Part shown: positions 1 through 54,969 of the stretch, in pieces
Position numbering within the stretch: the stretch's first letter is position 1
How the letters are laid out: every line of letters starts with the position of its first letter
From: Thermoplasmata archaeon
GTDB lineage: Archaea; Thermoplasmatota; Thermoplasmata; Lutacidiplasmatales; UBA184
DNA: 54,969 nt
Reading direction: 5' to 3'
NCBI GenBank assembly: GCA_022750415.1
Contig: JAKIVT010000004.1
Coordinates: 1-54,969 of the forward strand
Notes under the pieces: generated by a model
Told to the model about the DNA's origin: nothing
Databases searched by the model: none
What the model saw: only the letters and a program-made list of their open reading frames with translations
Made by a program: the position numbers and the translations under genes

Positions 1-1
1 G

Positions 2-121
2 GGCCTCCGGTCCGACGGGGAGGGCGTCGGCCTCCACTTTGCACTCCCGAAGGGGAGCTACGCCACGGTGGTGCTCCGGGAACTCCTGAAGTCCGGCGCA
101 ACTCCGGCGACCGCCCGATAG
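2..121 (+). CDS. truD: tRNA pseudouridine synthase D, C-terminal fragment (truncated by window start)
   Basis: Frame from nt 2 reads GLRSDGEGVGLHFALPKGSYATVVLRELLKSGATPATAR*; the FALPKGSYATVVLREL tail is typical of TruD C-termini. Confidence 0.72.
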   Translation, partial: GLRSDGEGVGLHFALPKGSYATVVLRELLKSGATPATAR

Positions 122-172
122 AGCGGACGATTCTAATACTGGTCGACCGGCTCGACGCCCCGAGCACGAAGG

Positions 173-1096
173 ATGGCTGTGGAGTCTCCGCGCGCGTGGT
201 CGGTACCGACCGGGACCGTCGGCTCGGAAGGGTTTGCGCCCTCGCCGAAGTCCGAGCCCACCCCGGACCGGATGCCTACCGGCGTGGCGGACTTCGACTA
301 CCTGAGCGGGGGAATGCCCGTCGGTTCGGTCGTCCTGCTCGCGGGCGATGCGGGGGCCGGCCACGTCGAGTTCGCGCTCACGTCCGCCGTGCACTTGATG
401 ATGTACTACGACGACCCGGACCTCCACCGGTTCTTCCTCGGGAATGCGAAGGGTCCCTTCCTCTACCCGAAGGGGGTGTCCTACGTCAGTCTCACCCGCT
501 CCCGGGACCAGGTCATGCAGGAGATCGCCGGCTCGTTCGACCCGACGTACCATGACGGGCTCGACCGCCACCTTTCGTTTCACGACCTCTCCCCGTCCTA
601 CTTTGCCGACTCCGTTGTCCCCCCCACATGGGCGACCGTCGGGGGCAGCCTGTTTGCGAGAGACCGCGGGCCGTCCAGTTCCGACGACCCGCTCTCGGCC
701 CTCGCCGCGGCCGTGGAACGCGACGGGGTCTCGAATCTCGTGATCGTCGACTCGCTGACCGACCTTCTGGTCCGGAAGTCGATCGACCCCGAATCGCTCC
801 TGACCTTGGTGAAGGGGCTTCGACGCCGGGCGAAATCGTGGGGCGGGGTCGTCTACCTGCTCCTCTCCCGGGGCGTCGCGCCACCGGCGACGGAACAAGC
901 GCTGTACGACTCCGTCGACGGGGTGTTGAACTTCAGCTGGACCACGAGCGCCCATTCCTCGCACCGCCAGCGGACGATGCTCGTCGAGCGATTCATGCCG
1001 ATCCTCGCCCGGATGCCCCACGAACAGCAGAGCCGTTTCGTGATCCGGGTGAGTTCCCTGAATGGGTTGGTGACGACGCAGTATGAGCGAGTCTGA
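173..1096 (+). CDS. RadA/KaiC (RAD55)-superfamily protein with degenerate Walker A
   Basis: GVADFDYLSGGMPVGSVVLLAGDAGAGHVEF resembles the KaiC-like N-terminus but lacks GK[ST]; overlaps the next KaiC-like gene by 14 bp. Confidence 0.72.
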   Translation: MAVESPRAWSVPTGTVGSEGFAPSPKSEPTPDRMPTGVADFDYLSGGMPVGSVVLLAGDAGAGHVEFALTSAVHLMMYYDDPDLHRFFLGNAKGPFLYPKGVSYVSLTRSRDQVMQEIAGSFDPTYHDGLDRHLSFHDLSPSYFADSVVPPTWATVGGSLFARDRGPSSSDDPLSALAAAVERDGVSNLVIVDSLTDLLVRKSIDPESLLTLVKGLRRRAKSWGGVVYLLLSRGVAPPATEQALYDSVDGVLNFSWTTSAHSSHRQRTMLVERFMPILARMPHEQQSRFVIRVSSLNGLVTTQYERV

Positions 1097-1805
1097 ACTC
1101 CCCCGCGTGTCGACCGGGGTCGTCGGCCTCGACGAGATGCTCGGCGGCGGTCTTCCCGCGGGCCACGTCGTGCTCGTTACCGGGCTTCCGGGGACGGGCA
1201 AGACCTGCTTCGGCCTCCAATTCCTATTCGCCGGCGCGGCCCACGGAGAGCCCGGCGTCTACCTGTCCCTCGAAGAGGAAGAGTCGGCGCTGCTGGCGAG
1301 CGCCCGGCAATTCGGCTGGCCCGTCGACGCGGCGGTGAAGGCGGGCACGGTGAAGGTGATCCGGCTCGACCCGAAGCAAACGCACCAGAACCTCCAGCGG
1401 ATCCAGAGCGAGCTCGGCAAAGAGCTGAAGCAGCTCGGCGCCAAGCGGATCGTCGTCGATTCCGTCAGCCTCCTCAACATGCTCAGCGACGACGAGCCCG
1501 CGCGCCGCACCATCCTCTTCGGACTGGCGGGGGTGTGCCGCGACGCCGGCGCCACGACGGTCCTGACGGCGGAAGCGGACCCGCTCCACCCCTCGGTCAG
1601 TCGCGACGGCCTCTCGGAGTACATCGCCGACGGCGTGATCCTCCTGGGGTACTCCTCCGCCGACGACGGCCACCGAATCGGGCTGTCGCTCCGTGTCCTG
1701 AAGATGCGGCGAACCCCGCACGCCCGGACGGTCCAACCGTACCAGATCGGTCCCGGCGGGATCACGGTCGACGCCAAGGCGATCGACTTCAGCCGGGGCC
1801 TGTAA
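1083..1805 (+). CDS. RadA/KaiC-like ATPase
   Basis: STGVVGLDEMLGGGLPAGHVVLVTGLPGTGKTCFGLQFL (Walker A GLPGTGKT) and RIVVDSVSLL Walker B-like. Confidence 0.88.
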   Translation: MSESELPRVSTGVVGLDEMLGGGLPAGHVVLVTGLPGTGKTCFGLQFLFAGAAHGEPGVYLSLEEEESALLASARQFGWPVDAAVKAGTVKVIRLDPKQTHQNLQRIQSELGKELKQLGAKRIVVDSVSLLNMLSDDEPARRTILFGLAGVCRDAGATTVLTAEADPLHPSVSRDGLSEYIADGVILLGYSSADDGHRIGLSLRVLKMRRTPHARTVQPYQIGPGGITVDAKAIDFSRGL

Positions 1806-1853
1806 CCGTTCCAGCCGCATTCCGGACCCGGTCTCGGGGAAGAGGGCACGGCC

Positions 1854-2960
1854 GTGGTCCGCTGGGTGCTGTACATCGACATCGACGCGTTCTACGTCTC
1901 GTGCGAATTGCGGGACCGACCCGACCTGGCAGGGCGGCCGGTCATCGTGGGTCCCGACCCGTCGAAGGGGCCGACGCGGGGCGTCGTCCTGTCCGCGAGC
2001 TACGAAGCCCGGGCGTTCGGCGTCCGGAGCGCGATGCCGGTCGGGGAGGCGGGACGCCGATGCCCGGACGCCATCTGGATCTCGGCCGATTTCCCGAAGT
2101 ATGGTCGCGCGGCCGAGGAGGTCCGGGCCCGCCTCGCCCTCCGGTTCGGGGACGTGGTCCCGCTGAGCATCGATGAAGCCGCGGTCCGCGTCGAGGCGGC
2201 CGAGGCCGATGACGCAGGTCGAGTCGCCCGTGAGGTCCAGGCCGACCTGAAGGCAGAGGTCCACCTTCCCTCATCGATTGGAGTGGCGACCTCGCGGACG
2301 GTCGCCAAGATCGCCAGCGACCGGGCCAAGCCCGGCGGGGTCGTGGTCGTTCGTCCCGAGTCCGTGGCCTCTTTCCTCGCCCCGCTCCCAGCCCGATCCA
2401 TCCCCGGTGTCGGGCCGAAGACCGAGGCGCGCCTCGCCACCTACGGAATTGCGACGATCGGAGACTTGGCCAAAGGGCTCCCGCTCGCTGCCCGGAGGGA
2501 GTTCGGCGACACGGGACGGTTCTTCGTCCGTCTCGCCCGGGGCGAGGAGATCATCGAGGGGCCGGACGTCCTCGGCCCCCGGTCCCGGTCCTCGGACCGG
2601 ACGTTCGAGGCGGACGTCTCCGACCCCCGGGAGGTCGAGGTCGCCGTCGACCGGCTGGCGCGGGAGCTCGCCGAGAGCTTGGCGAAAGAACGGCTGCGGT
2701 TCCAGACGGTGGCCGTCGGCGTCCGGTGGGAGGATTTCTCCCGGACGACCCGGTCCCGGACCCTTGCGGCCGCGGCCGACGGGGCCGAGCGAGTGGCCAC
2801 CACCGCACGGCGGCTGTTCGAGGAGCTCTGGGCGGCCGAGGCGGCGGGGCGCCAGCGGAAGGTCCGTACCGTTTCCGTGCACACCGAGCGGTTCCGTCCG
2901 GCGACCGACCGGCAGCGGACGCTCGACGGCTTCGACGGCGCCGGGCCACCCGTTAAGTAA
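1854..2960 (+). CDS. dinB: DNA polymerase IV (Y-family)
   Basis: YIDIDAFYVSCELRDRPDLAGRPVIVG; SIDEAAVRV; ARSIPGVGPKTEARL; GTG start. Confidence 0.95.
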   Translation: MVRWVLYIDIDAFYVSCELRDRPDLAGRPVIVGPDPSKGPTRGVVLSASYEARAFGVRSAMPVGEAGRRCPDAIWISADFPKYGRAAEEVRARLALRFGDVVPLSIDEAAVRVEAAEADDAGRVAREVQADLKAEVHLPSSIGVATSRTVAKIASDRAKPGGVVVVRPESVASFLAPLPARSIPGVGPKTEARLATYGIATIGDLAKGLPLAARREFGDTGRFFVRLARGEEIIEGPDVLGPRSRSSDRTFEADVSDPREVEVAVDRLARELAESLAKERLRFQTVAVGVRWEDFSRTTRSRTLAAAADGAERVATTARRLFEELWAAEAAGRQRKVRTVSVHTERFRPATDRQRTLDGFDGAGPPVK

Positions 2961-2990
2961 CGCATCCCGGCTTACGAGGCGGGGCGCTCG

Positions 2991-3875
2991 GTGGGGTTCG
3001 TCGTCGTCACCCTCGGTGGGCTCGACCCGCTCCTCGCCCTCCTGGTCCTGGTCGTCATCGCGTTCGCCGCCGGGACGGTGGGGGCGGCCCTCGGTGTGGG
3101 GGGCGGTCTGTTCCTCGTCCCCGCGCTCGTCCTCCTCTTCGGGATCGATATCCACATTGCGATCGCCGCGAGCATCGTCAGCGTCATCGCGACCTCCTCC
3201 GCGGCCGCCTCGAACGACGTCCAATCGGGGCTGACGAACGTCCGCCTCGCCATGTTCCTCGAGACGGCGACGGCGCTCGGAGGCCTGGCCGGCGCCATCG
3301 TCGCCGTGACGGTGCTGGCGAACCAGTCGAACATCCTGGTCTTCGCCTTCGTTCCCGTCGTCCTGATCGCCGCCGCGCTGATGGCGTCCAGTCGGGACCG
3401 GGACACCGTCGTCGACCCGCCGCCCGACCTCCTCGCCCGGCGGCTTCGTCTGGACGGCGAATATGTCGGGCCGGTCACCGGCATTCGCCGACGGTACCGG
3501 GTGACGCGGAGCGGCGTCGGACTCGGCTTCGCGGGGTTGGCCGGGGTCGCGTCCGGATTGTTTGGGATCGGCGGCGGGATCTTCAAAGTCCCGGCGATGA
3601 ACACCCTCATGAACGTCCCGCTCCGGGTCGCCACGGCGACCTCGACGTTCATGATCGGCGTGACCGCCGCGGCCGGGGCGCTCGTCTACCTGTTCGCCGG
3701 CGACGTCGTCCTCGCGGTCGTCGCGCCCGTGGTACTCGCGGTGTTCTTCGGTACGATTCTCGGACGGCGCTACGGACACACGGCCCCGGTGGCCCGCCTC
3801 AAGGTCCTCTTCGTCGGTCTTCTCGTGGTTGCGGCGGTGCTCATGGTCGCCCGGGGGGTCGGCGCCCTCCCGTGA
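2991..3875 (+). CDS. TSUP (TauE/SafE) family membrane transporter
   Basis: AAGTVGAALGVGGGLFLVPALVLLFG and second repeat GLFGIGGGIFKVPAMNTLMNVPLRVATATSTFMI. Confidence 0.9.
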   Translation: MGFVVVTLGGLDPLLALLVLVVIAFAAGTVGAALGVGGGLFLVPALVLLFGIDIHIAIAASIVSVIATSSAAASNDVQSGLTNVRLAMFLETATALGGLAGAIVAVTVLANQSNILVFAFVPVVLIAAALMASSRDRDTVVDPPPDLLARRLRLDGEYVGPVTGIRRRYRVTRSGVGLGFAGLAGVASGLFGIGGGIFKVPAMNTLMNVPLRVATATSTFMIGVTAAAGALVYLFAGDVVLAVVAPVVLAVFFGTILGRRYGHTAPVARLKVLFVGLLVVAAVLMVARGVGALP

Positions 3876-4261
3876 GCGGTCCCCCCTCGCCGGAACTCCC
3901 GGCCTTGGCCGCCGACCCTCCGGGACTCCGGGACGCCTTCGGCCACGTCCTCCGCTACGGAGTGCTGGTCTCCGGGCTGTTCCTCGTCGTCGGGTTCCTG
4001 CTCGCCGCGGCCCGAGGCTCCACCGGCCTCGCCGGGAGTACCGGCCGCCTGCCCCTCGATCGGCTGTCCGGCGCCCTGGGAGCCGGGGACCCGTGGGCGT
4101 ACCTGTTCGTGGGCGTCGTCGTCCTCGCTGCGACTCCCGTCGTACGCGTGACCTTCGCCCTTGGAGGGTTCGCCGCGGTCCGCGACCGGGCGTACGTGCT
4201 GATCACCGGGTTCGTCCTTGCCGTCCTGCTCACGAGCCTCGCCATCGGAGTGGTCGGATGA
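3872..4261 (+). CDS. small multi-TM protein, DUF1634-like, coupled to TSUP gene
   Basis: 3-TM pattern; 4-bp overlap with the TSUP gene; DUF1634-type proteins are commonly adjacent to TSUP permeases in archaea. Confidence 0.68.
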   Translation: MSGPPSPELPALAADPPGLRDAFGHVLRYGVLVSGLFLVVGFLLAAARGSTGLAGSTGRLPLDRLSGALGAGDPWAYLFVGVVVLAATPVVRVTFALGGFAAVRDRAYVLITGFVLAVLLTSLAIGVVG

Positions 4262-5580
4262 GCGTCCCGCCGGCGTTCGCCCCACCGGAGGATTCGGCGG
4301 GACGGCGAATCTGGAAGGTCGACCCTGCCACCGGTCTTCCGGTTCCCCGCTACGATGGTCGATCCATCGTCAACCTCGCCGTCTCCCTCCCTGCTGGCCC
4401 TCGACGCCTCCGGGGGCCGCCGCTCGCGCCACCTCTCGCCGACGACCTCGGGGGTTTCCCGGGTTCGGGCGACGGTCCGGTCGTGATGTTCCTGGTCGAC
4501 GCTCTCGGCTGGTCCGGATTCCTCGACTGGACCCGGAACGGAGGGGAGGCGGGCAGGGTGTGGGGCCGGTCGGCCGCCCCGATCACCACCGTGTTCCCCT
4601 CCACGACGACCGCGGCCCTGGTGTCCCTCTCGACCGGCGTCCTGCCCGGTCGCCACGGACTCGTCGGGTACCGGCAGTACCTCCCGCGCTTCGGCGTCGT
4701 CGCCGACATGCTGAACATGGCCCCGGTCGGCTCGTCGACCCGCGACGCCCTCATCGGGCCGTCGTGGACCCCATCGATGCTCACCGGGGCGCCGACGCTC
4801 TTCCGACGGGGGATGCGGGCGACCGTCCTCTCGCGGGACCTCTTTCAGGGGAGCGGGTTGACCCGGCTCCTCTACGACGGCGCCGAGTTCGTCGGGTATG
4901 CGACCGCCTCGCACCTCGTCCACCAGTTGTCGGGAATCCTCTCGAGACCCCGTCCGCCGAAGGTCGTCTTCCTCTACTGGGCGGAGCTCGACACGGTCCA
5001 GCATCTCGTCGGACCGGACCGACGTTGGTTTGCGATGGAGATGGACCGTATCGTCGACCTCCTCGCGAGGACGGCGCAGACGCTTCCGCGTCGTCTTGCC
5101 CGGAGCGTGCAGGTCGCGGTCACCGGCGACCACGGCCAGGTCCCAGCGACCCTCGCGCGCCGGATCTCGGTCGACCAGGAGCCGGCCCTCCTCCGGGAGA
5201 TCGTGCGCCCCCTCGCCGGCGACCGACGGGCGGGGTTCTTCGCGGCGAGGACCGGGGGAATCGAGGCGCTCGAGCGGGCGCTCCGCCAGCGGCTCGCCCC
5301 CGGTTCTCCGGTCCTCGGTCGCGAGGCCGTCTTGGGGGCCGGACTGTTCGGACCTCCGCCCTTCCACCCGGAGATCCGGGAGCGGATTGGCGACGTGATC
5401 GCGTTCCCCCGGAGCCCGGAGTGCTTCACGTACCTGTTGCCAGGCGCGGCCGCTCCGACGCGATTTCTGACGGGGGCCCATGGAGGGCTCGAGGCGGACG
5501 AGCTCCTCGTCCCGCTGGTGGCCGGGTCGCTCGCCAACTTGACGGACGCGAGTGCGACGGTCGCTCGCTCGAAACGGTAA
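4258..5580 (+). CDS. alkaline-phosphatase-superfamily nucleotide pyrophosphatase/phosphodiesterase
   Basis: MFLVDALGWSGF; TTVFPSTTTAALVSLSTGVLPGRHGLVGY; VFLYWAELDTVQHLVGP; VTGDHGQVP. ATG at 4258 overlaps the upstream stop. Confidence 0.87.
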   Translation: MSVPPAFAPPEDSAGRRIWKVDPATGLPVPRYDGRSIVNLAVSLPAGPRRLRGPPLAPPLADDLGGFPGSGDGPVVMFLVDALGWSGFLDWTRNGGEAGRVWGRSAAPITTVFPSTTTAALVSLSTGVLPGRHGLVGYRQYLPRFGVVADMLNMAPVGSSTRDALIGPSWTPSMLTGAPTLFRRGMRATVLSRDLFQGSGLTRLLYDGAEFVGYATASHLVHQLSGILSRPRPPKVVFLYWAELDTVQHLVGPDRRWFAMEMDRIVDLLARTAQTLPRRLARSVQVAVTGDHGQVPATLARRISVDQEPALLREIVRPLAGDRRAGFFAARTGGIEALERALRQRLAPGSPVLGREAVLGAGLFGPPPFHPEIRERIGDVIAFPRSPECFTYLLPGAAAPTRFLTGAHGGLEADELLVPLVAGSLANLTDASATVARSKR

Positions 5581-7372
5581 AGGCCCACGAGCCGTCGACG
5601 GCGCCGTGCCGCCCTCCCTCCGCCCTCCGATCGTCTCCCTCCTCGGTCATGTCGACCACGGAAAGACGACGCTCCTCGACCGGATCGCCGGGTCGATCCG
5701 GGCCGCCCGCGAGGCCGGCGGGATCACCCAACACATCGGGGCCATCGAGGTTCCCCTCTCGACCGTCAGCGTGCTCTCCCACGGGATCGTCTCCACGGAA
5801 GGGTTCCAGGTCCCCGGACTCCTGTTCATCGACACGCCCGGCCACCGGTCGTTCGAGACCATGCGGCGGCGGGGGGGTGCGCTCGCCGACCTCGCGGTCT
5901 TGGTCGTCGACATCAAGGAGGGGTTCAAGCCCCAGACCCGCGAATCGATCCAGATCCTGCGCCACGAGAAGACCCCCTTCGTCGTCGCACTCACCAAGAT
6001 CGACCTGGTACCCGGATGGCGCAAGCCGACCGGACCAATCTCGCTCGCCGACCAGATCCAACACTCCGGGCCGGAGTACTCGAAACACCTCGACGAGCGG
6101 ACCTACAGTGTCGCCGAGCAGCTCGACCAGATGGGATTCTCGGCCGACCGGTACGACCGGGTGAGCGACTTCTCCCGCAACATCGGCCTCTCGCCGGTCT
6201 CGGCGAAGACCGGGGTCGGGGTGGCCGAGCTCCTTGCCCTCCTCGTCGGACTGTCGCAACGGTTCCTCAAGTCGGAACTGAACGTCGTCACCGGAGGCGG
6301 CGAGGCGACGATCCTGGAGCGGAGCGACCAGAAAGGGATCGGTCCCGTCGGGAACGTCATTGTCTACCGCGGCCGGCTCCGTGTCGGCGACGAGATCATC
6401 GCGAACGGCCGCCGAGAGCCGTTCGCTACCAAGATCCGCGGCCTCTACCGACCGGCGCCGCCGAAGCGGGGTCCGGCGGGCAAGACGATCCGGCTCGAAT
6501 CCCTCAACGAGGTGGAGGCGGCCGCCGGCGTGTACCTCTCCGCCCCGGGAATCGAGGAAGCGATGCCCGGCGGGATTCTCAAGGTGGTTCTGTCGGCGCA
6601 AGACCGGGAGACGGTCATCGCCGCCCTGCAATCGGAAAGTCACCCGGTCGCCGACTTGGCAGAGACCGGCGTCGCGCTCGCCGCGGACACCCTTGGTGGT
6701 CTCGAGGCGCTCGCGTTCGAGTGTCGGGAAGAGAAGATCCCGATCCACGAGGCGGAGGTCGGCCCCGTCGGACGCCCGACGGTCATGAACATCGCGACCG
6801 TGAAGGACGCTTCCCATCGGGCGGTCCTCGCGTTCAACGTCCCCGTCGCCGTCGAACTTCTCCAGGAAGCCGAGGCGTCCGGGGTCAAGGTGTTCCGGGG
6901 CGAGGTCATGTACCGGATCCTCGAGGAGTACGTCGCCTGGCGGACCGAGCGGCTCGCCTCGCTCGACTCCGACCGACGCCTGATCGTGGTGCACCCGGCG
7001 AAGGTGATGTTCCTACCGGGGTTCGTTTTCCGGGCCTCCAAGCCCGCCATCGTCGGCGTGAAGGTCTTGGCCGGAACCCTGCGGCCGGGCGTCCGACTCA
7101 TGAACTCCGCCGGGGAGGAGGTCGGCCACGTCAAGGTCCTCCAGCACGACAGCGAGACCGTGCCCCAGGCGGACGAGGGGATGGAGGTCGCCGTATCGAT
7201 CGACGGTGCGGTCGTTCATCGGAACATCGAGGAGGGGGACACGCTCTTCGTCTTGATCACCGAGGGGACCGCCCGCGCTCTGCGGGCCGCGAACCTCACC
7301 CCGAACGAGAAGGGGGTCCTGGAGGAGGTCGTCCGGATCCGCCGTCAGACGTCCCCGTTCTGGGGTCAGTAG
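5552..7372 (+). CDS. infB: translation initiation factor aIF5B (IF-2 like GTPase)
   Basis: PPIVSLLGHVDHGKTTLLDRIAGS; LLFIDTPGHRSFETMRRRGGALADLAVLVVDIKEG; C-terminal IF5B domains. The true start may be slightly downstream of 5552. Confidence 0.97.
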   Translation: MRRSLARNGKGPRAVDGAVPPSLRPPIVSLLGHVDHGKTTLLDRIAGSIRAAREAGGITQHIGAIEVPLSTVSVLSHGIVSTEGFQVPGLLFIDTPGHRSFETMRRRGGALADLAVLVVDIKEGFKPQTRESIQILRHEKTPFVVALTKIDLVPGWRKPTGPISLADQIQHSGPEYSKHLDERTYSVAEQLDQMGFSADRYDRVSDFSRNIGLSPVSAKTGVGVAELLALLVGLSQRFLKSELNVVTGGGEATILERSDQKGIGPVGNVIVYRGRLRVGDEIIANGRREPFATKIRGLYRPAPPKRGPAGKTIRLESLNEVEAAAGVYLSAPGIEEAMPGGILKVVLSAQDRETVIAALQSESHPVADLAETGVALAADTLGGLEALAFECREEKIPIHEAEVGPVGRPTVMNIATVKDASHRAVLAFNVPVAVELLQEAEASGVKVFRGEVMYRILEEYVAWRTERLASLDSDRRLIVVHPAKVMFLPGFVFRASKPAIVGVKVLAGTLRPGVRLMNSAGEEVGHVKVLQHDSETVPQADEGMEVAVSIDGAVVHRNIEEGDTLFVLITEGTARALRAANLTPNEKGVLEEVVRIRRQTSPFWGQ

Positions 7373-7958
7373 CGCGCGCGACCTCCGCGGCGTCGTCCGC
7401 GGTCCGGGAGACCATGGGGGGCGGTCGTCGGAACCCTCCCCGGAGGAAGAGCCCGAGGAAGAGGGCGACGGCACCGACGCCCGCCAAGAGTCCGCTCGCC
7501 ACCTCGGCGATCGCGTCCGCGGCCGGCGGGGAGGATTGGACGGTCCACCGGGCGACGGCGGAGAACGTGAACGTGGCGGGCTCGCCGGCGGGGGTCGCCC
7601 ACGAGAGGACATACTCCTGGTTGAGCAACCCAGCGAAGGAGAACGAACCGGAGGCGTTCGCCGGCCAGGACGCGAGGGACGGGCCGGAGACGCACCCGAA
7701 CGTCCTCGGCGCGCAGGGTACGAGGAGATCGACCGCCACCGGGACGGTCGACGACCAGTGGAGTACGAGGGTACCGCGCGCGGCGTTCGCGGCCGGTATC
7801 GTCGCGGAGGCCGTCGAGGAAGCCGGGGTGAACTGACCGTCCAGCTGGCTCGTGGACTGTTGGGTCACCGACGGGGCGGGAGCGAGCAGGAGCGCCAGCA
7901 GGGCGCCCCCGCCGACCAGGAGGAACGCCACCCCGACGATCACGAGCCACGGGCGCAT
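7296..7958 (-). CDS. hypothetical membrane-anchored protein with N- and C-terminal TM segments
   Basis: MRPWLVIVGVAFLLVGGGALLALLLAP... GLLAGVGAVALFLGLFLRGG; the upstream part of the reported 409-aa ORF is unlikely to be coding. Confidence 0.6.
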   Translation of the reverse strand: MRPWLVIVGVAFLLVGGGALLALLLAPAPSVTQQSTSQLDGQFTPASSTASATIPAANAARGTLVLHWSSTVPVAVDLLVPCAPRTFGCVSGPSLASWPANASGSFSFAGLLNQEYVLSWATPAGEPATFTFSAVARWTVQSSPPAADAIAEVASGLLAGVGAVALFLGLFLRGGFRRPPPMVSRTADDAAEVARATDPRTGTSDGGSGRPPPGPPSRSG

Positions 7959-8075
7959 CGGCTCGCAAGGCGGTGAACTGCCGAAAAACCATTCGCCTGA
8001 CGCCGGGACGGTTGATTCTCGAATTGGATTCGGTCCATGACGCTCAAATACCCCGACCCATGTCCATGATACACT

Positions 8076-9026
8076 GTGACAGGGTCCGGGGACCTGCCCA
8101 CGGTAGCCGCTGCTCCCAGCGGGCCCGCTGCCTGTTCGATGTGCGGCGCCCGGCATCGGGTGCTCGACGCCGCCCGGATGGAGGAGCACTGCGGAGAGTG
8201 CGGCCTCGTCTTCGAGGACGCGGCCATTATCGCCGCCCCGCCTCGGATCTCCGACGACCCCGGCTCCGATGGTTCCGGGCGGGGGATTGGTCCCTTTTCC
8301 ACTCCCGGCGGGAGCCGCCGGGCGCTCGGTTCGGTGTTGAGCGGCTCCCGAGACGGACAGGGCCGCCCGCTCGGGTGGCACCGCCGCTACGAGTTCCAGC
8401 ACCTCAACCGGGTATCCCGCCGGCAGACGTCCCGCGCGATCGAGGGCCCGTTGGAACGGTCCGAGGCTCGGACGGAGATCGGGCAGTGTGCAGCGCGACT
8501 CACACTGCCCCCGGTGGTCGTCCAAGAAGCCGAGCGAGTGTATCGGGAAGCCAAGGTCCGAGGTCTCTTCCGGGGCCGGAGCCTCCCTTCGAGCGTCGGC
8601 GCCACGCTCTACGCCGCATGTCGGCGCTACTCCTTGCCCCGCACCCTCGGGGAGGTCTCGAAAGCCGTTGGCGCCCGTCGGTCCGAGGTCGGACGGGCGT
8701 TCAAAGTTATCCAGCGCGGCGGCGCGGCCCCGGTCCAGGCGGTCGGCGCTCGCGCGTTCTTGGCCCGGTACGCGGAAGAGCTCGCGCTATCGGCCCAAGT
8801 TCGGCAGACCGTGGAAGAGATGCTCGAGGTCGCGCACGAGGACCCGGAGCTTTCCGGACTTTCCCCGCACGGGCTCGTGGCGGCCTTGATCTACCTGGCC
8901 GCGGAGCGGAACGGCGAGCGCCGGTCGCGAGCGCAGGTGGCGCGCGTGAGCGCCGTCACCGAAGTGACGCTCCGCTCGACCAGCCGGCTCGTCGAGCGGC
9001 TGTTGCACCGGACCGGCGCCGCGTAA
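8076..9026 (+). CDS. tfb: transcription initiation factor B
   Basis: Zn-ribbon CSMCGARH...HCGECGLVFED; WHRRYEFQHLNRVSRRQTSR B-reader/linker; two cyclin repeats (SSVGATLYAACRRYSLPRTLGEVSKAVG; LVAALIYLAAERNGERRSRAQVARVSAVTEVTLRS). Confidence 0.95.
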   Translation: MTGSGDLPTVAAAPSGPAACSMCGARHRVLDAARMEEHCGECGLVFEDAAIIAAPPRISDDPGSDGSGRGIGPFSTPGGSRRALGSVLSGSRDGQGRPLGWHRRYEFQHLNRVSRRQTSRAIEGPLERSEARTEIGQCAARLTLPPVVVQEAERVYREAKVRGLFRGRSLPSSVGATLYAACRRYSLPRTLGEVSKAVGARRSEVGRAFKVIQRGGAAPVQAVGARAFLARYAEELALSAQVRQTVEEMLEVAHEDPELSGLSPHGLVAALIYLAAERNGERRSRAQVARVSAVTEVTLRSTSRLVERLLHRTGAA

Positions 9027-9038
9027 GGTCGGTCGACC

Positions 9039-9263
9039 TCACTTCGTGAGGTAGTAGCCCGCGGCTTTCTCGCGGACTTTCCGACGGGCGAACCCCTTCG
9101 TCTGGAGTTCCTGCAGCGCGTTCATCACCATCGTCTTCGGGAGCTTCACCGTCATCGTCACCCGCTCGGCGGTCCCCATCTTCTCGTCGCTGAGCATCCC
9201 CATCTCCTTCAGCGACTTGTACACCTTCACCGCGTTCGGTGAAAGCTCGTCCTCGATCGCCAT
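9039..9263 (-). CDS. small winged-helix/transcriptional regulator-like protein
   Basis: MAIEDELSPNAVKVYKSLKEMGMLSDEKMGTAERVTMTVKLPKTMVMNALQELQTKGFARRKVREKAAGYYLTK. Confidence 0.7.
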   Translation of the reverse strand: MAIEDELSPNAVKVYKSLKEMGMLSDEKMGTAERVTMTVKLPKTMVMNALQELQTKGFARRKVREKAAGYYLTK

Positions 9264-9388
9264 TCTCCGTCCCCGGTCGGACCGACGGATGCGGTGAGAT
9301 AAGCGATTCCCCGTTCGGAGACTCGCCCACCGGCCCACCAACCTCCGGGCCGAAGGGGACATGACCGCGTCGCGGGTGGTCCGCCCTC

Positions 9389-10459
9389 GTGCCAAACCTC
9401 GGGCTGCTCCTCTGGGACGAACGCCTGCGGGCGTACGACTTCGGACCGGGTCACCCCTTCCAAATTCGATACCGGGCCGAGGCGGCGCGGAACTTGGGGG
9501 ACGGCGCAGCGAGCCCGGAACGGGGCGACCGACTCGCCTCCTCCGGGCCGATCGAGCCGGCGTCGCGGGAGTCCCTCAGCCGGTTCCACACCGCCGCGTA
9601 CCAGGACCAGGTGCACGAGTTTTCCGCGAGGCCCAGCGGCTCGTATCTGGACGGAGGCGACACGCCGGCCTTCCCCGGGTGTGAGGTGGCCGCCGCGCGG
9701 GTCGCGAACGCGGCCGTGAGGGGACTCGAGGCGATCTCGGAGGGGCGGTTCCGTCGGGCGTTTTCCCCCGCCGGTGGCCTCCACCACGCGCACCCGGACC
9801 GGGCGAGCGGTTTCTGCATCTACAACGACGTCGCGGTCGCCATCGCGAACGCCCTCCGGCCCGGCGGGCCGTATCGCCGCGTCGCGTACATCGACATCGA
9901 CGTCCACCACGGCGACGGGGTGATGTACGGTTTCTACGACGAGGGCCGGGTGCTCGACGTCGATTTCCATCAGGACGGACGGACGCTGTTTCCGGGAACG
10001 GGAGCGGCCTCGGAGACCGGCCGTAACGACGGATCCGGCCTCAAGGTGAATCTCCCCCTCCCCCCGGGGGCGGGCGACGGGACCCTCGTGCCCTTGTTCC
10101 GTCGTGTTGTCCCCCCGATGGTCCGGGACTTTCGGCCCGAGTGGATCGTTTTGCAACACGGGGTCGACGGCCACGCGGGCGACGGGCTCGGAGGGCTCGA
10201 GTACTCCGACGCGGGGTACGCCGCCGTCCTCGATACCGTCCTCGAGTTGGCCCAGGAGGTCTGCGGAGGGCGCCTGCTCGTCACGGGCGGAGGAGGGTAC
10301 GACCGCCACAACGTGTCCCGGGTGCTGAGCGCGGTCGGTCGGCGTCTCGCCCGGGAAGAACCGGAGACGGCCCTCGGGACGCCGGAGGAGGAGCCCTGGG
10401 TCGACACGGTTCTCCGGGACCTCGAACCCGCCCTAGGCCGTCGGTTCCCGTCCGAGTAA
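9389..10459 (+). CDS. histone deacetylase/AcuC-family deacetylase
   Basis: HAHPDRASGFCIYNDVAVAIA; VAYIDIDVHHGDGVMYGFYDEGRVLDVDFHQDGRTLFPGTG; GGGGYDRHNVSR. Confidence 0.94.
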   Translation: MPNLGLLLWDERLRAYDFGPGHPFQIRYRAEAARNLGDGAASPERGDRLASSGPIEPASRESLSRFHTAAYQDQVHEFSARPSGSYLDGGDTPAFPGCEVAAARVANAAVRGLEAISEGRFRRAFSPAGGLHHAHPDRASGFCIYNDVAVAIANALRPGGPYRRVAYIDIDVHHGDGVMYGFYDEGRVLDVDFHQDGRTLFPGTGAASETGRNDGSGLKVNLPLPPGAGDGTLVPLFRRVVPPMVRDFRPEWIVLQHGVDGHAGDGLGGLEYSDAGYAAVLDTVLELAQEVCGGRLLVTGGGGYDRHNVSRVLSAVGRRLAREEPETALGTPEEEPWVDTVLRDLEPALGRRFPSE

Positions 10460-10587
10460 CGCGGAATCGAAATCCGAGTTTGTCGCACTCGACGGAAACG
10501 GCGGGTTATCTACCGGGACCTGGTCGGACCGTCGCTCGGAGTTCGCGGCGGAGGCCCCGCCATCGAACCGGGCAAGGACGGACCGGG

Positions 10588-11379
10588 ATGCAACGAATCG
10601 AACCGAGAGGCGAGAGCAAGACCGAATTTGGCACACGCAAGGGGACGCGAGTCCGCGGGGGGCTCGCCCTCGTGCCGGCGTTGGCGGCGGCGGTGGTCCT
10701 CCTTCTCGTCCTCACCCCGTTCGGCCAGGCCGCCGCGGTGTTCCATCCGTCGACGTTCGTTCCACCGTACAACGGGAAAGGGCTCGTCCAGATCACGACC
10801 TCCACCCTGGGCTGCGGCGGGAAAGCGACCGTGGCGAAGGCCCCCAAGTTCACCACCTCGACGGGCGTGGCCACGGGCGCGGGTCGGGCGAAGGATTCCT
10901 CCTGCTCCTCTCCCCTGGGCTACACCTGGGCGAAGACCTCGCTCAGCTCGGGATACTTCTCGCGGCCGATGAGCCATCTGAGCGGGCTGCACCACGTCGT
11001 GGTCCAGTGGAAGGTAAGCTGGAACTCGACCGTTTCGGCCAACCTCGGGCCGGGCTTCAAGGGCGCGGCGTCGGCCTCCTCGTTCCTCGTCGCGACGCTC
11101 TATCTCCTCGACGAAACGAACGGGACGTACCTCCTGCCGTCGAGCGGCTGGAGCTTCCTCAGCTCCACCGTGAACGGGACCGTCCACTCCAGCTCATCGG
11201 CGACCTTCTCGATGTACCTCAACCAAACGCTGGTGTCGTCCCATACCTACGTCATCACGCCGGCGATCAATTGGGCAGAGTACGCCCAGGCGGGCTCCAC
11301 GGGGCACTGCAGCGCCAGCGCCTTCCTGAGCATCTCCGGGCCCGGTGGGACCAAGTTGTTGTCGGTGACGCTCACCTGA
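10588..11379 (+). CDS. hypothetical secreted/surface protein
   Basis: MQRIEPRG... GLALVPALAAAVVLLLVLTPFGQAAA signal peptide, then Ser/Thr/Asn-rich beta-type sequence. Confidence 0.65.
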   Translation: MQRIEPRGESKTEFGTRKGTRVRGGLALVPALAAAVVLLLVLTPFGQAAAVFHPSTFVPPYNGKGLVQITTSTLGCGGKATVAKAPKFTTSTGVATGAGRAKDSSCSSPLGYTWAKTSLSSGYFSRPMSHLSGLHHVVVQWKVSWNSTVSANLGPGFKGAASASSFLVATLYLLDETNGTYLLPSSGWSFLSSTVNGTVHSSSSATFSMYLNQTLVSSHTYVITPAINWAEYAQAGSTGHCSASAFLSISGPGGTKLLSVTLT

Positions 11380-11487
11380 GCGTCGGGACCACGATCCCGC
11401 GGCCAACCCGTTCCGGTCGTTCGCCGAGCGGCGGAGCGAAGGGCCGCGGACCGGTCGGGTCCGTGCGATTTCTCGCGGAGCAGCGAA

Positions 11488-12837
11488 CTACCAATTGGCG
11501 CGGCGTTCGCGCCGCGGTTCGGCGGCCGGTCGACTTGCGCCGCCGGACCGGCCCCGATTCGGAGGCCGCCCCCGACCCCGGTCGCGGTCGCCCCGCGGTG
11601 GGCCTCGGCGCTCCCCGCGTCGGCCCCCGCCGCCGCGGAACTGACCGGCGCCCGCCTCGGAACGGTCCGGAGCCGCCCGCTTGTAATCGAATCCCGGGAT
11701 CAGGGCCCGGCGGATCTCCACGCCGAGGCGCTGCTCGATCCGGTGCATGTCGTCCTCCTCTTCCCGGCCGACGAGGGAGAACGCATCGCCCAGGCGCTGG
11801 GCCCGGGCGGTCCGTCCGACCCGGTGGATGTACACGTCGGGTTCGCCCGGCACATCGTAGTTCACCACGTGGCTGACCCCCTCGACATCGATCCCTCGGG
11901 CCGCGATGTCGGTGGCCACGAGGACCCGGTGGTGGCCGGTCTTGAACCCGTCGAGCGCCTTGACCCGCTGCGACTGGCTGCGGTCGCCGTGGATCACGGT
12001 GGCGTTGACGCCCTTGAGCGTCAACTGGCGGGCCAGCCGGTCGGCCCGGTGCTTGGTGCGAGTGAACACCAGGACGCTCGTCATCGTCTGGTCGGTCAAC
12101 AGTTCCACGAGCAGGTCGGTCTTGAGGTGGGTCGGGACGGGAAGGGCGAGGTGCGAGACCCCAACGGCGGCGGCCGCCGTGGAGTCGACCTGGACGGTCT
12201 TCGGCTCGTTGAGGAAATCTCGCGCGAGGCGGACGACCTCGGGGGGCATCGTCGCGCTGAACAGCATCGTCTGCCTCCGCCGGGGCAACCGGGAGAGGAT
12301 CCGCCGGACGTCCGGAAGGAATCCCATGTCGAGCATCCGGTCCGCCTCGTCGAGGACGAGGATCTCGAGGTTCGTGAAATTCACGTAGCCGCGGCTCATG
12401 TGGTCGAGACGGCGACCCGGGGTCGCCACGACGATTTCCGCGCCCCCGCGGAGGGCCCGCTCCTGTTCGCCCATCCCGACGCCCCCGTACACCGCCGCGC
12501 CATGGAGGCGCGTGTGCCGGCCGAGCTTGTCGAGGAACTCGTTCGCTTGGAGGGCGAGCTCCCGGGTCGGGGTGAGCACGAGCGCCAGGATCCGGCCGGG
12601 GGGATGGTCGAGCAGGCGCTCCAGGATCGGAAGGAGGAAGGCGGCGGTCTTGCCCGTCCCGGTCTGGGCGGTACCGATGAGGTCGCGGCCCAAGACGGCG
12701 TCGGGGATCGTGCGGCTTTGGATGGGGGTCGGCTCGGTGTACCCAAGCTCCCGGACTCCCGCCCGGATCGTGGGGTGGAGGGGCATGTCCTCGAACGAGG
12801 TCGGCTGGGACGGGCGTTTCTCTGGGTCGGTCGGCAT
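11488..12837 (-). CDS. DEAD-box RNA helicase with basic RG-rich C-terminal tail
   Basis: Q motif, AQTGTGKTAAFLLP, VLDEADRMLDMGF, FSATMP, HRVGRTAR; tail GGGGRRGERRGPPRGDRDRGRGRPPNRGRSGG. Confidence 0.97.
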   Translation of the reverse strand: MPTDPEKRPSQPTSFEDMPLHPTIRAGVRELGYTEPTPIQSRTIPDAVLGRDLIGTAQTGTGKTAAFLLPILERLLDHPPGRILALVLTPTRELALQANEFLDKLGRHTRLHGAAVYGGVGMGEQERALRGGAEIVVATPGRRLDHMSRGYVNFTNLEILVLDEADRMLDMGFLPDVRRILSRLPRRRQTMLFSATMPPEVVRLARDFLNEPKTVQVDSTAAAAVGVSHLALPVPTHLKTDLLVELLTDQTMTSVLVFTRTKHRADRLARQLTLKGVNATVIHGDRSQSQRVKALDGFKTGHHRVLVATDIAARGIDVEGVSHVVNYDVPGEPDVYIHRVGRTARAQRLGDAFSLVGREEEDDMHRIEQRLGVEIRRALIPGFDYKRAAPDRSEAGAGQFRGGGGRRGERRGPPRGDRDRGRGRPPNRGRSGGASRPAAEPRRERRANW

Positions 12838-13005
12838 CTTGGCGGTGGCACCACTGGGGGGGATTAACAGTACCCCCGGGGCCCGCGCCGCGTCCGTGCC
12901 CCGAGTTAGGTTGGGCCAAGAGACGGTTCCCGGGACCGATAATGCGCCTCGGTCGGTCGGCTCGATCGGGTCCGACTGGGAGGGTCACCAACGGCCGATT
13001 CGCCC

Positions 13006-14094
13006 CTAGAACCGACGTCCAGTGGTCGGGCGGTCGAGCCATTCAGCGTCCGTGGCGCGCACTCCTTCCCAGAGGTCCGCCGCGTCGAGCGCCCCGTCTC
13101 GCCCATCCAGACGCTGAAGGACGCTCGCCCGGGAAAGGACCGTGGCCGCGGTTCGGATGAGGTCCGCCGCGAGTCCTTCCTCCACCGACCCTTCCGGAGC
13201 CTCCTGGGCGAGCACCCCCTCCACCGCGTCGTCGCGTTCCAGAAGATAGTGGAGGTAGCCGCGGAGGAGTTGCTCCCCCTGGGTGGTCACCTCCGGGGTC
13301 GCGGTGGGGGGTGGAATCACTCCCAAAGTCCCCGGCTCGTCCCCGACCTCCGAGAGCTCGAACAGCATCCACCCGCCCGCATGGGTGGCGAAGGCGACTC
13401 GGCCATGGCCGGGGACGAAGGTGACCGGCAACCCCGCCAAGCCGTCCGACGGATCGGGCGGCTCCTCCGAAGGAAAGTCCTCGTCGACCGGCCACGGAAG
13501 CTCCCGGTGGAGACCCGCCCGGAGCGCGGCCAGGTCGTGGAGCGAGATGGACCGACCCCGACGGATCGCGTGCCGGTCGAGCTCCCGTTCCGTCCCCGAC
13601 CGGACCCATTCGGCGTCGGCGGCGTCGAGCTCGGCATCGAGGCCCCGGGGGCCAACGGGGATGGGCGGCCCCCCGCTCCACCGAAGGATACCGGCGGCGT
13701 CGATCCCCGGGCAGGAGAGCACGAGGCTCGCCTGGGCCCGGTCGGATACGTGCACCGTGATTGGAAACTGCTGGCAGGGCGTTGGGCGGGCCGCGTGGGC
13801 CCGGCAGCGGGTATCGGTCAGGAGCTCGCAGGCGCCCCCGTTCGGCCGGCTCGTCAGAAACGCCCATCCGCGCGCGCCCTCCACGAACTCGAGCTCGGGC
13901 TCGATCTGCACCAGCTGGTGGCGCTCGGCCGCGGTCACCGCCGGTTCCGCGAAGCAGCAGAGCCCGCAGCCCGGCCGGCACTGAAATCGGAAACCGCCGA
14001 GGAGGGCGAGGTCGATCCGGGGAAGCGCCAAGGGGATGTCGAGTCCCTCAGCGGCGACGGGCGGGCGGAGGGGGGAGGTCGCGGGGCGGAGCAT
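13006..14094 (-). CDS. YkgJ-like CxxxCxxCC cysteine-cluster protein
   Basis: FRFQCRPGCGLCCFAEPAVTAAERHQL...GACELLTDTRCRAHAARPTPCQQFP. Confidence 0.75.
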   Translation of the reverse strand: MLRPATSPLRPPVAAEGLDIPLALPRIDLALLGGFRFQCRPGCGLCCFAEPAVTAAERHQLVQIEPELEFVEGARGWAFLTSRPNGGACELLTDTRCRAHAARPTPCQQFPITVHVSDRAQASLVLSCPGIDAAGILRWSGGPPIPVGPRGLDAELDAADAEWVRSGTERELDRHAIRRGRSISLHDLAALRAGLHRELPWPVDEDFPSEEPPDPSDGLAGLPVTFVPGHGRVAFATHAGGWMLFELSEVGDEPGTLGVIPPPTATPEVTTQGEQLLRGYLHYLLERDDAVEGVLAQEAPEGSVEEGLAADLIRTAATVLSRASVLQRLDGRDGALDAADLWEGVRATDAEWLDRPTTGRRF

Positions 14095-14983
14095 ACGCGC
14101 ACGACGCCGGAGGAGCCGGACACTGCGCGGCCGACGCGGGCTGGACGATCGCGTTGAGGAAGAACCCGTACTCGAAGGCCGGGGGAAAGGCGGTGGTCCC
14201 GCCGAGGAACGCGCCGACGGAGTCGAAGTACGCCCGGATCACCGTCTGGCAATTGGGGCCGCACGGGTCGCAGACCTCGGGGTTGGCGAGGTCGGCCGAT
14301 GGGTCGACGGCCATCTCGGCCATCTCGTGGCTCAACGCGAGGGCGAACGTGTCCGTCGGGTCGGGGACCGTCAGGTTCTGCCCGAGGACGTTGACGAAGA
14401 GGTACGGGACGTTGGCCTTCCCGTGGTACCCCAGGACGCCCCGACTCGCGTCGGCGTCGGTGTTCAGAGGTCCGGGAGGATTGAGGACGACCACCGCCGA
14501 GGAATCCGCGGGCAAGCCCCCGGACGCCACCAAGCCGTTCACCCATTCCTGCAGGGTCGTATCGTTGTACACGCCCTTCGGGACCGAAACCGGGAGTTCC
14601 AGGGTGACCTCGGAAACGGCGAGCGAGTTCGGCCCGTACTGGGCCGCGTACTGGGAGATCGGACCGACTGCGCTCCCGGCGAACTTCCGAGCGGTCGCCA
14701 GATCCGCCGGGGAAAGCGCGTACTGTTTGCTCCCGGCCTGGACGGTGAGGTGAGCGAACGTGAGCGATCCCTGGAACAACGGGGCGACCGCCCGAGTGCC
14801 GACGGCCGGAAGCGTGCCGGGGGCAAGCGCATCCCGGAGGACGAACCGGATCGATGGGTCGGTCCCCTCGAGGAGGTTCGCGAATCCCGAGAGCGGTTCC
14901 ACGGCGGGGACGATGTCCGGACGGGTCGACTGGAGGTGGCGAGCGACCTTGAGCGACCGCGTGGCGCAGGTCCGGTCGGGCAT
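14048..14983 (-). CDS. hypothetical protein with HExxE-type metal-site-like motif
   Basis: LALSHEMAEMAVDPSADLANPEVCDPCGPNCQTV in an otherwise uncharacterised 311-aa ORF; overlaps the downstream YkgJ-like gene by 47 bp. Confidence 0.65.
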   Translation of the reverse strand: MPDRTCATRSLKVARHLQSTRPDIVPAVEPLSGFANLLEGTDPSIRFVLRDALAPGTLPAVGTRAVAPLFQGSLTFAHLTVQAGSKQYALSPADLATARKFAGSAVGPISQYAAQYGPNSLAVSEVTLELPVSVPKGVYNDTTLQEWVNGLVASGGLPADSSAVVVLNPPGPLNTDADASRGVLGYHGKANVPYLFVNVLGQNLTVPDPTDTFALALSHEMAEMAVDPSADLANPEVCDPCGPNCQTVIRAYFDSVGAFLGGTTAFPPAFEYGFFLNAIVQPASAAQCPAPPASCAYAPPRDLPPPPARRR

Positions 14984-15041
14984 CGACCTTCCTCCTCTTC
15001 GTTCGCGAGTCGACTCGGGGCCGGGGGGTCGCCGGGGGCGG

Positions 15042-15386
15042 TTAGACCCGGTGCCGGCAGTGGAGCTGGATCCGGTCGGAGAGCGCCGGGAATTGCCACG
15101 GTTTCCCGAATCCCCCGACTTCCGTATGTCCGGCCTTCTTCGACCAGTAGAACCAGTCGTCGCACACTCCCTCGCTGCGCTCCACGATCATACCGGAGCT
15201 CTCGATGCGGGCCGACCGGGCGAGATGGTTGAGCGCCCGCTGGGTTTCGACGAGGATGTCCTCGCCCATGTGCTTGAGGCCGACCTGGTCGTACATCTCG
15301 TGAACGCACCACGGTTGTTCCGGGTGCTCGTTGAGGTACTTCTCGAGGTCGTTCATCAGGGGGCCGAGCGTATCGTCCTCCGCCAT
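15042..15386 (-). CDS. conserved-looking hypothetical protein, 114 aa
   Basis: MAEDDTLGPLMNDLEKYLNEHPEQPWCVHEMYDQVGLKHMGEDILVETQRALNHLARS...; balanced composition. Confidence 0.6.
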   Translation of the reverse strand: MAEDDTLGPLMNDLEKYLNEHPEQPWCVHEMYDQVGLKHMGEDILVETQRALNHLARSARIESSGMIVERSEGVCDDWFYWSKKAGHTEVGGFGKPWQFPALSDRIQLHCRHRV

Positions 15387-15468
15387 GGCGAGGGCGAGCG
15401 GGTTCGCGGTACATGAACGCTCCGGCGACGACGAAGGGTCGGGATTCGCGGGGCACCCCGAGGGCCGT

Positions 15469-16671
15469 TCATTCGGTCGAGGACGAGGGGGCGGGGGATT
15501 CGCCCGCCCGCCACCCGTACCGGAGGAAGTACGGACGCAGGAACGTCATCACGATGGTGAAGGCGCCGACCAGAGGGAGGACGACCGCGGTGGTGGCGCC
15601 GACGTCCAAACCGCCCTTCGCGACGACCAGGGAAAGTTCGCCCCCGGCCGCCGAGAGACCCCAGGCCGTTCGCGTGCTCGTGGTCCGGGGCAGGTCCGTC
15701 GCCCGGGCGGCGAGGTAGGTCGTCAGCCACTTCGAGACGAACGCCGTGGCAATCAGGACGAGCAGCAGGAAGAGAATCGACGGCAGCAGCTCGATGTCCA
15801 TGAGCGCGCCCATCGAGACGAAGAAGATCGCGGCGAACAGGTCCTTGAGCGGCGCGAACCGGCTCCGGGCCAGGTCCTGGTGGCGCGATTCCGCCACCAA
15901 CACGCCCCCGAGGAACGCGCCGGTGGCGACCGAGATTCCAATCAGGTTCGACAAGATCGATAGGCCGAACGCGACTCCGAGGGTCGCCACGAGCAGGAGG
16001 TCGGTTCGGCCGGTGGCGGCGACCAGGTCGATGAGACGTGGCACGGTCCGGGACCCAAGGACGATGGCGCCAACGAGGAACGCGATGACCAGTCCGAGGG
16101 AGATGAGAATCCCCAGGACCGAGAGGTGCCCGGTCGAGGCGACCGATTGGAGGATGGCGAGGGCGGAGACCACAATGACGTCCTCCACGACCGTGATGCC
16201 CAGGATCACCCCCGCGTCCGATCCCCGGACCACCCCCATCTCCTCGAGGGCCTGCGAGAGGAGGATGGTGCTGGTCACCGAGACGGCCAGCCCGACGAAG
16301 AGGCTGTTGAACTCCGAAAGCCCCAGCCCGAGCGCGACGATCGTACCGGCCGCGAACGTGCCGAGCGACTCGGCGAGGGCGATCACGATCGCGCGCCGGC
16401 CCACGGATCGCAGCCGGGCGATGGGGTACTCGAGCCCGACGGCGAACAGCAGGAACACGATGCCAATCTCGGCGAACAGGTTGAGGATGTCCGGATGGCT
16501 AAGGAGATTCACCGGTGGGGTGTACGGCCCGACAATCATTCCGGCGACGACGTACCCGAGGATGAGCGGCTGGCGAAGTTTGTAGGAGAGCAGAGCCATC
16601 GCGAGCGCGACAATCATGACGATGGCGAGGTCCTGGATCACCTGGACCGCTTCGAGCGTCACGGCGGACAC
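15469..16671 (-). CDS. Kef-type cation:proton antiporter (CPA2 family)
   Basis: About 12 TM; PLILGYVVAGMIVGPYTPP; FLLFAVGLEY; SVTSTILLSQALEEMG. Confidence 0.93.
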   Translation of the reverse strand: MSAVTLEAVQVIQDLAIVMIVALAMALLSYKLRQPLILGYVVAGMIVGPYTPPVNLLSHPDILNLFAEIGIVFLLFAVGLEYPIARLRSVGRRAIVIALAESLGTFAAGTIVALGLGLSEFNSLFVGLAVSVTSTILLSQALEEMGVVRGSDAGVILGITVVEDVIVVSALAILQSVASTGHLSVLGILISLGLVIAFLVGAIVLGSRTVPRLIDLVAATGRTDLLLVATLGVAFGLSILSNLIGISVATGAFLGGVLVAESRHQDLARSRFAPLKDLFAAIFFVSMGALMDIELLPSILFLLLVLIATAFVSKWLTTYLAARATDLPRTTSTRTAWGLSAAGGELSLVVAKGGLDVGATTAVVLPLVGAFTIVMTFLRPYFLRYGWRAGESPAPSSSTE

Positions 16672-16743
16672 TCGATGGCCCCCTTGGGCTATCTACCCGC
16701 AGGGCGGGCGGACGTCGGGCGCACCCGAGCGCGGTCGAGTTGG

Positions 16744-17334
16744 CTAGCGGGGGCGGGCGAGAAGAAATCCCCGAGACTCGAGATGCGTGAGGATCAGGGA
16801 CGCCGCGGACTCCGGGGTCCCGGTGGCGGTGTCGACGACGAGGTCGGGGTTCAACGGCTCCTCGAACGGGTCGTCGACGCCCGTGAACTTCTTGAGCGAC
16901 CCCTCGCCGGCCCGCTTGTACAGACCCTTGTTGTCCCGGGCCTTGCAGACCTCCGTCGGGCACTGGAGCCAGATCTCGGCGAAGTGATCGCTCGCGACCG
17001 CGCGGGCGGCCTGCCGCGAGGTCTCGTACGGCGTGATCATCGCGACAACGACCCCGACCCCATTGCGGGCGAGCATCCGCGCTACGTAGCTCACCCGACG
17101 GGCGTGGAACTCCCGGTCCTTCCGCGTGTAGCCGAGCTCCGGGGAGAACATCGCGCGCACCTCGTCCCCATCGAGGACCTCGACGCGGAATCCCGACGAC
17201 TTCAACTTCTGCGCCACGAGTCGGGAGAGGGTCGACTTGCCCGATCCCGGGATTCCCTCGATCCACGCGACGAACCCGTGTCCGCCCGGGCCAGGGGCCT
17301 CTGCCACGAGACCGGTCTTCCCCCGCGCGCCCAA
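16744..17334 (-). CDS. cysC: adenylylsulfate kinase
   Basis: VAWIEGIPGSGKSTLSRLV; VEVLDGDEVRAMFSPELGYTRKDREFHARRVSYVARMLARNGV; CPTEVCKARDNKGLYKRA. Confidence 0.93.
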   Translation of the reverse strand: MGARGKTGLVAEAPGPGGHGFVAWIEGIPGSGKSTLSRLVAQKLKSSGFRVEVLDGDEVRAMFSPELGYTRKDREFHARRVSYVARMLARNGVGVVVAMITPYETSRQAARAVASDHFAEIWLQCPTEVCKARDNKGLYKRAGEGSLKKFTGVDDPFEEPLNPDLVVDTATGTPESAASLILTHLESRGFLLARPR

Positions 17335-17486
17335 ATAGTTTCGCCCCGCGGACGCTCGGAAGGTCCAACGCGGCGCTCTCGGGCAGAGGGGGCGAGCGTC
17401 CCGACTCCGCTCTCATTGCGCATTTCAAGCTGAAAAAAGCGCCAATCCCGCGCCCATACCGACCCGAATGCATCCGTATTAGCATC

Positions 17487-17492
17487 TTTATA
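17487..17492 (+). promoter_or_regulatory. TATA box (TTTATA) of pstS, probable leaderless promoter
   Basis: TTTATA centred about 28 nt upstream of the pstS ATG (17518), so the TSS is predicted at or next to the start codon. Confidence 0.55.
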
Positions 17493-17517
17493 CCCCCCCA
17501 TTCTGGGCCGCGCCGAC

Positions 17518-18726
17518 ATGAGCGCACCCGCGTCCCCGGAGCCGCCGACCGAGACGATCGTCCGCCGAAAATCGAGCCGAACACCCCTCTACGCGGCCGT
17601 GGCCGTGGTCGTCGTCATCGCCATCGTGGTCCTCGTCGGGTTCGGGGCGGGTTGGTACGGGAAGCCCAAGAGCACCGCCCCGCCCGGGGCTTGCCCGACG
17701 GGAGTCACGCTCCTTGCCGCGGGCGCGAGCTTCATCACCCCCATCATGAGCAAGTGGCAGACGGACTACAACGGCGCCACCGGCAACACCATCTCCTACA
17801 GTCCGAGCGGCGCGGGCGCCGGGATCAGCTCCCTGCAGAACGCGCAGGTGGACATCGCGACGACCGACAACCCGATCAACGCGACGACCCAGCAGGCGAT
17901 GAAGGGACCGATCCTGACCATGCCGATCACGGCCGGCGCGCTCGCGATCGTGTACAACCTGCCGGGCGTCACCGCGCCGGTCAAGCTGTCCGGGCCCACG
18001 ATCGCCGACATCTACCTCGGCCTGATCACGAACTGGAACGACTCGCGCATCACCGCGAACAACTCCGGGTTCCAGCCGGGCAACCAGGCGATCTACCCCG
18101 TGATCCGGGCCGACTCGGCGGGAACGACGTTCGTCCTCTCTAACTTCCTCAGCGAGGACAGCCCCAAGTGGAACACGACCGTCGGGCAGGGGATTTCCAT
18201 CGCCTTCCCGCACCTCTCGGGCGAGGTCGGGGAGACGGGGAACTCGGGCGTGTACAAGCACGTCCTCGCCACTCCCTACACCTTCGGCTACGTGGACCTG
18301 ACCGACGTGCTGAACAAGCAGGTCCAGTACGCCTCGATCCTGAATCCCGCGGGCCTCTACATCACGCCCAACCTGGAGAACTCTGCGAGCGCGGTCTCGA
18401 ACATGTCGGCGAAGATCACCTTCCCCGCCGTGGCTGGCGGGAACTGGAACAACGTCAGCCTGGTGAACTCGAAGGGGACCGGCGATTACCCCCTCGTGAC
18501 GTTCTCCTACGCGTTCGTCTACCAGCAGGTCCAGCTCGGCTACCAGTCCAGCATGGCGAAGGCGCAGGCGATCTCCCAGTTCCTGACCTGGGTCATCGGC
18601 ACGGCGGGCCAGGCGGTTTCCGTGCCCCTCTACTACGTGAACTTGCCGGCGGCGGTCCTCGCGCTCGACTCCGCGGGGCTCGGAACGTTGACCTTTAATG
18701 GGGCGGCCATCCCCGCCTGCGGCTGA
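17518..18726 (+). CDS. pstS: phosphate ABC transporter substrate-binding protein, membrane-anchored
   Basis: N-terminal TM anchor; LLAAGASFITPIMSKWQTDYN; SYSPSGAGAGISSLQNAQVDIATTDNPI; IRADSAGTTFVLSNFLSE. Confidence 0.93.
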   Translation: MSAPASPEPPTETIVRRKSSRTPLYAAVAVVVVIAIVVLVGFGAGWYGKPKSTAPPGACPTGVTLLAAGASFITPIMSKWQTDYNGATGNTISYSPSGAGAGISSLQNAQVDIATTDNPINATTQQAMKGPILTMPITAGALAIVYNLPGVTAPVKLSGPTIADIYLGLITNWNDSRITANNSGFQPGNQAIYPVIRADSAGTTFVLSNFLSEDSPKWNTTVGQGISIAFPHLSGEVGETGNSGVYKHVLATPYTFGYVDLTDVLNKQVQYASILNPAGLYITPNLENSASAVSNMSAKITFPAVAGGNWNNVSLVNSKGTGDYPLVTFSYAFVYQQVQLGYQSSMAKAQAISQFLTWVIGTAGQAVSVPLYYVNLPAAVLALDSAGLGTLTFNGAAIPACG

Positions 18727-20708
18727 GGGGGGGGCCCGAGATACCCACGACACCGCCCAGGGTCCCGCGCTCCGTCCTCGCACGGCGCGGGACCCTCCTG
18801 CTCCGGCTGAGCCACGCGTTCCACGGGCTCACCGGAGCGCTCGCCATCGGCCTCCTCGCCCTGTTCTTCGGCATCGTCGGGGTCCTAACCCAAGCGTCCT
18901 GGAGTTCGATCGTCCGCTTCGGGCCGAGCTACCTCGGCGGACAGGTCTGGGACCCGGTCCACGGCGTCTACGGCGCGCTTCCGTTCGTTTCGGGAACCCT
19001 GGTCACCAGCGCCATCGCCCTCGCGCTGGCGGTGCCGGTGGCCCTGGCCGTGGCCGTGTTCCTGTCCGAGCTGGCCCCGACCCGGGCCCGGTTCGGACTC
19101 ACCACCGTCGTCGACCTGCTCGCCGCGATCCCGTCGGTGGTCTACGGGTTCTGGGCCGTCCTGATCCTCGTCCCCCTGATGGCCCACACGGTCGAGCCGG
19201 GGATCCAGCATGCGACCGGCGCGGTCGGCCCGTTCTCCGGTCACGCCGGGGGACTGGACGTACTGACGGCCGGCATTGTCCTCGCCGTCATGATACTCCC
19301 CACGATTTCCGCCGTCTCCCGGGAAGCCCTCTCGGCCGTGTCCCGCCAACAACGCGAGGCGGCCATGAGCCTCGGCGCCACCCGATGGGAGGCCACGCGG
19401 CTCGCGGTGCTCGGCCCCGCGATGTCCGGGATCCTTGGGGCGATCCTGCTCGGCCTGGGGCGCGCCCTCGGGGAGACGATCGCCGTCACGCTTGTCGTCG
19501 GCAACAACAATCAGGTTCCGACCTCGCTCTTCTCGCCCGGCCAGACGATTTCGAGCCTGATCGCGAGCGACCTCAACTCCGCCGTCGCCCAGGGGCCCCT
19601 CGAATTCAGCGCCCTCGTCGAGCTCGGACTCGTCCTCCTCCTGCTGACCATCGCGGTCAATGTCGTCGCCCGACTGATGATCTGGCGGATTCGGAGCGGC
19701 GAGGCCGGCGGGGCGCGGCACCGGCGCAAGCACTCGCGGGCCAGCCTCCTCCGATTCGCTCCGGCCCTGGACTCCGGGGTGGCGAACCCCCGGGGCGTCG
19801 AACCCGAGTGGCGTCGGGCGGCGCTCGCCCGGCTCCCGGAGCGCATCCGGCGGCGCCACTCGGTGTTCCTCCTCATCGCCGGGCTGTGCTTCCTCGCGAC
19901 CGTCCTTGCCATCGTCCCGCTCGCGAGCATCCTCTACACCGCGGTGGACCTCGGCGGCGGGGCCGTCGTCCGACCGACGTTCTATACCGAGACCCAGCCG
20001 TCGGCCTGCAACCCCGGGGCCCTCGTCACCTGTCCCATCGGCGGGGTGGGTCCCCAGATCGAGGGGACCTTGATCCTCCTCGGCCTGGCCGCCGCCATCG
20101 CGCTTCCCGTGGGGATCCTCATCGGGATCTACCTCGCGGAGTACGGACGGAACCGTCTCGGGCCGGGCGTCAGCTTCGTGACCGACGTCATGACGGGGAT
20201 CCCCTCGATCCTCCTCGGCACCTTCGTCCTCGTCGTCTTCCTGCGGTACTACTCCGATGCGGCGAGCAGCGCGCTCGCCGGCGGCGTGGCCCTCTCGGTC
20301 CTGATGCTTCCGCTCATCGTCCGAACGACCGAGGAGGCGCTGAAGACGGTCCCCGTCGCCGTTCGCGAGTCCGCCCTCGCGCTCGGGTTCCCTCGCCATC
20401 GGGTCACCCTCCGAGTGGCGGTTGGAACCGCGCGCAACGCCATCGTCACGGGAGCGCTCCTCGCGGCCGCTCGGGCCGGGGGGGAGACGGCGGCGCTCCT
20501 CCTGACGACGGGGGGCTTCCAGTATTGGCCCCTCGGCCTGACCCACCCGATCGGAGCGCTTCCGCTGGTGATCTTCGAGGCCGGTCTTTCCGGCTACGCG
20601 AACTGGGAGACCGATGCGTGGGGCGCGACGCTCCTCCTCCTTGGCATCATGCTCATCATCAGCCTCAGCACCCGACTTTTGTTGCGGAGGGCTCCGTCGA
20701 ATGAGTAG
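18723..20708 (+). CDS. fused phosphate ABC permease PstC-PstA (single ORF; start codon uncertain)
   Basis: Two consecutive Pst permease domains: ...[19 protein letters not shown]... then [36 protein letters not shown]. The frame is open upstream of the called GTG (19032) back through a TM helix, with no ATG/GTG/TTG; a CTG at 18723 overlaps the pstS stop. Confidence 0.85.
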
Positions 20709-21468
20709 CGGGCCGTCGGTGGGCAAGCTCTCGGTCCACGGCCTCGACGCGTGGTACGGGAAGCGCCAGGTCCTCTACGACATCGACCTCGACATCCCGG
20801 ACAAAGGGGTCACGGCCATCATCGGGCCGTCCGGCTGCGGCAAGTCGACGTTCCTTCGCTGCCTCAATCGTCTCCACGAGGAGACCCCCGGCGGCCGCGT
20901 CGCCGGCTCGATCCAGCTCGACGGGGAGGAGATCCGGGACCAGAACGAAGTCCTTGTCCGGTGTCGGGTGGGGATGGTCTTCCAGCGACCAAGTCCGTTC
21001 CCGAACCTTTCCATCTACGAGAACGTCGCCGCCGGGCTTCGGTTGCTCGGGATCCGCAAGCGGGACGAGCTCGACGCGGGCGTTCTCGACAGCTTGCGAA
21101 AGGCCGGCCTCTGGGAGGAGGTCAAGGACGACGTCGACGCCCCCGCGACCGGCCTGTCCGGCGGCCAGCAGCAGCGACTCTGCATCGCCCGGGCGCTCGC
21201 CGTCGGACCGGAGGTCCTCCTGCTGGACGAACCATGCTCCGCGCTCGACCCAATCGCGACGACGAAGGTCGAGCATCTGATCCACGAGCTGAAGGAGAAC
21301 TACACGGTCGTCATCGTCACGCACAACCTCGCCCAGGCGACGCGGGTCGCCGACCACACGGCGTTCTTCTACCTCGGCAAGCTCGTAGAATTCGGGACGA
21401 CCGAGACGATCTTCCACCACCCGGCCGAGAAGCTGACCGAGAACTACGTGACCGGCCTGTTCGGTTAG
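20701..21468 (+). CDS. pstB: phosphate ABC transporter ATP-binding protein
   Basis: [60 protein letters not shown]. Confidence 0.97.
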
Positions 21469-21983
21469 GCCCCTCGCGACGGCACCGCCCGGCGATGCGC
21501 CGGCGGGTGGCCGTGGGGGTGGTGGTGGCCGCTCCGACCCCCGGCCGTGCCGGGAGAGGCCACGAGGAAGTCCCCCTGGCTGACGCCCTTCACGCCGCGG
21601 AGGTCTTCGGCGGCCCGCTCGACTTCTCGACGCTGGCCGGCCAGGATCATCACCTCGAGGCAGACGTCGCCTTCGAGGTGGACGTGGCTCGAGGAGCGGA
21701 TGTGATCGCCCCAGCGGTGTTGGGCGGCCGTGAGCCGGCGCTGGACGTACGGGGACCGGTGGTCGTAGAGCACCATCACGGTCCCGACCGCGTCCGCATC
21801 CGGGTCCCCCAACGACGCCGCCGAGGTCGCGCCGCGGACGAGAAACCGGATGGCGTCCGACCGGCTCCGGGAGTTGCGCTGCTCCACCCACCGGTCGAGC
21901 GCCGCGAGGACCTCGGGTTCCAACGAGATCGCGGTCCGAACCACTCCGCCCGTCCCGGGTGCCTTGCGGCGGCGCGCCGTCAC
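21465..21983 (-). CDS. nikR: NikR-like nickel-responsive RHH regulator
   Basis: [35 protein letters not shown] (RHH) + ACT-like domain with [17 protein letters not shown]; His-rich tail; GTG start overlaps the permease stop. Confidence 0.88.
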
Positions 21984-23086
21984 GGGGAGGGAACCGTCGG
22001 AGGCCCGGGACCAAAGGCGATCTGTTCGTACCCGTTGTACCGGTAGATCCCCATCGCGATGAGCCAAGACCCGAGGAAGACGACGACGATGGCGAGACCG
22101 AGGACCGTGAAGTTGAGACCCCCGATTTGGGACCAGAACCAACCGTGCAACCCGAGCTCGGCGCCGACGACCCCGAGGACCTCGATACCGCCGACCACGA
22201 AGGCGACGAGGACCGAGATCACCGTCAGCGTGAGGTTGTAGTAGATTTTCCGGATCGGCTTGAGGAACGCCCACCCGTAGGCGTACCGCATGGCGAACCC
22301 ATCGGCCGTGTCGGCGAGGACCATCCCGCAGGTGAACAGGAGGGGGAGGAGGAGGACCGCCCAGAACGGAACGCTCGTCGTCGTCGCGAACACGACGCTG
22401 ACCGTGATCAACAGCACCTCGGTGGCGGTGTCAAAGCCGAGCCCGAACAGGACCCCGATGGGGTAGATCTGCCACGGCTCCCGGATCATCTTGAACAGGC
22501 GCCCGAAGTATCGGTAGAGGAATCCGCGCTTGTCCATCTCGGCGTCGAGCGCCGCCTGGTCGAGCTCGCGGTCGCGCAACCCGCGAAAGATCCGGTACAC
22601 GTCGAGGGCGATGAGCACGTTGACCAGGCCGATCAGGAACAGAAAGACCCCGGAGACGAGCGCCCCCACGATCGCCCCGAACTGCGCAAAAGCCGCGACG
22701 TGGGAGCGGACGTACTCGGTCACGACGACGAGGGCCGCGATCAGCGCGAAGACGATGGTCGAGTGACCGAGCGAGAACCACGTCCCGACCGTCAGCGGGC
22801 GCTTGCCGTCGTTGAGGAGCTTCCGGGTCGTGTTGTCGATCGCGGCGATGTGGTCCGCGTCGAAGCCGTGGCGAAGCCCGAGGATGTACGCCGTGATGGC
22901 CAGGCCGGAGAAGATCAGGGCCCCGGGCGTCGCCTCCTGGGAATAGTGGTGCGGAAGGTAGGCGAACGCAGCGAGGAACGCGAGGACGGTCACGACCCCG
23001 ATGCCGCTGAACAGGGCGACCATCCGGAGCCGCTCCCCCCGGGTCAGCCCGAGTGCCGGGGCGGAGGAGTCCGCGGCGGGCTGCAT
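21980..23086 (-). CDS. NiCoT-family nickel/cobalt permease (HoxN/NixA type)
   Basis: GLRHGFDADHIAAIDNTTRK signature; LGHSTIVF; LGFDTATEV. Confidence 0.95.
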   Translation of the reverse strand: MQPAADSSAPALGLTRGERLRMVALFSGIGVVTVLAFLAAFAYLPHHYSQEATPGALIFSGLAITAYILGLRHGFDADHIAAIDNTTRKLLNDGKRPLTVGTWFSLGHSTIVFALIAALVVVTEYVRSHVAAFAQFGAIVGALVSGVFLFLIGLVNVLIALDVYRIFRGLRDRELDQAALDAEMDKRGFLYRYFGRLFKMIREPWQIYPIGVLFGLGFDTATEVLLITVSVVFATTTSVPFWAVLLLPLLFTCGMVLADTADGFAMRYAYGWAFLKPIRKIYYNLTLTVISVLVAFVVGGIEVLGVVGAELGLHGWFWSQIGGLNFTVLGLAIVVVFLGSWLIAMGIYRYNGYEQIAFGPGPPTVPSP

Positions 23087-23205
23087 CGACGGGCCGGAGC
23101 CCGGATGGCAGATAAAGGTGTGTTGTTTTTGCGATTCGTAGTACGCCCCGGCTCCGCGTTATGGCCCGCGGAAGTGGGGACCTCGACGGCGGGAACGGGG
23201 GCCGA

Positions 23206-23883
23206 TCAACCGGTCGGAGTGAGGGGAACGTTGCCGCCCAGGAGGGCAATGAGCGTCTCGTCGAGCGAGATCACGTCGATGTACGACGGTCCGAGGAATC
23301 CCGCCTCGGGAGGCACGATCGCGGCATCGACGAGGCGGAGCAGGGCCCCTTGCGAGAGGTTGCTGAAGTGGGCCACCCGCGGGATCTGCACGAGCGCGGC
23401 CTCCGGGGTGATGTCGGGGTCGAGACCGCTCGCCGACGGGCTCACGAGGTTCAGGGGGACGGAGACGTTCGCGAGGCCGTACTCCTGGATGTACACCCGA
23501 GTCTGATTGTAGAGGGCCGGGTCCACGGGCCCGTACGGGACCTCGTTGCCCGCGCCGGAGTACGGCTGGAAATCGATGAGCGAGGGCCGGAGCCAGAAGA
23601 GGCTCGGGTTCGTGATGTTCTCCCCGAGGGAGATGTTCCCTCCCGTCGCGGTCGAGGGCGTGAACGTCTCGGCGACGAGCGAAAACGCGAACGGATAAGC
23701 CACTCCCGAAACGAGGATCAGGAGCGCGAGGCCCGCGAACAGGGCCCGGCCGCTCGGCCACCGGAACGGTGGGTCAACGGCGAGACCGGTCCCGGGTTTC
23801 TCCTCCCCGCCGAGCTCCGGAGAGAGTTCCCGGGGCTCCCGCTGCGCCCTCGCCCCCCGCCTCGGCGTCGGAGGAGCGCTCAC
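23206..23883 (-). CDS. kdpC: K+-transporting ATPase subunit C
   Basis: NITNPSLFWLRPS; NLVSPSASGLDPDITPEAALVQIPRVA. Confidence 0.93.
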   Translation of the reverse strand: MSAPPTPRRGARAQREPRELSPELGGEEKPGTGLAVDPPFRWPSGRALFAGLALLILVSGVAYPFAFSLVAETFTPSTATGGNISLGENITNPSLFWLRPSLIDFQPYSGAGNEVPYGPVDPALYNQTRVYIQEYGLANVSVPLNLVSPSASGLDPDITPEAALVQIPRVAHFSNLSQGALLRLVDAAIVPPEAGFLGPSYIDVISLDETLIALLGGNVPLTPTG

Positions 23884-25964
23884 GAGTACCCCAGCATGGT
23901 CATCACGACGTAGATCACCTTGATCCCGACGAACGCGCTCACGAGGCCACCGAGGCCGTAGAGCAAGAGGTTGCGGCGCAGCAGGTCGACGGCCGGCATG
24001 GGCCGGAACGACGCGCCGATCAGGGCGAGGGGGATCAGGAGCGGGATCATCAGCGCGTTGAACAACAGCGTCGCCAGCACCGCGGTGCTCGGGTCGGAGA
24101 GTTGCAAGACGTTGAGGAACCCGAGCGTTTGCACTCCGATGAAGATCGCCGGAATCACGGCGAAGTACTTCGCCACGTCGTTGGTGATGGAGAACGTCGT
24201 CAGCGCGCCCCGAGTGATGAGAAGCTGCTTACCGATCGAGATCACGTCGATGATCTTCGTTGGGTCGCTGTCCAGGTCGACCATGTTGCCCGCTTCTTTC
24301 GCGGCCGACGTGCCGCTGTTCATCGCGAAGCCGACGTCGGCCCGGGCGAGCGCGGGCGCGTCGTTCGTGCCGTCCCCGGTCATCGCGACCAGCCTTCCGT
24401 GGCTCTTCTCGAGGGCCACGAGCTTCAGCTTCGTCTCCGGCTTCGCCTCGGCGACGTACTCGTCGACGCCGCTCTCGCGGGCGATCGTGAGCGCGGTCAG
24501 ACGGTTGTCCCCGGTGCACATGATCGTCCGGATCCCCATCGTCCGGAGCTCCTGGATCCGCTGGCTGATGCCGGGCTTGACGACGTCCTTGAGCAGGACG
24601 AGCCCCATCACCTGCTTGCCCCGAGCGATTCCGAGCGGGGTCATCCCCCGGCGACTCGCATCGTCCGCAACGAGCTGGAGTTCCGCGGGAAAGGTCCCGG
24701 CGTAATCGGTGATCGCCCCGACCGACCCTTTCATCGCCTCGGACCCGTCGGGCAGGACCAATCCGGACATCCGGCGAGCGGTCGAGAACGGGATCGCCTT
24801 CACGTCGGTCGTCTTCAGTTTCTCAAGGCGGACGCCCCGCAGCGTCGCCAACCGGGTGATCGAGCGTCCCTCCGGGGTCTCGTCGAGCAGGGAGGCCAGG
24901 AGCGCGGTCCGCTGGCAGTCGATGGGGTCGACGCCCGGGGCCGCGACAAACTGGACGGCGAGCCGCGCCCCCACGGTGATCGTGCCGGTCTTGTCGAGGA
25001 TCAGGACGTCGAGGTCGCCCGCGGCCTCGATGGCCTTTCCCGACTTGCAGACGACGTTCGACTTGGCGACCCGCGTCACGCCCGAGATCCCGACGGCGGA
25101 CAGGAGTCCGCCGATGGTCGTCGGGACGAGGCAGACGAACAGGGCGACGAGGGTGGCGAGATTCACCGTCCCGAGCCCGAGCGAGGTGAAGTCGAGCAGG
25201 TAGGCGAACGTCACGATCACCACGAGGAGGGCGAGGGTCAGGGCGTTCAGGACGAGCGTGAGGGCGATCTCGTTCGGGCTTTTGTCGCGGCTCGTCGCCT
25301 CGACAAGCTGGATCATCCGGTCCAGGAAGCTCGTTCCGGGCTCGGAGGTGATCCGCAGTTCGATGGTGCCGTCGAGGATTCGGCTCCCGCCCAAGACGCT
25401 GGTCCGGTCCCCTCCGCTCTCCCGGACGACCGCGGCCGATTCGCCGGTCATCATCGATTCGTCGATCATGGCCCCCCCTTTCGCCACGTCGCCGTCGAGC
25501 GGGACGGTCTCTCCCGGGCGGACCTCGACGAGGTCGCCTCGATGGAGCTGCGTGGCGGCGATCCAGCGTTGCCTCCCGTCCGGCAAGATCTGGCGGGCCC
25601 GCAGCCCAGCGCGAACCTCCCGAAGACTGTCGGCCTGCGCCTTCGCCTGGGCTTCGGCGACGGCCTCGGCGATGTTCGCGAACCAGACGGTCAGGAGCAG
25701 GATCGCCGTGACCGCGAGGTAGAAGGAGCGCGAGAAAGACGACGTGCCGACGATGTCGGGGAACAACCACGGGAACGCCCAGACGGCCGCGGTGAAGAAC
25801 GTGAACGCATAGACGACGAAGATCACCGGGTTCCGGACCTGCTTCCGGGGGTCGAACTTGGCGAGCGAGCGGCTGAGGACGACGCCGACGCTCGTGTGGG
25901 CATCGCGGCGCACGCTGACGGTGGCGCCCACGGCCTGTGTTTGGGTCGGGCGGGCCGCGGTCAC
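23880..25964 (-). CDS. kdpB: K+-transporting P-type ATPase subunit B
   Basis: DVLILDKTGTITVGAR; MCTGDNRLTALTIARESGVDEYVAEAKPETKLKLV; MTGDGTNDAPALARADVGFAMNSGT. Confidence 0.98.
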   Translation of the reverse strand: MTAARPTQTQAVGATVSVRRDAHTSVGVVLSRSLAKFDPRKQVRNPVIFVVYAFTFFTAAVWAFPWLFPDIVGTSSFSRSFYLAVTAILLLTVWFANIAEAVAEAQAKAQADSLREVRAGLRARQILPDGRQRWIAATQLHRGDLVEVRPGETVPLDGDVAKGGAMIDESMMTGESAAVVRESGGDRTSVLGGSRILDGTIELRITSEPGTSFLDRMIQLVEATSRDKSPNEIALTLVLNALTLALLVVIVTFAYLLDFTSLGLGTVNLATLVALFVCLVPTTIGGLLSAVGISGVTRVAKSNVVCKSGKAIEAAGDLDVLILDKTGTITVGARLAVQFVAAPGVDPIDCQRTALLASLLDETPEGRSITRLATLRGVRLEKLKTTDVKAIPFSTARRMSGLVLPDGSEAMKGSVGAITDYAGTFPAELQLVADDASRRGMTPLGIARGKQVMGLVLLKDVVKPGISQRIQELRTMGIRTIMCTGDNRLTALTIARESGVDEYVAEAKPETKLKLVALEKSHGRLVAMTGDGTNDAPALARADVGFAMNSGTSAAKEAGNMVDLDSDPTKIIDVISIGKQLLITRGALTTFSITNDVAKYFAVIPAIFIGVQTLGFLNVLQLSDPSTAVLATLLFNALMIPLLIPLALIGASFRPMPAVDLLRRNLLLYGLGGLVSAFVGIKVIYVVMTMLGYS

Positions 25965-27649
25965 GGCCAGTTGACCCCCTGGGCGAACGGGCCCATGGCG
26001 AGGACCGGGAGGAACAGGAGTCCCGTGACGATGAGCAGGAACCCCACGAGGTAGAGCGTGAACGTCACGGAAGAGGTCTTCAAGGTCCCCGCTCCGACGG
26101 GAATGTCCGGTTGCCGGGCGAGCGCCCCGCCGATCGCCAGCATGGCCACCATGGGGACGAAGCGGCCGAACAGCATGATCAGCCCGCCGGCGACGTTGAA
26201 GAACGGCGTCGCGTCGCCGATCGGTCCCATCCCGCTCCCGTTGTTCGCCGACTCGCTGGTGAACTCGTAGAGGACGATCGTGAACGCGTGCGACCCGGGT
26301 CCGGCCGCGACCTGGCTAAATCCGGCGACCGAGGCGACGGCGAGGGGGATGAAGATCGCGAGCGGGTGGGCGAGGAGCGTGACGATGGCCCACCGGATCT
26401 GGGCCGGCCCGATCTTCTTGCCCAGGTATTCGGGGGTCCGCCCGACCATCAGCCCGCCGACGAAGATCGCGAGCAAGGCGTTGATGAGAAGCGTCCCGAA
26501 TCCGGTGCCTTCCCCCCCGGGGGCGCACTGCAGGAACATCCCCCACAGGAGCACCGACTGCGCCCCGGGCGTCAGGGATCCGAGCGACATCGACGTGGCG
26601 CCGACGTTGCCGTAGACGCTGATCCCCTGGAAGAGGACGGATTCCGAGATCGAGAACCGGGACTCGGCCCCGACGAAGTACCCTCCGTTCTGGCTCACGC
26701 CCGTGGCGGCCAGGAACGGGTTGGAGGCCTCGAAGTAGAACAAGAGCAGGAGCGCGACGACGAAGATGATCAGGATCGCGCCGAGGTGGGGGTACGTCTC
26801 GTTCGGTCGCTTGACCATCCGCCCGAACAGGAACGGCGGGGCGAAGGTGAGGAGCATCATCATGACGATCTCGACGAGGTTCGTGAACGCCGTCGGATTC
26901 TGGAGCGGGTCGCCGGCGTTCGACGCGAAGTAGCCGCCCCCGTTCGTCCCGATCATCTCGATCGAGTCCCACGAGGCGACCGGTCCGGTGGGAACGACCT
27001 CGAAGCCGCCGCCGAGCAGGGTGTGGTGCACCGATTGGGCCAGGGTCTCGGGGACTCCCGCGAAGATCAGGATGAGGGCTCCGACGGCAGCGAGCGGGAA
27101 CAGGACCCGGGTCAGGCACCGAACCAGGTCGGACCAGTAGTTCCCGATCCGACCGTCCTTCCGGACGAACCCACGGACGAAGGCGACCAGGACCGCGAGC
27201 CCGCTCGCCGCGGAGAGGAACATCAGCATCTGCAGGCCGACCGAGGCGCTCAGGAGGGACGCCCCGGACTCGGGCGCGTAGTGTTGGTAGTCGGTGTTGG
27301 TGGTGAATGCGCTCGTGGTATGGAACGCGAGGTCCCAGGTCATCCCTTGGACGTGGAAGGCGTTCCACGGGAGGCCGCCCTGGAAGAACAGCAGGAGGAA
27401 GACGAAGACGAGGGCGACGGCGTTCGAGACGATCAGCGCCCCGGCGTACTCCTTCCAACCCATCGCGCGTCGGGGGTCGACCCCGAGGACCCCGTAGACG
27501 ACCCGGTCGACCGGGTCAAAGAAGCCGTCGAGGACCGTGGGACGGCCCTGGAAGACTTTCGCCATGTAGATGCCGAGCCAGCGGGCCAGGAGCAGGCCGA
27601 GGCCCAGGGTGAACAGGACGTCGGCAAGCGAGGAGGAGGATGCCAGCAT
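25961..27649 (-). CDS. kdpA: K+-transporting ATPase subunit A
   Basis: EYAGALIVSNAVALVFVFLLLFFQ; TTNTDYQHY; TNGGGYFASNAGDPLQNPTAFTNLVEI. Start set at M of MLASSSSLADVLF; the longer ORF start is rejected. Confidence 0.96.
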   Translation of the reverse strand: MLASSSSLADVLFTLGLGLLLARWLGIYMAKVFQGRPTVLDGFFDPVDRVVYGVLGVDPRRAMGWKEYAGALIVSNAVALVFVFLLLFFQGGLPWNAFHVQGMTWDLAFHTTSAFTTNTDYQHYAPESGASLLSASVGLQMLMFLSAASGLAVLVAFVRGFVRKDGRIGNYWSDLVRCLTRVLFPLAAVGALILIFAGVPETLAQSVHHTLLGGGFEVVPTGPVASWDSIEMIGTNGGGYFASNAGDPLQNPTAFTNLVEIVMMMLLTFAPPFLFGRMVKRPNETYPHLGAILIIFVVALLLLFYFEASNPFLAATGVSQNGGYFVGAESRFSISESVLFQGISVYGNVGATSMSLGSLTPGAQSVLLWGMFLQCAPGGEGTGFGTLLINALLAIFVGGLMVGRTPEYLGKKIGPAQIRWAIVTLLAHPLAIFIPLAVASVAGFSQVAAGPGSHAFTIVLYEFTSESANNGSGMGPIGDATPFFNVAGGLIMLFGRFVPMVAMLAIGGALARQPDIPVGAGTLKTSSVTFTLYLVGFLLIVTGLLFLPVLAMGPFAQGVNWP

Positions 27650-28208
27650 GGTTGCGCTCCGCGGCCGGGAACGCCCTAACGGGCGCTCCCCGCAGACGCG
27701 GATGCGCGGCGGAGGTTCTCCGTCGCGACGACATGCTGCAGGCGGAGGTCGAGGCCCCTCCCGATTCCGCGGGCGAAGATGGGAGCGGTCGTAGGTCCTC
27801 CGCCGCCGAGCCAAACGGCGTGCCATAAACCCATCGGTCGAGGTGGCCGGCTCCCCGCTGCACCCTGCCCAGGCCACCCCGCGGACGGTCGGTGGCAGGG
27901 GTACGCCCGACACCGCCGGCCTCTCGGGCGACGGGATATGCCGAGGGGGGGACGTGCCGGGGCCAGTCCGGCCCAATGCCGACCCAGAGAGGGCGGGTCG
28001 GACCGCGAGTCGTCTCCCCCGGACGACGGTCGAGTGCCGCGATAGAACCTTAACCCACTCGAACGCTAATTTTCCGAACGAAGCTCGACAACGGCCGGCC
28101 GCGAATTCGCGTTTCCGCCGCGGGACGACCGAGGCGGTGGTTCCCGGGAACTCCGGCCGCGGGGGCCCCCAGGCGAGCGGCGTGCCACGCCCCGATCCGG
28201 GCCGACCC

Positions 28209-28991
28209 ATGAATCCGTGGTTGTTCGCCGGTGGGGTGACCAACCTCGCCGTGACGCCGATCTACGCGTACGTGGGCGCCCGCCTCTACGAGCGGTCGGT
28301 ATCGTCCCGGGCGCGGATCCCGTCGGCCCAATTCGCAATCTGGTGGTGGGGGCTCGGTGGGACGGGCGTGATCGCCGGCCTCACGGCGATCCTCTACTCG
28401 GTCGGGTGGCTGACGTTCGCTCTGGGATTCACCCTCTACCTGCTCACCGTCCTGGGCGACTGCCTGATCCTCTGGGGCCTCGTGGGGTATCTCCTCTACA
28501 TCTACACCGGAACGTACCACCTCCTCGAGATCTCGGCGTTCTACGCCGCGTTCTACACCATCGCGCTCTACTGGGTGGTCTCGAGCGGCCCGAACGGGGT
28601 CGCGCTGAACGCCGCAGGCCCCATCATGACCTATGCGCACCCGCTCGGGGGTCCGGTCTTCGCCGCGGTGATCCTAGGCCTCGTGTTTCCCGAGGTGATC
28701 GCGGGCATCCTGTACTTCTCCCTGATCCGCCGAACCCAGGATCGAACGCTCCGGTACCGGATCGCGATGGTCAGCGCCGCCCTCTTCGTGTTCTTCGGCG
28801 CCGCGTCGTACACCCCGCCCGCGGGCGTTGGGTTTCAGGTCTGGAGTCTCGTGAAGGCCCTGCTGGACGCGGGCTCCGCGCTCCTGGCCCTGTTCGCGTA
28901 CTTCCCTCCGGAAGCCCTGCGGCGCACCTTCCGAGTCTCCGCCGTCCCCCGAGAAGAACCGCGGGGAGAGGCCGTCGTGGCGAGCCCATGA
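28209..28991 (+). CDS. multi-TM (about 7 TM) membrane protein, possible sensor
   Basis: MNPWLFAGGVTNLAVTPIYAYVGARLYERSVS... with repeated 20-aa hydrophobic segments; directly upstream of a histidine kinase. Confidence 0.7.
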   Translation: MNPWLFAGGVTNLAVTPIYAYVGARLYERSVSSRARIPSAQFAIWWWGLGGTGVIAGLTAILYSVGWLTFALGFTLYLLTVLGDCLILWGLVGYLLYIYTGTYHLLEISAFYAAFYTIALYWVVSSGPNGVALNAAGPIMTYAHPLGGPVFAAVILGLVFPEVIAGILYFSLIRRTQDRTLRYRIAMVSAALFVFFGAASYTPPAGVGFQVWSLVKALLDAGSALLALFAYFPPEALRRTFRVSAVPREEPRGEAVVASP

Positions 28992-29191
28992 CGGGCGCGC
29001 CCGGTTCGGAACTTCCTCGGAAGCTCCGTTCGGTCCGGAGGCCCTTCGCGAGGGATTCCCGTCCCGTCGGTGGGATCGGGCTCCGTCGTCCCGAAACCCC
29101 GCGCGTTCGGGAGCGGGCCGGTTCCCTTCCCCCAACGGATGCGAGCGACCCTCCCCATCGAAGGCACGGTCCACCCCGGGGGCCGCGACCC

Positions 29192-30442
29192 GTGGTGCGA
29201 TTCCCGGTCCTCCTGCTCGGGGCGTTCGGCCTCTCCTTGTTCCGCCGCCCGGAGCCGGATCTCGCCGTCGCCCCACCGTACCCCCTGCTCGTCGACATGG
29301 TTCCCGGGGTCCTCCTCGTTCTCGACGAGAAACGGATGGTCCGGTATGCCAACGGCGCCGTCGTGCCGGTCCTCGGTTACGAAGTGTCGGAAGTCCTCGG
29401 CCGGCCCCTCTCCGCGTTCTTCGTGGCGGAGTCGCGGGCCGCCCTCGCGAACCTCCTCGATGGGCTCCAGTCGGGGGAACCGCGACGGAGGCTCGAGCTT
29501 CCCGCGAAGAGCCGCATGGGCGCAACGGTGCCGGTCGAGGTGACCGCCGAACCGGTCGGTCGCTCGAAGTCCGGCCCGGTCGCGGTGTTTCTTCGCAATC
29601 TCACGGAGCGGGACGCCTTGACGGAGGCCCTCGCCCTCCGGGCCGCGGAGCTCGCCCGGTCCAACAAAGACCTCGAGCAGTTCGCGTACGTCGCCTCGCA
29701 CGACCTCCAGGAGCCGCTCCGGATGGTCGGCAGCTACACGCAGCTTCTCGGCGAGAAGTACGCCGGAAAGCTCGACAGCGATGCGGAGGAGTACCTCCGA
29801 TTCACCCACGACGGGGTCGTCCGGATGCGGCAGCTCATCGACGACCTGCTCGCCTTCGCCCGCGTCGGAACCCGGGGAAAGCCGTTCGAACCGGTCGCGG
29901 TCGAGGAGGTGTTCGACCAGGCGGTCGGCAACCTCGAGGCGGCCATCGCGGCGAAGGGCGCCGTGGTGACGCACGGCCCGCTCCCGAAGGTCGAGGGCGA
30001 CCGGGGGCAGTTGGTCCAGCTCCTCCAAAACCTGATCGGAAATGGGCTGAAGTTCCACGGTTCCGGCCCCCCCCACATCCGGGTCGAGGCCGTACGCGAG
30101 GGCGCGGTCTGGCGAATCTCCGTCCAGGACGACGGGATCGGCATCGCCCCCGAGTACCAGGCGAAGATCTTCCTGATGTTCCAGCGGCTCCACACCCGGG
30201 AGGAGTACCCGGGCTCGGGGATTGGCCTCGCGATCTGCAAGCGGGTGGTGGAGCGCCACGGAGGTCAGATCGGCGTCGAGAGCACGGGCCGGCCCGGACA
30301 CGGTACGCGCTTCTGGTTTACCCTCTCGACCGGTGGGGGCCATCCGACCCTGTCCACGGCTCCGGCCGTGGCCGAGCACGACGTCTCGATGGCCGAGCGG
30401 GCGCAGTCGCTCATCCAGGAACGGCTGCAGGAGCTGATCTGA
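29192..30442 (+). CDS. PAS-domain sensor histidine kinase
   Basis: PAS-like VLLVLDEKRMVRYANGAVVPVLGYEVSEVLGRPL; H-box FAYVASHDLQEPLRMVGSYTQLL; N/G boxes NLIGNGLKFHG, DDGIGIAPEYQAKIF, GSGIGLAICKRVVERHGG. Confidence 0.93.
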   Translation: MVRFPVLLLGAFGLSLFRRPEPDLAVAPPYPLLVDMVPGVLLVLDEKRMVRYANGAVVPVLGYEVSEVLGRPLSAFFVAESRAALANLLDGLQSGEPRRRLELPAKSRMGATVPVEVTAEPVGRSKSGPVAVFLRNLTERDALTEALALRAAELARSNKDLEQFAYVASHDLQEPLRMVGSYTQLLGEKYAGKLDSDAEEYLRFTHDGVVRMRQLIDDLLAFARVGTRGKPFEPVAVEEVFDQAVGNLEAAIAAKGAVVTHGPLPKVEGDRGQLVQLLQNLIGNGLKFHGSGPPHIRVEAVREGAVWRISVQDDGIGIAPEYQAKIFLMFQRLHTREEYPGSGIGLAICKRVVERHGGQIGVESTGRPGHGTRFWFTLSTGGGHPTLSTAPAVAEHDVSMAERAQSLIQERLQELI

Positions 30443-30512
30443 GGCGTTCGAGGGGCTCGGGACCGATGCGGATTCGCGCCACAACGTTCTTGAAAGGCGG
30501 GACCGTTCTCCG

Positions 30513-30974
30513 ATGTTGACGATGACCCGTACCGGGAGCCCCGAGGCGGGGACCGTCCACATCCTGGTCGCCGAGGACAGCGTTGCCGACGCCGGTCTGA
30601 TCCGCGAGGCGATGCGGACCAGTCGGATCTCGAACGAGCTGCATGTCGTTCCCGACGGCGTCGAGGCCCTCGCGTACCTTCGGAGGACGGGCAAATATTC
30701 GGGATCCCCGCGACCGAGCATGATCTTCCTCGACCTCAACATGCCCCGGAAGGACGGGCGGGAAGTCCTCCGGGAGATCAAGGCGGACGCCGACCTGCGG
30801 CGGATCCCGGTGATCATCCTCTCCTCATCGGGCGCGGAGGAAGACGTGGTCGGCGCGTACGACCACCACGCGAACGTCTACATCCGCAAACCCGTCGACT
30901 TCGAGGCGTTCCGCGGGATCGTCCGCCAGATCGAGAGCTTCTGGTTCTCGGCCGCCGAGCTTCCGGGCGCCTGA
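30513..30974 (+). CDS. single-domain response regulator (Rcp1-like)
   Basis: VHILVAEDSVADAGLIREAM; MIFLDLNMPRKDGREVLREIK; VIILSSSGAEEDV; NVYIRKPVDFEAF. Confidence 0.93.
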   Translation: MLTMTRTGSPEAGTVHILVAEDSVADAGLIREAMRTSRISNELHVVPDGVEALAYLRRTGKYSGSPRPSMIFLDLNMPRKDGREVLREIKADADLRRIPVIILSSSGAEEDVVGAYDHHANVYIRKPVDFEAFRGIVRQIESFWFSAAELPGA

Positions 30975-30992
30975 CCCGAACGGAGGCGCGCG

Positions 30993-32195
30993 ATGCCTCC
31001 CCGCCCCCTCGAGGTCCTCCTCGTCGAGGACCAATCCGGCGATGCCCGTCTCGTCGAACTCGCCTTGGCGAGCGAGCCAGCGGGGGAGTTCGTTCTCCGC
31101 CGCGCCACCCGAATCTCCGAGGCGCTGGCCCTCCTGGGCGAACGGCACGCCGACGTCCTCCTCCTCGACCTCGGCCTCCCCGACAGCCAGGGGTTCGAGG
31201 GGCTCCACGCGATCCGGGCCGCCGACCCGCGGACGGCAGTGGTCGTCCTCTCCGGGACCGAGGACCCCGAACTCGTCGGCAGGGCCGTCGGGGAGGGGGC
31301 CGAGGAATACGAGGTGAAGGGGCTGACCGCGCGCGGGTACCTGGGGGGCGTGGTGCGTGCCGCCGTCGTCCTCCGAGCGTCCCGGGCACGACTGGCCGAC
31401 CCGAGACCGGTCGAGCCCGAGGAGCTTTCGGAGCTCGACACCCTCTCCGAGGCGGTCGCGGTCCTCGAGGCCGATCGCCTCCGACGCGTCAATCGCACGT
31501 GGCGGCGGCTGTTCGATTGGTCGGAGAAGGTTCCCGTCGACCTCCCGTCGCTCGTTCGCGACGCCGTGACCCGCGTGGGGCGAGTGGGCGGCCGCCCGGC
31601 GACCGGACCCGGCCCGATCACCGCCTGGGGGGAAGGGGTGGTCCAACGGGCCGACGGCCGAAAGACGAGCGTGCGCTACATCGTCGAGACGTGGCCGGTA
31701 CCTTCCGGACCGCGCGTCCTCCTTCGAATTCGACCCCGCGCAGCAACTGGAACCGGGTCCGGCTCCGGGCGGGACCCTGCCTGGGTTGCTCCCTCTGGGG
31801 GGGCCGACCCCACGCCGCTCGGTCCCCTCCCAAACCGTGGGGACCGCGGAGCGGTGCTGGACTCGGATGCGTGGGTGGCGATTCGGGAGATCGCGGGGGG
31901 GGATCCGACGTTCGTCCCGCAGCTCCTCGAATCGTTCCGAACCTACGGAGCCGAGCTCGTGACGGCCCTCGTCGCGGCCGACGACCGGCGCGACCTCGAC
32001 GAAGTGCAAAGGTCGGCGCACACCCTGAAGTCGACGAGCGCGCAGGTCGGGGCGACCCGACTCGCCGAGATCTCCCGCGACATCGAGAATGCGTGTCGGG
32101 CGGGGCGATCGGACCGCGCCAGGGAACTGGTCGCTCAGGTCGAGCCCGAATTCCGAGAGGTGTTGAAGGCCCTACGGAGCCCACCGGGGGCGTGA
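30993..32195 (+). CDS. response regulator receiver + C-terminal HPt-like domain
   Basis: Receiver EVLLVEDQSGDARLVELAL, DVLLLDLGLPDSQGFEGL; C-term LDEVQRSAHTLKSTSAQVGATRLAEISRDIENACRAG (HPt motif AHxLKS). Confidence 0.85.
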   Translation: MPPRPLEVLLVEDQSGDARLVELALASEPAGEFVLRRATRISEALALLGERHADVLLLDLGLPDSQGFEGLHAIRAADPRTAVVVLSGTEDPELVGRAVGEGAEEYEVKGLTARGYLGGVVRAAVVLRASRARLADPRPVEPEELSELDTLSEAVAVLEADRLRRVNRTWRRLFDWSEKVPVDLPSLVRDAVTRVGRVGGRPATGPGPITAWGEGVVQRADGRKTSVRYIVETWPVPSGPRVLLRIRPRAATGTGSGSGRDPAWVAPSGGADPTPLGPLPNRGDRGAVLDSDAWVAIREIAGGDPTFVPQLLESFRTYGAELVTALVAADDRRDLDEVQRSAHTLKSTSAQVGATRLAEISRDIENACRAGRSDRARELVAQVEPEFREVLKALRSPPGA

Positions 32196-32229
32196 GTCTC
32201 GACGACGCGTGGGGGCCGGACCGCCCGAG

Positions 32230-32676
32230 CTAGGTTTCGTCCCGGAGGCGAGCGAGGAGTTTGCGAAGCTCCGAGGGTTGGAGCGGCTTCGTGAGGACGT
32301 GGTACGCGCCCGCTTTGACGAGCTCCCGGACCCTCGGGTCGTCCGGCGGGTTGCCGCTGCACACGATGAGCTTCAACTGCGGCTTCCGCGCCATCATGTA
32401 CCGGGCCGCCTCGAGCCCTCCGTCGAGGGGGGAGGGCGAGGCCGCCAGGAACCCGAAGAATCCGTCGCCCGCGCTCCGCACCGGTGTGCCGAGGGGGAGC
32501 GTGATGTCCGCGAAGACGACGTCCGGGTGGTCCTGCTCAAACCGCTCGATCGCCTTGCTCGCGGTCTCCGCCTCCGCAATCGCCTCGTCGGCGACCCCGC
32601 CGGACTTCAGGGTCTGGCGAATCGCCAGACGGACCACCGGCGAGTCTTCGACAATCAGGAACCGGGGTGTCGGCAT
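32230..32676 (-). CDS. CheY-like receiver domain with insertion after the phosphoacceptor loop
   Basis: FLIVEDSPVVRLAIRQTL; VVFADITLPLGTPVRSAGDGFFGFLAASPSPLDGGLEAARYM; VCSGNPPDDP; HVLTKPLQPSEL. Confidence 0.82.
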   Translation of the reverse strand: MPTPRFLIVEDSPVVRLAIRQTLKSGGVADEAIAEAETASKAIERFEQDHPDVVFADITLPLGTPVRSAGDGFFGFLAASPSPLDGGLEAARYMMARKPQLKLIVCSGNPPDDPRVRELVKAGAYHVLTKPLQPSELRKLLARLRDET

Positions 32677-32820
32677 CCACTCTGGACGGCGACCCTCCCC
32701 GTGGTCGTCGTCGGATTCGAATGCTCGGCCGGGCGGATAAACCCTTTCGGGTGGCCGGTGGGGTACCGCGCGATCCCGGCAGGCCCCGGGCGGGGGTGGG
32801 TCCGTGCCCGGGACCCTCGC

Positions 32821-34350
32821 TCAGACGATTCGCAACAGGTCGTAGGGTCCCCCGTCGGACGCCTCGGTCAACACGAAGCCGGGGGTCCACGGCTTGGAAC
32901 CGTAGAGGAAGACCCGTCCGAGGCGGGTGTGGAGCCGGATGCGGAGGGCGGCGAGCGACCGAATCGGCTTGGCGAGCGGAGTGTCCGGTCGGGCGATCGC
33001 AATGAGGTGCAAGTTCGCCCCGCCAAGGGTCGCCTGGAGGCCGCCCAGGAAGGTGGCGGCGATGTCCGGCGTGATCGCGACCCGGAGGGAGGCTGCCAAC
33101 GACTCGAGCCCGGAGACGTAGAGCACGACGAGGCTCGGGAACGACCCGGAACCGTCTCCCTTGAGCCAGCTCGTCAATTCGGCGTCCCGCGCTTCCGGGT
33201 TGGAGGCCGAGGGGATCAACGTGCTCGGCGCCACGACCGAGCCCGCGAGCTCCGGTCGGGTCGCCGCGACCCGGGGGCCGAGGTCCCGGGTGACGTCGAC
33301 GACCCGGAAGGCCCGAGCGAGCTGTTCCGCGGGCACGACTCCGTCGATGCCGGCCCAGATCTCTTCCGCCGAAAGCGAAGCGGCGGGAACGAGAAGAACG
33401 TGCCCGCCCCGGCGCATGGTGTGCCCGATTACCGGGCGCAGCAAGTGCTGGAGGACCGAGTCGGGGAGGTCTTCGTCCGCTTCCAGGAGGCTCATCTTCC
33501 CGAGGGGAAGTCGGCCGAAGTTCTCCGCGAAGCTCTTCGACCCCGGCCAGAGCTGATGCGGAATCGGGTCGGGCTCGGGGTCGATCTCGCCGCCCCGAAG
33601 GTCGACGTTCGCTCGGACCGGCTCGATGCATTGGAACTTCGCCCCTTCGACGGTGTACGGATACGACGAGTTCGCCACTCGGATTCCGCGGAGCTTCGGA
33701 AGGAGGAGCCACCGTTCCAGCCGGTCGTCCGTCAACTCGCGCCGGGTGACGACGACGCCGTTGACGAGGTAGTCCAACTGGGACTGTTCCTCCCGTTCGA
33801 GCACGAGAATGAGGTGGGAGCGGGACCGACCCATCCGACGGAGCAGCATCCGCTCGACCTCGGCCCGGTCGAGCGAGTCCGGTCCCTGGTGGCTCCGCAT
33901 CCCGAGATACTGCTCGACGAGGGCGTCCCAAGAGTCGATGACGACGACCGAGGGCCGGTCGTTCGGAAGCCGACTCCAAGCATCCTGCACCGGCGACGGG
34001 AGCATCAGGAACTCCGCGAGCGCCTGGCGCTCGGTCGGCTCTCCGTCCTCCAGGATCGCGGTCCCCGTTGCGGTCGCGAACCCCCCGCGGTACGGCGGGT
34101 CGGTCGCGCTCGCGTCGACCAAATGGATCGCGGCCGCCCCAACCTCGCCGATCCACGGGAACTCCCGGCGGAGCTCCCCTTGGGACACGCGGCTGGTGAC
34201 GAGGACGCGTTCTCCCGCGAACGCTTCGAGGAGCGCAAGGCACAGCGTCGATTTTCCGGACCCTGGCGGGCCCCGGACGAGGAGGGTCTGCGGGCCGGGC
34301 AAGGCGAGGAACTCGCGAAGTTCGGCCGGGAGGCGGACTGCAGAACTCAT
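32821..34350 (-). CDS. tandem RecA-fold ATPase-like protein (RAD55/GvpD-like), paralogue of 44986-46533
   Basis: PAELREFLALPGPQTLLVRGPPGSGKSTLCLALLEAF; second domain LWPGSKSFAENFGRLPLGKMSLLEADEDLPDSVLQHLLRPVI. Confidence 0.75.
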   Translation of the reverse strand: MSSAVRLPAELREFLALPGPQTLLVRGPPGSGKSTLCLALLEAFAGERVLVTSRVSQGELRREFPWIGEVGAAAIHLVDASATDPPYRGGFATATGTAILEDGEPTERQALAEFLMLPSPVQDAWSRLPNDRPSVVVIDSWDALVEQYLGMRSHQGPDSLDRAEVERMLLRRMGRSRSHLILVLEREEQSQLDYLVNGVVVTRRELTDDRLERWLLLPKLRGIRVANSSYPYTVEGAKFQCIEPVRANVDLRGGEIDPEPDPIPHQLWPGSKSFAENFGRLPLGKMSLLEADEDLPDSVLQHLLRPVIGHTMRRGGHVLLVPAASLSAEEIWAGIDGVVPAEQLARAFRVVDVTRDLGPRVAATRPELAGSVVAPSTLIPSASNPEARDAELTSWLKGDGSGSFPSLVVLYVSGLESLAASLRVAITPDIAATFLGGLQATLGGANLHLIAIARPDTPLAKPIRSLAALRIRLHTRLGRVFLYGSKPWTPGFVLTEASDGGPYDLLRIV

Positions 34351-34503
34351 GGCCCGAAACGTCGGGGGCTGATCCGAGCCCTCTGGGTGAAATTGGGGGT
34401 CCCTAGGGTATTAGGGTGTCGTTTGGAGGGTGCGACGCACCCGTCGGCAGCTAGGGTCTGAAACCGGCGTGCCTCGGGCGGGATTCCTGGGGGAGCGCCC
34501 GCC

Positions 34504-34926
34504 CTACGGGCGGGCCCGCATCCGGTTGCCCTTCGGGTTGTGTTCGACCTCGGCGAGGCCGAGCTTTTCGAGGACCGGAGGGACGTAGTTTCCAAATCGG
34601 CCACGGAGGCCTTTCTTGAGGCCGTACCAGCCACCGACGGGGTTCTTCGGGGACCGACCCCAGGCTTCCACGGTCCCGTCGGCCGCGGGTTTCTGTTCGT
34701 CGGCGCTCCCGAGGGGCATCCAGTCGCCGTGCCTCTTCAACGCGGCGGCGAGGTCGTCGATGCAGCGCAGCTGGTACCGGAGCTCGGTATTGCCGACTTG
34801 GACGACGAGGGCGGGCGGGTCGAGGCTCGGATCCCGGAAGGCGACGAATTCGGAGGCACCGCTCGGGGTCTTGAGGGTCCAGGGGTGCTCGCGGGTCCCT
34901 TCGCTGGCCGGCTTTCCCTCTCCCAT
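34504..34926 (-). CDS. conserved hypothetical protein (DUF6855-like; family name from memory)
   Basis: GTREHPWTLKTPSGASEFVAFRD...CIDDLAAALKRHGDWMPLGSADEQKPAADGTVEAWGRSPKNPVGGWYGLKKGLRGRFGNYVPPVLEKLGLAEVEHNPKGNRMRA. Confidence 0.75.
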   Translation of the reverse strand: MGEGKPASEGTREHPWTLKTPSGASEFVAFRDPSLDPPALVVQVGNTELRYQLRCIDDLAAALKRHGDWMPLGSADEQKPAADGTVEAWGRSPKNPVGGWYGLKKGLRGRFGNYVPPVLEKLGLAEVEHNPKGNRMRARP

Positions 34927-35158
34927 GTTCGTGACTGTCGAACGGAGGGTTCCCCCTGGTTCAACAGGCGCAGGAATGGCCCTCAGGGCTTAGACGTTCC
35001 GGTTTCTCTCTTGACAGCCGACCGCCGATTCGCCCGCCGGCCGACACCCCGGATCGGAACGCAAGGGCCGGGCCCGATCTTCGAGCGCCCGCTTGCGCTC
35101 GATGCGGTGTCGGGGGAGACCTCCTCGTAATCTGGCTCCCCGAGCCTGAACGGATTGG

Positions 35159-35413
35159 ATGGCCCCAGAGCCCTCGCCAACGGCACTGCCGAGGGTCCAT
35201 CCGGGCGTCGCGCCCGGCCTGCTTGCGCCCGTGCTCACGATTCTCCGGGCCACCCCGACGCCGATCCGCCGGCGGAAACTTCTCGAGGAACTCGAACGCC
35301 GAGGGCATCGAATCTCGCTGGCGGGATTGAACCGAATCCTCCAGCAATGCCGGGACGACGGGCTCACGCAGGAATCGCCGGACGGAATCCGGCTCGCCCC
35401 TCGGACGCCGTGA
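35159..35413 (+). CDS. small winged-helix-like protein, 84 aa
   Basis: PVLTILRATPTPIRRRKLLEELERRGHRISLAGLNRILQQCRDDGLTQESPDGIRLAP. Confidence 0.5.
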   Translation: MAPEPSPTALPRVHPGVAPGLLAPVLTILRATPTPIRRRKLLEELERRGHRISLAGLNRILQQCRDDGLTQESPDGIRLAPRTP

Positions 35414-35692
35414 TCCGAGTTCCATTCGGCGTTTCCGGGGCCGGTCGGAGCGGCGACACGCGGCCCGCTTCGAGGGGGCCTACGGACGGGGTGACCCGCT
35501 TACACCAGAACTTCGGTCCCAGCGCACCGGTCGGATTGACCTCGGCCGAAATGGCGACCATTAAGTAGGCGCTCGCTTCGAGCGAATGCGTATGCATCCG
35601 TCTTGCGCCAGCGCCCCCATCGACGACCTCGCCAGCCCCGGGTCCGACGAGATGCGAGGAACCCACCCGGGAACGTAGTCGAAGGTCGGACC

Positions 35693-37597
35693 ATGCTGAA
35701 TTGGGATCAGTGGCCCTGGGGTCTCGCCGGCCTCCTGGTCCTCATTGGAGTTCTTCTGGCCTGGGCCATCGCCCGGCTCCGGCGGTCGCTCGACGGCGGC
35801 CACCGACTTGCCCCCTTGACCGGCGAAACGTACTCCGTGTTTACGGGGGTCCGGTCGGAGGCGCCTCCCGCGTTCCGTGGGTTTGCCTGGAAGTTCACCG
35901 TTACGTTCGCCCTCCTCGGTGGGGCGCTCCTCCTCCTGAGCCCGTGGCTGTTCGGGGGGTTCGGGCTCCTCGAGCAGTGGCTCGCGACGATCGGGATGTG
36001 GCCTCGACCCGTCCGCTTCGAGGTCTCGACGGACTTCGTGTTCCTTCTCTTCCTCTCGCTGTTCGGGACCCTCAGCATGGTGGCCGGCCTCGAATTCGAT
36101 GCGGTGCGCTGCTCGGTGCAAGAGCGGACTCGGCCGCTCGTTTACATGGGGCTCTACATCCTCGCCGCGGCCTCGCTCGACGTCGCCCTCGCGTCCTGGC
36201 ACTGGTCGCTCGCGTACAGCCTGATTCCCCGGTCCTTGTTGGGGGGTGCGTTCTACACCGTCGCCCTGTTCCGCCTCGCGAGCCGACCGCGCCCCCTCCT
36301 CGTGACGCCGGAGCGGCACGACCGGTCGACGCGGGTCTCGTTCGCGGTCTGCTTGGGGGCGAGCGTCGTCACCGCCATTGGCGTCGTGTTTCTTCTCTAC
36401 CCGATCTGGCTCACGGCGACCGACACCGTCATTCGCGTCGCGTTCCTGCTCCTGATCCCATCCCTCGGCGTCGTGTTCTTCGGGGTCTACGGGCTCTTCC
36501 TCTATCTCCGGACCGAGCAGAAGGAGGCGCGGACCCGCCCCACCTTGGAAGCATTCCATCCTCCCGTCTCGATCATCATCCCGGCGTACAACGAAGCCGC
36601 GACCATCGCGGAAACGCTGGCCCGCGTCGACGCGGCGGCCGCCGAGTACCCGGGCCCGGTCGAGGTTATCGTCGGCAATGACGGGTCCACCGACCGGACT
36701 GCGGAGGTCGCCCGAACGGCGATGCAATCGTTCCGCCACGCGACCGGTCGGTGCCTCGACCTCGTCCACGGCGGGAAGTCGAGTGCGCTGAACGGGGCGC
36801 TCCTCGAAGCGACCGGCGACGTGGTCCTCCGGATCGACGCCGACACGCCGGTGGTCCGGTTCGCCTCGATCATCCCGTACTTTTCCGACCCGGACATGGG
36901 GGAGGTCCAGGGACGAATTCTCCCGATCCGCCGGACCGGATGGATCGCCCGGTTCCGGCTCATGGAGGTGATGTGGAACCACGCGTTCTTCCGCCGCGCG
37001 CTTCTCGTCACCGGCACCCTCCAGGTCCTTTCCGGGAACTTCTGCGCCTTCCGACGGGACCGGCTCCTCGCCGCGGGCGGATGGGTCCCTTGGAACGGGG
37101 AGGACGCGGAAATCTCGATTCGATTCCTCCGGCTCGGATACAAGATGCGCCTCGAGCTCACCTCCCTCGCCTACGAGGACACACCGAGCACCCTCCCGAG
37201 TTTGCTCAAGCAACGGATCCGCTGGAATCGGGGCGGCTTCTTCTCGCACGCTTACCACTACGGAGCGGTCTTCGGCGCCCTGGAGTGCGGCGCGGCCAGC
37301 CTCTACTGGTGGCTCTGGCTCGCGGTCCGCAGCGCCCGGAAGTACCTCGTTCTCGTCTTCGCCATCGCGCTTTCCCTGACCGTCCTACCGTTCGACCTCG
37401 TCCGGGTTCTGGTGCTGATGAGCCTCCTCTTCGTCCCCCGGGTCCTCGTCATCGCGGCGTTCCTGATCCGCTGGGGATTCCTCAAGCAGATCGGTTGGGC
37501 GTTGGCCTGGCCCGTCCTCTGGGTGTTCAAGTCGTACTTTTACCTCGAGTCGCTGGGCACCATCCTCCCCGGAAACGCCCCGGAGTTCTCCGACTGA
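35693..37597 (+). CDS. membrane-bound family-2 glycosyltransferase (processive type)
   Basis: VSIIIPAYNEAATIAETLARVDAAAAEYPGPVEVIVGNDGSTD; VVLRIDADTPVV; GEDAEISIRFLRLGYKM; LLKQRIRWNRGG; flanking TM helices. Confidence 0.94.
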   Translation: MLNWDQWPWGLAGLLVLIGVLLAWAIARLRRSLDGGHRLAPLTGETYSVFTGVRSEAPPAFRGFAWKFTVTFALLGGALLLLSPWLFGGFGLLEQWLATIGMWPRPVRFEVSTDFVFLLFLSLFGTLSMVAGLEFDAVRCSVQERTRPLVYMGLYILAAASLDVALASWHWSLAYSLIPRSLLGGAFYTVALFRLASRPRPLLVTPERHDRSTRVSFAVCLGASVVTAIGVVFLLYPIWLTATDTVIRVAFLLLIPSLGVVFFGVYGLFLYLRTEQKEARTRPTLEAFHPPVSIIIPAYNEAATIAETLARVDAAAAEYPGPVEVIVGNDGSTDRTAEVARTAMQSFRHATGRCLDLVHGGKSSALNGALLEATGDVVLRIDADTPVVRFASIIPYFSDPDMGEVQGRILPIRRTGWIARFRLMEVMWNHAFFRRALLVTGTLQVLSGNFCAFRRDRLLAAGGWVPWNGEDAEISIRFLRLGYKMRLELTSLAYEDTPSTLPSLLKQRIRWNRGGFFSHAYHYGAVFGALECGAASLYWWLWLAVRSARKYLVLVFAIALSLTVLPFDLVRVLVLMSLLFVPRVLVIAAFLIRWGFLKQIGWALAWPVLWVFKSYFYLESLGTILPGNAPEFSD

Positions 37598-37719
37598 TGA
37601 CCGCGGGAGTCGACCTTCCGGGCGGGGAGTCGGTCCGAGGTGGACCAGCCGACCTCCATCGGCCAACTGGCCGCGCTCGGGTACCCGCCTCCCCGTGCAC
37701 CAAGCTCCACCCGAGCGAG

Positions 37720-40143
37720 ATGCGGACCGGTCGCCGGTTCGGGGTTGCCCCGGCTCGCTTGCTCCTCCTGGCCGCCACGATCGGGATCGCCCTCCTCCTC
37801 TCCGTCCCGCCGCTTTCCAGTTCCGCCGCGGGATCTCCAGCGGTTCCCCGAGCGGTCCACCCCTCGGCATCCTTCCCGCTGTCCGCCGTCGTACCCGCCG
37901 TTTCGACATCGGGGACCCCGGTGAACTTCTCCCTCTCCGGACCGGCCGCGCCCCTCCCTTCCGACTTCTTCGGCTCCACGGTTACGGTGGACTCCGGAAT
38001 CGTGACGAACGAGTCCGATTTCATCCGGGCGACGCCGGCCCGCCTCCTCGTCTGGCCCGGGGGTGGATTCGGAGATCGGTACGACCCGATCGCGGGGCTG
38101 ATGCACGGCCACCTGACGCTCCCCGGCCCGGCCCCGTCGAACGAAACCGCGTTCATCGCCCTCTGCCGGTCGGTCGGTTGCCACGCGATCTTCCAAGTCC
38201 CCGGCGAGATCAATTCCTCCGCTTTCGCCGCGGAGCTTGTGACCTACACCGAGCAGACCCTCGGATTCCACCCCGAATATTGGGAGATCGGGAACGAACC
38301 GGCGCTCTGGCACCACTTCGGCCTTCCGTGGGCGTCCTGGAACCGCACCCAGTTGCCCGCCCCGACGCCGCAAGCGTACGCCGAGGAAGTCCTCGCCTAC
38401 GGCCAGGCGATGCGGGCCGTGGACCCCGCCATCCGCATCATCGGACTTCCCGGCGTCGGGCTGGGCGGGAAGGTCGAGAGCTCGTGGATGACGGCGGTCG
38501 CTTCGCTGGACGGCCCGTGGATCGCCGGACTGGCCATCCACACCTATCCGGCCGGGATCGGGCCCCGCAACGCGTCCCTTCCGGGCTTCCTCGCCACGTT
38601 GAACGGGACCAACTCGCTCACGAGCCGGATCCCCGTGGACCGGGCGGCGATGAACGCGTCGTGCGGCCGTTGCAGCACGCTTCCCCTCTTCGTCACCGAG
38701 CTGGGCTCGGCGGTCCTGTCCGGAACCTACACTCCGTACGTGGAAGGGTTCCCGGACGCCGTCTTCCTCGGAGCGGAGGTTGTCCAGGCCCTCGAGCTGA
38801 ACGTCTCCAACATCGACACGTTCGCGGTCCGATTCACCAACCCGGGGTCCTGGGAGAACGCGACGTCCGACGTTCGGCCGTCCTACACGTTGTTCAGCGG
38901 ACTCCTCTCCCGCCTCCACGGGACGATGCAGTCTCTCCAACCCTCGGGCGGGGTCGGCGGGGTGTACGCGATGGAGGCGACCCAGTCCGGAACTTCCGGG
39001 GGAACGGACCTCTTTGTGGTCAATGCCAACAGCTCCACAGCGATTCAGATCGCCCCCGGATCGATTCCGGGATACCCGGCCGGGACCGCCGAGTCGTGGG
39101 CTTGGAACGGGACGACCTCGGAGCCGGTGGCCAGCTACTGGCCGTCCGGACTCCCAGTGGCATGGTCGGTTCCAGCCGTAGGCTTGCTCCTCATCGAGAG
39201 TCGCTCGGCTCCCTCGGTGCCGGTGACGGTCACCGAAACGGGGCTGGCCCCGGGGGCGCGATGGTTCGTGTCGGTCGCCGACGAGTTCGAGACCAGCGGA
39301 ACTCCCGAGATGACGTTCTTCCTCCCGGCCGGCGGCTACCCGGTCGTTGCGAGCCCGGCCAAGGGCCTCCCGGGCGGAGGACGGGAAGTCGTCTTCGCCC
39401 CCGCCACCGTCGCGGTGGGTTCCGCTCCGGTCGGTTTGGCGGTCGACTACCGGGTCCAGTACCTCCTGCTGGTCGAGGCAACGCCTTCCGGGGCCGGACT
39501 GACCCTACCCGAATCCGGGTGGTACAACGCGAGCGACCCCGTTCCGATCGCCGCGGTCGCCCGGACCGGGTTCGCGTTCCTGGGGTGGTCGCACTCGGGT
39601 CCGACCGGGTACTCTGGGTCGCTCGCGAACACCTCCGTTTCCCTCGCCGGGAAGACGGTGGAGGTCGCGAACTTCACGGCGGCTGCCGCGGTCCCCGATC
39701 CCCCTCCAGTCGGGGGGAACGGGGACCCGCCCGGCCCAATCGCTCACGCGAACCTGGCGCTCCCGGTGGCCGGGGGCTTCGTCCTCGCGGCCATCGTGCT
39801 TAACTTTCACCGACGACGGGAGCGCCCTTCCGCGGTGGCTGCCCCGGAGAGCAAATCGATGGCCATGTCGGCCCAAGGACCTGCGCGGGCGGGCGAACCT
39901 CCGAAGACCGCGGGGGCACCGGGTGCGGGCCGACTCGAGACGGAGGATACCCGCCGCCGGGCCGTCTTGGACCGAGCGCATCGACTCACGAGCCGCATTG
40001 GAGACCTCCCAGCGAATTCGCCCGTGGAACCGGTGGTCGTTGAGGGGCTCCGACGCTCCCTTGCGCTCCTCCGTTCCGCTCAGGTCGAGCAGGCGGACCG
40101 CGTCCTCTCCGAGACCGAACGAGCGCTCGACTCGGGCTCGTGA
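37720..40143 (+). CDS. secreted, membrane-anchored glycoside-hydrolase-like protein (clan A-type motifs) with C-terminal repeat domain and TM anchor
   Basis: Signal peptide LLLLAATIGIALLLSVPPL; EYWEIGNEPALWHHFG; LPLFVTELGSAVL; C-term SGWYNASDPVPIAAVARTGFAFLGWSHSG (InlB/B-repeat-like) and TM ALPVAGGFVLAAIVLNFHRRRE. Confidence 0.78.
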   Translation: MRTGRRFGVAPARLLLLAATIGIALLLSVPPLSSSAAGSPAVPRAVHPSASFPLSAVVPAVSTSGTPVNFSLSGPAAPLPSDFFGSTVTVDSGIVTNESDFIRATPARLLVWPGGGFGDRYDPIAGLMHGHLTLPGPAPSNETAFIALCRSVGCHAIFQVPGEINSSAFAAELVTYTEQTLGFHPEYWEIGNEPALWHHFGLPWASWNRTQLPAPTPQAYAEEVLAYGQAMRAVDPAIRIIGLPGVGLGGKVESSWMTAVASLDGPWIAGLAIHTYPAGIGPRNASLPGFLATLNGTNSLTSRIPVDRAAMNASCGRCSTLPLFVTELGSAVLSGTYTPYVEGFPDAVFLGAEVVQALELNVSNIDTFAVRFTNPGSWENATSDVRPSYTLFSGLLSRLHGTMQSLQPSGGVGGVYAMEATQSGTSGGTDLFVVNANSSTAIQIAPGSIPGYPAGTAESWAWNGTTSEPVASYWPSGLPVAWSVPAVGLLLIESRSAPSVPVTVTETGLAPGARWFVSVADEFETSGTPEMTFFLPAGGYPVVASPAKGLPGGGREVVFAPATVAVGSAPVGLAVDYRVQYLLLVEATPSGAGLTLPESGWYNASDPVPIAAVARTGFAFLGWSHSGPTGYSGSLANTSVSLAGKTVEVANFTAAAAVPDPPPVGGNGDPPGPIAHANLALPVAGGFVLAAIVLNFHRRRERPSAVAAPESKSMAMSAQGPARAGEPPKTAGAPGAGRLETEDTRRRAVLDRAHRLTSRIGDLPANSPVEPVVVEGLRRSLALLRSAQVEQADRVLSETERALDSGS

Positions 40144-40261
40144 ATTCGGGGATGGCGGACGCCCCGTAGGGGCGAGTCTCGGGTCCCCAGGAAGGGGGTG
40201 GCCCCGCCTCGAGGATTGCCCATGCGGTTGGGAGCGGAGTCGCCCCTCCTCTACCGGACTT

Positions 40262-40738
40262 ATGGCAAGTGCCGAGATATCGACCCGCGGGGGAGAGCAC
40301 CACACGGCAGCCGTTCGACGACGCGGGAGACGGGTTATCGGAATCGGAGGAATCTTTCTCCGGTCCCGCCGACCGGAGAAGCTGGCCGACTGGTATCGGG
40401 ACCATCTCGGGCTCTCGGTCGAGCAGCAGGTCGCCGTGTTCCGGTGGGTCAGCCCCCGGAGCGGGAAGCGCGTGGGGAACACGCTCTGGGCGGTCATGGC
40501 GAAGGGCGACCGCAACTGGGGACCCGGGAAGCCGACCGCGCAGGTGAACTATCGCGTCGCGGACCTCGAGCGGCTTCTCCGCCAGCTCCGGGAGGAGGGC
40601 GTGCCCGTCTCTCCGAAAATTGAGGAGTCGAGCTACGGGAAATTCGGGTGGGCGGAGGACCCTGAGGGGAATCGAATGGAACTCTGGCAGCCTCCCCGCC
40701 GCTATCGATCCTCCGACCGGCATGTTTCGATGGAGTGA
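40262..40738 (+). CDS. VOC/glyoxalase-family protein
   Basis: GGIFLRSRRPEKLADWYRDHLGLSV...GKFGWAEDPEGNRMELWQPP. Confidence 0.83.
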   Translation: MASAEISTRGGEHHTAAVRRRGRRVIGIGGIFLRSRRPEKLADWYRDHLGLSVEQQVAVFRWVSPRSGKRVGNTLWAVMAKGDRNWGPGKPTAQVNYRVADLERLLRQLREEGVPVSPKIEESSYGKFGWAEDPEGNRMELWQPPRRYRSSDRHVSME

Positions 40739-40833
40739 AGGCGCGACCCGGTAGAGTCGGGGGCCCCCCTCCGCGGAAGGTACCTCAATTCCTCCCGTTC
40801 TCTCCGGAGACTTCCGCCCGGGGGGAGGATCCG

Positions 40834-41310
40834 ATGTCGAAGCGCGTACCCGTCGCCCGCTACCAGGTTCGAGCGACGTTCCGAGCCCCTCTCGAATTCG
40901 CGTATCGATGGTGCACCGACTACACCTCGAAGGATTCCCGCTACTCCGGCGAGGGGTACCGTCGACGGATTCTCCGTCGCTCGACCCGGTCCGTCGTCCT
41001 CGAGGATCTGTATGACACCGGGACGGGCTGGATCTGGCTGCGGCGGGTCATCCGGCTCGATCCTCCCAACGGTTGGCATGCCGAGTCGGTAGGGAGCGAT
41101 CGCGCCATCTCGGTCGACTATCGGCTTTCGAAACTTCCGGGGGATCGGACCCTACTGACGATTCGGGCACGACGGCGCCCGGACGGCGTCGGCATCCGGA
41201 ACCCGGCCAAGTCCGCCTGGGAGCGATCCGTGGCGGCGAACTGGGCAAGGTTCGGGCGGGCCCTCGAGCGGGAGTACGCGCGGGGACGACCTCGCCGGGA
41301 CCCGAACTAG
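40834..41310 (+). CDS. SRPBCC/START-like small protein
   Basis: YQVRATFRAPLEFAYRWCTDYTSKDSRYSGEGYRRRILRRSTRSVVLEDLY..., typical N-terminus of polyketide cyclase/START-like folds. Confidence 0.6.
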   Translation: MSKRVPVARYQVRATFRAPLEFAYRWCTDYTSKDSRYSGEGYRRRILRRSTRSVVLEDLYDTGTGWIWLRRVIRLDPPNGWHAESVGSDRAISVDYRLSKLPGDRTLLTIRARRRPDGVGIRNPAKSAWERSVAANWARFGRALEREYARGRPRRDPN

Positions 41311-41488
41311 CGCGAGCGAAAGTCCTCCACGGATCAACCGAGGTCCCACGGCGACCGCCTCCGTGGTCCCCGCCCGAACACCTCGCTCGGATGGTCGATC
41401 TCGGCGGGTCAAAGCCCCGAAGACATCAACCAACGCGAAGGAAGCCGACCGGAATGGTCTCGCGGTCCTCGAATCCCGACTGCGGCCC

Positions 41489-42022
41489 TCACTTCGGGGG
41501 ACGATCCTGGATTCGGCCGGCATCGTGCGCCCATCGGATCCAATCGTACACCGGCGCGTCGACATCGATCTGCCAGAGGAGGGCGTTGCACTCACCGAGG
41601 TGCTGGAGTTCCTCCTCAACCAGATGCCAGAGGACCTCCCGAATCGGGATCGAGCAATCATGGTCCGACCCGTGCCCCTCGGGCCTCGCGATCGTGCGAC
41701 CGAGGTCGGCCTCGTGCAGCCCGACCATGAACCGCTGGACGTGGACCTGGAGGTACGTCTCGAACTCCTTCAACTGGGCGACGGTGGGCGGCTCTCCCGT
41801 GTCGGGCTCCGGGGGGGGGAAGGCTTCCGGAGAGCAGTTCCGTATCCAGAAGTACAGCGCCCCCTGGGAGTGCGCCAGGATGTCGAGGAGCGAGGGGTAC
41901 GACGCTCCTCGGTCGCGGGAGAGCTCCGCAGTCGGAAGCTTCGCGAACGTATCGAAGTATCCACGGCGGGCGACGGAAAGATAGGTGAACCAACGCTGCA
42001 GGGTTTCCAGCTCAGCGACCAT
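41489..42022 (-). CDS. DinB-like four-helix protein
   Basis: LETLQRWFTYLSVARRGYFDTFAKLP...YPSLLDILAHSQGALYFWI...IREVLWHLVEEELQHLGECNALLW. Confidence 0.8.
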   Translation of the reverse strand: MVAELETLQRWFTYLSVARRGYFDTFAKLPTAELSRDRGASYPSLLDILAHSQGALYFWIRNCSPEAFPPPEPDTGEPPTVAQLKEFETYLQVHVQRFMVGLHEADLGRTIARPEGHGSDHDCSIPIREVLWHLVEEELQHLGECNALLWQIDVDAPVYDWIRWAHDAGRIQDRPPK

Positions 42023-42660
42023 GAGAGTCCACTGTCCGATGCGGGTCGCACCGTACTCCCGCCTAAAGGGGAATTTGTACGAACTTGAGGCCCTGACCAG
42101 CCCCCACGAGTAGGGCGCCCGCCCACCCGGGAACCACTTCGGTTACCCGGCCCGCAGGCACCCTCACGGCGTAGCCCCTCCTCGGGGCTTGGATACCGGC
42201 CGCGGAGCGGGTTCGCGGGCCGCCGTCCACCGGCGCGGGCTAACGCCGAGGCCGGCGCGGGCAGAACCTCGTAGCGGAGCGCCGCCATTCAGGACTGGAA
42301 CATCCGACACGCTTTCAACGCCAACGTTCTTCACATCGCGTACCGTCAGGGCGTAGGCGTTCCCGTGGTCAAGCATGGCTGCCGGCAAGGCGGCTGAAAC
42401 AAGGATTCTGGCTCCGAGGGCGGAATCACCCCCGGAATGTTCGCGAGGGTGACCGTGGACGGGCGACATTCACGAAGGCCGCGCGCGGTCGATGACCGAC
42501 CGCGAGTGGCCTGCGGGTCGCGCGAGATGACGCCCACCGCCACCTTAGGAAACCCACCCCTTGCTGAACGGCTGCTCCGGCGCGGAACTCCATCCCAAGC
42601 GGCTGCAGACGGGCAGGCAATCGGAGCTAGCCCCGGGCGAAGCTGGAAGGAGAGCATGAG

Positions 42661-42681
42661 TCATATATGGGACATGATGTC
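42661..42681 (+). promoter_or_regulatory. AT-rich promoter element plus palindrome GACATGATGTC upstream of MNT-HEPN operon
   Basis: tcatatatgg (42661-42670) then GACAT-G-ATGTC (42671-42681), 6 nt before the GTG at 42687. Confidence 0.4.
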
Positions 42682-42686
42682 TGTAA

Positions 42687-43286
42687 GTGATACAATCAAT
42701 GCGTTTCCATCGTTCGCTCGACCTGGTGCTCTCAGGCCCGACCCACCTGCGGGTCCTCCGCGCGCTCTGGAAGAATTCTACCCGACGGTTGACCGGACGC
42801 GAAGTTGCACGGGAGGCAAACGTCTCGACCGCTCAGACCGCCCGGGTGCTGAATGACCTGCAAGATTCAGGCATCGCACGTTCGGAAGCCGCCGGCAAGG
42901 CGTTCACCTGGCGATGGAACCAGGACCATGTCTGGGCAGCCCCGATTCAGCGCCTGTTCGAGGAGGAGGCTCGAATTCCCTCCGACCTATTCCGGGAACT
43001 CGCCCAAATGCTCCACGGGTTGCCGGTCAAGCAGGCGGCCTTGTTCGGGTCAATCCCACGGAGTCAAGAGCGTGGCGACAGCGACATCGATCTATTCATC
43101 GAAACTCGAACCGCCGAGTCGGCCGAAATCGTGCGCGACCAGCTCGCCCACCTACGAACAGGCCTGTGGCGGAAGTACGGGAACCCTCTCTCGCCCATCG
43201 TCATGACCACCTCGGAAGTCCGACGGAGTGCGAACACCGAACTTCTCAAGGCAATCCAACGAGAGGGAATTCTCATCGAAATCTAG
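42687..43286 (+). CDS. wHTH + MNT-type nucleotidyltransferase (antitoxin of HEPN/MNT pair)
   Basis: wHTH LTGREVAREANVSTAQTARVLNDLQDSGI; NTase QAALFGSIPRSQERGDSDIDLFIET (GSxxRxxxxxxSDIDL). Confidence 0.83.
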   Translation: MIQSMRFHRSLDLVLSGPTHLRVLRALWKNSTRRLTGREVAREANVSTAQTARVLNDLQDSGIARSEAAGKAFTWRWNQDHVWAAPIQRLFEEEARIPSDLFRELAQMLHGLPVKQAALFGSIPRSQERGDSDIDLFIETRTAESAEIVRDQLAHLRTGLWRKYGNPLSPIVMTTSEVRRSANTELLKAIQREGILIEI

Positions 43287-43294
43287 GTGCATCG

Positions 43295-43717
43295 ATGGCT
43301 CGAGTCAGAAATCTCCCGAAGAGTCGATCCGCCGTTTACCTGAGCCGAGCTCGGCAGCAGGAGCGGCAGATGGCCGTGGCGCTCGAGCATCATCGATGGG
43401 AGGCGGTCGGTCTCTGCGCGGTCCATCTCACCATTGCGTCGGTCGATGCCGTCACTTGCGCAAAACTCGGCCAAGTTTGGAGCGGGGAGGATCACGGGGG
43501 CGTTGTAGACCTTCTCCGAGAAACCGGCGTGGCAGGCGTCGAAGTGACGTCTCGTCAGGTCGCCTCAATCATGGAGTCGAAAACTCGGGTGGAGTATGGC
43601 GCCGAGCCAGCGTCCGGCCCACGGGCCACCGACATGGGAAAGCGGGCGAAACGCGTCTTCGAGTGGGCGGTCGCCACCCTCGGGTCCGAGGATACAGACC
43701 GATCCGACAGGCATTGA
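43295..43717 (+). CDS. HEPN-domain-like protein, partner of MNT NTase
   Basis: Follows the MNT gene by 8 nt; MAVALEHHRWEAVGLCAVHLTIASVDAVTCAKLGQVWSGEDHGGVVDLLRETG, YGAEPASGPRATDMGKRAKRVFEWA resembles HEPN helical pattern. Confidence 0.7.
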   Translation: MARVRNLPKSRSAVYLSRARQQERQMAVALEHHRWEAVGLCAVHLTIASVDAVTCAKLGQVWSGEDHGGVVDLLRETGVAGVEVTSRQVASIMESKTRVEYGAEPASGPRATDMGKRAKRVFEWAVATLGSEDTDRSDRH

Positions 43718-43794
43718 TCGTGAAGGGCGAGCGACCGGCGGCTCGTCGTGGGTCGACGCGCGGCGTCGGGGCCTCGTCGCACGCTGTTGAGATC

Positions 43795-43811
43795 TAGTCC
43801 CGATCGGATTC
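43795..43811 (+). repeat. degenerate copy (C0) of tRNA-Gln 3'-end repeat
   Basis: TAGTCCCGATCGGATTC; 15/17 to TAGCCCCGAGCGGATTC. Confidence 0.5.
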
Positions 43812-44005
43812 AAGTCGTGGCGGGGGATGCCCCGCGATGGTCCGGGTCGGGACCTCCCTCCGAACGGTCCTTCGGTGGGGGATCACCGGGTCGAACTACC
43901 TCGGCTGGAAGGAGGCGAAACCGGCGCTCCGCCACCTCATGACAGGGCGCGGTCGAACACGCGGCGGGCGCAGACGTCGCCCCCGCTCGGCGGCTGGACG
44001 CTGTG

Positions 44006-44836
44006 CTAGCTGGAGCGTTGCGGCGAAGTCCAGACGACATCGTCGAACGACCGTCGGAATCCAATCCGATGGTAGAGGGGGAGCCCCATCGGGCTCGCCT
44101 GAAGGCAGGATTCCCGACACCCTACCGAGACGGCATCGGTGAGCGAGGCCACGGTCAGGGCGCGGGCTTGTCCCTGTCGTCGATGGGAGGGCAAGGTCGC
44201 CACGGCATAGATTCCGCCGAAGTAGGCTCCGGGAAGGAGCATGGAACAGGCCACGGGTGTCTGCCCCTCCCACGCGATGTAGCATCGCAGTGGCGCGAGA
44301 CGATGGAAGGGCACCTCGAAGAGCTCCGGGGGCGGAAGAAACTCCGATCCCCGGGCGAGGACGTCCGCGAACTGTTTCGACTCCTCGGGAGACGTTACCG
44401 CTCTCACGAGATGCCGGGCACCCACGTCCGCGCCACCGACCAGGGGAATCGGAACGGTCAGCGCCGGGCGGGACTCGACCTCGGTGAGGCCGGCTTCCTC
44501 TGCGGCGCCGGCCAAGGTCGGCAGGAGCGACTGGTCCCCTTCCAGCCTCCAGCGCTGCGGCCGCTCTCGAAAGAACTCCGCCGCCCGCTCCACGGTCCGG
44601 CGGGGGTCGCTGGGAGGGGTCGTGACGAAGGCCACATTGAGTTCGGTGAGGGCGCTCCCCGAGTCGATGAGCAAGAGTTCGCGGTCCTCCCGTGTGCGGC
44701 CGTGAGGAAAACCCTCGGCGAACCGCCGATAGGCCGCCCGGATGTTGCCGAGCGCCTCCATCGACCCAAGGCCCGGCCGGAGCACCCCTCGGTCCCTCTC
44801 TCGGCTTCCGATTGGGTCTCGCGTGCCCAGGGCCAA
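44006..44836 (-). CDS. GNAT-family N-acetyltransferase
   Basis: GIYAVATLPSHRRQGQARALTVASLTDAVSVGCRESCLQASPMGLPLYHRIGFRR. Confidence 0.82.
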   Translation of the reverse strand: MALGTRDPIGSRERDRGVLRPGLGSMEALGNIRAAYRRFAEGFPHGRTREDRELLLIDSGSALTELNVAFVTTPPSDPRRTVERAAEFFRERPQRWRLEGDQSLLPTLAGAAEEAGLTEVESRPALTVPIPLVGGADVGARHLVRAVTSPEESKQFADVLARGSEFLPPPELFEVPFHRLAPLRCYIAWEGQTPVACSMLLPGAYFGGIYAVATLPSHRRQGQARALTVASLTDAVSVGCRESCLQASPMGLPLYHRIGFRRSFDDVVWTSPQRSS

Positions 44837-44985
44837 GCCCCGGCAGGTAGAAAGTATGTCGTGAAATAAATCAAGTCGACCCGACGCTCCGGTCCCCCGG
44901 TCGGTTCCCTCCCCTTCGGGGGGACGCCCTCCTCCTCACCGAGGGTTTTACGGTTCGGACACTGTCCAGGGACCGGGTTTCTCGG

Positions 44986-46533
44986 ATGAGCCTCTCGCTG
45001 GATGTGCCCCAAGAGCTCTTGGATTTCCTCGTACGCCCGGGCCCCGCGAGCCTGCTGATCCGGGGCGATTCGGGAACCGGGAAGTCCCTGCTTTCGCTCT
45101 CCCTCCTCAACCTCTTCAACGGCCATCGGACCCTCCTGACCGCGCGCCCCGCGGACGCCGACGTCATGGCCCGCCATTCCGGGGCGACCTCGAGATACGG
45201 AGCGGTCGAAGTGATTTCCTCCGACCGTCCCAACCCTCCGGTCCCGACCGGAATTCGCTCCGACAATGGATTGACCGCCGGGAATCTGTCCGCGTCCGTC
45301 GCGTATCCCCGGTTCTTCGACCTGGCTCTCCGGGCGCTCAGCTCCGCTCCTCCCGCTCTCGTTGTCTTCGACTCGTGGGAGGCCCTCGCGAGTGACCCCG
45401 ACGGGATACCGAACAGGGACACCGGAACGGTTCCGTCGCGGGTCGAGCTCGAGCGCAAACTTTTCTCGGCCTGGACCAAGTCGTCGGCCCACCTGGTCCT
45501 CGTCTCGACCGATCGCGCTCGAAGCCAACTCGACTATCTGGCGGATGCCACCTGCACTCTCGAGCTTTCGGAGCTCGATGAGCGCCCGTTGCGCCTTCTG
45601 AGGTTCTCGAAACTACGCGGACGGTCGGGCCGGTCGATGGAGTACCCATTCACGGTATCGGAGGGGCACTTCCGCTGCTTCGCGATCGCCCCTCACGGGT
45701 ACCCCCTACAAAGCCACCGAACCGACCCCGACCCCGAGCCGACATCCTCGACGATGTGGCCGGGCTCGGCGGAATTCGCGGCGGTCTTCGGCCGACTCCC
45801 CCTCGGGGGTCTCACGCTGATCGAGGCGGACCGGGCGGTGCCGCTCGATGTCGTCCGGATGCTCACCGTGCCGATGATCGCCTCCGCGATCACTTCGCAC
45901 GCGGTCGTCATCATCGCTCCCCCCCCGAGTCTGACCGCCGAGGAACTCTGGAAACCGTTCTCCGATTCGATCTCTCCTGAGGCGTTTGCGGAACAAGTGT
46001 TCGCAGTCGTCACGACGGGGCCGAAAGAGGCCGGACCACCCTGGACCGGCGCGATCCACTCGGCGGAGGCCCCCGGGCCGATGGGGTTCCGGTTCGTGCC
46101 TCCCCGGGAACTGAGCCCCTCCGGACCCGTACATCGCGCCGGTCCGGAAGAATTCGCCGCCCAGCTTCCCGACCTCGAGGCGTTCATCGGTCGCTCCCGG
46201 CAGGATCACGCTCGGTCGCTTTCGATCGGGTACGCCGAGGGGAACCTCGCGATCGGGCGGGCGACGGGATTCCCGATGGACCCGGATTCGTACGCTTCCA
46301 CCCTCCGGGCTTACCTCGTGGGCGCGGGGGCGCACGGGGTGGCGATCGGGCGCCCGGAAGAGCCGCTGTTCGATACGATCCGGAGCTACGCCGGGTTGCA
46401 CCTCAACTTGCGTGCCTACAAGGGTCGGTACATCCTTCACGCGTCCCGGCCGTGGTCTCCGTCCTACGTCCTCGCGATTGCCGAGGACGAGGCGCCGGGG
46501 ATGGGTCCCTACCACTTGATCCCGCTGACGTGA
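44986..46533 (+). CDS. tandem RecA-fold ATPase-like protein, paralogue of 32821-34350
   Basis: PQELLDFLVRPGPASLLIRGDSGTGKSLLSLSLLNLF; MWPGSAEFAAVFGRLPLGGLTLIEADRAVPLDVVRML; C-term KGRYILHASRPWSPSYVLAIAEDEAPGMGPYHLI. Confidence 0.78.
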   Translation: MSLSLDVPQELLDFLVRPGPASLLIRGDSGTGKSLLSLSLLNLFNGHRTLLTARPADADVMARHSGATSRYGAVEVISSDRPNPPVPTGIRSDNGLTAGNLSASVAYPRFFDLALRALSSAPPALVVFDSWEALASDPDGIPNRDTGTVPSRVELERKLFSAWTKSSAHLVLVSTDRARSQLDYLADATCTLELSELDERPLRLLRFSKLRGRSGRSMEYPFTVSEGHFRCFAIAPHGYPLQSHRTDPDPEPTSSTMWPGSAEFAAVFGRLPLGGLTLIEADRAVPLDVVRMLTVPMIASAITSHAVVIIAPPPSLTAEELWKPFSDSISPEAFAEQVFAVVTTGPKEAGPPWTGAIHSAEAPGPMGFRFVPPRELSPSGPVHRAGPEEFAAQLPDLEAFIGRSRQDHARSLSIGYAEGNLAIGRATGFPMDPDSYASTLRAYLVGAGAHGVAIGRPEEPLFDTIRSYAGLHLNLRAYKGRYILHASRPWSPSYVLAIAEDEAPGMGPYHLIPLT

Positions 46534-46994
46534 CTGGGGAGCGGAAAGCGCCCCGGGCGACAGCTCTTCCCAAAGCGACTTCCGACCTGCGCGGGCCCGG
46601 GAGGTAGGGCTCGACGCCATCGTCCTCGCGGGCCGGGCGAGGCGAACGCCGCGTTCCCAGCAGGACGAGGGGCGGGCCGGTCTTTCCCGAAACCGAGAGG
46701 GAATTCGGTCGCAATCACCGGCCCCGGATGCCGAATCTTGGGGCAACCGCGCCCCCAGACGAACCATGGTGCCGGGTGGATTCGTCTGCACCTTCACGAC
46801 AATCCGGATACACGACGAACGGTAGGACCCAATCGAATTCTCGGGAGAGGATCGGGCCGCCCGCCCTCGGCCAAAATCCAAATCGCGAATGGTTTTGCGC
46901 CAGGACCCTTGCCGCCCCGGCTGGAGTCGGAAGGGGTGAAGGGATAGCCGCAATGGAGTTCGAACCCTGACGGGGCGATGCCCCCAGGCGTCCG

Positions 46995-47012
46995 TAGCCC
47001 CGAGCGGGTTCG
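46995..47012 (+). repeat. copy C1 of tRNA-Gln 3'-end repeat
   Basis: TAGCCCCGAGCGGgTTCG; 17/18 to the tRNA end. Confidence 0.85.
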
Positions 47013-47249
47013 CCGGCTCTTGCCGAGTGACTGGGAACCACTCCTGGCAGGGAGGTCCCTCTTGGACCGCACGCTCCCAGACGGCGTGGTTCTGCCCCCT
47101 CCGAGCCAGTTAGCCAGCCCGGCCCTCCCGAATCGGCCCGGTTGCCGACGGAGAACCATCCGTCCGACCAGCCTCTGCTTCTCCATGCCTCGCTCAATTC
47201 GAATTCAGCGGTGCCTTAATCTCAACTCGAGGCTGGGTACCAGGTTGAG

Positions 47250-47495
47250 GTGGGTTCGATGGGGTACGGTGAGTACGAGTGGGGCGGCCTGATGAAGGTG
47301 CTCGGAGGGTTCGTCATCCTCGTCGGGATCGGGTTGGCGGGCTACGTGCTGTACCTGAACCGGAACTCCTGGTTGATTGCGTTAGTTCTGTTCGTTGTAT
47401 TCTTGATCCTCGGGGCCATGTTGGTCTCTAAGGGCAGCTACACGCGGAAGCAGAACACTCCGGTGGGGCGCGTCGAGGGCACGACCGACAAGTAG
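47250..47495 (+). CDS. small two-TM membrane protein
   Basis: MKVLGGFVILVGIGLAGYVLYLNRNSWLIALVLFVVFLILGAMLVSKGSYTRKQ; the start may be 47259 or 47292. Confidence 0.65.
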   Translation: MGSMGYGEYEWGGLMKVLGGFVILVGIGLAGYVLYLNRNSWLIALVLFVVFLILGAMLVSKGSYTRKQNTPVGRVEGTTDK

Positions 47496-47673
47496 GGTCC
47501 GGCGTCCAATTTCACCTCCTGGAGCTCCTCAAACTCAACACCTCGGGGGAGGGCCCAACTGGAGACACTGGCGGTCCCGATAGCCAACCTAGTCAAACCG
47601 GCTGACTTTCCAATTTCGGTGTCCCGGTAGGACGGAGGGCGGTGATGGGTTCGCCCCTGTCGGATTCGAACGT

Positions 47674-47691
47674 TAGCCCCGAGCGGATTCG
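47674..47691 (+). repeat. copy C2 of tRNA-Gln 3'-end repeat (perfect 18-mer)
   Basis: TAGCCCCGAGCGGATTCG identical to 52205-52222. Confidence 0.93.
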
Positions 47692-48173
47692 TTTGCGGTT
47701 CCCTCCAAAAGGGATACACCACCGCCCGGGGGACGGAACACCAAGGCACCGGCGGGACGACCTGCTTCGCTCAATCCTGAAGGGGCGCAGAACCATCACC
47801 GGCAGCCCGAGCGGGGCGGGCAGCAAGCCGATTCCTGCCCCATCCGGATTCCGGCGCAAGTTGCTGCGCAATCCTATCGTAGAAGTTCGCCGATCCGCCG
47901 GAATCGGAGGTCTCCGGACCCCTGCGCAGCTTTGAGAGGGGGACCCAACTCTCCCCCTCTGCAAGACGAAAAGTTGTCTGACCCGACCGTCGCCCGGTGA
48001 CGGAACGGCTCGTGTCGAGCGCGGACCCGACCCGGTCGCCAGTAACGGACCGGTGGACCTTCTCCCACCGCATGAATCGCCAGTCCGGGGCGAACGCACG
48101 GCGAACGCCACCACTCCGGGGGTCCGAGTTCGATATGGACTCGGACGCCCACTGCGGTGGGTGGACTCCGTGG

Positions 48174-49193
48174 CTATCCTGCGTCGCGGACCCGCTTCAT
48201 CGCTCGGAGGGCCTTTAGCGTGATCCACTTGCTTGGCTTTCCGGGCTCCTCGATTCTGAGCGGGGTAACGCCCTTCCGATACTGGGCGGCCTGTGGCCCG
48301 GAAACGTCCGGATGCAACCGGTCGATTTGCCAGGTTCCATCTGGTCGTCTCTTCTCCGTAAGGAGCTTCAGGGCGGGCTGGAGTCGCCGGTCCCCTGCGA
48401 ACCCGAGTTGAGTAAGTACGTCGAGTCCGACCAGGATATCGTAGTAGTAGTGATTCGGATAGTGCAGTCGGAGCCAAGGGGGGTAAGGTGGCCCTTCGTT
48501 GAAGAGCCGGCGCCGGAGATAGAACTCCGCCCCCTTCGAGATTGCGGCCTCCATCTCGGATGTACGCTTCGACATGGGGAGCGACGCGAATGCAGCGAGT
48601 GGCTCCCAGACGTCCAGTGTTCCGGGCGTCCCGTGGGAACAGTTCCAGCCTCCGTCCTTGCGCTGGTCCTCGAGGAGCCAGTCGTACAACTTGCGAATTC
48701 GGAAGTCGTCGGCGTAGCCGAACTGGGTCATCATTCGGGCCGTGTTCCCGACTACGCAAGCCTCCTCGTGAAAGAAGTTGAACGGGGAGCTGAGCCGGAG
48801 CTTGAACTCGAACAGGAGTTCGGCAATCCGCTTGATCCGCGGGTCCGAGGCGTCGAGGCCGAAGTCGGCGAGGACCAATGCTCTCCAATTCGTGGAGAGG
48901 TACTTCGGGTAGTAGAGGAAGTCAATCCACCCCTTGAGACTCTTCGGCTCACGCAGTTCCCAGAACCCCTTCGGGCCTTGCGTACGGAGCTGGTCGCGGG
49001 CCCATCCGACTCGGGTGACTCTGGCGCGGGTCGCCCGAAGGTCTGGGTCGGATTCCTCGCGTCCGAGCAAGTCGACCAGGGTCGCGGCACGCACGACCGG
49101 CTGACCCTCCTCCAACAGCCACTGGACGACCTTCGCATCGCGATCGCGGTTCGTGGGCCCGAGCTCGACTTTCACTTTGGCGCCCGAATTCAC
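48174..49193 (-). CDS. terpenoid cyclase/prenyltransferase-type alpha-toroid repeat protein
   Basis: Repeat motifs LLEDQRKDGGWNCSHGTPGTLDVWEPLAAF and LLTEKRRPDGTWQIDRLHPD; helical repeats throughout. Confidence 0.78.
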   Translation of the reverse strand: MNSGAKVKVELGPTNRDRDAKVVQWLLEEGQPVVRAATLVDLLGREESDPDLRATRARVTRVGWARDQLRTQGPKGFWELREPKSLKGWIDFLYYPKYLSTNWRALVLADFGLDASDPRIKRIAELLFEFKLRLSSPFNFFHEEACVVGNTARMMTQFGYADDFRIRKLYDWLLEDQRKDGGWNCSHGTPGTLDVWEPLAAFASLPMSKRTSEMEAAISKGAEFYLRRRLFNEGPPYPPWLRLHYPNHYYYDILVGLDVLTQLGFAGDRRLQPALKLLTEKRRPDGTWQIDRLHPDVSGPQAAQYRKGVTPLRIEEPGKPSKWITLKALRAMKRVRDAG

Positions 49194-49403
49194 CCCAGTG
49201 TTTCAACTTTCCCCGCGGATCGAGGGTACGGCCAACCTTGCAACACCGGAAGCAGTGTCGGCCCAACGCCGGGTCGTTCTGGAGGCAGACGCGGCGTCCG
49301 ACCTCGATTGTTGACCACGGAGGAGCTTGGGCACGCGCCCAGGGGGCCACTCCCCCGATTTGTCGAGCCCATTCTCCGGGCTTACCTGAGCTCCGCCGAG
49401 GGA

Positions 49404-49420
49404 TAGCCCCGAGCGGATTC
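49404..49420 (+). repeat. copy C3 of tRNA-Gln 3'-end repeat (perfect 17-mer)
   Basis: TAGCCCCGAGCGGATTC identical to 52205-52221. Confidence 0.93.
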
Positions 49421-49531
49421 ACGGACAAATTCAGGCTGAAGCGGATGGATCCAAGAACCATCTGGCTCGGGGTCGTCTCGGAGAGTCTGGTCGCAAAGCG
49501 TTAAGAAAGTCGCCACCATTGACGCCATGGG

Positions 49532-49741
49532 ATGGTATCGTCGGCAACCACCGTACCCGTCCGCCCGGACACTCTGCGGAAGCTGAAGTCGTACAAGGTA
49601 GGCGATGCCACGTACGACGATGTGCTGAACGAATTGATGGAGGAGGTCCCACCACCCCAGTTTTGGCGGGAACACTATCGGCGTCTTCACGAGGATACCA
49701 GTGTCCCGCTGGCCGAAGTCAGACGCCGCCTGAAACTCTGA
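49532..49741 (+). CDS. RelB-like antitoxin (module TA1)
   Basis: TTVPVRPDTLRKLKSYKVGDATYDDVLNELMEEVPPPQFWREHYRRLHEDTSVPLAEVRRRLKL; 3 nt before the RelE-like gene. Confidence 0.8.
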   Translation: MVSSATTVPVRPDTLRKLKSYKVGDATYDDVLNELMEEVPPPQFWREHYRRLHEDTSVPLAEVRRRLKL

Positions 49742-49744
49742 TCG

Positions 49745-50008
49745 TTGACCGAAGTCTTTCTCCAGGCAAGCGCGGAACGTGAGCTCGCTCGGCTGCCTCG
49801 CCAAATTCAGATCCGCTTCGTCCACACCTTCGTCCTGCTTCTGGACGACCCCCGGCGGCGCCGACCTGGCCTCGACATTCGTCCCCTGAAAGGGGGAAAG
49901 TCGGCCTGGAGGGTGCGGGTAGGGGACTATCGGGGAATCTTCGAGTTGGACGAAGGTCGGGTAACTTTTACCCGGTTCGCGCATCGGTCGAAGGTCTACG
50001 ACCTGTAG
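49745..50008 (+). CDS. RelE/ParE-superfamily toxin (module TA1)
   Basis: FLQASAERELARLPRQIQIRFVHTFVLLL...LDIRPLKGGKSAWRVRVGDYRGIFELDEGRVTFTRFAHRSKVY. Confidence 0.88.
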   Translation: MTEVFLQASAERELARLPRQIQIRFVHTFVLLLDDPRRRRPGLDIRPLKGGKSAWRVRVGDYRGIFELDEGRVTFTRFAHRSKVYDL

Positions 50009-50058
50009 GCTGGGGGCCGCGCGCACGGCTCAGGGACGCGGGCCGCGATTGCGATTAC

Positions 50059-50430
50059 TCAGGGGGTGCCGATGAGGGCGACAAGGACCACCATCCACCT
50101 CGTGCCACGCTTCTGCCAGAGGCGGACGCTCCGCATGGCGAAGGCTCTCTCCCCGATGGCGTAGTCGGTTCTGCAGGCAACGGCGACCGCCGAGCCGAGG
50201 TCCCGGACTACTACCTCGCTGAGCCGAACCGAAGAGAAGGTCTTCCTCCTGGGCGGACGGTGTGCGGCCACGACGGAAGCCTTGAGGCTCACGCTCTGGC
50301 TCTCCGACTGGACGAAGAGGACGTCATCCGCGAGCAGTTCTTCGAAGATATCGCCAGTATCCGGATCCGCGCTGGCGTCGCCTAGACGGAGCTTCTCCTC
50401 TAGGGCAAGCACCTCTTCCTCGATGTTCAT
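50059..50430 (-). CDS. SnoaL/DUF4440-like NTF2-fold protein
   Basis: MNIEEEVLALEEKLRLGDASADPDTGDIFEELLADDVLFVQSESQSVSLKASVVAAH...WQKRGTRWMVVLVALIG. Confidence 0.68.
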   Translation of the reverse strand: MNIEEEVLALEEKLRLGDASADPDTGDIFEELLADDVLFVQSESQSVSLKASVVAAHRPPRRKTFSSVRLSEVVVRDLGSAVAVACRTDYAIGERAFAMRSVRLWQKRGTRWMVVLVALIGTP

Positions 50431-50527
50431 TTTGGATCCCCTTCCCCACGGTCGGCCGGACGGGACTCGCAGGGTTCGCGTGGTCATGACTAATTCGGGC
50501 TCGAAGGGAACCCCTGCCGAGCCGGGG

Positions 50528-50543
50528 AGCCCCGAGCGGGACT
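50528..50543 (+). repeat. copy C4 of tRNA-Gln 3'-end repeat, variant end
   Basis: AGCCCCGAGCGG (12/12) followed by GACT; 16-mer identical to 51390-51405. Confidence 0.78.
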
Positions 50544-50801
50544 ACCCCATCTTTACGACAGAATGGGTATCAATCCCGACGATGGTGCCTTTGTGCGCGG
50601 AACAAGCCACAGAGAAGGGCCGCTCTACTTCGAGTCCGACGCCGGTTGCTTCGTTATCCCGGGCCGGATTCGGCAGCGAATGCCGGCGAACAGCTGGGCG
50701 CCGCCTGAGGCGCGTGAATCCTCATCGGACTGGACCTCGGATTGACTCTCAGATAGACCGCCGGATCGGGGGCGGCCCCGGGCTCAGCAGAGCGACAGGA
50801 G

Positions 50802-51077
50802 CTACTTTGGGAGCCGCCGATACACGCACGACCGAGGTCCAAACCGAATGAATCGCGCTTCCGATCCATCCCAGCGGAAGATGCCCCGGTACGCGCCGAC
50901 CTTCAGGGTCCAGAGTCCACGGCCCCCTTCGAGGGGGTGCGTGTCAAACTCCCCGGGCAGGCGCAGGATGGTCGACCCCTGGAACCGAAGCAGCAGCTGA
51001 TCGAACCTCGTACGGGGCAGGGTCGGAAGTCGGCGGAGCGACGCAAACCCCTCCGGGCTGAGAGTTACCGGGACCAT
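50802..51077 (-). CDS. RelE/ParE-superfamily toxin (module TA2)
   Basis: VTLSPEGFASLRRLPTLPRTRFDQLLLRF...HPLEGGRGLWTLKVGAYRGIFRWDGSEARFIRFGPRSCVYRRL. Confidence 0.85.
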   Translation of the reverse strand: MVPVTLSPEGFASLRRLPTLPRTRFDQLLLRFQGSTILRLPGEFDTHPLEGGRGLWTLKVGAYRGIFRWDGSEARFIRFGPRSCVYRRLPK

Positions 51078-51296
51078 CTATCGAGCCGGGAGCCCGAGCC
51101 GCCGGCGGGCGGTCCCGTACGAGATCGCGGGACGCGTCAGCTCATGTTCGGCCCACGCGAGAAAGTCTCTCGGCGGGACAGCGTCCATGAACTCTTCCAA
51201 GATTTCAGCGTAAGTCCGACCCCCGGTCTTGTACAACTTGAGGCGACGGGCTGTGGACGTCGGGACCGTGATCGTCGTGGGCGGGTCCGCGAGCAT
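51078..51296 (-). CDS. RelB-like antitoxin (module TA2)
   Basis: TTITVPTSTARRLKLYKTGGRTYAEILEEFMDAVPPRDFLAWAEHELTRPAISYGTARRRLGL; abuts the toxin ORF. Confidence 0.8.
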   Translation of the reverse strand: MLADPPTTITVPTSTARRLKLYKTGGRTYAEILEEFMDAVPPRDFLAWAEHELTRPAISYGTARRRLGLPAR

Positions 51297-51303
51297 GCCA
51301 CCT

Positions 51304-51318
51304 CAATTGGTCCAATTG
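51304..51318. promoter_or_regulatory. perfect palindrome CAATTGGTCCAATTG, candidate TA2 operator
   Basis: 7-bp arms, 1-nt centre, 8 nt upstream of the TA2 antitoxin start (51296, minus strand). Confidence 0.5.
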
Positions 51319-51388
51319 GAATAAGGATTTCTGCAAGTCGCCCTCTGCCAGGAGAGGGCACTGCCCGGGCGGACTGAGCCAGGGAACG

Positions 51389-51406
51389 TAGCCCCGAGCG
51401 GGACTC
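51389..51406 (+). repeat. copy C5 of tRNA-Gln 3'-end repeat, variant end
   Basis: TAGCCCCGAGCGG (13/13) followed by GACTC. Confidence 0.82.
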
Positions 51407-51507
51407 ATGCGAATCACGACAGCGTGGGTGCCGTTCCACCTTTCCGGGACGGGCGGTCTATGCTGGTGCGCCCCGTGGCGGAGGGACGAAGGGTTGAAAC
51501 ACTTAAG

Positions 51508-51524
51508 TCTATGGAGCCCATAGA
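51508..51524. promoter_or_regulatory. perfect palindrome TCTATGG-AGC-CCATAGA over the TA3 start codon, candidate operator
   Basis: 7-bp arms; contains the ATG at 51511; acttaag AT-rich element just upstream. Confidence 0.5.
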
Positions 51525-51747
51525 TTTCGGCGTGCCGACAGACACGATTACGAGCATCCAGGTCCACGAATCCACGAGGCGGCTCCTCGAGAGTCGGAAG
51601 CGAGGTGGAGAGAGCTACGACGACGTGATCCTCGACCTCATCGACCAGGAGCCTACGGAGGCGGAGATTCGAGAGTTCGATCGGAGGATGCGGAAGGGAG
51701 GTCCGGGCATCCCCCTCGAAGAGACACGCAAGCGGCTCGGACTGTAG
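51511..51747 (+). CDS. RelB-like antitoxin (module TA3)
   Basis: DTITSIQVHESTRRLLESRKRGGESYDDVILDLIDQEPTEAEIREFDRRMRKGGPGIPLEETRKRLGL; start set to the ATG in the palindrome rather than 51424. Confidence 0.8.
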   Translation: MEPIDFGVPTDTITSIQVHESTRRLLESRKRGGESYDDVILDLIDQEPTEAEIREFDRRMRKGGPGIPLEETRKRLGL

Positions 51748-52041
51748 GTGCCCCCGGCGTACAGAGTCGAGCATCGCCCGGCGGCCGAGCGCGAGCTCGA
51801 TCTGCTCCCGCGGGAAACGCAGCTCCGCGTGATCGCGGCCCTCGTGCGACTATTATTTCGACCGATGGGTGGAGACCCGATGCTCGACATCCGACAAGTA
51901 CGAGATGCAGCGGGGATTTGGCGGCTGTCCGTCGCGGGTTGGAGGGTGTTCTACCGCGTGGACGGCCGGGTGGTATCGATTGTAGGCTATCGGCCCCGAA
52001 GTTCCTCCACGTACTCCGACCTCCGAAAGCCTCCCCGATAG
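51748..52041 (+). CDS. RelE/ParE-superfamily toxin (module TA3)
   Basis: PPAYRVEHRPAAERELDLLPRETQLRVIAALVRLL...LDIRQVRDAAGIWRLSVAGWRVFYRVDGRVVSIVGYRPRSSSTY; GTG start abutting the antitoxin stop. Confidence 0.88.
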   Translation: MPPAYRVEHRPAAERELDLLPRETQLRVIAALVRLLFRPMGGDPMLDIRQVRDAAGIWRLSVAGWRVFYRVDGRVVSIVGYRPRSSSTYSDLRKPPR

Positions 52042-52204
52042 ACTCGCCCTGCCTGTCAGGGGTACGATGGTCCCGGACATCGATCGGTCGATGGGAGTCT
52101 AACCCGGCACCGTGCCGGTCCGGACAGGCCCTCAAAGGGTTCGAGGTAGGAGAAATGGGGGGCGGGCCTCGAATCTTGCCGACTCGGGCAGATGCGTAGA
52201 CGGG

Positions 52205-52277
52205 TAGCCCCGAGCGGATTCGAACCGCTGTCGCCGGCTCCAAAGGCCAGCATGCTTGGCCACTACACCACGGGGCT
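52205..52277 (-). tRNA. tRNA-Gln (anticodon UUG), intronless, 3' CCA not encoded
   Basis: Minus strand AGCCCCG-TGGTGTAGTGGCCAAGCAT-GCTGGCCTTTGGAGCCGGC-GAC-AGCGGTTCGAATCCGCT-CGGGGCT-A; full cloverleaf, anticodon loop CTTTGGA; followed by CCCG, not CCA. Confidence 0.95.
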
Positions 52278-52367
52278 GCGGCCCGCGACCTCGCCCCAGT
52301 TACTAAAGGAATCTCCCGCCGGTCCGCCGAGCCCACGTTCCAAATACGCCGGGGAGATTCAACTGCT

Positions 52368-53834
52368 GTGCGCCGAACGAAACTCTTCATCACCGTCGGG
52401 CCAGCGAGCGCAACCCCGGCCGTCATCGACCGGATGCTCGGCCTGGGGGTCGACGCGTTCCGCGTCAATTTCTCGCACGGCACCGATGAGGAACATCGGG
52501 CCACCTTGCGGTGGCTCCGGTCCGCGGGCGAACGTTCCGGGCGGGACATCGCAACAGTGGGGGACCTCCAGGGTCCGAAAATTCGAATCGGAGAGATCGC
52601 GGGGGGTGCCGTGCACTTGGACGACGGACAACACTGGACGCTCGACGACTCGAGTCTTCCGGGGGACGCTCGTCGGGTTTCGGTCCCCCACCTGAACCTG
52701 AGGACCGCGGTCCGTGCCGGCGACCCGCTTCTGTTGGGCGACGGCTCCATCGAAATGACGGCGGTCCGGTCGGAAAAGGGCTCGGTACTCGTCGAGGTCC
52801 AGCACGGTGGCGTGGTCTCCTCCCGCGCGGGACTCTTCCTCCCAAGGGCGCACCTCCGGACCGATCTGCTCGAAGGGAAGGACCTCCACGATCTCGAGAT
52901 TGCCCTCTCCGAGGGCGTCGACTTCCTCGCCCTTTCCTTCGTTCGAGCGGCTTCGGAGATCCGGAGCATCCGGACTCGCCTGCAGCGCCTCGGAAAAGGC
53001 GAGGTCGGGCTCATCGCGAAGATCGAGCGGGCCGAAGCGCTCGCGCACATCGACGGCATTCTCGACGCGGCCGACGGGATCATGATCGCGCGGGGGGACC
53101 TCGGCATCGAGGTGCCCCTGGAGCGGATGGCCGTGGAACAGAAGCGCCTAGTCGCCGCCGCGAATGCGGCCCACAAGCCGGTGGTCGTGGCGACGCAGAT
53201 GCTCCTCAGCATGGTCGATTCCCCCCGACCGACTCGGGCGGAAGCGACCGACGTCGCGAACGCGGTGCTGGATGGGGCAGATGCGGTGATGTTGAGCGAG
53301 GAAAGCGCGGTGGGCCGATTCCCCGTCGAATCGGTGGCGTGGCTCGACCGAATCTGTCGGTCCACCGAGGAGGCGGTCAACGCCGGGACGTTGCAAATCC
53401 CTCGGCGACCGGACGGGACGCGCTCCCAGGATTACGCCGTCGCGGATGCGGCGGTCCGGCTCTCGAACGAGGTGGGAGCCTTGGCCATCGTCACGCCGAC
53501 TCGGTCGGGTCGAACGGCGCGCCTCGTGGCCGCCCGGCGCCCCGCGGCCCCCATCCTGGCCGTCTCCGCCGAGCTCGCGACACGGCGCCGGCTCGCCCTC
53601 TCGTGGGGCGTGGAGGCCCGGGCCTGCCCGTCCGACCTCTCGCTGGATCAGATGCGCGCGCTGGCCGAACAGCTCGTGGCGCAACGGGAGGGAGGGAAAG
53701 GCGGGGGCCAGATCGTCCTCACGGCTGGGTATCCGTTGGAGGGCCGCCCGACGAACCTCGTGACAGTCCTCTCGATGGGGCGGAGCCGCGGTTCGACGCG
53801 ACGAGGACGATCCCCGGAAGCAGTGCCAGACTGA
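52368..53834 (+). CDS. pyk: pyruvate kinase
   Basis: RRTKLFITVGPASATPAVIDRMLGLGVDAFRVNFSHG; IARGDLGIEVPLERMAVEQKRLV; VVATQMLLSMVDSPRPTRAEATDVANAVLDGADAVMLSEESAVG; TAGYPLEGRPTNLVTVL. Confidence 0.96.
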   Translation: MRRTKLFITVGPASATPAVIDRMLGLGVDAFRVNFSHGTDEEHRATLRWLRSAGERSGRDIATVGDLQGPKIRIGEIAGGAVHLDDGQHWTLDDSSLPGDARRVSVPHLNLRTAVRAGDPLLLGDGSIEMTAVRSEKGSVLVEVQHGGVVSSRAGLFLPRAHLRTDLLEGKDLHDLEIALSEGVDFLALSFVRAASEIRSIRTRLQRLGKGEVGLIAKIERAEALAHIDGILDAADGIMIARGDLGIEVPLERMAVEQKRLVAAANAAHKPVVVATQMLLSMVDSPRPTRAEATDVANAVLDGADAVMLSEESAVGRFPVESVAWLDRICRSTEEAVNAGTLQIPRRPDGTRSQDYAVADAAVRLSNEVGALAIVTPTRSGRTARLVAARRPAAPILAVSAELATRRRLALSWGVEARACPSDLSLDQMRALAEQLVAQREGGKGGGQIVLTAGYPLEGRPTNLVTVLSMGRSRGSTRRGRSPEAVPD

Positions 53835-54969
53835 GGGCGCCGGCGTAGAGCCAAGCATCCGTCCAACCGAACTTCTCCACGGCCACGCCGAACAGGACGA
53901 CGAATCCGCTGCCCAACAATACCTGGATCGAATTGACGAACCCAACCCCGAGAGCGAGGCCCTCGCCCTGCGTCTCCGGTAAGTACGTGGGGATCAGGTA
54001 GAGGATCGCGTAGACGACCCCGTCGAGGAATCCGAGCGCCAGGAACAACGGCCCGATCGTCCAGATGGTCGCGAACGGGACGAGGAGGACGAGGAGGCTC
54101 ACCAGAACGCCGAAACCCCCCAGAAGGACGCGCCGGTCCGCGCCCCGCTCGGCGATCCAGCCCCCAAACGGTCCGCCCGGGAACGAGGAGACGACGACGA
54201 GGGCCGTCAGGGTGGCGGCCACGCCTACCCCCCACTCGGGGTGGACCGTGTGGGCAAACTCGACGAAGTCCTGGGCCACGAGGTAGATGGCGGTCCAGAA
54301 CCCCGTTAGGGCGAGCGCGAGCCCCCACATCGACCGACTCCGGAACACCCGGCGTCCGGCCGCGTACACCGCCGAGATCTCCTGGACGGAGCCCTCGGCA
54401 GGCCGCTTGGGCAGGACGAAGTAGGCCGCGGCAGTAGTAGCGAGGAGAGCCGCGCCCCCGAAGCCGAGCGCGGCCGGCCAACCGAACATGAGCCCGAGGC
54501 CCGCGCCGCCGACGAGTCCGATGGCGCCGCCGATGGAGAAGCCGCCGTTGTAGAACCCGATGACCGGGCCCCGCTCGCCCTCCGGGAAGTACGACGCGAT
54601 GAGGCTGAGGGCGGGCGAGAAAAAGAACGCCGCCCCGACTCCGCCGGCGAACCGGACGAGCGCGAGCGCCGGCCAGGAGGGGGCGAAGGCGGTCGCGACC
54701 CCGGCGAGGCCGAAGACCGTGACCCCGACCAGGGAAACCCGCCGGGACCCCCATCGGACCGCGACGAGCCCGGCGGGGACCTGGAAGACCCCGACCCCAA
54801 GGAGGAAGGCGCCCAGGACGACGGCGAGTTGGGTGGGGGACGCGGAAAGGGAGGTCGCGATGAGCGGGAGGACCGCCCCGATGTTGTACCAGTTGAACGC
54901 GTAGACGATCCGGACGACGAACAGAGCGCCCGAGGGAACGGCCCGTCGGCCGGGCGGGAGCTCGGTCAC
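53719..54969 (-). CDS. MFS transporter (start at or beyond the window edge)
   Basis: About 12 TM; GSRRVSLVGVTVFGLAGVATAFAPSWPALALVRFAGGVGAAFFFSPALSLIASYFPEGERGPVIGFYNGGFSIGGAIG; C-term overlaps the pyk 3' end by 116 bp. Confidence 0.9.
   Translation of the reverse strand: MTELPPGRRAVPSGALFVVRIVYAFNWYNIGAVLPLIATSLSASPTQLAVVLGAFLLGVGVFQVPAGLVAVRWGSRRVSLVGVTVFGLAGVATAFAPSWPALALVRFAGGVGAAFFFSPALSLIASYFPEGERGPVIGFYNGGFSIGGAIGLVGGAGLGLMFGWPAALGFGGAALLATTAAAYFVLPKRPAEGSVQEISAVYAAGRRVFRSRSMWGLALALTGFWTAIYLVAQDFVEFAHTVHPEWGVGVAATLTALVVVSSFPGGPFGGWIAERGADRRVLLGGFGVLVSLLVLLVPFATIWTIGPLFLALGFLDGVVYAILYLIPTYLPETQGEGLALGVGFVNSIQVLLGSGFVVLFGVAVEKFGWTDAWLYAGALSLALLPGIVLVASNRGSAPSRGLSRGSSGGPPTDTQP

Follow-up and report, generated by a model that had tools for sequence, protein, structure and literature searches.

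Tandem islands at the ssrA gene of Dehalococcoides are the closest precedent for the array described here. These bacterial islands lie downstream of one tRNA-like gene, with 20-bp copies of that gene's 3′ end at their boundaries; insertion was placed in the T-arm region, and mobilisation together with neighbours was proposed (PMC3146451). An integration module is missing from 15 of the 31 islands, the vcr type is about 12 kb in length, and the recombinases are of the serine class (PMC3146451). CIMEs and the accretion of integrative elements have been named as well (PMC5704250). CIMEs are att-flanked and integrase-less and are moved by the enzyme of a neighbour; as a rule, one large remnant lies next to an autonomous element.

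Archaeal tRNA-targeting elements of the pNOB8, SSV and SNJ2 types use a tRNA 3′ end as attB, with a tyrosine integrase gene adjoining att (PMC8371274), and thaumarchaeal cryptic elements of 2.6-98 kb carry an integrase (PMC6563490). The tycheposons of Prochlorococcus, a marine bacterium, are small tRNA-targeted mobile elements with accessory cargo and usually their own recombinase. No earlier report of arrays such as the one below was found in the open-access literature searched, most subscription papers being outside its scope.

The tRNA-Gln(UUG) Array

The window, which is the whole 54,969-nt stretch of Thermoplasmata archaeon contig JAKIVT010000004.1 that was analysed, holds a tRNA-Gln(UUG) gene at 52203-52277 on the minus strand (ARAGORN; Rfam tRNA 60.4 bits), the putative landing site and attB/attI analogue. 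Core comparison places the shared core TAGCCCCGAGCGG at 52205-52217, where it is the complement of the discriminator, the acceptor 3′ strand and the T-stem 3′ strand. The gene's own included, seven copies of this 3′ end are present in the window, all on one strand. Searching with TAGCCCCGAGCGGATTCG at up to 3 mismatches gave five matches, all on the plus strand, at 43795 (3 mismatches), 46995 (1), 47674 (0), 49404 (1) and 52205 in the tRNA (0); shuffled sequence gave a mean of 0.29 and never reached five. Cores of 12-13 nt with a variant end are present at 50528 and 51389, and these variant ends are a separate end class, also found in the related genomes G092 and G010, and not chance. Both the same-strand copies and the variant-end cores had been claimed in the original prediction and held. 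It would have been refuted had the 17-mer been common genome-wide; at up to 2 mismatches, a search of the whole 2.0 Mb genome (219 contigs) returned five copies within the array and just two outside it, each of these two with 2 mismatches.

The most distal copy recognised (43795-43811, plus strand, 15/17) has its homologue in the outermost copy of G092 and is a true boundary, because the flank is homologous to G092 (85%) right up to that repeat. This distal flank is a two-gene module (42687-43717, plus strand), MNT/HEPN-like by eye. The remaining copies, also on the plus strand, are a type I end at 46995-47036 (E 3.2e-10), a full type I end at 47674-47720 (TAGCCCCGAGCGGATTCGTTTGCGGTT...GGGATACACC; 43.8 bits, E 1.6e-12), a degenerate type I end at 49404-49420 (E 9e-7), and type II ends at 50528-50539 (AGCCCCGAGCGG-GACTACCCC...TGGGTATC) and 51389-51401 (TAGCCCCGAGCGG-GACTCATGCGAATCACGACAGCGTGGGTGCC), the last with the same junction in G092. 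At 46778-46813 (plus strand, E 0.0037), what may be a decayed type I half-site suggests a further old boundary near 46767.

Cassette Content

The segments between copies, all listed on the plus strand, have the gene content that was originally described. Closest to the tRNA, cassette A (51389-52204) is a toxin-antitoxin operon with an antitoxin-like gene (51460-51747) and a ParE toxin, PF05016 (51748-52041); it is present at its whole length in G092 (87.8% nucleotide identity) and truncated in G010. Cassette B (50527-51388) has two small, toxin-antitoxin-like minus-strand genes, one DUF7557-like at a sub-threshold score (51078-51296) and one without a Pfam match (50802-51077), and also occurs in G092 (82.0%), there adjoining the tRNA. 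Cassette C (49404-50526) contains a DUF7557-like antitoxin (49532-49741), a ParE toxin (49745-50008) and a DUF4440/NTF2-fold gene on the minus strand (50059-50430), and is found in G010 (78.9%) in a changed order.

Cassette D (47674-49403) encodes an alpha/alpha-toroid protein on the minus strand (48174-49193), weakly squalene-hopene-cyclase-like by sub-threshold Pfam matches. Cassette E (46995-47673) encodes a small membrane protein (47250-47495), has a relative in G010 (oriented coordinates ~3820-4500), and carries at its proximal end a tRNA-like pseudo-core, CCCCTGTCGGATTCGAACGT (47654-47673). Segment F (43795-46994) holds a GNAT acetyltransferase on the minus strand (44006-44836) and a KaiC/GvpD-like P-loop ATPase (44986-46533), and could perhaps represent two old cassettes.

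End Classes

The cassette ends fall into classes. In types I and II the core is followed by 24-25 nt and then GGGATAC or GGGTATC, and both types are common to dozens of different cargoes. The type I end is 48 nt long and occurs almost only in tRNA-Gln arrays: across 78 genomes its model gave 26 matches below 3.2e-7, all on contigs with tRNA-Gln or a core-copy array. Type I ends are also present in a sister genus, where one of two matches lies ~1 kb from its tRNA-Gln. Class III ends resemble the ends of integrase-bearing elements, whereas type I and II ends do not; therefore, the integrases of those elements need not be what moves the cassettes. An attC-like or tRNA-minihelix fold was considered on the basis of an inverted repeat (TAGCCCC..GGGATA) seen by eye, and was rejected as no structure was supported by RNAalifold, which predicted 2 pairs, neither covarying, from 23 aligned type I ends.

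Distribution and Cassette Mobility

Copies of the 3′ end accompany 26 of 55 tRNA-Gln loci, nearly all of these loci being from 78 genomes of the same genus; the longest array is that of G092. In a 19-mer control over the 55 loci, 44 same-strand copies were found on the 3′ side vs 1 on the opposite strand, and other tRNA species gave 0-2 copies each, with at most one at any of the other tRNA loci examined. No arrays were found at other tRNAs of the window's own genome or of G092, only isolated single copies. The closed segments (n=61) have a median length of 1.57 kb and cluster at 0.5-2.5 kb. Copies farther from the tRNA were not noticeably more degraded than nearer ones (Spearman 0.03 for rank against mismatches). 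The genomes are MAGs and mostly fragmented; short repeats break assemblies, and several contigs end inside a repeat.

These data show the array, its site specificity and homology that spans whole cassettes and breaks off within the core; they also show cassette reordering, exchange beyond core-gene divergence and insertion on the tRNA side. Three segments of the window are whole in other species and end at the repeat in a different order: reading from the tRNA, the window has A-B-C, G092 has B-X-A and G010 has x-C-A. Shared cassettes are 79-88% identical at the nucleotide level, and the adjacent pyruvate kinase genes 71-72%. It remains possible that the shared cassettes were in part inherited, with core genes changing faster, as an alternative to exchange. 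In three locus pairs (G097/G022 vs G008, G074 vs G021, and G092 vs the window) a new cassette lies exactly at the join of the tRNA with an older cassette. Had the segments always been co-inherited, the original prediction would have failed; instead, individual segments vary in presence and order among relatives or are new insertions, and their homology stops at the repeat.

Candidate Recombinases

Repeated insertion of very small, integrase-less elements at one tRNA, as originally proposed, is supported, with a tyrosine integrase carried by 2 of the 61 closed segments. Genes matching PF00589 adjoin tRNA-Gln or a copy in four relatives (G004, G007, G035 and G063), and integrase-bearing elements occupy tRNA-Gln in G004, G063 and G007 (9.5 kb in the last). 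In four carriers of type I arrays (G092, G086, G097 and G091), the high-scoring XerA-like class is the sole PF00589 protein found, and the C143 protein of the window's own genome is XerA (240 bits, cut-off 220). No single resident integrase other than XerA is common to array carriers, and mobilisation in trans is inferred from this and from the rarity of integrase-bearing segments.

Other enzymes were rejected. The C39 integrase of the own genome has a 91% relative in G010 yet is absent from G092, and was dismissed as a dedicated enzyme. Serine recombinases (PF00239) were found in 2 of 8 genomes (G000 and G010), on contigs other than that of the array, and the SSV-type integrase (PF16795) in 0 of 6 genomes tested; G092 matched neither, and both families were rejected as the array enzyme. 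With IntI cut-offs of 265 and 435, the integrase proteins tested reached about 20-150 bits: the best integrase_gron score was 150, for XerA, and the C39, L190 and L128 integrases scored about 21-23. The integrase loci examined had no stretch of at least 14 bases in common with any tRNA. A viral carrier of the site was also rejected: the sole IMG/VR match appears to be a chance resemblance within coding sequence, on a tailed-phage-like contig of 4.5 kb that has no tRNA. In these MAGs, a recombinase encoded by an unbinned plasmid or virus would escape detection.

Proposed Mechanism

The locus is likely an archaeal cassette platform in which the 3′ end of tRNA-Gln(UUG) is the primary site and the recombinase is supplied in trans. 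In this model, the 3′ end would receive very small integrative DNA cassettes of one family, each having the 13-bp core TAGCCCCGAGCGG in its circular form. Recombination of this core with the tRNA would place the cassette beside the tRNA, the incoming copy rebuilding the tRNA 3′ end and the displaced copy staying at the far side. Repeated insertion would then build up an array of uniform orientation whose most recent cassette adjoins the tRNA; cargo varies (toxin-antitoxin pairs, enzymes, signalling proteins) and end classes are held in common. As nearly all cassettes lack a recombinase, it must act in trans; it may be the integrase of a larger element at the same tRNA, chromosomal XerA or an unidentified enzyme. 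The circular intermediate, tyrosine-recombinase chemistry and trans action are inferred, with no circle, reads or experiment in support and the recombinase unidentified.

A bolder reading is that of a distinct archaeal integron-like system, evolved independently of IntI/attC, in which a permanent tRNA capture site and dedicated composite sites bound exchangeable one-gene or one-operon cassettes, shuffled between species by a host recombinase, possibly XerA. The evidence falls a little short of favouring this version. As for significance, the platform reading implies that ordinary tRNA-targeted integration can give rise to the principle behind integrons, in which a fixed capture site serves tiny exchangeable units with a borrowed recombinase. 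The reading offers a concrete, testable route of rapid gene exchange in an uncultured archaeal genus, together with a list of mobile small genes, many of them toxin-antitoxin pairs, and defined sites for a recombinase search.

Alternative Explanations

XerA as the enzyme is a sub-hypothesis of the trans-recombinase reading, under which the cassettes exploit Xer and use the tRNA end rather than dif. This is rather unlikely, although the four type I array carriers with XerA alone favour it: dif is the site at which Xer recombinases act (review PMC8371274), the genomes of carriers in which no integrase was detected may just be incomplete, similarity between core and dif is untested, and dif is unmapped.

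Ordinary accretion would make the segments larger integrase-bearing elements shrunk by deletion to scars and leftover genes. Such elements do use tRNA-Gln, class III ends are like theirs, and tandem islands at one tRNA/tmRNA gene have precedent (PMC3146451). Against this, whole 0.8-1.1 kb cassettes turn up in different species with the same pair of ends and nothing left of a larger body, type I and II ends are shared by many cargoes, and segment sizes cluster. Accretion is unlikely, because independent decay would not yield identical small units.

A true integron, or CALIN-like attC array, touching a tRNA by chance would likewise line up small cassettes in an array, and archaeal integrons and CALINs exist (PMC9668308); however, the absence of covariation in type I ends, integrase scores far under the IntI cut-offs and a tRNA as the primary site leave it practically ruled out. 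Short direct repeats can mediate deletions, yet neither segmental duplication and deletion by homologous recombination at repeats of 13-17 bp nor a repeated regulatory motif with no role in insertion accounts for the uniform strand, the confinement of copies to a single tRNA's 3′ side, the class-specific arms and the reordered whole cassettes, and both can be set aside with near certainty.

Comparison with Known Systems

In comparing the cassette platform to CIMEs, the cassettes are likewise att-flanked and without integrase, but they are numerous and tiny, with conserved ends, and often the genome shows no autonomous element. Archaeal tRNA-targeting elements share the tRNA 3′-end direct repeat at both boundaries, and in G004, G007 and G063 an integrase adjoins att; they differ in carrying an integrase, as just 2 of the 61 segments here do, and PF16795 is missing from all six genomes tested. 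Like the Dehalococcoides ssrA islands, the cassettes are tandem units bounded by copies of one RNA gene's 3′ end. Unlike them, they are archaeal, have a median of 1.57 kb, rarely carry an integrase, possess dedicated end classes and are reordered between species, and no serine recombinase module lies at the array in the eight genomes searched, PF00239 being on other contigs.

The likeness to an integron does not extend to membership: attC folding and IntI are both absent, insertion is at a tRNA gene, and the cargo genes point in either direction. It does hold, as first proposed, in the sense of working like one, with few recombinase genes, recurrent ends, a single polar landing site and cargo that is mostly one gene or one operon. 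As in integrons and CALINs (PMC9668308), small cassettes mostly without integrase and rich in toxin-antitoxin cargo are inserted at one end, forming an array fed at a single primary site.

The tRNA-Gln Locus and Its Arrays

The window is contig C154 of a 2.0 Mb genome in 219 contigs (G000), and its tRNA-Gln(UUG) gene (52203-52277, minus strand), the landing site of the array, adjoins a pyruvate kinase gene (52368). The nearest named relatives of this pyruvate kinase come from Thermoplasmata archaeon MAGs, and in three of them the gene likewise has tRNA-Gln beside it; G000 itself is thus very likely a Thermoplasmata archaeon. Same-strand copies of the last 12-18 bases of the tRNA are found at 51389, 50528, 49404, 47674, 46995 and 43795, all six of them 3' of the gene. 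Allowing up to three mismatches, the 18-mer matches five times in the window versus 0.29 expected from the shuffled window and has no copy on the window's opposite strand; the rest of the whole genome holds just two more 17-mers, each with 2 mismatches.

The array is a genus-wide feature. A scan of 78 same-genus genomes for the 13-mer core, the part of the tRNA-Gln 3' end repeated at cassette boundaries, was followed by recovery of loci and yielded 55 tRNA-Gln loci, of which 26 bear at least one copy, 14 at least two and 7 at least three; where at least 5 kb of flank was present, 20 of 31 bear copies. Genome G092 has the largest array, with copies covering 10.7 kb. In a control over all tRNAs of the recovered loci, mostly from G000 and G092, 19-mers of tRNA-Gln(UUG) gave 44 same-strand copies on the 3' side versus 1 on the other strand, and 0 and 1 on the opposite side of the gene; no arrays at other tRNAs were found in this control. 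Isolated near-perfect 3'-end copies are seen in G000 1.5 kb downstream of tRNA-Ala(CGC) (locus L154) and 3.7 kb downstream of tRNA-Leu(CAG) (L262), and these are likely to be ordinary single integrated elements. The genomes sampled are MAGs, the assemblies of which break at short repeats; contigs G062:C11 and G079:C52 stop precisely within the tRNA-Gln 3' repeat, which is what assembly breakage at this repeat would produce.

Cassettes Shared between Species

The 61 closed segments range from 0.46 to 9.5 kb (median 1.57 kb), and several are found whole in other species. Of the toxin-antitoxin-type cassettes of the window, A (51389-52205) corresponds to G092 12451-13266 at 87.8% nucleotide identity and is present, truncated, in genome G010; B (50527-51389) corresponds to G092 13919-14781 (82.0%), and C (49404-50527) to G010 7181-8306 (78.9%). 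Outward from the tRNA, the order is A-B-C-D-E-F in the window, B-X-A in G092 and x-C-A in G010, thus the units are not passed down together as one block. The adjoining pyruvate kinase genes of the same genome pairs share just 71-72% DNA identity, and the closer similarity of the cassettes argues for horizontal exchange between species, which is the likely reading. Vertical inheritance combined with fast change of pyruvate kinase is an unlikely rival, though it is not excluded for every pair.

At the far flank (43795 side), homology between the window and G092 stops at the repeat. Just beyond this most distal copy lies a two-gene module (42687-43717; MNT/HEPN-like by eye), homologous in G092, which could be either the oldest cassette or chromosomal flank. 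A gene of ~177 aa (41489-42022), DinB-like by eye, is also present in other relatives, among them G095 (L204) and G025 (L123), where it sits in or near arrays at 1-10 kb from the tRNA; the array may once have extended left past 43795.

Among the 93 proteins predicted in cassettes are 10 PIN toxins, 4 VapB-like antitoxins, 4 ParE toxins, 4 RHH proteins, 5 guanylate-cyclase domains, methyltransferases, hydrolases, and glyoxalase and GNAT domains. Most segments carry a single gene or a single short operon, which may be oriented either way; gene calls rest on a home-made codon score and are approximate.

Junctions and End Classes

In base-by-base alignments, the homology of shared cassettes continues into TAGCCCCGAGCGG and then changes to tRNA-side sequence, which belongs either to the tRNA or to the following cassette. 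Three before/after comparisons of insertion at the tRNA are available: G008 has an extra 2.3 kb cassette beside the tRNA relative to G097 (and G022), G021 has an extra 1.7 kb relative to G074, and cassette B abuts the tRNA in G092 where A stands between them in the window. Together, the alignments and comparisons place the breakpoint in or at the edge of 13 bases, which comprise the discriminator, the acceptor 3' strand and the T-stem 3' strand. The locus comparisons, a non-exhaustive search, showed no insertion at a distance from the tRNA.

Element-side sequences beyond the core sort into classes. Type I ends (28 sites) have ATTCGCCTGCTGTTNCAG, then GGGATACACC beginning 24-25 nt past the core; type II ends (11 sites) have GACTA or GGCTA, followed by GGGTATC equally far from the core; in class III ends (16 sites) the tRNA sequence carries on (ATTCGAACCGCT), and 13 sites remain unassigned. 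The ends carry far more information than control sequence taken 100 nt deeper, where the content is 0.06-0.09 bits per position. Across the 78 genomes, a type I model finds 26 sites at E < 3.2e-7, all on contigs with tRNA-Gln or a core-copy array, and across 150 genomes of the class it has just two matches beyond the genus, both in a sister genus, where one lies ~1 kb from tRNA-Gln. At 16 of 122 proximal ends, a second tRNA-like core, GGATTCGAACCA, finishes exactly at the 13-mer; any other offset accounts for 0-2 cases. RNAalifold detected no conserved fold in the 23 type I ends aligned, and the identity of the ends as attC sites was therefore rejected.

Further observations concern individual ends. 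At 46767-46995, a decayed type I half-site 228 bp from the next copy may mark a mini-cassette or the scar of a deletion. At L121 (oriented position 4273), the core variant AAGCCTC is paired with an altered distal box, GAGGCTAC (complement TAGCCTC), a single possible covariation and a hint that the acceptor of the host tRNA is mirrored in the box. A gene of ~640 aa has two copies with type I ends in a single array (L124, 2858-5214 and 7782-10137) and, inverted with type II ends, in another species (L145, 4411-6710), thus cargo can change both end class and orientation.

Recombinase

In G004, G007 and G063, tyrosine integrases of one kind directly adjoin tRNA-Gln or one of its copies, with an integrase fragment so placed in G035; the tRNA end is therefore very likely a working attB in the genus, its activity being inferred. 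These integrase-bearing elements have class III ends. An integrase is present in merely 2 of the 61 closed segments, and the array carriers G092, G086, G097 and G091 each encode one PF00589 protein, of the same high-scoring class as XerA, the chromosomal tyrosine recombinase of G000, with no match to PF00239 or PF16795. From this scarcity a recombinase acting in trans is inferred, the enzyme itself not being identified; XerA, the integrase of a passing element and an unknown enzyme are each possible candidates. Besides XerA, G000 encodes one other integrase, which has a close relative in G010 and is absent from G092. The two (G000:C39:2719-3930 and G010:C28:105927-106979) are 91% identical and ride an element common to two distant species, and no tRNA match was found near them in the locus sequence examined. 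Circular cassette forms and recombination activity are likewise inferred from sequence, without read data.

Comparison with Known Systems

The nearest described case is that of the tandem ssrA islands of Dehalococcoides, which have 20-bp copies of the tmRNA 3' end at their boundaries; 15 of 31 lack an integration module, and serine recombinases move them (PMC3146451). Archaeal integrons are known, with attC folding and IntI (PMC9668308), and archaeal tRNA-targeting elements are common and bring their own integrases (PMC8371274, PMC6563490). The tRNA-Gln arrays differ from these described systems in their small units, shared dedicated ends, near absence of integrases and reshuffling between species; that they form a separate integron-like system is a real possibility, if a somewhat less than even one.
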